In this document: positions 1-33,060 of the stretch, one piece after another
How positions within the stretch are numbered: the stretch's first letter is position 1
Layout: each line of letters opens with the position of its first letter
From: Flavobacteriales bacterium
Lineage (GTDB): Bacteria > Bacteroidota > Bacteroidia > Flavobacteriales_C > GCA-002722245
Assembly (NCBI GenBank): GCA_023251075.1
Contig: JAHEZM010000033.1
Span: forward strand, 1-33,060
Reading direction: 5' to 3'
Length of the DNA stretch: 33,060 nt
Notes under the pieces: model-generated
The model's database searches: none
Told to the model about the DNA's origin: nothing
Seen by the model: only the letters and a program-made list of their open reading frames with translations
Program-made: the position numbers and the translations under genes

Positions 1-1187
1 CAGCACCAACACCAGTAATTACGGCAGTGAGTGATTTATGTCAGAATGCGGGATCAAAATCTTTTGCAGCCACCCCAACAGGAGGAACATGGAAATTGGA
101 TGGAGATGGAAACAATGGCAGCTTTAATCCAGGTAATTTAGCAGCAGGTAATCATACCGTGAAATATTATGTAACGGATGGAAATTCATGTACCGATAGC
201 ACGAGTGATGTTTTTGAGGTGTTTGATACTCTACAGGTAAACATCGACAATCAGGCGTATTGTGCAGGCGGATCTTACACTTACAATTTACCCAACAATT
301 GGTTAAGTTATGTTTGGAATGGAGTGGCGGGAAGTAACAGTTATACTATCTCAGGAGGAACTTTAGCAGTGAATGTGGTTACTACTGATATTAATGGTTG
401 TACCACTCAGGATTTTGCAGTAGTTACAGAAAATAACATCCCTCTTCCGGATTTAGGAGCGGACAAAAAAATATGTTTTGGGGAAAGTGTGCACTTAGAT
501 CCAGGCACTAACAGCAACTTAAATTATTCTTGGTCGCCAGGAAGTGAAACAACCTCTACTATCAATGTGAACGAGAGCAATCAATATATTGTGGTTGTAG
601 AAGATAACATTGGGTGTTCAGAAAAAGATACCGTTAACATTACTGTGAATGCATTGCCGGAAATCTCATTAGGAAGTGATACTAGCATTTGTGATAATGG
701 TTATGACAGAATTTATTTACATGCTAATTATTCTGGTGAAATGGAATTATTATGGAGCACAAATACCAACAAGAACAAAGACTCTGTAAGAATTGGCTAC
801 TCTGGAATTTATTGGGTGCAGGCTACCGACTCTAATTCATGTGTAAGTAGAGATTACATTAATGTGTTACCTGTTTGTCCTGATATACAATTAATTTTCC
901 CTGATGTAATTACGCCAAATGGAGATGGGTTTAACGATGTTTTTGTTCCAATGGGAATTGGGGAACAAAACTTTGAACAAGCAGTAGCCAATCTTAAACA
1001 TATTAGTTTCAGTGTGTTTGATCGTTGGGGAGTAAAAGTATATGAGTCGCAAAATGTATTGCCTTATTGGAATGGAAAAATGCTCGGACAAGAGTTGCCT
1101 TCAGGAACTTATTTCTGGATTGTAAGTTATTTGAATAGTGCTGACAGGGCTTATGAACAAACAGGAAATGTGACCTTGATTAAATAG
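1..1187 (+). CDS. Large surface protein, 3' end, with T9SS type B (CHU_C) sorting domain
   Basis: The frame is open to the left edge (codons from base 3), so this is the C-terminal part of a longer protein. The visible part is rich in Gly, Asn, Ser and Thr. It holds several beta-sandwich or Ig-like stretches with paired cysteines and repeated motifs such as LGADKKICFGESVHLDPG and LGSDTSICDNG, typical of giant adhesin-like proteins of Bacteroidetes. The last 90 or so residues match the gliding-motility-associated C-terminal domain: VITPNGDGFNDVF, then VFDRWG, then a short strand ending in NVTLIK. In this family that domain directs export by T9SS and attachment to the cell surface. The stop lies two bases from the stop of the convergent lipoprotein gene, with no terminator visible between. 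The overall role (adhesion or gliding) is inferred from the type only. Confidence 0.88.
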   Translation, partial: APTPVITAVSDLCQNAGSKSFAATPTGGTWKLDGDGNNGSFNPGNLAAGNHTVKYYVTDGNSCTDSTSDVFEVFDTLQVNIDNQAYCAGGSYTYNLPNNWLSYVWNGVAGSNSYTISGGTLAVNVVTTDINGCTTQDFAVVTENNIPLPDLGADKKICFGESVHLDPGTNSNLNYSWSPGSETTSTINVNESNQYIVVVEDNIGCSEKDTVNITVNALPEISLGSDTSICDNGYDRIYLHANYSGEMELLWSTNTNKNKDSVRIGYSGIYWVQATDSNSCVSRDYINVLPVCPDIQLIFPDVITPNGDGFNDVFVPMGIGEQNFEQAVANLKHISFSVFDRWGVKVYESQNVLPYWNGKMLGQELPSGTYFWIVSYLNSADRAYEQTGNVTLIK

Positions 1188-1189
1188 GT

Positions 1190-1495
1190 TTAATTGTTTT
1201 CCTTTTCTAATTTATCGCAGGTTTTGCAATAAAATATTCTCACAAAAGGTTTTGGAAATGCAGGTAATACGCATCCCATATCCATCTCATGTTTGGAATG
1301 TGGATACTTATAATCTGTTATGTATGGTTGTAGTCCATATTGTGCTTTAACGGTTGTTTTGTGCATTTTTTCATGGTGTAATTCGCAAGTGTTTTCTGAA
1401 TTGTTTCTGGTTAAATTTTTCACCAAACATGAGCTCAAATAAAAAGAGAATAGCAGTAATCCTACTATTCTCTTTATTTCTTTTGATCGATACAT
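1190..1495 (-). CDS. Small Cys/His-rich lipoprotein, coupled to secA
   Basis: 101 residues from the ATG at 1495. A longer reading from 1564 lies inside secA and would hide the signal peptide, so the shorter start was chosen. Residues 1-23 form a lipoprotein signal: a charged start, the core IVGLLLFSFYL, and the lipobox LSSC with Cys23 as the lipidated residue. The mature part has Cys37, His40, His41, Cys75 and a CxxC pair (Cys90, Cys93), a pattern that suggests metal binding. The order C-x-x-H-H ... YGLQP ... GC ... C-x-x-C resembles a widespread uncharacterised Bacteroidetes family. The ATG is one base past the secA stop, so it is probably co-transcribed and translationally coupled with secA. 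Its function is unknown, and any link with protein export is a guess from position. Confidence 0.72.
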   Translation of the reverse strand: MYRSKEIKRIVGLLLFSFYLSSCLVKNLTRNNSENTCELHHEKMHKTTVKAQYGLQPYITDYKYPHSKHEMDMGCVLPAFPKPFVRIFYCKTCDKLEKENN

Positions 1496-1496
1496 C

Positions 1497-4400
1497 TTAT
1501 GCTGTTTCCATACTTCCATGACACTGCTTATATTTTTTGCCGCTACCACAAGGACAAGGATCATTTCTTCCCACTTTAGGTTCTGCTTTCACAGGTTCTT
1601 GTTTGCGATTTTGCGGTGTAGCCGTTCTGCCTTCCATTTGATCGGCATCGTTGTGCACCGTTTTCATATTTTTATCGGGAGCTTCCACTTTCGCTGCCTC
1701 TCGCATCGGAGCTTGATTTTGATTTTGCATTATTTCCGCCTTAAAGAGGAAAGAACCAATTTCATAATTCATTTTGTCTACCATTGCCTTGAACAAATTG
1801 AAAGACTCAAATTTGTAAATCAATAAGGGATCTTTTTGTTCGATAGATGCATTTTGAACATTACCACGCAAGTCATCCATTTCTCTTAAATGTTCTCTCC
1901 ACGCGTCATCAATATTGAATAGAACGATACTTTTTTCAAAAGCATTTCCAATTTCTTTTCCTTCCGTTTCGTAAGCCAATTTTAAATTCACTCCAATTTG
2001 AAAAACATGCTCTCCATCTTTGGTAAACGGAATAGCAATGTTGTTGAATTGCTGACCTTGAGTTTCGTAAACATTTTTAATTACAGGCCAAGCTTGTGCG
2101 CGAAGTCTTTCTTTTCTATCGGCATAAGTTTTAGTAACCAAATCGGCCAATTTCAAATAAATGGTTTCTGGTGTAACAGTTTTAAATTCATCTGCTTGAA
2201 AAGGAACTTCAATAGCAAATACTTTCAAAATTTCTAAGCGGAAACCTTCATAATCTCTACTTACAGAGTAAGCATTAATTACACTTTCCAAAGTATCTAA
2301 AATCAAATTAGAAACATCTACACTCAATCTTTCGCCATACAAAGCATTTCTTCTTTTCTTATAAATTACTTCACGTTGAGCGTTCATCACGTTATCGTAT
2401 TCCAACAAACGTTTACGAACACCGAAGTTGTTTTCTTCTACTTTTTTCTGAGCTCGTTCAATAGAAGTGGTGATCATTCCGGCTTGAATTACTTCCCCTT
2501 CTTTGTAGCCCATTTTGTCCATGATACGCGCAATTCTATCAGAACCAAAACGACGCATCAATTGATCTTCCAGCGATACAAAAAATTGTGAAGTTCCTGG
2601 ATCACCCTGGCGACCGGCACGACCACGTAACTGGCGATCGACGCGACGAGAATCGTGACGTTCGGTACCTACGATAGCTAAACCACCGGCATCACGAACT
2701 TCTTTCGACAATTTAATGTCGGTACCACGACCCGCCATATTGGTAGCAATGGTAACCATAGCCGATTGTCCGGCTTCACGAACAATTTGTGCTTCTTGTT
2801 GGTGGCGCTTAGCATTTAATACGTTGTGTTTAATACCACGCATTTGCAGCATTCTACTTAGCAATTCAGAAATTTCTACAGAAGTTGTACCCACTAAAAC
2901 CGGTCGGCCAGCTTTTGAAATTTCAGCAATTTCTTCAATTACTGCATTGTATTTTTCACGTTGAGTTTTATACACTTTATCCTCCATGTCCTTACGTGAA
3001 ATTGGCCTGTTCGTAGGAATGGTGGTAACATCTAATTTGTAAATATCCCATAACTCTGCCGCTTCAGTTTCCGCAGTACCCGTCATACCCGAAAGCTTAT
3101 GGTACATTCTAAAGTAATTCTGCAAAGTAACGGTAGCGTGTGTTTGTGTAGTAGCTTCAATTTTTACATTTTCTTTTGCCTCTACTGCCTGGTGTAATCC
3201 GTCGCTCCATCTTCTTCCATCCATAATACGACCGGTTTGCTCATCCACAATTTTTACTTCATTGTCGATTACCACATACTCTACATCTTTTTCAAAAAGA
3301 GTGTAAGCTTTTAGCAATTGATTCATGGTGTGAATACGATCGGCTTTGATAGCGTATTCTTTTATCAAGTCATCTTTTTTTGCAATTTTTTCTTTGTCGC
3401 TTAAAGGTGAATTTTCAATTTTTGCCACTTCACCACCTATATCGGTTAGTACAAAAAAATCACGATCAGAAACATATTGAGCCAGGTGATCAATTCCTTT
3501 TTCGGTAAGCTCAATAGAGTTGTTTTTTTCATCAATTACAAAGAACAATTCTGCATCGGCAACACGCATTTGTTTGCCCTGTTCTTGCATATGGAAATTT
3601 TCAGTTTTTTGTAGTTGTTGTTTAATTCCCGATTCAGAAAGGAATTTAATTAATGCTTTGTTTTTAGGTAAACCACGATGCGATCTTAAGAGCGCAACAC
3701 CACCTTCCTCTTTATTTCCTTCTGCTAATAATTTCTTTGCATCGGCTAAAGCTTTGGTAACATAAACTTTTTGAGCTGCAACAATTTTTTCAACGTAAGG
3801 TTTAAGATCGTTGAATTGAAGATTTTGTTTTTGTTTGGTCGGACCAGAAATAATCAACGGAGTTCTCGCTTCATCAATCAATACAGAATCCACCTCATCC
3901 ACAATGGCATAATGATGTTTTCCTTGAACGAGTTGATCGATATTTACCGACATGTTATCTCTCAAATAATCGAACCCAAATTCACTGGTTGTACCATAAG
4001 TAATATCTGCTCTATAAGCTTTTTTTCTTCCTTCAGAATGGGGTTCGTATTTGTCGATACAGTCGATAGTTAATCCGTGAAATTCAAACAATGGCGCCAT
4101 CCATTCGCTATCTCTTTTTGCTAAGTAATCATTCACGGTAACTAAGTGAACACCTTTACCTGCCAATGCATTTAAGTACACCGGAAGGGTAGCCACTAGG
4201 GTTTTCCCTTCACCGGTAGCCATCTCAGAAATTTTACCTTGATGCAAGTTGATACCACCAATCAATTGTACATCGTAGTGCACCATATCCCATTTAATTT
4301 CGTTGCCACCGGCATTCCACGAATTAAAATAAATGGCTTTGTCTTCTTCAATTTCAACATTGTCTTTTTTGGTAGCAATTTCGCGGTCGAAATCATTGGC

Positions 4401-4802
4401 ACTCACTTCCAGTTCTTCATTCTCTGTAAATCTTCTTGCAGTTTCTTTAACTACTGCAAAAGCTTCAGGAAGAATTTCGAGCAAAGCGGCTTCAATTTTT
4501 TCATCTAATTTTTTGGTGAGTGCATCAATCTTTTCGTAGGTGGCAGTTTTTTCCTGAATAGAAAGATTGATATCGTTTGATTTTGCTTTAAGATCTTTTA
4601 TTTGATTTTCTTCTTCTTGAATTTGATCGGCCACTCTTTTTTTGAGTTCTGGAGTTTTGGCTCTCAGTTGGTCGTTGGTAAGAGAAGATAACTTTGCGTA
4701 TTCTGCTTTGGTTTTTTCTACAAGGGGCATTATCGCTTTAATATCTCGGTCGGATTTCTTTCCAAAGATTCCGGTAACTAGCTTTTCTATCGCTTTAATC
4801 AT
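1497..4802 (-). CDS. secA: Preprotein translocase ATPase SecA
   Basis: SecA is the motor ATPase that pushes unfolded preproteins through SecYEG at the inner membrane. This copy has 1,101 residues, longer than the E. coli protein (901) but usual for Bacteroidetes. Walker A (GEGKT, residues 197-201) and the DEVD box (302-305) are intact. The second helicase half carries [20 protein letters not shown] and the arginine-finger segment [14 protein letters not shown]. Residues 50-110 are an extra charged helical stretch near the N-terminus. The C-terminus ends in a zinc-binding SEC-C motif with Cys1083, Cys1085, Cys1094 and His1095, which in other species binds SecB or phospholipid. A TTG-N17-TAAATTTG promoter lies just upstream. 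The gene is followed at once by a small lipoprotein gene. Confidence 0.98.
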
Positions 4803-4824
4803 TGAACATTTTTTTAAGAGGTTT

Positions 4825-4852
4825 CAAATTTACTCTAATTCACTCAATTCAA
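4825..4852 (-). promoter_or_regulatory. Putative secA promoter, Bacteroidetes type
   Basis: On the minus strand a TTG (4850-4852) is followed after 17 bases by TAAATTTG (4825-4832). The latter is an exact fit to the TAnnTTTG -7 element of Bacteroidetes. It ends 22 bases before the secA ATG, giving a short leader. No Shine-Dalgarno sequence is seen, as is usual in this phylum. Confidence 0.6.
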
Positions 4853-4937
4853 AAATTAAACCGCGAAGAGTTTTGCGACTTTATGTCTTAAATAATTTGA
4901 AATGTAATAAGGAGGTGAGTCAGAAAGGCAGGGGAAA

Positions 4938-4964
4938 AGAAAAAAGCCCCGAAATTCGAGGCTT
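4938..4964 (-). terminator. Rho-independent terminator after the DUF2795 gene
   Basis: The arms AAGCC-CGA (4944-4952) and TCG-GGCTT (4956-4964) pair over nine positions with one C-A mismatch. On the minus strand the hairpin is followed by TTTTTTCTTTT. It begins seven bases past the stop of the DUF2795 gene and separates that gene from secA. Confidence 0.85.
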
Positions 4965-4970
4965 CAAAAT

Positions 4971-5192
4971 TTAATATTCATCTTCATTAAAGAGAAAGTC
5001 ATCTTTGGTAGGGTAATCAGGCCAAATTTCTTCAATCGATTCATATGGTTCACCCTCATCTTCAATTTCCTGAAGATTTTCAATCACTTCCATCGGAGCA
5101 CCTGAGCGTTGAGCATAGTCAATCAACTCATCTTTGGTGGCAGGCCAAGGTGCATCTGTTAAATAAGAGGCCAATTCGAGTGTCCAGTACAT
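4971..5192 (-). CDS. DUF2795 domain protein, 73 residues
   Basis: A very acidic small protein of 73 residues. The motifs WTLELASYL, APWPATKDELIDYA, RSGAP and EIWPDYPTKDDF match the DUF2795 family as it occurs, nearly unchanged, across Bacteroidetes. The family has no known enzymatic function. It is cytoplasmic by appearance, with no signal or membrane segment. It is a single-gene unit: a strong promoter lies 37 bases upstream and a hairpin terminator directly downstream. That fits a constitutively and well expressed gene. Confidence 0.88.
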   Translation of the reverse strand: MYWTLELASYLTDAPWPATKDELIDYAQRSGAPMEVIENLQEIEDEGEPYESIEEIWPDYPTKDDFLFNEDEY

Positions 5193-5229
5193 AGTATATT
5201 GTGTTTTTTAACGTCTTTGATTCTTAACG

Positions 5230-5259
5230 CAAAAATAGATTTTTTGTTTACACTGCAAA
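5230..5259 (-). promoter_or_regulatory. Strong Bacteroidetes-type promoter for the DUF2795 gene
   Basis: Minus strand: TTTG (5256-5259), 18 bases, then TATTTTTG (5230-5237). Both elements fit the TTTG / TAnnTTTG consensus exactly. This is the best promoter in the window and lies 37 bases before the ATG at 5192. Confidence 0.7.
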
Positions 5260-5333
5260 GAAAAAAAAATTAAAAATAGGAATTACCAGTAAATACAGCA
5301 TTTTCAGAAGAAGTGAAATAGAAAAAAGAGTAA

Positions 5334-5885
5334 TTATCTTTTGAAAGGAATCCAGGCTTGTTCTTTTACTTTGTTATCGAAGCCGGTTTTTCTGGCTAAA
5401 ACAAAAAGATAATCTGATAAGCGGTTGAGTAATTTGATGATGTGGGGGTGCAAATCACTTTCAAGCGACATCGTTACAATTCTTCTCTCTGTTCTTCTGC
5501 ATACGGCTCTGCATACATGAAGATGGGAAAGAGTAATGTTTCCCCCCGGAAGAATAAAATGTTTTTGTTCGGGCATGGGCTCATTCATTTGATCAATGGC
5601 CTTTTCTAAATCGGCCACTAAATTTTCGTTGAAATCAGGTAACAACAATCCACTTTTTTTAACATCGGTAGCCAAATGAGCACCAATGGTAAAAAGTTCT
5701 GTTTGAATATCGATGATGAATGTTTGTTGGTGGGGATGAATTTCCAAGGAGCGAATCAACCCTAGATAAGAGTTAAGTTCATCAATAGTCCCATAGGCTT
5801 CCAAACGAAGATCACTTTTAGAAATTCTTCTACCGCCATACAAGCCAGTTTCTCCTTGATCTCCCGTTTTAGTATAAATTTTCAT
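5334..5885 (-). CDS. ATP:cob(I)alamin adenosyltransferase, PduO/MMAB type
   Basis: This enzyme transfers the adenosyl group of ATP to cob(I)alamin to make coenzyme B12, for enzymes such as methylmalonyl-CoA mutase. At 183 residues it has the usual length of the single-domain PduO/MMAB form. The N-terminal ATP-binding loop is TKTGDQGETGL (residues 5-15) followed by GGRR. The segment CRAVCRRTERRIV (125-137) carries the conserved arginines and glutamate of the active site, and ILPGGN (111-116) is also family-typical. No other B12 gene is adjacent. The start is supported by an unusually good GGAGG about nine bases upstream of the ATG. Gene names in this family vary (pduO, cobO-like, mmaB), so none is assigned. 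Confidence 0.93.
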   Translation of the reverse strand: MKIYTKTGDQGETGLYGGRRISKSDLRLEAYGTIDELNSYLGLIRSLEIHPHQQTFIIDIQTELFTIGAHLATDVKKSGLLLPDFNENLVADLEKAIDQMNEPMPEQKHFILPGGNITLSHLHVCRAVCRRTERRIVTMSLESDLHPHIIKLLNRLSDYLFVLARKTGFDNKVKEQAWIPFKR

Positions 5886-5894
5886 TGTGTTAAT

Positions 5895-5899
5895 CCTCC
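5895..5899 (-). promoter_or_regulatory. Strong Shine-Dalgarno (GGAGG) before the adenosyltransferase gene
   Basis: On the minus strand GGAGG lies about nine bases before the ATG at 5885. No other start in this window has so clear a Shine-Dalgarno sequence, which is notable because Bacteroidetes mostly start translation without one. Confidence 0.5.
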
Positions 5900-5966
5900 A
5901 AACTAAATGTAGGAAATAGTTTTTTAAAAAAAGAAGAAGTGGATAAAAACTAGAAAAAATAGGGAT

Positions 5967-6752
5967 CTAATATTTTAGTATAAAATGCTCTTTCACTTGT
6001 CCTTTTTTAAAGAACACCAAGCCAACAAAAAAGAGGTCTATACTCACACTTACATTTACATTTTCTTTTATTTCCTTCCATGCTTTTTCCATTCCATCAC
6101 TCCAATGAATATCATCGAAAATGATAATGGTGTTTTCGTGAATGTAAGGTAAACTTTGTTGAAAATAGCGAAGCGTAGGTTCGTATTGATGATTACCATC
6201 TATAAACAGGAAGTCGATTCTTCCTATCTTTTCCAACACAGAAGGAAAAGTATCATCGAAATTTCCTACCGTAATTTTAATGTTGTGGAGTTGTTGAGAA
6301 TTGAAAACCTTTTGCGCCATTTTCGCTGTTTCCGGACAACCTTCCAGTGTTTGCACATTTGCATTTTTGTTGGCAGAAGCGAGGTAGGAGGTGGATAGTC
6401 CGAGTGAAGTTCCTAATTCTACAATATTTTGTGCTTGGGTTTCTTCAATAATTCTGAAAAAGAGTTTTCCGAATTTTTCAGGTTTAGCAGCATTTTTTGC
6501 GATGGTGCTTATTTTTTTCTTTTTGCCATTATTGAACATCGATCCGGCACCAAAATCGGTGATGGTTATTTCGTCCTGATTTTTTAATAATGCTTGACGA
6601 ACTTTTGCAATGGAATCGAAAGGATAGAAATGTTTATCGGAGAGAATGATATCAGAGTAAAATTTGAATACAAACGGAGAATGAATACTGTAGCGTGTTT
6701 TAGCAACAATGAGGTAGCGAAGATATTTGAAAATTAATTTGATTAAATGCAC
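5967..6752 (-). CDS. Class I SAM-dependent methyltransferase
   Basis: 261 residues with a Rossmann-type methyltransferase core. Motif I is IVELGTSLGLST (110-121), followed by an acidic strand end (TLEG) and the post-I segment RIDFLFIDGNHQYEPTLRYF. The arrangement resembles O-methyltransferase-like proteins. The N-terminal part with AKTRYSIHSPFVF (17-29) is typical of a Bacteroidetes subfamily of unknown substrate. The start is a GTG at 6752. No ATG lies in frame before residue 72, and the conserved N-terminal motif requires the long form. A perfect -7 element ends only four bases upstream. The next gene, the adenosyltransferase, starts 81 bases downstream on the same strand. The substrate cannot be told. 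Confidence 0.85.
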   Translation of the reverse strand: MHLIKLIFKYLRYLIVAKTRYSIHSPFVFKFYSDIILSDKHFYPFDSIAKVRQALLKNQDEITITDFGAGSMFNNGKKKKISTIAKNAAKPEKFGKLFFRIIEETQAQNIVELGTSLGLSTSYLASANKNANVQTLEGCPETAKMAQKVFNSQQLHNIKITVGNFDDTFPSVLEKIGRIDFLFIDGNHQYEPTLRYFQQSLPYIHENTIIIFDDIHWSDGMEKAWKEIKENVNVSVSIDLFFVGLVFFKKGQVKEHFILKY

Positions 6753-6756
6753 GATT

Positions 6757-6764
6757 CAAACATA
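6757..6764 (-). promoter_or_regulatory. Putative -7 element next to the methyltransferase start
   Basis: Minus-strand TATGTTTG fits TAnnTTTG exactly and ends four bases before the GTG start, so the transcript would have almost no leader. No TTG is found at the usual distance upstream, so this is less certain than the other promoters. Confidence 0.4.
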
Positions 6765-6782
6765 CATCATTTTGCTGAATTG

Positions 6783-6846
6783 AAAAAAGCTGCCCCGGAG
6801 GGAAGAGTGAGAGTGAGATAGAGAGTGAAGGGGCGGGGCAGCTTTT
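6783..6846 (-). terminator. Hairpin terminator after the gldM homologue
   Basis: A perfect 13-base-pair stem (6785-6797 with 6834-6846), GC-rich in its upper part, followed on the minus strand by six T. The loop is unusually large at 36 bases and almost purely purine on the plus strand, pyrimidine on the minus. The stem begins eight bases past the gldM stop. Confidence 0.85.
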
Positions 6847-6853
6847 GAGGTAG

Positions 6854-8452
6854 TTAGTTTATAATATAGGAACCTTCTTTTTTATAGGAAATTCCATCAG
6901 CGCCTTTTGAGCTTATTATTAGGTAAATATTTTCTCCTCTTCTTAAGTTTCTAATTCTGTCTTTCTGTGCGTTTGTGAAAACTCCATTCGGTACTTCACC
7001 CAATTGTAAAATTCCATTGCTGGTGTTAATTTCCAGTTTACAGGCAACCACATTAGCTTTAGCAGTGAGAGGAAAATCTGGAGAGTAAGTAGCTGTAACT
7101 TTTCCCACAGCAACGATAACATCTTTGTTGATTTTTGATCCTAATGATTTTCCTCCTATCGATATTTCTGGTTCAGGTAATTTTTTGATCATCCAATTGT
7201 AGGATCCCATGGTTTGCCACTGGCCAGGATTGATTTCTGCTTGCACTACCACATCTGTTTTTCCTGTGGAGTTAGGAACAAATACAAACTTGCCATCTCC
7301 TTTTTTATCGATTTTACATTTGCTGTTTGAAACGCGTACTTTACTGCTAGAAATTCCCGGAACAGAAATCGAAATTTCGTTTTCCAATCCCATGTACATG
7401 ATATTTAATTTATCGGAAGAAACCACTGCCGATGGTTGCGCCACTAAAAATTTATTCTCAAAAGGATAGGTTAAAAATTCACCTTTTCTTTTTGGATTAG
7501 GGTGAGGTATTCTCACCAAGCCTTTCCAGGAGTGTTCCCCTACTGTATTTTCAAATCGTTTGTAGTTTCCGAATCCGTCGCTTACATCTAAAGTATCTAC
7601 GCGGGAAAGCCACTTGATTTCTCCTTTTGAAGCAAACAATTGTTCATCATATTCACCCACCAAAATCACTGGTTTTTGAGTGGTATCTGATGCCGCCAAA
7701 AAGATTTGCGCTTTGTATTCCTCACCCTTTAACACGTAACTGCTTTGCGCTATGGTTGCGGCTTGTATTTTGTTTACTTTGTAATTGTTGATACCCAACT
7801 CTTCGAACAAATAATTTACTGTAATAGATTCCGCATTTCTAATGTAAGATTGTAAATTACTTAGATTCGCAGTTACTGCCGCCAGAGGTAAGTGCTCTGA
7901 TATTCCTGCTTCCCAGCTCATTTTATTGTCTTCATAATCTTTAAATTCTTCGGTGGCCAAAAGAGCATTGATGCTTTGAACGATGGCTTGGTCTTTTTTG
8001 TCGATGCAGCCCGTCATCAATGCTTTCAACTTCATCATTCTTTCTTTCAACTCTTTTCCGTTTTCTTTTACCATAAAATATTCTGCTCCAATATCCTGAT
8101 TGTCTTTGGCCAGTGGAATTCCATTTTCGTCAACACCACCGGTGTTATCCACTAACCATTTTTTGTGCGTTTCAATCAATTGAAATACTGCTTGTGCTTC
8201 TTTTTGAATATTGATTGCTTTTTGGTTAGTGGCTTTGGCAGCTTCTGAGTTGAAAGAAGCGGCTTCACTTATTTTGTTGTAAACGGGCTGAACATTTTGT
8301 TTGAAATTGCTGGCGGTAAGATCGATTCCGCTTTCTAATTTTAAGAAAGCATCCAATAAATCTTTGCTGGCGTTCATGGCCAACATGGCCAAAAGTACGA
8401 GATACATAATGCCAATCATTTGTTGGCGCGGACTGAGTTTTTCTGCTGACAT
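6854..8452 (-). CDS. gldM: GldM/PorM-family T9SS motor-shaft protein (orphan copy)
   Basis: GldM, with GldL, forms the inner-membrane motor complex that powers the type IX secretion system and gliding. It spans the periplasm to the PorK/N (GldK/N) ring. This protein has 532 residues, close to the family's usual 510-530. The N-terminus KLSPRQQMIGIMYLVLLAMLAMN shows the signature: a conserved SPRQxM block, then a single membrane helix (about 13-29). The rest is periplasmic: a helical D1 region to about residue 220, then beta-rich domains with the expected spacing. Unlike standard loci (gldK-gldL-gldM-gldN) no partner gene is next to it. Upstream is a divergent gene, downstream a strong terminator. 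It may be a paralogue working with a complex encoded elsewhere, or the sole copy moved away. The family call is firm; which role it serves is not. Confidence 0.9.
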   Translation of the reverse strand: MSAEKLSPRQQMIGIMYLVLLAMLAMNASKDLLDAFLKLESGIDLTASNFKQNVQPVYNKISEAASFNSEAAKATNQKAINIQKEAQAVFQLIETHKKWLVDNTGGVDENGIPLAKDNQDIGAEYFMVKENGKELKERMMKLKALMTGCIDKKDQAIVQSINALLATEEFKDYEDNKMSWEAGISEHLPLAAVTANLSNLQSYIRNAESITVNYLFEELGINNYKVNKIQAATIAQSSYVLKGEEYKAQIFLAASDTTQKPVILVGEYDEQLFASKGEIKWLSRVDTLDVSDGFGNYKRFENTVGEHSWKGLVRIPHPNPKRKGEFLTYPFENKFLVAQPSAVVSSDKLNIMYMGLENEISISVPGISSSKVRVSNSKCKIDKKGDGKFVFVPNSTGKTDVVVQAEINPGQWQTMGSYNWMIKKLPEPEISIGGKSLGSKINKDVIVAVGKVTATYSPDFPLTAKANVVACKLEINTSNGILQLGEVPNGVFTNAQKDRIRNLRRGENIYLIISSKGADGISYKKEGSYIIN

Positions 8453-8546
8453 ACTACAAGGGTTTTAAGTGGTTCACAGTTTTTGTTTCGTTTCATAGCT
8501 GATGAAATCCGAAACTAGAATGCAGGATTTTTTCATTGGTTACAGG

Positions 8547-8578
8547 TTGTAGCGAAATATTATAAAAACATATATTTG
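8547..8578 (+). promoter_or_regulatory. Putative promoter for the lipoprotein gene at 8583
   Basis: TTG (8547-8549), 21 bases, then TATATTTG (8571-8578), an exact TAnnTTTG match. The ATG at 8583 follows after four bases, so transcription would start at or within the start codon, giving a leaderless message. Confidence 0.45.
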
Positions 8579-8582
8579 TTTT

Positions 8583-9170
8583 ATGAAAGGGAAATTAAGA
8601 CTGGTTAAGATTTTAATGTATTTTTTGTTGCTGGTTTTTGCGATGGAAGCTTGTATTGTTAGAAAAGGAGGATGTGTGTATGTTGGAGACACTAACCAGA
8701 GAGAGCCTGTTTTTAATTATGCTTATGACGTATCTAAAAACTCCCATTCTGTGAACTTGCTGTATGGTTTAACCTTGGATAGCATAGGGAATGGAGGAAT
8801 TAAATGTTCGGGCATAAGTGCACATTCTACTCCAAGAGTTCGTGGAAAGTATTTAGGTGTTGGTGCAGATATGGTAAATTGGAATGGTAACTTTTATTAT
8901 TATCCAGGCTTGTCATATGTTTATCTGGCTCATTTTTCAAAAAAGGATATATTCACAATGATTTATTCTGTATCTGTTTATTATGATTTTTTGGTTAAAA
9001 ATTCAATGGGAAGAGCTGCCATTGGGGCAACAACTGGTCCGCTTGCTTTTCAGTTGGGCTTCTCCTCCAGTCTTAATAACAAATCTTTCAATTACGTTGG
9101 ATCTCCCCATGTTTATTTTGGTGTTTCTCTTACTCTTGGCCGCCATTTAACCAAAGGTTATTTTAAATAG
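8583..9170 (+). CDS. Unrecognised putative lipoprotein
   Basis: 195 residues, not recognised as a known family. The N-terminus has four basic residues, a hydrophobic stretch ILMYFLLLVFA, and a possible lipobox MEAC with Cys24. The lipobox is weak because Met stands where Leu is usual. The rest is rich in Tyr, Gly and Ser with alternating hydrophobic strands, and residues 150-190 have the character of beta-barrel or beta-sandwich strands. The use of Met1 is favoured because Met12 would remove all the positive charge before the core. It stands alone between the divergent gldM homologue and a palindromic element that begins 12 bases after its stop. An envelope location is likely; the function is unknown. 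Confidence 0.65.
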   Translation: MKGKLRLVKILMYFLLLVFAMEACIVRKGGCVYVGDTNQREPVFNYAYDVSKNSHSVNLLYGLTLDSIGNGGIKCSGISAHSTPRVRGKYLGVGADMVNWNGNFYYYPGLSYVYLAHFSKKDIFTMIYSVSVYYDFLVKNSMGRAAIGATTGPLAFQLGFSSSLNNKSFNYVGSPHVYFGVSLTLGRHLTKGYFK

Positions 9171-9181
9171 CATTTCCTCAA

Positions 9182-9302
9182 TGCGAGAATTTTGTACCCA
9201 AAATTGAAGCAATTCCATCGTGTTTTAAATTTTAATTGCCGTCGGTTTTAACCGACGGCAATTAAATAAGGTTGCTTCAATTTTGGGTACAAAATTCTCG
9301 CA
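9182..9302. repeat. Nested palindromic element (MITE- or REP-like)
   Basis: The outer arms are 31 bases each and perfectly complementary (9182-9212 with 9272-9302). Inside lies a second perfect 17-base-pair hairpin (9231-9247 with 9250-9266) with a two-base loop and the core GCCGTCGGTT/AACCGACGGC. The unpaired joins are 18 and 5 bases. No reading frame for a transposase is present. A clear target duplication is not seen at the ends. It sits between the end of the 8583 gene and the gltB promoter. It could be a small non-autonomous element, a repeat dispersed through the genome, or a very strong transcription stop in both directions. Confidence 0.85.
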
Positions 9303-9361
9303 ATGACGTACCAGGGGTTTACATTTTCTATAATTCCCTATGATTTTTTCGGAAAAAACCT

Positions 9362-9369
9362 TATTTTTG
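9362..9369 (+). promoter_or_regulatory. Putative gltB -7 element
   Basis: TATTTTTG fits TAnnTTTG exactly and lies 37 bases before the gltB ATG. A TTG at the -33 distance is not found; the stretch there is TGATTTTTT. Moderate support only. Confidence 0.45.
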
Positions 9370-9406
9370 CGGTTCTTTTTTAGCGACGTTTTTATAACAG
9401 AATTGA

Positions 9407-12400
9407 ATGAATATGACTGAAAATCAAGGATTATATCACCCATCATTTGAGCACGATTCATGCGGAATCGGATTTGTTGCGAACCTCAAAAACAAAAAAT
9501 CAAACAAGATTATTCAAGATGCAATTTCTATGTTGGAAAACATGGAACATCGTGGTGGTTGTGGCTGTGAGCCAGAAAGTGGAGACGGTGCTGGTATCTT
9601 AATTCAATTGCCGCACGAGTTTTTAAAGAAGGAGTTGAAGAAACAAAATGTGGAGCTTCCTGAGTTTGGACAATATGGTGTTTGTATGACCTTTTTACCA
9701 AAAGACGAAATGGAGCAACAACGCTGTAAAGATCTTTTTGTAGAATATTCTCACCGTTTAGGCTTTGATGTTTTGGCTTTTCGTGTGGTGCCTACCGACA
9801 ATTCAATGTTAGGCAAAACTTCAAAAGGAGTAGAGCCACATGTGGAGCAAATTATTTTGAAATACAATTTAAGCACCGATCCAGAAGCTCTAGAAAGAAG
9901 ATTGTGTGTGCTTAGAAAATATGCTAACCGTAATATTCACCGTGAATTACCAACGACTTACGATAGCTTTCATATCACTTCAAGCTCTTACAAAGTGATC
10001 GTTTACAAAGGTCAGTTGAGAACCAATCAATTGCGTCCGTACTACCTTGATTTACAAACGAAAGAAATTGCTTCTGCTATGGCAGTAGTACACTCTCGTT
10101 TCTCTACCAATACTACTCCTAAATGGAGATTGGCTCAGCCTTTTCGTTTCATTGCTCACAATGGTGAGATCAATACCATCAAAGGTAATGTGAACTGGAT
10201 GCGCTCTAAACAAGTTTTATTGGAAAGCACTTTATTTACGGTAGAAGAAATTGATTGGATGATGCCTATTTGTGATATCAACCGTTCCGACTCTTCTAAC
10301 TTAGATAACGTGGTGGAGATTTTGGCTTTGGGTGGCCGCCCGATGGCGCAGGTAATGATGATGTTGATTCCAGAAGCTTGGCAACAAAATCCTGAAATGA
10401 GAGAAGAAAAACGTGCTTTCTATGAGTACTATTCTTCAATCATGGAACCGTGGGATGGTCCGGCTTCTATCTCTTTTACAGATGGTAAAGTAGTGGGTGC
10501 AACCTTAGATAGAAATGGTTTGCGTCCTTCAAGATATTGCGTATTGGATGATGATACTTTAATCATGTCTTCTGAAGCAGGTTCATTGCCTGTAGATGAA
10601 GCTAAAGTGATTGAAAAGGGTCGTTTGCAACCGGGTAAAATATTTGTTGCCGATTTAGAGAAAGGTCGCATCATTTCCGACAAAGAATTGAAAGACGAAA
10701 TTTGTTCTGCTAAACCTTATGGAAGATGGTTGAAAGAGAACAAATTGAGTATGAAAGATTTGGCTCGTCCGATTAAGAAAACCAACGTTCCTGCAAAAGG
10801 AATGGAGTTATTGCAAAAACAAATTGCTTATGGTTTCACTCGTGAAGATTTAACTACCATTTTAGAACCAATGGCGAAAGAAGGAATGGAAGCGTTGGGT
10901 TCAATGGGTACCGATACTCCTTTGGCAGTATTGTCTTCTCAAAGTCAGCCACTGGCCAACTACTTCAAACAATTGTTTGCGCAGGTATCTAATCCTCCTA
11001 TCGATCCTATTCGTGAGAAAGTGATCATGTCGTTGTACACCAATTTGGGTTCTCAAAAAAACATTTTGGCTGAAACGCCTGAACATTGCCGTCAAATTCA
11101 TTTGGATAATCCATTATTGTCGAACGGACAATTGGATAAACTAAGAAAGTTGAACGACGGTGCTTTCAAATCATATACTATCAACGCTATTTTTAGTGCA
11201 AGTGATCGTGAAGGGACTTTAGAAAATGCGATCGATGAAATTTGTGCCAATGCTGAGCGTGCTACCTTAATGGGTTGTAACATCTTAATTATTTCCGATA
11301 GAAATGTAGATCAAAATACTGCTCCAATTCCATCTTTATTAGCGGTGGGTGCAATTCACTCCAGCTTAATTAAAAAGGGATTGAGAACCAGAACAAGTTT
11401 GGTAGTTGAGGCGGGTGATGCTATTGAGGTGCATCATTTTGCTACCTTGATTGGTTTTGGTGCTAATGCCGTAAACGCTTACCTGGCGGGTGATACCATT
11501 CGTACCATGTTCGAAGAAGAATTGGAAGCGGGTGAAACTACCATCAAAAAATTATTAGGAAACTATAATAAAGCGATCAATTACGGTTTGTTGAAAGTAT
11601 TCTCTAAAATGGGAATTTCTACTGTTCAGTCTTATCAAGGGGCTCAAATATTTGAAGCTTTGGGTATTGGACCGGCGGTAATTGAAAAATGTTTTACCGG
11701 AACAGTATCTCGTATCAAAGGGATGACTTTCGACGATTTGGCGAAAGAAGTTTTGGTGCGTCACAAACGTGCTTACCAAGGCACCAACATTGAAAAACAT
11801 TTGTTCATTGGTGGTTTCTATCAATGGAAGAGAAAAGGGGAGGCGCATTTGTTCAACCCTGAATCTATTGCCCTTTTACAAAAAGCTACAAGAACTAACG
11901 ATGTAAATGTTTACAAACAATTTGCACAAAAAATAAACGATCAAAGTCAGCAAGCACTTACTCTTCGCAGTATGTTGCAACTAAAAAAAGGAACACCTGT
12001 TCCTTTGGATCAGGTAGAATCTAAAGAAAGTATTTTCAAACGTTTTGCAACGGGTGCGATGTCTTTCGGATCAATTTCTTTTGAAGCACATACTACTTTG
12101 GCGATTGCGATGAACCGCATTGGCGGTAAATCGAATTCGGGTGAAGGTGGTGAAGATGAAATTCGTTATGCTAAAAAAGCAAATGGCGATTGGGAAAGAA
12201 GTGCGATTAAACAAGTAGCATCGGGAAGATTTGGTGTTACGGCGCATTATTTAACTAATGCCGATGAGTTACAAATTAAAATTGCACAAGGAGCGAAACC
12301 TGGTGAAGGCGGACAGTTGCCGGGACATAAAGTAGATGATTGGATTGGTAGAGTGCGTCATAGTACGCCGGGCGTGGGATTAATTTCTCCTCCTCCTCAC

Positions 12401-13933
12401 CACGATATTTATTCTATTGAGGATTTAGCGCAATTGATTTACGATTTGAAAAATGCCAATCGTGCTGCACGCATCAACGTTAAGTTGGTATCTGAAGCGG
12501 GTGTTGGAACTATTGCTTCGGGTGTGGCCAAAGCAAAAGGCGATGTGGTTTTAATTGCTGGTTACGATGGTGGAACAGGAGCTTCTCCTTTATCTTCTAT
12601 TCGCCATGCTGGTTTACCATGGGAATTGGGTTTAGCTGAAACGCACCAAACTTTATTGTTAAATGATTTAAGAAGTCGTATCACTGTTCAAACTGATGGT
12701 CAGTTGAGAACAGGTCGCGACATCGCTATAGCTACATTATTAGGTGCTGAAGAATGGGGTATTGCTACTGCTTCTTTAGTGGTTGCGGGTTGTATCATGA
12801 TGCGTAAGTGTCATTTGAATACTTGTCCGGTGGGTGTTGCTACTCAAGATCCTGAACTAAGAAAATTATTTACAGGAAATCCTGATCACGTTGTAAACTA
12901 CTTCACTTTTGTTGCAGAAGATCTTCGCTCTATCATGGCTGAATTAGGTTTCAGAACTATTGATGAAATGGTGGGAAGAACTGATTTATTGGAAGTGAAA
13001 TACAACGAACCACATTGGAAAACTAAAAATTTAGATTTATCTCCGTTGTTGTATCGTCCGAATGTTGCTGCTACAGTTGGTACTTACAAACAAAAAGAAC
13101 AAGAACACGAGATCGACGATATTATTGACCGCAAGTTAATAGAGATTGCAAAACCAGCAATTGAAAAAGGGAAATCAGTAAGCAAAGAATTTAAAATCAT
13201 TAATACCGATCGTTCAGTAGGCGCAATGTTGTCGAATGAAATTTGTAAAGTTCATGGTGGTGTTGGTTTACCAGCGGGTACTATCGATATTAAATTTGTT
13301 GGTTCAGCCGGACAATCATTTGGTGCTTTTACCACTACAGGAGTTAAATTTACTGTGGAAGGTGAAGCGAACGATTACTTCGGAAAAGGATTATCGGGTG
13401 CGGAATTGGTGATTTATCCAAACAAAAAAGCGAAGTTCGTTGCAGAAGATAATATGATTGTAGGTAACGTTGCTTTTTATGGTGCTACAAGTGGTAAGGC
13501 GTTTATTCGCGGACAAGCGGGTGAGCGTTTCTGTGTTAGAAATTCAGGGGTAACTGCTGTTGTTGAAGGAATTGGTGATCATGGTGTGGAATATATGACG
13601 GGCGGACGAGTAGTAATTCTCGGTAAAACAGGAAGAAACTTTGGCGCCGGTTTTAGTGGTGGTTATGCTTTCATTTGGGATAAATGGAAAGAATTTGAAG
13701 CGAACTTTAATAATGAATTATCGGATATCGAAACCCTTTCTGCTGATGATGCAGCAGAATTGAAAGCTTTGATTGAAGAGCATTTGCAACAAACGGGTAG
13801 TGGCGTTGCTGCACAAATTTTAGAGAACTGGGATAAAGAATTGAAGTTTTTCAAAAAAGTAATGCCGCGTGATTACAAACGTGTGTTGGAAAAAAAGAAA
13901 GCTGAAAAAATTAAAAAAGAATTGGTAAAATAA
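9407..13933 (+). CDS. gltB: Glutamate synthase large (alpha) subunit
   Basis: The large subunit splits glutamine and makes glutamate from 2-oxoglutarate with electrons from the small subunit. At 1,508 residues it has family length. Domains in order: N-terminal amidotransferase with nucleophile Cys19 in HDSCGIGF, so the first 18 residues are a propeptide to be removed; a linking central domain; the FMN-binding synthase domain (about 850-1220) with the 3Fe-4S cysteines 1129, 1135 and 1140 in CIMMRKCHLNTC; and the GXGXG beta-helix domain at the C-terminus with motifs such as GNVAFYGATSGKAF. Met3 is an alternative start. The gene lies 10 bases before gltD and the two surely form one operon. All key residues examined are in place. 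Confidence 0.98.
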   Translation: MNMTENQGLYHPSFEHDSCGIGFVANLKNKKSNKIIQDAISMLENMEHRGGCGCEPESGDGAGILIQLPHEFLKKELKKQNVELPEFGQYGVCMTFLPKDEMEQQRCKDLFVEYSHRLGFDVLAFRVVPTDNSMLGKTSKGVEPHVEQIILKYNLSTDPEALERRLCVLRKYANRNIHRELPTTYDSFHITSSSYKVIVYKGQLRTNQLRPYYLDLQTKEIASAMAVVHSRFSTNTTPKWRLAQPFRFIAHNGEINTIKGNVNWMRSKQVLLESTLFTVEEIDWMMPICDINRSDSSNLDNVVEILALGGRPMAQVMMMLIPEAWQQNPEMREEKRAFYEYYSSIMEPWDGPASISFTDGKVVGATLDRNGLRPSRYCVLDDDTLIMSSEAGSLPVDEAKVIEKGRLQPGKIFVADLEKGRIISDKELKDEICSAKPYGRWLKENKLSMKDLARPIKKTNVPAKGMELLQKQIAYGFTREDLTTILEPMAKEGMEALGSMGTDTPLAVLSSQSQPLANYFKQLFAQVSNPPIDPIREKVIMSLYTNLGSQKNILAETPEHCRQIHLDNPLLSNGQLDKLRKLNDGAFKSYTINAIFSASDREGTLENAIDEICANAERATLMGCNILIISDRNVDQNTAPIPSLLAVGAIHSSLIKKGLRTRTSLVVEAGDAIEVHHFATLIGFGANAVNAYLAGDTIRTMFEEELEAGETTIKKLLGNYNKAINYGLLKVFSKMGISTVQSYQGAQIFEALGIGPAVIEKCFTGTVSRIKGMTFDDLAKEVLVRHKRAYQGTNIEKHLFIGGFYQWKRKGEAHLFNPESIALLQKATRTNDVNVYKQFAQKINDQSQQALTLRSMLQLKKGTPVPLDQVESKESIFKRFATGAMSFGSISFEAHTTLAIAMNRIGGKSNSGEGGEDEIRYAKKANGDWERSAIKQVASGRFGVTAHYLTNADELQIKIAQGAKPGEGGQLPGHKVDDWIGRVRHSTPGVGLISPPPHHDIYSIEDLAQLIYDLKNANRAARINVKLVSEAGVGTIASGVAKAKGDVVLIAGYDGGTGASPLSSIRHAGLPWELGLAETHQTLLLNDLRSRITVQTDGQLRTGRDIAIATLLGAEEWGIATASLVVAGCIMMRKCHLNTCPVGVATQDPELRKLFTGNPDHVVNYFTFVAEDLRSIMAELGFRTIDEMVGRTDLLEVKYNEPHWKTKNLDLSPLLYRPNVAATVGTYKQKEQEHEIDDIIDRKLIEIAKPAIEKGKSVSKEFKIINTDRSVGAMLSNEICKVHGGVGLPAGTIDIKFVGSAGQSFGAFTTTGVKFTVEGEANDYFGKGLSGAELVIYPNKKAKFVAEDNMIVGNVAFYGATSGKAFIRGQAGERFCVRNSGVTAVVEGIGDHGVEYMTGGRVVILGKTGRNFGAGFSGGYAFIWDKWKEFEANFNNELSDIETLSADDAAELKALIEEHLQQTGSGVAAQILENWDKELKFFKKVMPRDYKRVLEKKKAEKIKKELVK

Positions 13934-13943
13934 TTTTGAGTTT

Positions 13944-15434
13944 ATGGGCCAAACAGACGGATTTTTAAAGTTTGATAGAAACTTACCGGATTACGAAAAA
14001 CCGGAGGAAAGAAAAAAACACTGGAAAGAGTTTTACAAACCTTTTTCTGATGAACAAACTCGTCAACAAGCTGCACGTTGCATGAACTGCGGCGTTCCTT
14101 TTTGTCACAATGGTTGTCCTCTTGGAAATGTTATTCCCGAATTCAACGATGCAGTGTATCGTGAGGAATGGAAAGAAGCCTATGATATCTTAAGCGAAAC
14201 AAACAACTTCCCTGAATTCACCGGAAGAATTTGTCCGGCTCCCTGCGAAGGTTCTTGTGTTTTAGGAATTAATAAACCACCGGTGGCTATTGAGCATATT
14301 GAGAAAAGTATCATTGAAGAAGCGTTCAAAAGCGGTTGGATTAAACCGAATAAAAATATCAAAAGAACAGGAAAAAAAGTTGCAGTGGTTGGTTCTGGTC
14401 CTTCTGGATTGGCAGCTGCCGATCAGTTAAATAAAGCGGGTCATTACGTTACTGTTTACGAAAGGGCACAAAAACCTGGTGGTTTGTTGCGTTTCGGTAT
14501 TCCTGATTTTAAGTTAGATAAACAAGTTGTTGAAAGAAGAATTTCTGTAATGGAAGAAGAAGGCATCGTATTTATGTGCGGTGTTGAGGTGGGAGTGAAA
14601 GTATCGAAAGAGGAATTATTGAAAAATTACGACGCAGTAATTTTAGCAGGTGGAGCAACCGAACCAAGAGATGTTACTATTCCTGGTCGTGAGTTCAAAG
14701 GCATTTATGCTGCAATGGATTTTTTATCGCAAAGCAATGCTCGTGTTTCTAAATTGAATCACGAAAATCATAGAGGTCATAAGGTGGATGAGGTTTTGGC
14801 TACCGGTAAAAATGTGATTGTGATTGGTGGTGGTGATACGGGTTCCGACTGTGTAGGTACATCTAACCGTCATGGTGCTAAATCAATTACTCAATTAGAA
14901 ATTGCCCCTAAACCTTCTGTGGGCAGAGCTCCAAACAATCCTTGGCCTGAATATCCATTTGTTTTAAAAACAACTTCTTCTCATGAAGAAGGTTCTGAAA
15001 GAGCATGGAGTGTTTTGACCAAAGAATTTGTGGGAGATAAAAATGGTAATGTGAGCGGATTAAAAATCGCGGAAATTGAGTGGACTAAAGACGCTCAGGG
15101 AAAACATATTTTCAATGAAATTCCAGGTACTGAAAAAGTATTGCCTTGCGAATTGGTTACTATTGCTGCAGGTTTCCTAGGGCCAGAACACAAAGGTTTG
15201 TTGGATTCGATGGGCGTTGCTTACGATGAAAGAAGCAATGTAAAAGCTAACACCAAAGATTATAAAACCTCACTAGATAAAGTTTTTGCAGCGGGTGATA
15301 TGCGTCGCGGACAATCGTTGGTGGTTTGGGCAATTAGCGAAGGTCGCGAATGTGCAAAAGCAGTAGATATTTTCTTAATGGGAGAAAGTTCTTTAGAATC
15401 GAAAGATCAATCACTATTAGCACTTCAAGCATAA
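13944..15434 (+). CDS. gltD: Glutamate synthase small (beta) subunit
   Basis: The small subunit oxidises NADPH on FAD and passes electrons through iron-sulphur clusters to the large subunit. It has 496 residues, slightly longer than the E. coli form. The N-terminal cysteine sets for two 4Fe-4S clusters are present: Cys46, Cys49, Cys54, Cys58 and Cys97, Cys101, Cys105. FAD binding is shown by [12 protein letters not shown] (148-159), and the second dinucleotide site by [11 protein letters not shown], where NADPH is expected. The C-terminal FAD motif reads [18 protein letters not shown]. The stop codon overlaps by one base the ATG of the next gene, and a strong hairpin with a T-run begins three bases past the stop. 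Confidence 0.97.
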
Positions 15435-16012
15435 TGGAAAAGCACTGCAAATATTTTTTTGTAGTGCTTTTCGCTTTTTTATTGAATACCGTTCTTCTTG
15501 CTCAGCATTCAGCTGCTGATAGTACTTCAAAATCTAACATTAATTTTTTCAATGAAGGAGGCATCTCTTTATTTATTACCCCTAATGCCATAACTCCCGT
15601 TGCTTCTTATTGGTTTAGAATGAATGTTTATGAACCCCAGGATCATTTGTCGGTTTCCTTATCACTGCCCTTAAGTGTAGGTGGAAGTATTGGAACTTAT
15701 GGAGGTTATTTTGGATTGGATTTGCCCTTTACAGCCGATTTAAATATTGGAAATAGAGCCACTAAAAAAATTGATTTTCCTCTTGGATTATTTGTGGGAG
15801 GTGGTTACGGAATCAATACTACTTTGGGCTACGGTTTCAACTTATCTTATGGACCATTAATGCATGCGGGTTTAAGATTAACTTCTCCTTTAAGCGGAAG
15901 AAATTTAACCTTCCGGTTTTCTTATCTCTACGGAATAGGAGGAATTTCTCCAACATCTACCATAGATGTAAATCCCAATGTGCTGGGAGTAGGCATGTTT
16001 TATGGGTTTTAG
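15434..16012 (+). CDS. Predicted outer-membrane beta-barrel protein, coupled to gltD
   Basis: 192 residues from the ATG that shares a base with the gltD stop (TAATG). A longer reading from 15350 lies within gltD and is not favoured. Residues 1-25 are a clear signal peptide: basic start, core YFFVVLFAFLLNTVLL, and likely cleavage near LLAQ. The mature part has many short amphipathic strands rich in Gly, Leu, Phe and Tyr (GGYFGLDLPF, FVGGGYGINTTLGYGF) and ends in phenylalanine, as many outer-membrane barrels do. No specific family was recognised. The first 16 codons coincide with an intrinsic-terminator hairpin, so expression may depend on readthrough from gltBD. The next gene converges on it, with 12 bases between the stops. 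Confidence 0.72.
   Translation: MEKHCKYFFVVLFAFLLNTVLLAQHSAADSTSKSNINFFNEGGISLFITPNAITPVASYWFRMNVYEPQDHLSVSLSLPLSVGGSIGTYGGYFGLDLPFTADLNIGNRATKKIDFPLGLFVGGGYGINTTLGYGFNLSYGPLMHAGLRLTSPLSGRNLTFRFSYLYGIGGISPTSTIDVNPNVLGVGMFYGF
15437..15480 (+). terminator. Intrinsic terminator after gltD, inside the next reading frame
   Basis: A continuous 15-pair stem (15437-15451 with 15458-15472, one G-U pair) with a six-base loop, followed by GC and six T. It begins three bases after the gltD stop. It lies wholly within codons 2-16 of the downstream gene, where it encodes the signal peptide. Confidence 0.75.
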
Positions 16013-16024
16013 ATATTAAACCTG

Positions 16025-17386
16025 TTATTTTACTACTATTTTTCTGCTTTGAACGATGTTTCCATCTCCATCTACTACCGATAGTATATATACTCCTGCA
16101 CCCGTCCAACTCGATAAATCGAGATTAACTTTTTGCTGAGTTATTTTGGCAGTATACACCATTTGTGCAAGTGAATTTTGCAAAGTGAGTGTGTAGTTGT
16201 TCAGTAACTGAAATTCTCCAAAATCAACTGTTACTGCAGCATCTGTAGGGTTAGGATATACTTTTAAGGTTATATAATTAAGTAGATTTACATCGGTTTT
16301 AAATTTAATCACCAAAGTGTCGTAAGTGTTTAGGTGAGTGGTATCATAAACTGCGATATGGGTGGTGTCATATTTTTCAAAATGTATGGTATCATTAATT
16401 TGAACTTTAGAAACAGAATCAACAGAAAGCGTTGCTTCATTGGTAGTATCAGTACATTGTGCATTATTTACAATACATCTGAATTTACTGTTGTTTAAGG
16501 AATTTGCGACTACGTTAAGATTTAGTTTTGATGTTTGTATACCATCGTAAAAGCAGTTGTTCGGCACATCAACAAATCCATTTCCTGTATTCATTTGCCA
16601 GCTGAAATTTATGTTATTTGCATTTGAGAAAACTTCGAAACTTGCAGCTGATCCACCTCTTGCGTTAACGTCATTTAGAGGAGCATATTTAGCAAAGTCG
16701 GTACAAGGATCCATTTCAGAACACATTGCTTGAACATCTTGAGAGTTAAAAGTCCAGTCGTAAATTCTAATATCATCAATTTTACCGTCAAAATAATAAT
16801 TGTTGCTATTTCTTGAAGCACCAATGATAGTTTTCGTTAAGCCATTTACTGATGTATTTGCAACATCTGTAGTTTGCAAAACAGGCTTACAATCGAAATA
16901 TATTGTGCTGATACTATTCGTATTTACGAAAACTACATTATGCCATTCTTTAGGGGCAATTTGAACATTTGCCCTTTCATAACCCAATGCCAAAGAAGCG
17001 TAGTTTGTTCCGTTGATCTTCATAACAAGCGCAACAGCTAAACCATTATTTAAAGAGGGATTATCACTCGAAAAAATCATTCTGGGAGTGCCATCAATCG
17101 TATCGGCATTGAACCAAAAACTGATTGTTCGTTGAGGTAAATCAAACTCATTTGAAATAGAGATATAGCTGTTTACACCATTGAATTCATAGGCTGAATT
17201 CGGATGGTTAAATCTATCACTTGTTAAAGTTGCTGAATTAATATAACTCGAAGTGGATAAAGAGCCGCTATTGTTGGCATCACCTGAAAAAGGAAAGTAA
17301 GCTACTAAACCATTCACTGGAACTTGCGAAAAACCTGATGCAAATGATATAACTAAACTGAAGAGGAGTAATGCTATTTTGTTCAT
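16025..17386 (-). CDS. LamG-domain protein secreted by T9SS (type A sorting tail)
   Basis: 453 residues. A signal peptide (1-20, MNKIALLLFSLVISFASGFSQ region) precedes a concanavalin/LamG-like domain at about 24-222, marked by GLVAYFPFSGDANNSG, EFNGVNSYISI, WHNVVFV and the closing FDGKIDDIRIYDWTFN. Residues 225-330 form an Ig-like region with cysteine pairs (FRCIVNNAQC). A short linker at about 335-362 repeats a YDTTH/YDT unit. The last 80 residues are a type A T9SS sorting domain: YPNPTDAAVTVDF, then a Gly-Val-Tyr-Ile strand, and finally VVK. Such tails send the protein across the outer membrane to the surface or medium. LamG domains often bind carbohydrate; the ligand here is unknown. It stands alone, divergent from ppc. 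Confidence 0.88.
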   Translation of the reverse strand: MNKIALLLFSLVISFASGFSQVPVNGLVAYFPFSGDANNSGSLSTSSYINSATLTSDRFNHPNSAYEFNGVNSYISISNEFDLPQRTISFWFNADTIDGTPRMIFSSDNPSLNNGLAVALVMKINGTNYASLALGYERANVQIAPKEWHNVVFVNTNSISTIYFDCKPVLQTTDVANTSVNGLTKTIIGASRNSNNYYFDGKIDDIRIYDWTFNSQDVQAMCSEMDPCTDFAKYAPLNDVNARGGSAASFEVFSNANNINFSWQMNTGNGFVDVPNNCFYDGIQTSKLNLNVVANSLNNSKFRCIVNNAQCTDTTNEATLSVDSVSKVQINDTIHFEKYDTTHIAVYDTTHLNTYDTLVIKFKTDVNLLNYITLKVYPNPTDAAVTVDFGEFQLLNNYTLTLQNSLAQMVYTAKITQQKVNLDLSSWTGAGVYILSVVDGDGNIVQSRKIVVK

Positions 17387-17486
17387 GATTTAAAAATTTG
17401 CCGTTAGTGCGGCTAAGATATTAAACATTGGCATTCATGTAAACTTTTTTTTTATTTTTTCTAACAATTATTCTTTCAAACTTCTC

Positions 17487-17516
17487 TTGCACACTCATTA
17501 ACTATCTTTATATTAG
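17487..17516 (+). promoter_or_regulatory. Putative ppc promoter
   Basis: TTG (17487-17489), 19 bases, then TATATTAG (17509-17516), one mismatch from TAnnTTTG. It ends 42 bases before the ppc ATG. Confidence 0.4.
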
Positions 17517-17558
17517 CGCTTGGAAAGCATTGATAATCAAAAGAGATAGGTATCGCCA

Positions 17559-20165
17559 ATGGCAACTTTAGAGAAATTTCAAAATAACGTAGCTGTTAAA
17601 TTTCAAATTTACAACAGCTTATTTTTAACCCTTCCCTTTGAGGAAATTACCAATACAGGTGTAGTTCTTCCACTTCTTTTCGAAGATTGTAAAGATGGTT
17701 TTGAAGATGAAAAAACTCCACTGGAAATTATTGATACTTTCTTTGCCAAGCGTACCAAAATAAAAAGTGATAAGAAAAAATTTGAATCTATTTTTAAATT
17801 TATTCAATACATCGAAAGACAGGTGGTATTGTTTGATGCTATTGAAGATGCGGCTTTTGAAAAAATAAATGATTTAGACGGACAGGGTACTGTGAAGTAT
17901 CTTTTCTCGCGTTCTCAAAACGCGAATAGAACCGATAAGTTGATTCAAAAATTGAATGATTTTAAAGTTCGTCCGGTATTGACTGCTCACCCTACTCAAT
18001 TCTATCCTGGTAGAGTTTTGTCGATTATCAACGATTTGGAAACGGCCATTCGTGAAAACGATTTGCGCACCATCAACGATTTGTTGCGCCAGTTGGGAAG
18101 AACACCGTTTACTAGCAAAGAAAAACCTACACCCTACGACGAAGCGATGCGTTTGATGTGGTATTTGGAATATGTGTTCTACCATTCAGTACCTAAAATT
18201 CACGGAAGAATTCGCAAACAATTGCGTTTGATCGGTGAAGATGTGGATGCTTTTCAAAATAATTTAATTGATCTTGGTTTCTGGCCGGGTGGAGACAGGG
18301 ATGGTAATCCTTTTGTTACAGCAGATATCACCCGTAAGGTGGCTTCTGAGTTGAAACAAAAAGTGTTTATTTGCTACTATCGCGATTTACGTGCTTTACG
18401 TCGCCGTTTAACTTTTGGTGGTATCGACGAACGTGTAGAAAAAATCTACAATAAATTATCGAATACTATTTTTAACACCGATGGAAAACGCTATCACGAT
18501 AAAGAAGAATTGTTGGCTGATTTATATAATACCCGTGCTGCGATAGTAGAGAACCACCACGGTTTGTTTGTTCACTTACTGGATGAACTAATCTGGAAAG
18601 TAAAAATCTTCGGTTTCCATTTTTCTATTTTAGATATCCGTCAGGATTCGCGTATTCACGGACAAGTGATTAACGATGTACTAGCCGCTTTCCACGAAGG
18701 AAAATTGAAAGACAGCGTGAAAGGAAAAATTCCTAAAAATTATAGTGAGCTTTCTCAAGCGAAAAAAATCGCTGCATTGTTAACATTGGAAGGAACTATC
18801 GATCCAGATATTTTTGAAGATGAAATGACAAGGGAGACTTTAAAATCTTTCTATGTAATTAAAGATATTCAACGTGCCAACGGTGAAATTGCTTGTCATC
18901 GTTACATCATTAGCAACACACAAAATGCAGTAAACATGATAGAGGTGTATGCTATGGCGCGTATGTGTGGTTTTACCACCGATATGCATTTAGACATTGT
19001 GCCTTTGTTCGAAACCATCGACGATTTAACCAATGCCAACGAGATCATGCAAACTTTGTATGATAATGAAGCTTATGCAGCACAGTTGAAAAATCGTGGC
19101 AAGAAACAATACATCATGTTGGGCTTTAGCGACGGAACAAAAGATGGTGGTTACTTAACTGCCAACTGGGCAATTTATCGTGCTAAAGAGAACTTAACAG
19201 AGATTGCCAGAAAGAGCAAAATATCGGTTGTGTTTTTCGACGGACGTGGTGGGCCGCCTGCACGTGGCGGAGGAAATACCAATAAATTTTACTCAAGTTT
19301 GGGCGACAGAATTGAAGACGATGAAATTCAATTAACGGTTCAGGGTCAAACCATTTCTTCCAATTTTGGTACTGTAAATTCTTCTCAATACAACATCGAA
19401 CAATTGATTTGTGCCGGACTGGAAAATCATGTGTTTAAAGGTGATATCGTTAAGTTGTCGGATAAACACCGTGAGTTAATTGACGATATGGCCGAAGAGG
19501 CTTACAAGGAGTATTGCCGCTTTAAAGCCGATCCTAAATTTATTGAATATTTAGAAGAAGTAAGTGTATTGCAATATTACGGTAAAACGAATATCGGCTC
19601 TCGCCCCACTAAAAGAAAGAAAGCAGAAAAATTAACCTTAGGTGATTTGCGTGCTATTCCTTTTGTAGGTGCGTGGACTCAGATGAAACAGAATGTACCT
19701 GGTTTTTTTGGCTTTGGTACCGCCATTAAAAAATACAAAGACGCAGGTAGAATAGAGGAGATTAAAGACTTATTTCAAAAATCATTGTTCTTCAGAACTT
19801 TGGCGGAGAACTCTATGATGTCTTTATCTAAAACTTATTTTCCGTTAACAGCTTATTTGGCGAAAGACAAAAAATTTGGAAAGTTCTGGGGATGGATTCA
19901 TGAAGAATATACCATCACTAAAGAGATGTTATTGGAAATTTCGGGTTCAGTAGAATTAATGGACAATCAACCGTCGAATCAAGCTTCTATTAAATTGAGA
20001 GAGGGAATTATTTTGCCCTTGATCACCATTCAACAATATGCGTTAATGAATTTGAAAGCTATTGAAAAAGGGGAGAATCCAAACACGGAACACGCTCCAA
20101 TGTATGAGAAAATGATTATTAGGGCCTTCTTTGGAAGTATTAACGCCAGTAGAAATTCAGCTTAA
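17559..20165 (+). CDS. ppc: Phosphoenolpyruvate carboxylase
   Basis: This enzyme makes oxaloacetate from phosphoenolpyruvate and bicarbonate, refilling the citric acid cycle. It has 868 residues against 883 in E. coli. The first catalytic motif LTAHPTQ is present with His144, and the glycine-rich GFWPGGDRDGNPFVT is intact. The mobile-loop motif, FHGRGGSIGRGG in E. coli, reads FDGRGGPPARGGG here, so Asp561 stands where E. coli has His579. From memory this variant is shared by many Bacteroidetes enzymes and does not by itself mean loss of activity. The C-terminal region with MMSLSKTYFPLTAYLA and the final stretch fit the family. It is a single-gene unit, ended by a strong terminator shared with the convergent gene. 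Confidence 0.95.
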   Translation: MATLEKFQNNVAVKFQIYNSLFLTLPFEEITNTGVVLPLLFEDCKDGFEDEKTPLEIIDTFFAKRTKIKSDKKKFESIFKFIQYIERQVVLFDAIEDAAFEKINDLDGQGTVKYLFSRSQNANRTDKLIQKLNDFKVRPVLTAHPTQFYPGRVLSIINDLETAIRENDLRTINDLLRQLGRTPFTSKEKPTPYDEAMRLMWYLEYVFYHSVPKIHGRIRKQLRLIGEDVDAFQNNLIDLGFWPGGDRDGNPFVTADITRKVASELKQKVFICYYRDLRALRRRLTFGGIDERVEKIYNKLSNTIFNTDGKRYHDKEELLADLYNTRAAIVENHHGLFVHLLDELIWKVKIFGFHFSILDIRQDSRIHGQVINDVLAAFHEGKLKDSVKGKIPKNYSELSQAKKIAALLTLEGTIDPDIFEDEMTRETLKSFYVIKDIQRANGEIACHRYIISNTQNAVNMIEVYAMARMCGFTTDMHLDIVPLFETIDDLTNANEIMQTLYDNEAYAAQLKNRGKKQYIMLGFSDGTKDGGYLTANWAIYRAKENLTEIARKSKISVVFFDGRGGPPARGGGNTNKFYSSLGDRIEDDEIQLTVQGQTISSNFGTVNSSQYNIEQLICAGLENHVFKGDIVKLSDKHRELIDDMAEEAYKEYCRFKADPKFIEYLEEVSVLQYYGKTNIGSRPTKRKKAEKLTLGDLRAIPFVGAWTQMKQNVPGFFGFGTAIKKYKDAGRIEEIKDLFQKSLFFRTLAENSMMSLSKTYFPLTAYLAKDKKFGKFWGWIHEEYTITKEMLLEISGSVELMDNQPSNQASIKLREGIILPLITIQQYALMNLKAIEKGENPNTEHAPMYEKMIIRAFFGSINASRNSA

Positions 20166-20173
20166 TAACTTAA

Positions 20174-20214
20174 AACAAAAAGTCCCGAAATTTTCGGGAC
20201 TTTTTGTTTTTTTA
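20174..20214. terminator. Bidirectional terminator between ppc and the T9SS cargo gene
   Basis: A 17-base perfect stem (20174-20190 with 20192-20208) with the core AGTCCCGAAA/TTTCGGGACT and T-runs on both sides. It lies between the stop of ppc and the stop of the convergent gene and can serve both. Confidence 0.92.
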
Positions 20215-20226
20215 TAGAAGTGTTGT

Positions 20227-21699
20227 TTACTGTTTCAATACAGTTAATTTCTCACAGAAACTAATCTCGTTGGAGTTGGTACCTGTTACAAAATAAATAC
20301 CTCCAGCAAATTGTTCCGTGTTGATTTTCACAGATGAAGTATTGGCATTTACAGAGATTTCCTGAATCAGTTTTCCATTCATATCAGTGATGGTAATTAC
20401 TGTATTTTCTTTCAAAGAAGTTGAAAGGGTAGCTTCATTCTCTGCAGGGTTCGGGTACATTTGAATACTTGCATTATCTCCATCATTTGAATTTACAACA
20501 ATGATATTGGATACTTGTGTTTTACCATCAAAATCAACTTCAACCAGACGGTAGTAGTTGTCGCCTGGTAAAGGATTTTCATCAGTAAAGAGATAATTGG
20601 TTACATGAATTGTATTTCCTTGTGCATTTACAGTTGCTATTCGTTCAAAATTTATCCCATCAGAAGATCTTTCTACCATAAAATAATTGGAATTTACTTC
20701 GCTTGCTGTTTGCCAGGTAAGATCAATATAATTGCCATTTTTTTCGCCATTGAAAGCAGTAAGTTCTACTGGTAATACAGCATTGGCAGCACCTAAAGCG
20801 AAATATTGTAGAGTTTGACCGGTTCCATTTACTTCTCCTTGTGTTCCTAAAGTCATTCCGCTGGAAGTAAATGAAGTGATGGCAATGGTAGAAACAACAT
20901 CGGTAAATTTATAAGATTCTGTTGCCGACATTGCGCTGGTTCTAAACCACATGTTATTGTTTTGATCACTTGTGTTTTTCACCATTACAAAGGCAGGGGC
21001 AGCACCAATATTTACTGTTAAACCATTATTTCCCGTTCCAGTATATGTACCGGTATATACGTTTGAATTTTTGAAAGTAACATAATGGTAAGTGCTTCCA
21101 TTATCAACACCTGAACTTCCTGATGCAGGAATATTAAATCCTGTTGAAGTATAGGTACTCATACTTGCTGAAGAGGCATCTAAGATAGATCCATTGATAA
21201 ATGCATCAGGGTAAGAGTCCCAACCATCTTGCGATACGTTTCCATAATCATTCCAGTCACCTGAAGTTCCTAAAACCCATGCCATTGCCGGACGATACCC
21301 AACATTTACTGCTTGAGCAGAGGTGCTTCCTGTAAAGGTTCCCACATCGATATCTGCATCATCATCAAAGGCAATATAATAATAGGTAACACTAGAGGCA
21401 TTAGCTGATGTACCCGCAGTAAATCCATTAGCATCTAATGAGTTAACATAATTGGAAGCTAAAGTACTTGCCGATAATCTTTTTGTATTTCCTGAAGGCA
21501 TTGTTGAAGTGGCAACGAAAGCATCTCCACTGTTAGAGGGTTTAACTAAAATTACTTCCGGTTGAAATCCAAACGACCCAACCGCTTTTGTTCCCGAACC
21601 AGTACCAGTGTATTTTCCCACAGCGTATTTCATGCTGTAAATCGATATATTGCCCAATAATAGCAGGAACAATAAAATTCCCTTCTTAGTAATTTTCAT
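20227..21699 (-). CDS. T9SS type A cargo with three internal repeats
   Basis: 490 residues from the ATG at 21699, which starts a signal peptide (KKGILLFLLLLGNISIYS). A longer reading would start at a TTG at 21792 and hide it. Three repeats of about 95 residues (near 26-117, 118-212 and 214-305) each open with a G-x-Y/F-T-G strand, continue with G-[FYA]-x-P-x-[VM], and close with a Y-x-[YH]-[YI]-[AV]-F type strand. They recall a beta domain seen in phage tail-like and environmental proteins (DUF7483-like, from memory). Then comes a fibronectin-like domain, LPVELTAFNGEKNGNYIDLTW to about residue 405, and a type A sorting domain from QMYPNPAENEATLS to the end. The protein is probably displayed on the surface or released. 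Its partner is unknown. Confidence 0.86.
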   Translation of the reverse strand: MKITKKGILLFLLLLGNISIYSMKYAVGKYTGTGSGTKAVGSFGFQPEVILVKPSNSGDAFVATSTMPSGNTKRLSASTLASNYVNSLDANGFTAGTSANASSVTYYYIAFDDDADIDVGTFTGSTSAQAVNVGYRPAMAWVLGTSGDWNDYGNVSQDGWDSYPDAFINGSILDASSASMSTYTSTGFNIPASGSSGVDNGSTYHYVTFKNSNVYTGTYTGTGNNGLTVNIGAAPAFVMVKNTSDQNNNMWFRTSAMSATESYKFTDVVSTIAITSFTSSGMTLGTQGEVNGTGQTLQYFALGAANAVLPVELTAFNGEKNGNYIDLTWQTASEVNSNYFMVERSSDGINFERIATVNAQGNTIHVTNYLFTDENPLPGDNYYRLVEVDFDGKTQVSNIIVVNSNDGDNASIQMYPNPAENEATLSTSLKENTVITITDMNGKLIQEISVNANTSSVKINTEQFAGGIYFVTGTNSNEISFCEKLTVLKQ

Positions 21700-21801
21700 A
21701 GACTTTGCAGTTAATAAAGCAGCAACTAGCTTTTCAACCAATTGCTTAAATTTTAGGGATAATAAATAGTTGGAGTAACTATATATTTCCAAGTAGTGCT
21801 A

Positions 21802-21832
21802 TAAAGATAAGTTCATTAGGATTTGAGCGCAA
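21802..21832 (-). promoter_or_regulatory. Putative promoter for the T9SS cargo gene
   Basis: Minus strand: TTG (21830-21832), 20 bases, TATCTTTA (21802-21809), one mismatch from TAnnTTTG. It would give a leader of about 100 bases before the ATG at 21699. Confidence 0.35.
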
Positions 21833-21930
21833 CATTATTCGACAAATAGCCTTTATTTATCGGTGAATGAATTTACCCTTTCTTCTATTTGTTTTCAATG
21901 ATTCTTTATCTTCGTTGAACATTAAAAATC

Positions 21931-23391
21931 TTGCGTTTGAAAAATCAAAATTTATTTAATTCAAATTATGCCGTTAAGAAGGGTATTTACGATGAATATG
22001 TGTCGGAGGAATGGAAGGTGAGAGCGCACTATGATCTACTATCTCAACAGTTTTCAGAATATAACAATGCCGATTATTGTAAGTTCAATGAAGAAGCAAA
22101 AATTGTTTTTTTTAATGAAGGAATCACCTTTGCCGTTTATTCCGATAATCCTTTAGGATCTGAAAAGATTTTTCCTTTCGATTTTATTCCAAGAATTATT
22201 GATCATAAAGAGTGGAGCAAAATTGAAAAAGGTGCCATACAAAGAAACCGCGCAATTAATGAATTTTTAAAAGATTTATACCACGATAAAAAAATATTAA
22301 AAGATGGCATAGTTCCTAAGGAATTGATTTATTCGAGTATCAATATGAGTCCGGTAATGGAAGGATTCATGCCTAAAGGGGGCATTTACAATCACATTTC
22401 CGGAACCGATATTATTCGTCATAGTGATGGAGAATATTATGTTTTAGAAGATAATGTTCGTTGTCCTTCCGGTGTAAGTTATGTATTAGCGAATCGCAAT
22501 ACCTTAAAAAAAACTTTCCCTAAGCTATTCAGTAAGTGTCAGCCTCAACCTATTATTGATTACCCTGAGAAATTACTTACGATGTTGCAATCGGTGAGTC
22601 CGGGAATTAGTGCTCCTAATTGCGTAGTGCTTACTCCGGGAATGTATAATTCTGCTTATTTCGAGCATTCGTTTTTAGCGCAAAGTATGGGTGTAGAGTT
22701 GGTAGAAGGAAGAGATTTATTTGTGAAGAATGATGTGGTGTACATGAAAACAATTCATGGTCCGGAAAGAGTGCATGTGATTTATCGTAGAATTGATGAC
22801 CCGTATTTAGATCCTTTGATGTTTAATCCCGATTCTGTTTTAGGAACTCCGGGATTGATGAGTGCTTATTTGGCGGGCAATGTTACTTTGGTAAATGCAC
22901 CCGGAACAGGTGTTGCCGATGACAAAGCGGTATATGCCTACATGCCGGAAATTATAAAGTATTATTTGGGGGAAGAACAAATTTTAAAAAATGTTCCAAC
23001 TTACCGTTGTGGTGAAGATGACGATTTTAAATATGTATTGGAAAATATCGATAAGCTCGTGGTAAAACCAGTAGATGAATCGGGAGGTTATGGAATCTCT
23101 ATTGGAAATACTTTAAGCAAAGAACAAATTGAAGAAGTAAAAAAATCGATCAAAGAAAATCGTAGAAAATATATCGCACAACCCATCATGTCGCTTTCTG
23201 TACATCCTACTTTTATTGAGGGAGAAGATATTATTGAACCACGTCATATCGACTTACGCACTTTTTGTTTGTTAGGAAAAAATACGGAGTACGTATTGCC
23301 GGGCGGTTTAACTCGTGTAGCTTTGAAACGCGGTAATTTAATTGTAAACTCATCGCAAGGAGGAGGGTCGAAAGATACCTGGGTGATTTAA
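21931..23391 (+). CDS. Circularly permuted ATP-grasp protein (COG2308), Anbu operon
   Basis: 486 residues. The family is a permuted ATP-grasp ligase, thought to join amino-acid or peptide units with ATP. Typical blocks are seen: YDEYVSEEWKVRAHY near the start, YVLEDNVRCPSGVSYVLANR, VLTPGMYNSAYFEH, VIYRRIDDPYLDPL, VNAPGTGVADDKAVYAYMP, LVVKPVDESGGYGISIG and PRHIDLRTFCLLG. The last two bear ATP- and metal-binding residues. The start is a TTG at 21931: an in-frame stop lies 13 bases before it and no ATG or GTG precedes the conserved part, so the TTG or a second TTG two codons on is used. It is the first gene of a tightly packed run; a weak TATCTTCG at 21907-21914 may be its -7 element. No activity has been firmly shown for the family, as far as I know. 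Confidence 0.93.
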   Translation: MRLKNQNLFNSNYAVKKGIYDEYVSEEWKVRAHYDLLSQQFSEYNNADYCKFNEEAKIVFFNEGITFAVYSDNPLGSEKIFPFDFIPRIIDHKEWSKIEKGAIQRNRAINEFLKDLYHDKKILKDGIVPKELIYSSINMSPVMEGFMPKGGIYNHISGTDIIRHSDGEYYVLEDNVRCPSGVSYVLANRNTLKKTFPKLFSKCQPQPIIDYPEKLLTMLQSVSPGISAPNCVVLTPGMYNSAYFEHSFLAQSMGVELVEGRDLFVKNDVVYMKTIHGPERVHVIYRRIDDPYLDPLMFNPDSVLGTPGLMSAYLAGNVTLVNAPGTGVADDKAVYAYMPEIIKYYLGEEQILKNVPTYRCGEDDDFKYVLENIDKLVVKPVDESGGYGISIGNTLSKEQIEEVKKSIKENRRKYIAQPIMSLSVHPTFIEGEDIIEPRHIDLRTFCLLGKNTEYVLPGGLTRVALKRGNLIVNSSQGGGSKDTWVI

Positions 23392-23400
23392 TAAATTAGT

Positions 23401-24339
23401 ATGTTATCAAGAATTGCAAATAACCTTTTTTGGATGGGGCGCTATATTGAGAGAATAGAGCACACTGCACGCTACACCAAAGTGAATTATTTTTCGGCAA
23501 TGGATGCTCCTATTTCTATTCAGAAAGATTTTGTGTTGAATTCTATTTTAAGAATGAATGGTGCTACTTTGAACAAAAAAGATTTCAATGAAAAAATGGT
23601 TTTGAAAACCATTGCCTTCGATAAAAAAAATCCGGCTTCCATTATTTCGAGTGTGATCAACGCACGTGAAAACGCGAGAGGAGCAAGAGATATCATCAGT
23701 ACAGAATTGTGGGAAACCATCAATAAATATTATCACTTCGTTTTAAATTATAATGAAGAGTCGTATGTAACTACAGGCTTGTTTGATTTCACTCAAAATT
23801 CTATTGAGCAATTGACGATTGTGAAAGGGCAAATGGATGCTACTCTGGTGCATAATGAGGCGTGGTCGATTATTAAATTAGGATTGTATTTAGAGCGTGC
23901 CGCACAAATTTTACGTGCCATAAAAACCAAGATGGAAGATATAGAAACCTTAAAGGGTGATGAAAAAGAAAGTGCTTCTATGTTATCACATCAACTGGCC
24001 GCAATGTTGCGTGGTCTGGAGTCTTTCGATATGAGTAGAAAGCATTATCGTAGAGCTCCTAACTTGAATGATTCATTAGAATTTTTGTTGCTGAATGATC
24101 GTTTTCCACGCTCGGTTTTAAGTTGTTTGCGTAAAGTAACCGAACAAATTCATGTGATTAGTGCCGCTAAAACTCCTTCAAAAGATTCGGCAGAATTTTT
24201 GGCGAATAAAAAATATTCCGGATTAAAACATCTCACGATTGAAGAGATTAATGAGGATTTACATAGCTTCATCAACAAAACTGAAAATGATATTTACTTA
24301 ATCGGCGTTAAACTCGTTGATGAATATTTTTCTTTTTAA
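23401..24339 (+). CDS. Alpha-E domain protein (COG2307), Anbu operon
   Basis: 312 residues, almost all helical, matching the alpha-E family from its first residues: MLSRIANNLFWMGRYIERIEHTAR. The pattern of conserved Arg and Glu residues continues with INARENARGARDIIS and LGLYLERAAQILRAI. The family is always found with the COG2308 ATP-grasp and a transglutaminase. It is thought to act with the ligase, though its role is not known. It starts nine bases after the ATP-grasp gene, and its stop overlaps the next start by one base (TAATG), so translation is likely coupled. Confidence 0.93.
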   Translation: MLSRIANNLFWMGRYIERIEHTARYTKVNYFSAMDAPISIQKDFVLNSILRMNGATLNKKDFNEKMVLKTIAFDKKNPASIISSVINARENARGARDIISTELWETINKYYHFVLNYNEESYVTTGLFDFTQNSIEQLTIVKGQMDATLVHNEAWSIIKLGLYLERAAQILRAIKTKMEDIETLKGDEKESASMLSHQLAAMLRGLESFDMSRKHYRRAPNLNDSLEFLLLNDRFPRSVLSCLRKVTEQIHVISAAKTPSKDSAEFLANKKYSGLKHLTIEEINEDLHSFINKTENDIYLIGVKLVDEYFSF

Positions 24340-25196
24340 TGCAATACAAATTAGAATATAGCGCCACCAATATATATGCACAACATGTGTATGGTGCATA
24401 CATGAAATTTTTAATTCATCCTTATGCTGCTTTCGGTGTGCAGGCTTCCTTCCCTTATTTTCAAACGAGTGCGGAAGGAGCTTGGTGGATTAGCAATTCG
24501 CGCAAACAAGAAGTAAGTGAAATATTTTTTAAAACCGATGTGCGTTTCGATTGGTTAGATATTTTTTATTCTACCGATGTTTTTGTTCCTGAAATAAATC
24601 CATTCGAAAGAGAATGGTTACCTGTTTTAAAAGAAAAATCTATTTTGAATTCTACCGATTGGATCATCGACAACTACAAATATATTCACAGCGCAAAAAT
24701 TCGCCCGAAAACTTTTTTAACCTTTGAACAGGTAACTGAATTTGTAATGCCCAACAAAGGAAATTTAATTGATAAAATTATTGCTTTGCGTGATCAGGTG
24801 CATGCTTATTTAGAATTTGTTTCAGGCGTTACTACTACACAAACCATCGCCTCAGAAGTTCTTCAATTGAAGAAAGGAGTTTGTCAGGATTTTGTTCATC
24901 TTTTTTTAGCTGTTCTACGCAACAATGGAATTGCTGCACGTTATACCAGTGGTTACTTAAATCAAGGCGAAAATATTCGTGGTGCATCGCAATTGCACGC
25001 GTGGGTAGAATGTCATATTCCCAATGTAGGTTGGGTGGGAATCGATCCGTCGAATAAATTATTGGTAGATCATAACTACGTTAAAATTTGTCATGGTTAC
25101 GATTACGATGATTGTATGCCACTGCGCGGTGTAGTAAATACTTTCTCGCAAGATCAAAGTTCAAATTATCAAGTTAAAGTTCAACAAATACAATAA
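24339..25196 (+). CDS. Transglutaminase-like cysteine protease, Anbu operon
   Basis: 285 residues. The C-terminal half is a transglutaminase/papain-like core with a full catalytic triad: Cys182 in KKGVCQDFVHLFL, His220 in SQLHAWVEC and Asp236 in GWVGIDPSN. The N-terminal 130 residues are a beta-rich region as in other members of COG1305, though the usual opening motifs are divergent. No signal peptide or membrane helix is seen, so it is cytoplasmic by appearance. In bacteria such proteins mostly hydrolyse or ligate peptide bonds. Beside the ATP-grasp, alpha-E and Anbu genes it is expected to cut or modify the product of the ligase. The overlap with the previous gene is one base and the gap to the next is five bases. 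Confidence 0.93.
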   Translation: MQYKLEYSATNIYAQHVYGAYMKFLIHPYAAFGVQASFPYFQTSAEGAWWISNSRKQEVSEIFFKTDVRFDWLDIFYSTDVFVPEINPFEREWLPVLKEKSILNSTDWIIDNYKYIHSAKIRPKTFLTFEQVTEFVMPNKGNLIDKIIALRDQVHAYLEFVSGVTTTQTIASEVLQLKKGVCQDFVHLFLAVLRNNGIAARYTSGYLNQGENIRGASQLHAWVECHIPNVGWVGIDPSNKLLVDHNYVKICHGYDYDDCMPLRGVVNTFSQDQSSNYQVKVQQIQ

Positions 25197-25201
25197 ATAA
25201 A

Positions 25202-25957
25202 ATGACTTATTGCTTAGGAATTAAATTGAAAGAAGGCATCGTGGGGATTGCCGATACACGTATCACCTCTGGTACAGAAACTACCATGGCGAAAAAACTT
25301 TTCACTTATGAAGATGGAAAAAACTCTTTGTTTTTAATGACGTCGGGATTGCGCTCTGTGCGCGATAAAGCGCTTACGTATTTTAAAGAGGTTTTGGCTG
25401 CTAAAGAGGAATCAATGGATAAGATTTATAAAGTGGTAAACCTTTTCAGCAAACAAATTAAAATTGTAGCGAAAGAAGATAAAGCTTCTTTGCATGAAGC
25501 AGGATTGAATTTTAATATTCATACTATTATTGGCGGACAAATGGAAGGCGATAGCGATGTGAAAATGTATTTGATTTATCCGGAAGGAAATTGGATTGAA
25601 ATTGGTGGGGCCTCACCTTTTATGATTATAGGAAATTCGGGCTATGGAAAACCAATTTTGAATCGTTCCATTACTAAAGAGGTAGGAATTCCCTTTGCGC
25701 TAAAAACCGGTTTGCTCTCTTTCGATTCTACTCGTGTTTGTGCTAACGACGTGGGTTATCCGATAGATGTTTTTGTTTACGAAAAAGATTCTTTCAAAAT
25801 AAAACAACATCGATTTGAAGAAAAAGATCTGCGTCACCTTAGCGATCAATGGGCAAAAGTGCTCAACAACGGAATTGCCCAAATGAGTGAAGATTTTGCA
25901 AATGTTTTTGTGGAGAAGAAAAAAGTGCTGAGCAAAAAAGTTGCTAAAAAGAAATAG
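25202..25957 (+). CDS. Anbu proteasome-like peptidase (COG3484)
   Basis: 251 residues. Anbu is the 'ancestral beta subunit', an Ntn-hydrolase related to HslV and the 20S proteasome that forms open helical assemblies in the few cases studied. The start MTYCLGIKL places Thr2 as the nucleophile after loss of Met1. Asp18 in GIADTR and Lys31/Lys32 fit the other active-site positions. SGLRSVRD (48-55) lies where the family has a conserved serine/glycine turn. No HslU-like ATPase is next to it, as usual for Anbu. The last 13 residues are a lysine-rich tail (about half Lys). It follows the transglutaminase by five bases. The substrate is unknown; a peptide made by the neighbouring ligase is the common guess. 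Confidence 0.93.
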   Translation: MTYCLGIKLKEGIVGIADTRITSGTETTMAKKLFTYEDGKNSLFLMTSGLRSVRDKALTYFKEVLAAKEESMDKIYKVVNLFSKQIKIVAKEDKASLHEAGLNFNIHTIIGGQMEGDSDVKMYLIYPEGNWIEIGGASPFMIIGNSGYGKPILNRSITKEVGIPFALKTGLLSFDSTRVCANDVGYPIDVFVYEKDSFKIKQHRFEEKDLRHLSDQWAKVLNNGIAQMSEDFANVFVEKKKVLSKKVAKKK

Positions 25958-25966
25958 TTCTAAATA

Positions 25967-27328
25967 ATGAATCTACCTGAAGAGTTTGTTCAATGTACAT
26001 CTGAAATTATTGGTGAGGAATGGAATGATTTCCTTTCTGCGTTGAATAGGGAACCTTCCATTTCAGTTCGAGTAAATTCTTCTAAATTAAATTCACTTCC
26101 CTTCAAACCTATTCCATGGAGTGCGAATGCATATCAATTAAATAAACGTCCGCAATTTACGCTTGATCCACTCATACACGCTGGTGCATATTATGTGCAG
26201 GAGGCAAATTCTATGTTTGTGGAGGAGGCTTTGCGACAAACCATCGATATTTCTAAAGCGCAAATTGCCTTGGATTTGTGTGCTGCACCAGGTGGAAAAA
26301 CCACTTTGATTTCTTCTTTGTTGAGTGAAAATTCATTGGTAGTAGCCAATGAAGTAATTAAAGCACGGGCAGGAATTTTAAAAGAAAATGTGCAGAAATG
26401 GGGTAAAGGAAATGTGGTGGTGACCAGTAATGATGCTAAAGATTTTGGTAAACTGAATTCTTTCTTTGATTTGATAGTTGCTGATTTACCTTGTTCTGGG
26501 GAAGGTATGTTTCGTAAAGACCCAAAGGCAGTGGAAGAATGGTCGTTGAATAATGTGAATTTATGTGCTGAGCGACAAAAACGTATTGTTGCCTCTGTTT
26601 GGCCTTCATTGAAAGAAGGGGGTGTTTTTTTATATAGTACCTGCACGTATAATCGTGATGAAAATGAAAATAATATTCAATGGATTTTAGAGAATTTTGA
26701 TGCTGAATTACTTCCTTTAAAGATCAATGATGAATGGGGTATTGTTAGTTCTGGTAAAGGGTATCGATTTTATCCTCATCGAACTCCAGGAGAAGGTTTT
26801 TTTATTTCAGTCGTTCGCAAAAAAGGCAATTTTGAAGAAAATCGCGGCAAGAAAAATTTCAAAAAAGATTTCTCCTTACCTTCTAAAAAGGAAAAAGAAA
26901 TTATTGAATCGTTCTTAAAACCCAATTTGGAATATTTAAAATGGAGAACTTTCCTTTTTGCTTTTCAGTTTTCTACAGAGAAATTTATGCAAGTGGCAGA
27001 AGCTTTGTATGTGCTGCATTTGGGAGTGGAAGTGGGGGAACTCATTCGCGATGATCTTAAACCTTCACCCACTATAGTGTATTCCAATTTTATTAGTAAA
27101 AATTCTTTTGAGTTTTTAGAGCTCAATCAATTGGATGCATTAAAATTTTTAAAAAGAGAAAATATTATTTTGCCTTCAGGTGCTAAAAAAGATTGGCTCA
27201 TTTTTACCTTTAAGAAAGTAAATATTGGTCTGGCTAAAAATATAGGAAACCGAATCAACAATTACTTTCCAAAAGAATGGGTCATTAGAATGGCTATTCC
27301 TTCTGGTGAATTGGAAACACTCGGTTGA
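25967..27328 (+). CDS. rsmF: RsmB/RsmF-type RNA (cytosine-5) methyltransferase
   Basis: 453 residues. The family methylates a cytosine of rRNA or tRNA at carbon 5. The SAM-binding motif is DLCAAPGGKTT (103-113). The two cysteines of the m5C mechanism are present: Cys176 in LPCSGEGMFRKD, which releases the product, and Cys226 in YSTCTYNRDENE, the nucleophile. The LPCSGEGMFRKD form, and a C-terminal region of about 150 residues that may be an RNA-binding (PUA-like/YebU) part, favour RsmF (which modifies C1407 of 16S rRNA) over RsmB. The gene starts nine bases after the Anbu gene and so is probably in the same transcript, though the work it does is unrelated. The exact target in this phylum is inferred. 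Confidence 0.88.
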   Translation: MNLPEEFVQCTSEIIGEEWNDFLSALNREPSISVRVNSSKLNSLPFKPIPWSANAYQLNKRPQFTLDPLIHAGAYYVQEANSMFVEEALRQTIDISKAQIALDLCAAPGGKTTLISSLLSENSLVVANEVIKARAGILKENVQKWGKGNVVVTSNDAKDFGKLNSFFDLIVADLPCSGEGMFRKDPKAVEEWSLNNVNLCAERQKRIVASVWPSLKEGGVFLYSTCTYNRDENENNIQWILENFDAELLPLKINDEWGIVSSGKGYRFYPHRTPGEGFFISVVRKKGNFEENRGKKNFKKDFSLPSKKEKEIIESFLKPNLEYLKWRTFLFAFQFSTEKFMQVAEALYVLHLGVEVGELIRDDLKPSPTIVYSNFISKNSFEFLELNQLDALKFLKRENIILPSGAKKDWLIFTFKKVNIGLAKNIGNRINNYFPKEWVIRMAIPSGELETLG

Positions 27329-27345
27329 TTTTGTATTTTTAAACC

Positions 27346-27501
27346 ATGATGAAACATTTGTTGTATATCGATCCGGGATCAGGCAGTATGCTCTTTCAGC
27401 TTTTAGTAGCAGGAGTGGTAGGTTTCATCGCTTTTGTAAAAATGTATTGGTTTAAAATAAAATCTTTTTTCTCTTTTAAAAAGAAAGATGAATCAAAATA
27501 A
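27346..27501 (+). CDS. 51-residue membrane protein with YIDPGSGS motif
   Basis: A small gene: MMKHLLYIDPGSGSMLFQLL, then one hydrophobic segment (VAGVVGFIAFV, about 21-32) and a basic C-terminus rich in Lys and Phe. The YIDPG(S/T)GS motif followed by one membrane helix is a pattern I know from short proteins near phosphatase- or sulfatase-like and methyltransferase genes, but no function is known. The start could be the first or the second ATG (27346 or 27349). It begins 17 bases after the RNA methyltransferase gene and overlaps the next gene by 14 bases, so it is very likely co-expressed with it. Confidence 0.78.
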   Translation: MMKHLLYIDPGSGSMLFQLLVAGVVGFIAFVKMYWFKIKSFFSFKKKDESK

Positions 27502-28828
27502 TAAAAGTATAGAACCCTCTTCGTTCAAAGATTCTGCCGGCTTTGTTTATTACCAAAATGGTAAGGTATATAGAGATGTTTTAAATTCGTTTTTGTTGAA
27601 TTACAACGCTGTAAAATCAAAAGGAATTTATAACTCATTAATAGAAAATAAATTTCTTTTTCCTTTCAAAGAACTAAATGAAAATGGAAATATTCGTTTG
27701 GAATCTGAAAAAATTGCTTTAATTACTTATCCCTACGAATGGGGGTTTCAGCAAATGAAGGAAGGTGCAATTTTTCAGTTAGAATTGATTGAAAAATGTT
27801 TGAATCAAGGAGCAATGCTTAAAGATGCTTCTCCTTTTAATATTCAGTTTATAAATGGAAATCCGATTTTTATTGATGTGCTTTCTATTGATGAATATGT
27901 GAGCGATAAACCTTGGCAGGCCTACAAACAATTTTGCGAAATGTTTTTAGCACCCCTTCTTTTAAGTGCTTATTTTCCTGAGAATTGGAATAAGGAATTG
28001 CAAATTAATTTAGAAGGAATTTCACTGAAAAAAACAGCTGCGTTGTTACCGCTTAAAGCCCGGTTATCATCGCTGGCATTGATTCATATTATTTGGCATT
28101 CTAAATTCCAGATGAAAGGAAAAGGAAGTGGAGAAGTAAAAATGCCTAAGCAAAAAGTGCTTTCTATTTTGAGTCATTTGAAAATGGGAATTAAAGAATT
28201 GAAAAAATATTCTCCCTCTAAACAATGGACTAATTATCAACAGCAATTACCCTACACTACAGATCAGTTTCAGCTAAAATCGGATACGGTTAAACAATGG
28301 ATTAATAAATCATATTATAAACTCGTGCTTGATATTGGCGCCAATCATTCCCTCTTTGTAAATCACTTGCAATACCGTGCCGATGATATTTTAGTAATTG
28401 ATAACGATGATGCTGTTGTTGATTCTCTTTTCAAAGAAAAAAAAGAAAGAGTTTCTGCCTTGCATGTTGATATTTCACTTCCTAGTCCGGCTTTAGGTCT
28501 GTTGTTAAACGAACGCAAAAGCTTTACAGAAAGGGTTCGTCCTGATTTGACTTTAGCTTTGGCAGTCATCCATCATTTATTTCATAGCCGTAATATTCCA
28601 ATGAATCGTTTGGCTGAGTTGTTTGCAGAATACTCTAAAGAATTGATTATTGAATTCGTGAGTGAAAATGATGAGCAATTTCAATTGATTAAAAATGTAA
28701 ACAATAAACATCCTTACAACAAAAATTTGTTTGAAGAAGAATTCGAAAAATATTTTTCTATTGATAAAGTAGTGGAAGTAAAAAGTGGAAAGAGATTTTT
28801 GTATCATATGTTTACTAAAACGCAATGA
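27488..28828 (+). CDS. Kinase-like plus SAM-methyltransferase fusion protein
   Basis: 446 residues in two parts. The first 230 or so look like an aminoglycoside-phosphotransferase/kinase-like fold: LKDASPFNIQF (111-121) fits the D-x4-N catalytic loop with Asp113 and Asn118, and FIDVLS (128-133) supplies the metal-binding Asp130. The segment TYPYEWGFQQMKEGA before it resembles the hinge region. The second part, from about 270, is a class I methyltransferase: LVLDIGANHSLF (279-290), an acidic strand end VIDND, and LTLALAVIHHLF. I know this arrangement as a widespread family, often annotated only as a SAM methyltransferase or NoeA-like. It overlaps the small membrane protein gene by 14 bases and the sulfatase-like gene by four (ATGA). 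The substrate is unknown; a glycan or lipid is likely from the neighbours. Confidence 0.78.
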   Translation: MNQNNKSIEPSSFKDSAGFVYYQNGKVYRDVLNSFLLNYNAVKSKGIYNSLIENKFLFPFKELNENGNIRLESEKIALITYPYEWGFQQMKEGAIFQLELIEKCLNQGAMLKDASPFNIQFINGNPIFIDVLSIDEYVSDKPWQAYKQFCEMFLAPLLLSAYFPENWNKELQINLEGISLKKTAALLPLKARLSSLALIHIIWHSKFQMKGKGSGEVKMPKQKVLSILSHLKMGIKELKKYSPSKQWTNYQQQLPYTTDQFQLKSDTVKQWINKSYYKLVLDIGANHSLFVNHLQYRADDILVIDNDDAVVDSLFKEKKERVSALHVDISLPSPALGLLLNERKSFTERVRPDLTLALAVIHHLFHSRNIPMNRLAELFAEYSKELIIEFVSENDEQFQLIKNVNNKHPYNKNLFEEEFEKYFSIDKVVEVKSGKRFLYHMFTKTQ

Positions 28829-30336
28829 AAAATGTTGTTTTCTATATCAGAGATTTTTTAATTATTGCCCTCATTTCTATTTACCCTATTTTATTTTTGT
28901 ATTTCAACAACGCCGATTTTGTATTTGAGGGAGAAGTCCTTACCCCAATATTAATAGTTATTTCAGCGTCTTTTACTTTTCTTATCCTATTTAATTTAAT
29001 ACATAAAAAGAAATCGAATAATGTTTTAGTGGTAGTGATTTTAATGTTGTGGTTTTTATTGTATGGCCATGTTTATTTTTTCTTGTTACAGGCATTTGAT
29101 TTAACTTACGATACTTTCCGACATAGAATATTTTTACTTCTTTATTCTCTTGTTTTTTTAATTCCTATTGTTGTGATTTGGAGAAGAGAAGAGGTGAATG
29201 CATCTTTCATGAATCTTGTTTTTTTATTGGCTTTGGGATTGAATTTTCAATTTATTTTTAAAAGCATGAGCGGATTAAATATCAGTGCAGATAAAAGCAA
29301 ATCGAAAAAAGAAGTAGTGCAAGAAAGTGCTAATTATCCTGATGTTTATTACATTATTATGGATTCTCATCCGAACACAAAAAATTTAAAAAAATATTTC
29401 TCTTACGACAATTCTAAGTTCACTCAGGAGTTAAACGAAATAGGTTTTCAGGTAATTGATAATGCTCGTAGTAATTATCCTTTTACCTATTTTTCTTTGC
29501 CCTCCAGTTTGAATATGGAGTACATCAATTATTTTCAGGATACAGTGTCGAAGGAAAAAGAAAATGGAGAATATCCTTATTCTAAAATTGTAAAAAATAA
29601 GGTGGTAGATTATTTCAAAAACAAAGGATATAAGTACGTTTTGTATCCTTCTGCTTACGATCAGTTTAATGAGGGGAGTGAGGCTGAAGTGGTGATGTCG
29701 CGACCAACGCGTATCAATACTTTTCACGAAGCATTGATTCAACTCAGTTTATTGAATTGTTTGAATTTAGAATTTCATCAGCAAGATCTTTTCGATTTTT
29801 ACAATGGCACTTTTGCAATGTTACCCAATACTCCAAAAATAAAGGGAAGTAAATTTGTTTTTTACCATTGTTTACCTCCGCATCCACCTATGGTTTTTAA
29901 TGCAAAAGGCGAGTTTATTTACCATGAGCAAAATGTAGAGAATAGATACCATCAGAAAAAAGAATACGCTGAACAGGTAGAATTCATTGATGCAAAAATG
30001 TTGGAAATTGTAAAAGGTATTTTGGCTAATTCTGAACAAGAACCTATTATCATTTTACAAGGGGATCATGGAAGCGCATCAACGCAAAAATTTGAAGATG
30101 AAAATAATTGGAGTGATACTCCTACCAAAGAATTTATAGAAGAAAGATATGGAATATTAAATGCGATTTATTTACCTAAAAAATATCAGTTGACATTCCC
30201 TAAAGACCATACGCCGGTGAATACTTTCCGACGAATTGTAAATACTGTTTTTGAGGACACCCTGAAGATTTTACCTAATCATTATTACTACTCCAATTAT
30301 AGTCCTGATTACCATTTTAAGGAAGTAAATCCTTAA
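28825..30336 (+). CDS. Membrane sulfatase-like / alkaline-phosphatase superfamily enzyme
   Basis: 503 residues. About five membrane helices fill the first 146 residues (near 11-27, 39-59, 67-90, 103-119, 128-146). The rest is a soluble domain of the alkaline phosphatase/sulfatase superfamily, probably on the periplasmic side. The opening metal-ligand motif is YYIIMDSHPNTKNL with Asp180, and Thr185 or a nearby Ser is a candidate nucleophile. Later blocks are HCLPPHPPMVF and QGDHGS with Asp414 and His415 as metal ligands. The layout is like that of phosphoglycerol or phosphoethanolamine transferases of the envelope, but the substrate is not fixed by sequence. The last 20 bases overlap the 3' end of the convergent SGNH-like gene. 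Confidence 0.83.
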   Translation: MKNVVFYIRDFLIIALISIYPILFLYFNNADFVFEGEVLTPILIVISASFTFLILFNLIHKKKSNNVLVVVILMLWFLLYGHVYFFLLQAFDLTYDTFRHRIFLLLYSLVFLIPIVVIWRREEVNASFMNLVFLLALGLNFQFIFKSMSGLNISADKSKSKKEVVQESANYPDVYYIIMDSHPNTKNLKKYFSYDNSKFTQELNEIGFQVIDNARSNYPFTYFSLPSSLNMEYINYFQDTVSKEKENGEYPYSKIVKNKVVDYFKNKGYKYVLYPSAYDQFNEGSEAEVVMSRPTRINTFHEALIQLSLLNCLNLEFHQQDLFDFYNGTFAMLPNTPKIKGSKFVFYHCLPPHPPMVFNAKGEFIYHEQNVENRYHQKKEYAEQVEFIDAKMLEIVKGILANSEQEPIIILQGDHGSASTQKFEDENNWSDTPTKEFIEERYGILNAIYLPKKYQLTFPKDHTPVNTFRRIVNTVFEDTLKILPNHYYYSNYSPDYHFKEVNP

Positions 30337-31315
30337 CTAAAATATCCATAAATTCTTTTGAACCTTTTACAGTGGTGATCAGCGGACAAACAAATTTATT
30401 TTTATCGAGACCAATTTTTGTTTGATCGTAGAGGTGATATTCAATACCATATTCATGAGCAATGTTTGCGGTTCGTTGTAAAAGTTCTTTTCTATTGGGT
30501 AGTGATTTCACATCACCCTTGTAAACCGGTGATTCGTAAAGGAAAACTTTGATTCCTTTTTCTTTACACATTTTCAATATTTCTCTAAAGTATTTTTCTC
30601 TTTTTTTATTCCAGTGAAAGCTTTGTTGGTTGCTATACAATTGATAGTAGAATGATGAATCGTCTTTGGTTTCTACCTTGAAATGATCGGCAAATAGAAT
30701 TTTTTGTGGAGCAGTATATCCATCTGGTCGTAAATGATACATAGTGTTTTCGTGTTTTTCATATCCTTCTGCAAAGCTGGGTTTTTCTTCATCTGATAAA
30801 TATAATTTCCACCCAGAAATCATTTCAGCATTGCTTTTATCATTGTACCAGGCATATTTCATAAAAGGAATAAAAGCAAATTTTGCATAAGATGAATCCA
30901 TTTCGCAAATTACTTTTTGCACCAGGGAATCATTGTACCACGGTGAGAATTGATAAGTATGAAAATAGTTGAATTTTAAATCGAAACTTTCTGGCGTGGC
31001 GTAAAATAAAATTGTTTTGGGTGCGGCATTATTTTTTAAATAGAGATAGAGATGTAAATAATTATCAGCAAAATCGGCATGACGCATCGATAAATTGTAA
31101 GAATGCATTTTAGTCAATGAATCTAGATAATGAGGATTGATGGTAAACATAGATTCGCAGGGACCAACAATGAGCATATCATTTTTTAGATTGCCTTTAG
31201 TGATATAACTTGTTTTTAAGTTGATACTTTCCTTCATTCCTTTTTCGTAAAACCAATCCAACCCGAAAAGAATCAGAATAAAACTAAGAAGATATATGAC
31301 TATTTTTTTAATCAT
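30317..31315 (-). CDS. Membrane-anchored SGNH/DltD-like protein with degenerate active site
   Basis: 332 residues. One N-terminal membrane helix (about 5-20) is followed by an extracytoplasmic domain with an SGNH-like order: block I MLIVGPCESMFTINP (47-61), then YNLSMRHADF (73-82), an alternating alpha/beta core, and a final segment FVCPLITTVKGSKEF. In DltD- and AlgJ-like partners of MBOAT enzymes, block I reads GSS/GDS with a serine nucleophile and the last block D-x-x-H. Here the matching residues seem to be Cys53, Cys310 and Ile313. If the alignment is right, the hydrolase triad is lost. It follows the MBOAT gene with a one-base overlap (TAATG), so they form one unit. Its likely role is with the MBOAT enzyme in O-acylation of a surface polymer. 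Confidence 0.7.
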   Translation of the reverse strand: MIKKIVIYLLSFILILFGLDWFYEKGMKESINLKTSYITKGNLKNDMLIVGPCESMFTINPHYLDSLTKMHSYNLSMRHADFADNYLHLYLYLKNNAAPKTILFYATPESFDLKFNYFHTYQFSPWYNDSLVQKVICEMDSSYAKFAFIPFMKYAWYNDKSNAEMISGWKLYLSDEEKPSFAEGYEKHENTMYHLRPDGYTAPQKILFADHFKVETKDDSSFYYQLYSNQQSFHWNKKREKYFREILKMCKEKGIKVFLYESPVYKGDVKSLPNRKELLQRTANIAHEYGIEYHLYDQTKIGLDKNKFVCPLITTVKGSKEFMDILVKDLLP

Positions 31316-32643
31316 TAAAATTGCAAATAGATAAAAGGATTTTGATCACCAAATTTTCCGAATACAACAATTAGTGTACTTAGTGCTAACCAAAATAAAA
31401 TATTGAATTGTGCTGATCTGCTTCTGGTTTCTAATGTTCGTTCCAGTAACATGGTTCCAACCACAAGGAGCACGGTAATACTTAGACTTAGTTGTTGTTC
31501 GAAATAACCGCCGCCCGCTAAAATAGCTATATAATCGCTGAGCCAATTTTCAGGAATAAAATGCACTGAAAATATTTGTTTTAAGATAAATGTTGCGTTG
31601 TGTAATGAGCTTGATCTGAAAAACAAAAATGCAAAACTCAACAACAAAAGCACTAAAATATTTTTTATAAATTTTGGAATAAAAGAAGGCATTTTTATTT
31701 GAGATTCTAGCATCATGTAAACAGCGTGCAACAATCCCCAAATGAGAAATGTTATTTTTAATCCATGCCAATAGGCTGAAATAATAAAAGTAACCAGAAG
31801 GGCTATCATTACTGCCCATTTACCTTGTGATCGCAATTGATAGCTTAGTGGATAGAAGATGTATTTTCTTAACCAGGTCATTAAAGTGATGTGATTTTTC
31901 TGCCAATATTCTGTAATTGATTTTGATCGTAGTGGCAGGTGAAAATTTTCAGGTAATTCTATTCCCAATATTTTTGAAAGTCCGATAGCAATATCTGTAT
32001 AAGCCGAAAAATCCAGATAAACCCGAAAGGTATATAAAATTACAGCAGTGGATACGGTAAAGCCAGAATGAATTTCTGGATAATCAAATATGGCTGAAAT
32101 AGGGTAGGAGAGTCTTTCCGATAAGACTAATTTTTTAAAAAGTCCGTAAATAATTCTATTGCATCCAATGATTAAATTTTCTTGTTTGAATGTTTTATAG
32201 CCTTCTAATTCTATAGTTAGAGAGGTGTTTTCCGCAATAGGGCCTGATGGTAGTTTAGGAAAATAGATGATGTTTAAAAAGTAAACGAGCGGATTGATAT
32301 TTTGTAGAGAAGGATTGTTTTTTACATCTACGGTGTAGGCAATATTTTGTAATGTATAAAAAGCAACACCAATTAATGCATTAGTTTCTAACCCTATTGA
32401 ATGAGACAACATAATCAGCAGAACATGGACTGCAATAATTCTGTCTGCCCGAATTTTTATTTTGTATCCGTAAAGTGTTATTGCTGTGCTTGCTAAAACA
32501 ATGAATACGGCTGCTATGTGAAAAGTACATAAGAATGCAAGAGAGGCAAGGGTGAGTATCCATTTTTGCCATTTGGGAAAGATGTAATAAACAATTACCA
32601 GTAATAAAAAACACGCAAAAAATTCTACAGATATAAAATTCAT
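31315..32643 (-). CDS. MBOAT family O-acyltransferase (DltB/AlgI type)
   Basis: 442 residues with about ten membrane helices. The family moves acyl groups across the membrane onto surface polymers. Family blocks seen: FPKLPSGPI (128-136), RVYLDFSAYTDIAIGLSKILG (the F-S-Y-D-I-G signature), PENFHLPLRSKSITEYWQ, and NHITLMTWLRKYIFYPL with His251. The catalytic histidine is His293 in AYWHG, followed by FLIWGLLHAVY. It overlaps the ACP gene upstream by four bases (ATGA) and the SGNH-like gene by one. The acyl donor is probably carried by that ACP, as with DltC and DltB, but the acyl group cannot be told from sequence. Confidence 0.93.
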   Translation of the reverse strand: MNFISVEFFACFLLLVIVYYIFPKWQKWILTLASLAFLCTFHIAAVFIVLASTAITLYGYKIKIRADRIIAVHVLLIMLSHSIGLETNALIGVAFYTLQNIAYTVDVKNNPSLQNINPLVYFLNIIYFPKLPSGPIAENTSLTIELEGYKTFKQENLIIGCNRIIYGLFKKLVLSERLSYPISAIFDYPEIHSGFTVSTAVILYTFRVYLDFSAYTDIAIGLSKILGIELPENFHLPLRSKSITEYWQKNHITLMTWLRKYIFYPLSYQLRSQGKWAVMIALLVTFIISAYWHGLKITFLIWGLLHAVYMMLESQIKMPSFIPKFIKNILVLLLLSFAFLFFRSSSLHNATFILKQIFSVHFIPENWLSDYIAILAGGGYFEQQLSLSITVLLVVGTMLLERTLETRSRSAQFNILFWLALSTLIVVFGKFGDQNPFIYLQF

Positions 32644-32885
32644 GGTTTTTGTTTTTTCAAAATAAGCGCGAGCAAATCAGCTATGTTTTGGAGTTCAATA
32701 ATTTCATTTAAACTCAAATGAATGTCAAACATTTTTTCTACTTCATACATCAACATCATATGAGAAAATGAATCCCACCCTTTAATGTTATTGGCTGAAG
32801 AGGTTTTGGAAACAAGCAAGTCATCATTTTTAAAAAAACGACGAAAGATAAATTGTATATCGTTGAGTATTTCTTGTTCTTTCAT
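32640..32885 (-). CDS. Acyl carrier protein (DltC-like)
   Basis: 81 residues, mostly helical. The phosphopantetheine site is Ser39 in KGWDSFSHM, a usual variant of the DSL motif. It is followed by the acidic helix LMYEVEKMFDIHLSLNEI, typical of carrier proteins for polymer decoration (DltC-like, D-alanyl or acyl) rather than the fatty-acid ACP. It overlaps the MBOAT gene by four bases. An activating ligase like DltA is not within the window; it may lie further along the minus strand beyond the right edge. The reading frame is open for about 45 codons before the ATG, but this extension lacks ACP features and is not included. Confidence 0.88.
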   Translation of the reverse strand: MKEQEILNDIQFIFRRFFKNDDLLVSKTSSANNIKGWDSFSHMMLMYEVEKMFDIHLSLNEIIELQNIADLLALILKKQKP

Positions 32886-32971
32886 GATATGGCTTAAAGT
32901 TAAGGAATATAGTTTTATAGTGTATGGGATGCTAACCCCACTTCTCCCTTTTTTAAAGGCGATGACCCATA

Positions 32972-33058
32972 TTAAGGCAAAACAGCAACTATCATTCTTT
33001 TTAACAGGATATCAAAGCCTTTATCTTGAAGCTTTCTGTGATTGTATTTGTAAGCCAT
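32972..33058 (-). other. Short open frame at the right edge, possibly the end of another gene
   Basis: On the minus strand one frame is open from the window edge to a stop at 32972-32974 and encodes 28 residues from an ATG at 33058, with the motif KYNHRKLQDKGFDILLKRM. It could be the tail of a gene that starts outside, a short upstream gene, or chance. The 88 bases between it and the ACP start show no clear promoter or hairpin. Confidence 0.2.
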
Positions 33059-33060
33059 TT

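Follow-up and report, generated by a model that had tools for sequence, protein, structure and literature searches.

A one-helix microprotein encoded beside NoeA- and NoeB-type proteins in a Flavobacteriales genome

What could a microprotein, a two-domain protein and a membrane enzyme do together when their genes overlap? Such a trio lies on the forward strand at positions 27346-30336 of the 33,060-nucleotide stretch of DNA analyzed here (the window), whose genome holds one match for each of the three genes.

An overlapping trio with NoeA and NoeB relatives

The first gene encodes a mini-protein of 51 aa (27346..27501) with a short N-terminus, a YIDPGSGS motif at residues 7-14 (27364..27387), one transmembrane helix and a basic C-terminal tail. 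It overlaps by 14 nt the gene for a 446 aa kinase-like/methyltransferase protein (KM; 27488..28828), which in turn overlaps by 4 nt the gene for a 503 aa membrane enzyme (28825..30336), so that the ORF coordinates bear out the three overlapping genes claimed in the first-pass annotation. MBOAT, DltD-like and ACP acylation genes adjoin the module on the opposite strand. Upstream of it lies an RsmF-like gene, whose copies in relatives gave no decision on a possible insertion of the module. A Pfam scan of the window's own three proteins gave nothing above the cut-off for any of them, and an NCBIfam scan was weak or negative.

Judged by sequence, KM is related along its whole length to NoeA of Ensifer/Sinorhizobium (96% coverage, 28.3% identity, E = 8e-40; the homology is seen again as row L023 of alignment A1) and the membrane enzyme is a relative of NoeB, both being products of S. 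meliloti host-range genes. A study from 1995 reportedly named noeA and noeB as host-range nodulation genes, and the literature passages found give no reaction for either product. The rhizobial gene order is nodL, a gene for a 71 aa hypothetical protein, noeA and noeB. In the S. meliloti nod-box n5 operon, as in the window, a KM homolog stands beside a NoeB-like enzyme, with a mini-protein gene overlapping noeA upstream; the two loci differ in that identity is 28%, that the window has neither nodL nor a nodulation cluster at this place, and that its genome belongs to another class than Sinorhizobium meliloti, a gliding-type GldM gene pointing to Bacteroidota.

The kinase-methyltransferase core was already described as a family in 2022, and the new element here is the mini-protein. 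In the passages of that paper which bear on it (Krysinska et al. 2022, PMC9758233), the Lani_1194 family, NoeA included, has the kinase followed by the methyltransferase and conserved Arg/Asp/Asn/Asp residues, as does KM. Conserved neighbors given there are Lani_1193 (65% of 816 neighborhoods) and the NoeB-like Lani_1195 (38%); the main-text passages concerned do not state the identity of Lani_1193, and describe no mini-protein motif, topology or fusion. The first-pass annotation was therefore right in part: its domains and their order stand, while the NoeA/NoeB identity, the published family and the linkage of the mini-protein had escaped it.

Linkage and conservation of the mini-protein

The comparison covered 104 KM loci, including the window itself (L001) and two pairs from single genomes (L004/L021 and L019/L022); because 80 of the loci were chosen as the best matches among those listed, relatives close to the query are over-represented. 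A partial KM of 57 aa (L020) was left out of all counts. A mini-protein, recognized with an HMM built on ORFs picked by their motif at these loci, is the same-strand neighbor of KM in 94 of the 104. It lies on the opposite strand from KM in L002 and L088 and one gene further away in L061; L063, L071 and L082, which have no mini-protein neighbor, reach the end of a contig, L067 has a weak opposite-strand match and nothing more, and neither a mini-protein nor a linked NoeB was found at the divergent loci L018, L019 and L022. The full trio falls within 400 nt in 63 of the 104 loci, and the distance matrices of its members correlate (r 0.41-0.47; 0/2000 permutations).

Across 295 genomes of the class, mini-protein and KM occur together in 18, KM alone in 2, the mini-protein alone in none and neither in 275, a co-occurrence for which the Fisher p-value (7e-27) is indicative only, because the genomes are related. 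NoeB-like enzymes were found in 15 of the 295 genomes, every one of which has KM, and are missing from 5 of the 20 KM genomes. The most tightly linked partner of KM is thus the mini-protein, with NoeB less tightly linked. Rhizobial records, S. meliloti 1021 among them, gave 61 with the mini-protein against 61 with NoeA.

Residues Y7 and Q18 of the mini-protein are invariant (55/55), pS exceeds pN in every pair among those listed, and an A-x-A signal-peptide-like ending directly precedes the YIDPGSGS motif in 39 of 94 relatives (simple pattern match). The invariant Tyr and Gln, the purifying selection and the frequency of signal-like leaders suggest that the YIDPGSGS end faces outside. A chance or spurious ORF is ruled out by the purifying selection and the co-occurrence with KM. 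Natural fusions also exist, one a mini-protein-NoeB protein of 520 aa and the other a degenerate version of 540 aa. A PDB profile search with the mini-protein was weak or negative, and a literature search with YIDPGSGS-type motif strings returned no relevant paper. Taken across many phyla, the mini-protein looks like the missing third part of the NoeA/NoeB module.

Domains of KM and of the NoeB-type enzyme

Within the kinase-like half of KM (residues 1-232; 27488..28183), R29, D113, N118 and D130 are invariant in the alignment of all 104 KM sequences, as are H362, E389 and R436 of the same protein; the putative catalytic residues Asp113, Asn118 and Asp130 named in the earlier annotation are hence conserved throughout. 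In this half, the AF2 model of KM places a helix at 87-106, a strand at 109-111, D113 to N118, strands at 119-122 and 125-128 and then D130, an order of secondary structure that fits the kinase fold. The D113-N118-D130 spacing is 5 and 12, where PKA numbering gives 5 and 13, and passages of PMC9758233 equate the Arg/Asp/Asn/Asp of the family with PKA K72/D166/N171/D184. A profile search of the kinase half against the PDB returned no solved kinase and a single irrelevant match (E 0.69), a per-member Pfam scan gave RIO1 weakly in 3 of 58 (best E 0.074), and the VIA-align rows listed for the KM model are all methyltransferases, with no kinase among them. When the half was aligned by hhalign with APH, UbiB-like and control alignments, APH kinases came out best among eight pairs, in register but weakly (probability 3%, P 0.015); the APH alignment retained 17 of 22 APH-type ORFs, those shorter than 500 aa in which an H-x-D-x4-N motif was present. 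We call the first half of KM kinase-like on the strength of the invariant residues, of the order and spacing in which they stand, and of the published analysis, our own profile tests being weak.

For the second half (about residues 240-446; 28205..28825), VIA-align and the Pfam matches of homologs indicate a class I SAM methyltransferase, an assignment confirmed by the fold of the model. Residues 251-446 match NodS with Z 18.6 (rmsd 2.6, 168 aligned), and the methyltransferases matched include NNMT and the phosphoethanolamine N-methyltransferase AtPMT1 (Z 16.8), where rows within Z 1 of each other count as tied. KM homologs fall in methyltransferase families of Pfam, with PF13489 in 37 of 74. 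The NodS match and the invariant residues of the first half agree with the kinase-like domain and methyltransferase that had been read on a single chain.

The NoeB-type enzyme, which carries D180, T221, D414 and H415, has about five N-terminal transmembrane helices in its model (2-28, 36-59, 63-90 in two pieces, 100-120 and 126-150), followed by an outer alkaline-phosphatase-superfamily domain. A whole-chain Foldseek search ranked EptA at the top (E 5.9e-9, about 13% identity in the alignment); the fold matched both EptC (Z 21.3) and sulfatases (Z 21.5), sulfatases were the best PDB sequence matches of the profile, and PF00884 (Sulfatase) was found in 31 of 37 homologs. What had been annotated as a membrane phosphatase/sulfatase-type neighbor can accordingly be placed, by fold and by the Pfam matches of its homologs, as a membrane-bound enzyme of the alkaline phosphatase superfamily. 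The nucleophile column (T221) holds Thr in 77 of 80 rows and Ser in 3, and D414 is kept in 80/80. A formylglycine sulfatase was rejected, as C/S-x-P-x-R occurs at the nucleophile column in 0 of 80 rows; one row of the 80 has a stray SRPTR at residue 292. With EptA, LtaS and PbgA the enzyme shares the arrangement of about five helices and outer domain and the Thr at the nucleophile column, but it forms a family of its own, linked to KM and the mini-protein. The model has an EptA/LtaS-type architecture with a putative Thr nucleophile, and its fold does not tell a phospho-group transferase from a sulfatase.

Candidate roles for the trio

Genes from at least one of seven glycan-type families stand beside 36 of 100 loci scanned, a count made without a control and including loci fetched twice. 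A Pfam tally covering 125 of 420 neighbor proteins is led by glycosyltransferases, with 6, the rest being mixed housekeeping families. The chain-end capping proposed in the earlier annotation does not follow from these neighbors; capping of glycan chain ends by the trio is possible. Module loci also occur in monoderm, CPR and archaeal records, which excludes LPS as the general substrate and argues for a general chemistry, not confined to Nod factors or LPS.

The reading that we prefer, tentatively and with somewhat less than even confidence, is that the trio decorates the envelope, as a NoeA/NoeB-type module acting across the inner membrane whose parts the mini-protein couples. By analogy with WbdD, KM would phosphorylate and then methylate, in the cytosol, a polar group of some membrane-linked substrate, the likeliest being a glycan or glycolipid. 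The mini-protein would sit in the membrane with YIDPGSGS outside and its basic tail inside, holding KM to the NoeB-type enzyme, a coupling that the linkage and the fusions support. Outside, Thr221 might act in an EptA/LtaS-like ping-pong reaction, transferring or removing a phospho-linked group on a surface glycan. The module of Medicago symbionts, in which the unnamed gene between nodL and noeA is the one for the mini-protein, may modify either a signal of the symbiosis or a surface glycan. Weighing against this reading are the weak profile matches of the kinase half, a NoeB fold equally close to sulfatases, the looser linkage of NoeB, the small share of loci with glycan-type neighbors, and the divergent loci at which neither a mini-protein nor a linked NoeB was found.

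WbdD itself suggests another account, in which KM by itself would cap the growing end of a surface glycan with methyl phosphate on the cytosolic side and thereby halt elongation; outside, the cap would be trimmed or edited by the NoeB-type enzyme, and the mini-protein would be no more than an anchor for KM. Both proteins combine a kinase with a class I methyltransferase in a single chain, WbdD entries appear at ranks 7, 10 and 13 of the Foldseek search with the KM model, and WbdD too works at the membrane, its C-terminal region recruiting WbdA according to the passages found. Those passages, however, give WbdD of E. coli O9a as methyltransferase (1-210), kinase (211-459) and then coiled coil, whereas fold alignment maps the methyltransferase to the C-terminal half of KM (244-446), where the chain terminates; the reverse order noted in the first pass is upheld, and it rules out membership of KM in WbdD. 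The WbdD rows, moreover, span about 220 columns at TMq 0.29 and probably cover the methyltransferase half, phmmer with the window KM gave 0 matches in the PDB at E up to 1, and an ABC ATPase family stands beside only 6 of 100 loci. We consider this account unlikely. KM might instead act on a small amine or alcohol: together, the kinase and an N- or O-methyltransferase would produce a group resembling phosphocholine, for the NoeB-type transferase to attach once it has been exported. NodS, NNMT and AtPMT1 among the methyltransferase matches would suit this, as would the phosphoethanolamine transferase fold of the NoeB-type enzyme, but class I methyltransferases resemble one another and their closely scored rows are tied, and no lipid-headgroup gene was recognized among the recurring neighbor clusters listed, which leaves the small-molecule route rather improbable.

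The tight linkage of KM and mini-protein, and the invariant Tyr and Gln of the latter, would also fit a kinase half that phosphorylates a protein, for example the mini-protein tail or the NoeB-type enzyme, and thereby regulates the outer enzyme; yet the conserved Tyr probably lies outside, away from a cytosolic kinase, and a methyltransferase on the same chain is hard to explain, so regulation of this kind seems very unlikely. Equally remote is a shuttle in which a group would travel between the enzymes bound covalently to the Tyr of YIDPGSGS. Its precedent is DltX, whose Tyr, in the passages of PMC12148441 concerned, carries D-Ala, and which is likewise very small, with one helix and an outer Tyr that does not vary, and is placed between membrane and outer enzymes; acylation genes accompany the module as well, in the window and, as nodL, in rhizobia. 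Against it, the outer end of the mini-protein is N-terminal, with YIDPGSGS, an unrelated motif, near it in place of the C-terminal FXYXXF by which DltX is known; KM is not an acyltransferase, and the acylation genes of the window are on the opposite strand.

A bolder proposal, which we regard as doubtful, is that the mini-protein is a near-obligate, hitherto undescribed membrane microprotein that couples the cytosolic kinase-methyltransferase to the outer Thr-phosphotransferase, its exposed N-terminal motif perhaps being the point at which the group changes hands. It would then do for a phospho-group what the DltX relay does for D-Ala, in an archaeon as well as in many bacterial phyla, and would add a fourth, overlooked gene to the nodL-noeA-noeB operon of S. 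meliloti. The survey gives noeA and noeB a third component, puts names to catalytic residues, predicts a topology and brings out natural fusions, and so makes of them a testable module.

The trio and its kinship with NoeA and NoeB

The three overlapping open reading frames of the first-pass annotation were confirmed as placed, on the forward strand with overlaps of 14 and 4 nt: a small one-helix membrane protein with a YIDPGSGS motif at residues 7-14, hereafter the mini-protein (27346-27501, 51 aa), a kinase-like/methyltransferase protein, KM (27488-28828, 446 aa), and a membrane enzyme (28825-30336, 503 aa). The trio is of the NoeA/NoeB kind. A plasmid-record search with KM returned 65 entries, 57 of them Sinorhizobium; the alignment covers 96% of KM's own length, and the matches, where annotated, are NoeA. 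In Ensifer canadensis, nodL is followed by a gene for a 71-aa hypothetical protein, then by noeA and by noeB, the last annotated as sulfatase-like, and on S. meliloti 1021 pSymA the mini-protein lies between nodL and noeA, overlapping noeA. The Ensifer mini-protein retrieved 61 plasmid records (57 Sinorhizobium, 3 Rhizobium, 1 Ensifer), a genus tally that, among the matches listed, equals that of NoeA with 4 non-rhizobial NoeA records excluded. The operon is named nodL, noeA, noeB in the literature accessible to us; the rhizobial mini-protein is not unannotated, because some records call it a hypothetical protein. According to PMC4053727, noeA is truncated in a poorly nodulating strain, a finding compatible with a part in host recognition, though for rhizobia alone.

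Each trio gene has one match in the window's genome. No KM turned up in the genomes searched from the same genus (four) and the same family (five); among 40 relatives, 3 carry it, one being the window's own genome, as do 20 of 295 genomes of the class. Within the same 295, a NoeB-like gene is present in 15 and a mini-protein hit of E 1.4e-11 or better in 18, in each case always together with KM. Six further genomes gave weaker mini-protein hits that were left out of the count; one of these, at L124, reads YIGPGGG in place of the motif.

The kinase-like/methyltransferase protein

The best 80 of 588 matching stretches in a genome-contig scan for KM were taken as further loci; their titles include Bacteroidetes, Chloroflexi, CPR bacteria, Planctomycetota, Zixibacteria, Armatimonadetes, Clostridia/Thermincola, a delta proteobacterium and an Altiarchaeales archaeon, among others. 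Asp113, Asn118 and Asp130, which the first-pass annotation had singled out, are invariant in all 104 KM sequences (window counted), as are R29, H362, E389 and R436. In the AlphaFold model (mean pLDDT 93.3, pTM 0.93, 74 sequences) a long helix (87-106) leads into a short strand, after which come D113, N118, a pair of strands and D130, an order that we read as that of a kinase C-lobe. The accessible text of PMC9758233 already places the homologous Lani_1194/NoeA family among kinases, with Arg in the position normally held by Lys and with counterparts of PKA D166/N171/D184, and reports a methyltransferase on 94% of about two thousand homologues. A PDB profile search with the kinase-like half (residues 1-232) gave no relevant match; a per-member Pfam scan gave weak RIO1 matches in 3 of 58 members (E 0.074 or worse), and hhalign against APH kinases put D-N-D in register, weakly (probability 3%). 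A kinase fold is likely for this half; its kinase activity is putative.

The proposed methyltransferase was borne out by VIA-align, with NodS (Nod-factor N-methyltransferase) at Z 18.6, rmsd 2.6 and 168 aligned residues, followed by NNMT relatives and AtPMT1; as rows within Z 1 count as tied, the match identifies class, not substrate. A protein of Mimivirus LCMiAC01 (BFVD A0A481Z196) resembles the KM model over its full length (E 1.1e-19, TMq 0.63), which suggests that this architecture has entered a giant virus. A complete trio (L043, 5793-8905) lies on a contig titled 'Rickettsia typhi' MAG, a label that appears doubtful. Another genome (L134) carries two divergent KM copies (6161-7582 and 11238-12674), without mini-protein or linked NoeB, clustered with proteins whose sequences read as sulfotransferase-like, flippase-like and glycosyltransferase-like.

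The membrane enzyme and the mini-protein

In the model of the NoeB-type enzyme (mean pLDDT 87.9), the N-terminal part forms five long helices, of which one is broken into two pieces, and is followed by an alkaline-phosphatase-type domain outside the membrane. Foldseek ranked full-length EptA first, then EptC and MCR-1, with sulfatases interspersed; in VIA-align, sulfatases (Z 21.5, rmsd 4.0, 286 aligned) and EptC (Z 21.3, rmsd 3.7, 276 aligned) tied. At the nucleophile column, 77 of 80 rows have Thr and the other 3 Ser; Thr is present in S. meliloti NoeB as well, and none of the 80 rows has the motif of a formylglycine sulfatase at this column. Because of this nucleophile, the sequences favour a phospho-transferase or phosphodiesterase rather than a sulfatase. 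NoeB-like matches number 85 across 79 loci, some with two genes (L085, 1730-4812; L093, 7368-10330; L078, 4198-8845).

The mini-protein, described neither in the accessible text of PMC9758233 nor in the first-pass annotation, adjoins KM on the same strand, no more than 400 nt away, in 94 of 104 loci (upstream in 89, downstream in 5), usually overlapping it. In an alignment of 55 members, Y7 and Q18 never vary, and D9, P10, G11, G13 and S14 almost never. Synonymous exceeded non-synonymous change in every pair listed, and Pfam gave scattered, weak matches, with no family fitting. A signal-peptide-like ending before the motif (39 of 94) and basic residues after the helix imply a predicted topology with the N-terminus outside and the tail inside. 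One genome carries a natural fusion in which the mini-protein forms the N-terminus of a NoeB-like enzyme, beside genes reading as glycosyltransferases; in a second genome (G034) a degenerate copy, seen as a weak second mini-protein match, is fused likewise. This order fits an inner tail joined to the inner NoeB N-terminus.

Gene neighbourhoods and candidate mechanism

Beyond KM and NoeB, no widely recurring gene family was found near the module in 100 loci. Neighbours, named from our reading of cluster representatives and a Pfam tally, include epimerases (11), GT2 (10) and GT4 (8). Seven glycan-type families were counted, and 36 of the 100 loci have one or more of them alongside, a count without a control set; other loci lie among lineage-typical housekeeping genes. 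From both features, the trio looks like a self-contained module, used within glycan clusters in some lineages.

The accessible NoeA/NoeB literature yielded no reaction for these proteins. The best mechanism would be decoration with a phospho-group across the membrane, with the mini-protein as the coupling part. One rival remains in the earlier proposal of WbdD-like capping of a surface glycan.

In the window, acyl carrier protein, MBOAT (DltB-like) and DltD/DUF1574-like genes (30317-32885, reverse strand) run towards the trio and overlap its 3' end by 20 nt; ten MBOAT matches were counted in the genome as a whole. GC content is 0.31-0.34 across 26001-32000 (trio and acylation genes) versus 0.34-0.40 elsewhere in the window, and could mark an accessory region. 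Upstream lie an RsmF-like rRNA methyltransferase gene (25967-27328) and, at 21931-25957 on the forward strand, a row of genes of the circularly permuted ATP-grasp, alpha-E, transglutaminase and proteasome-subunit-like types, a set that commonly accompanies the Anbu peptidase.
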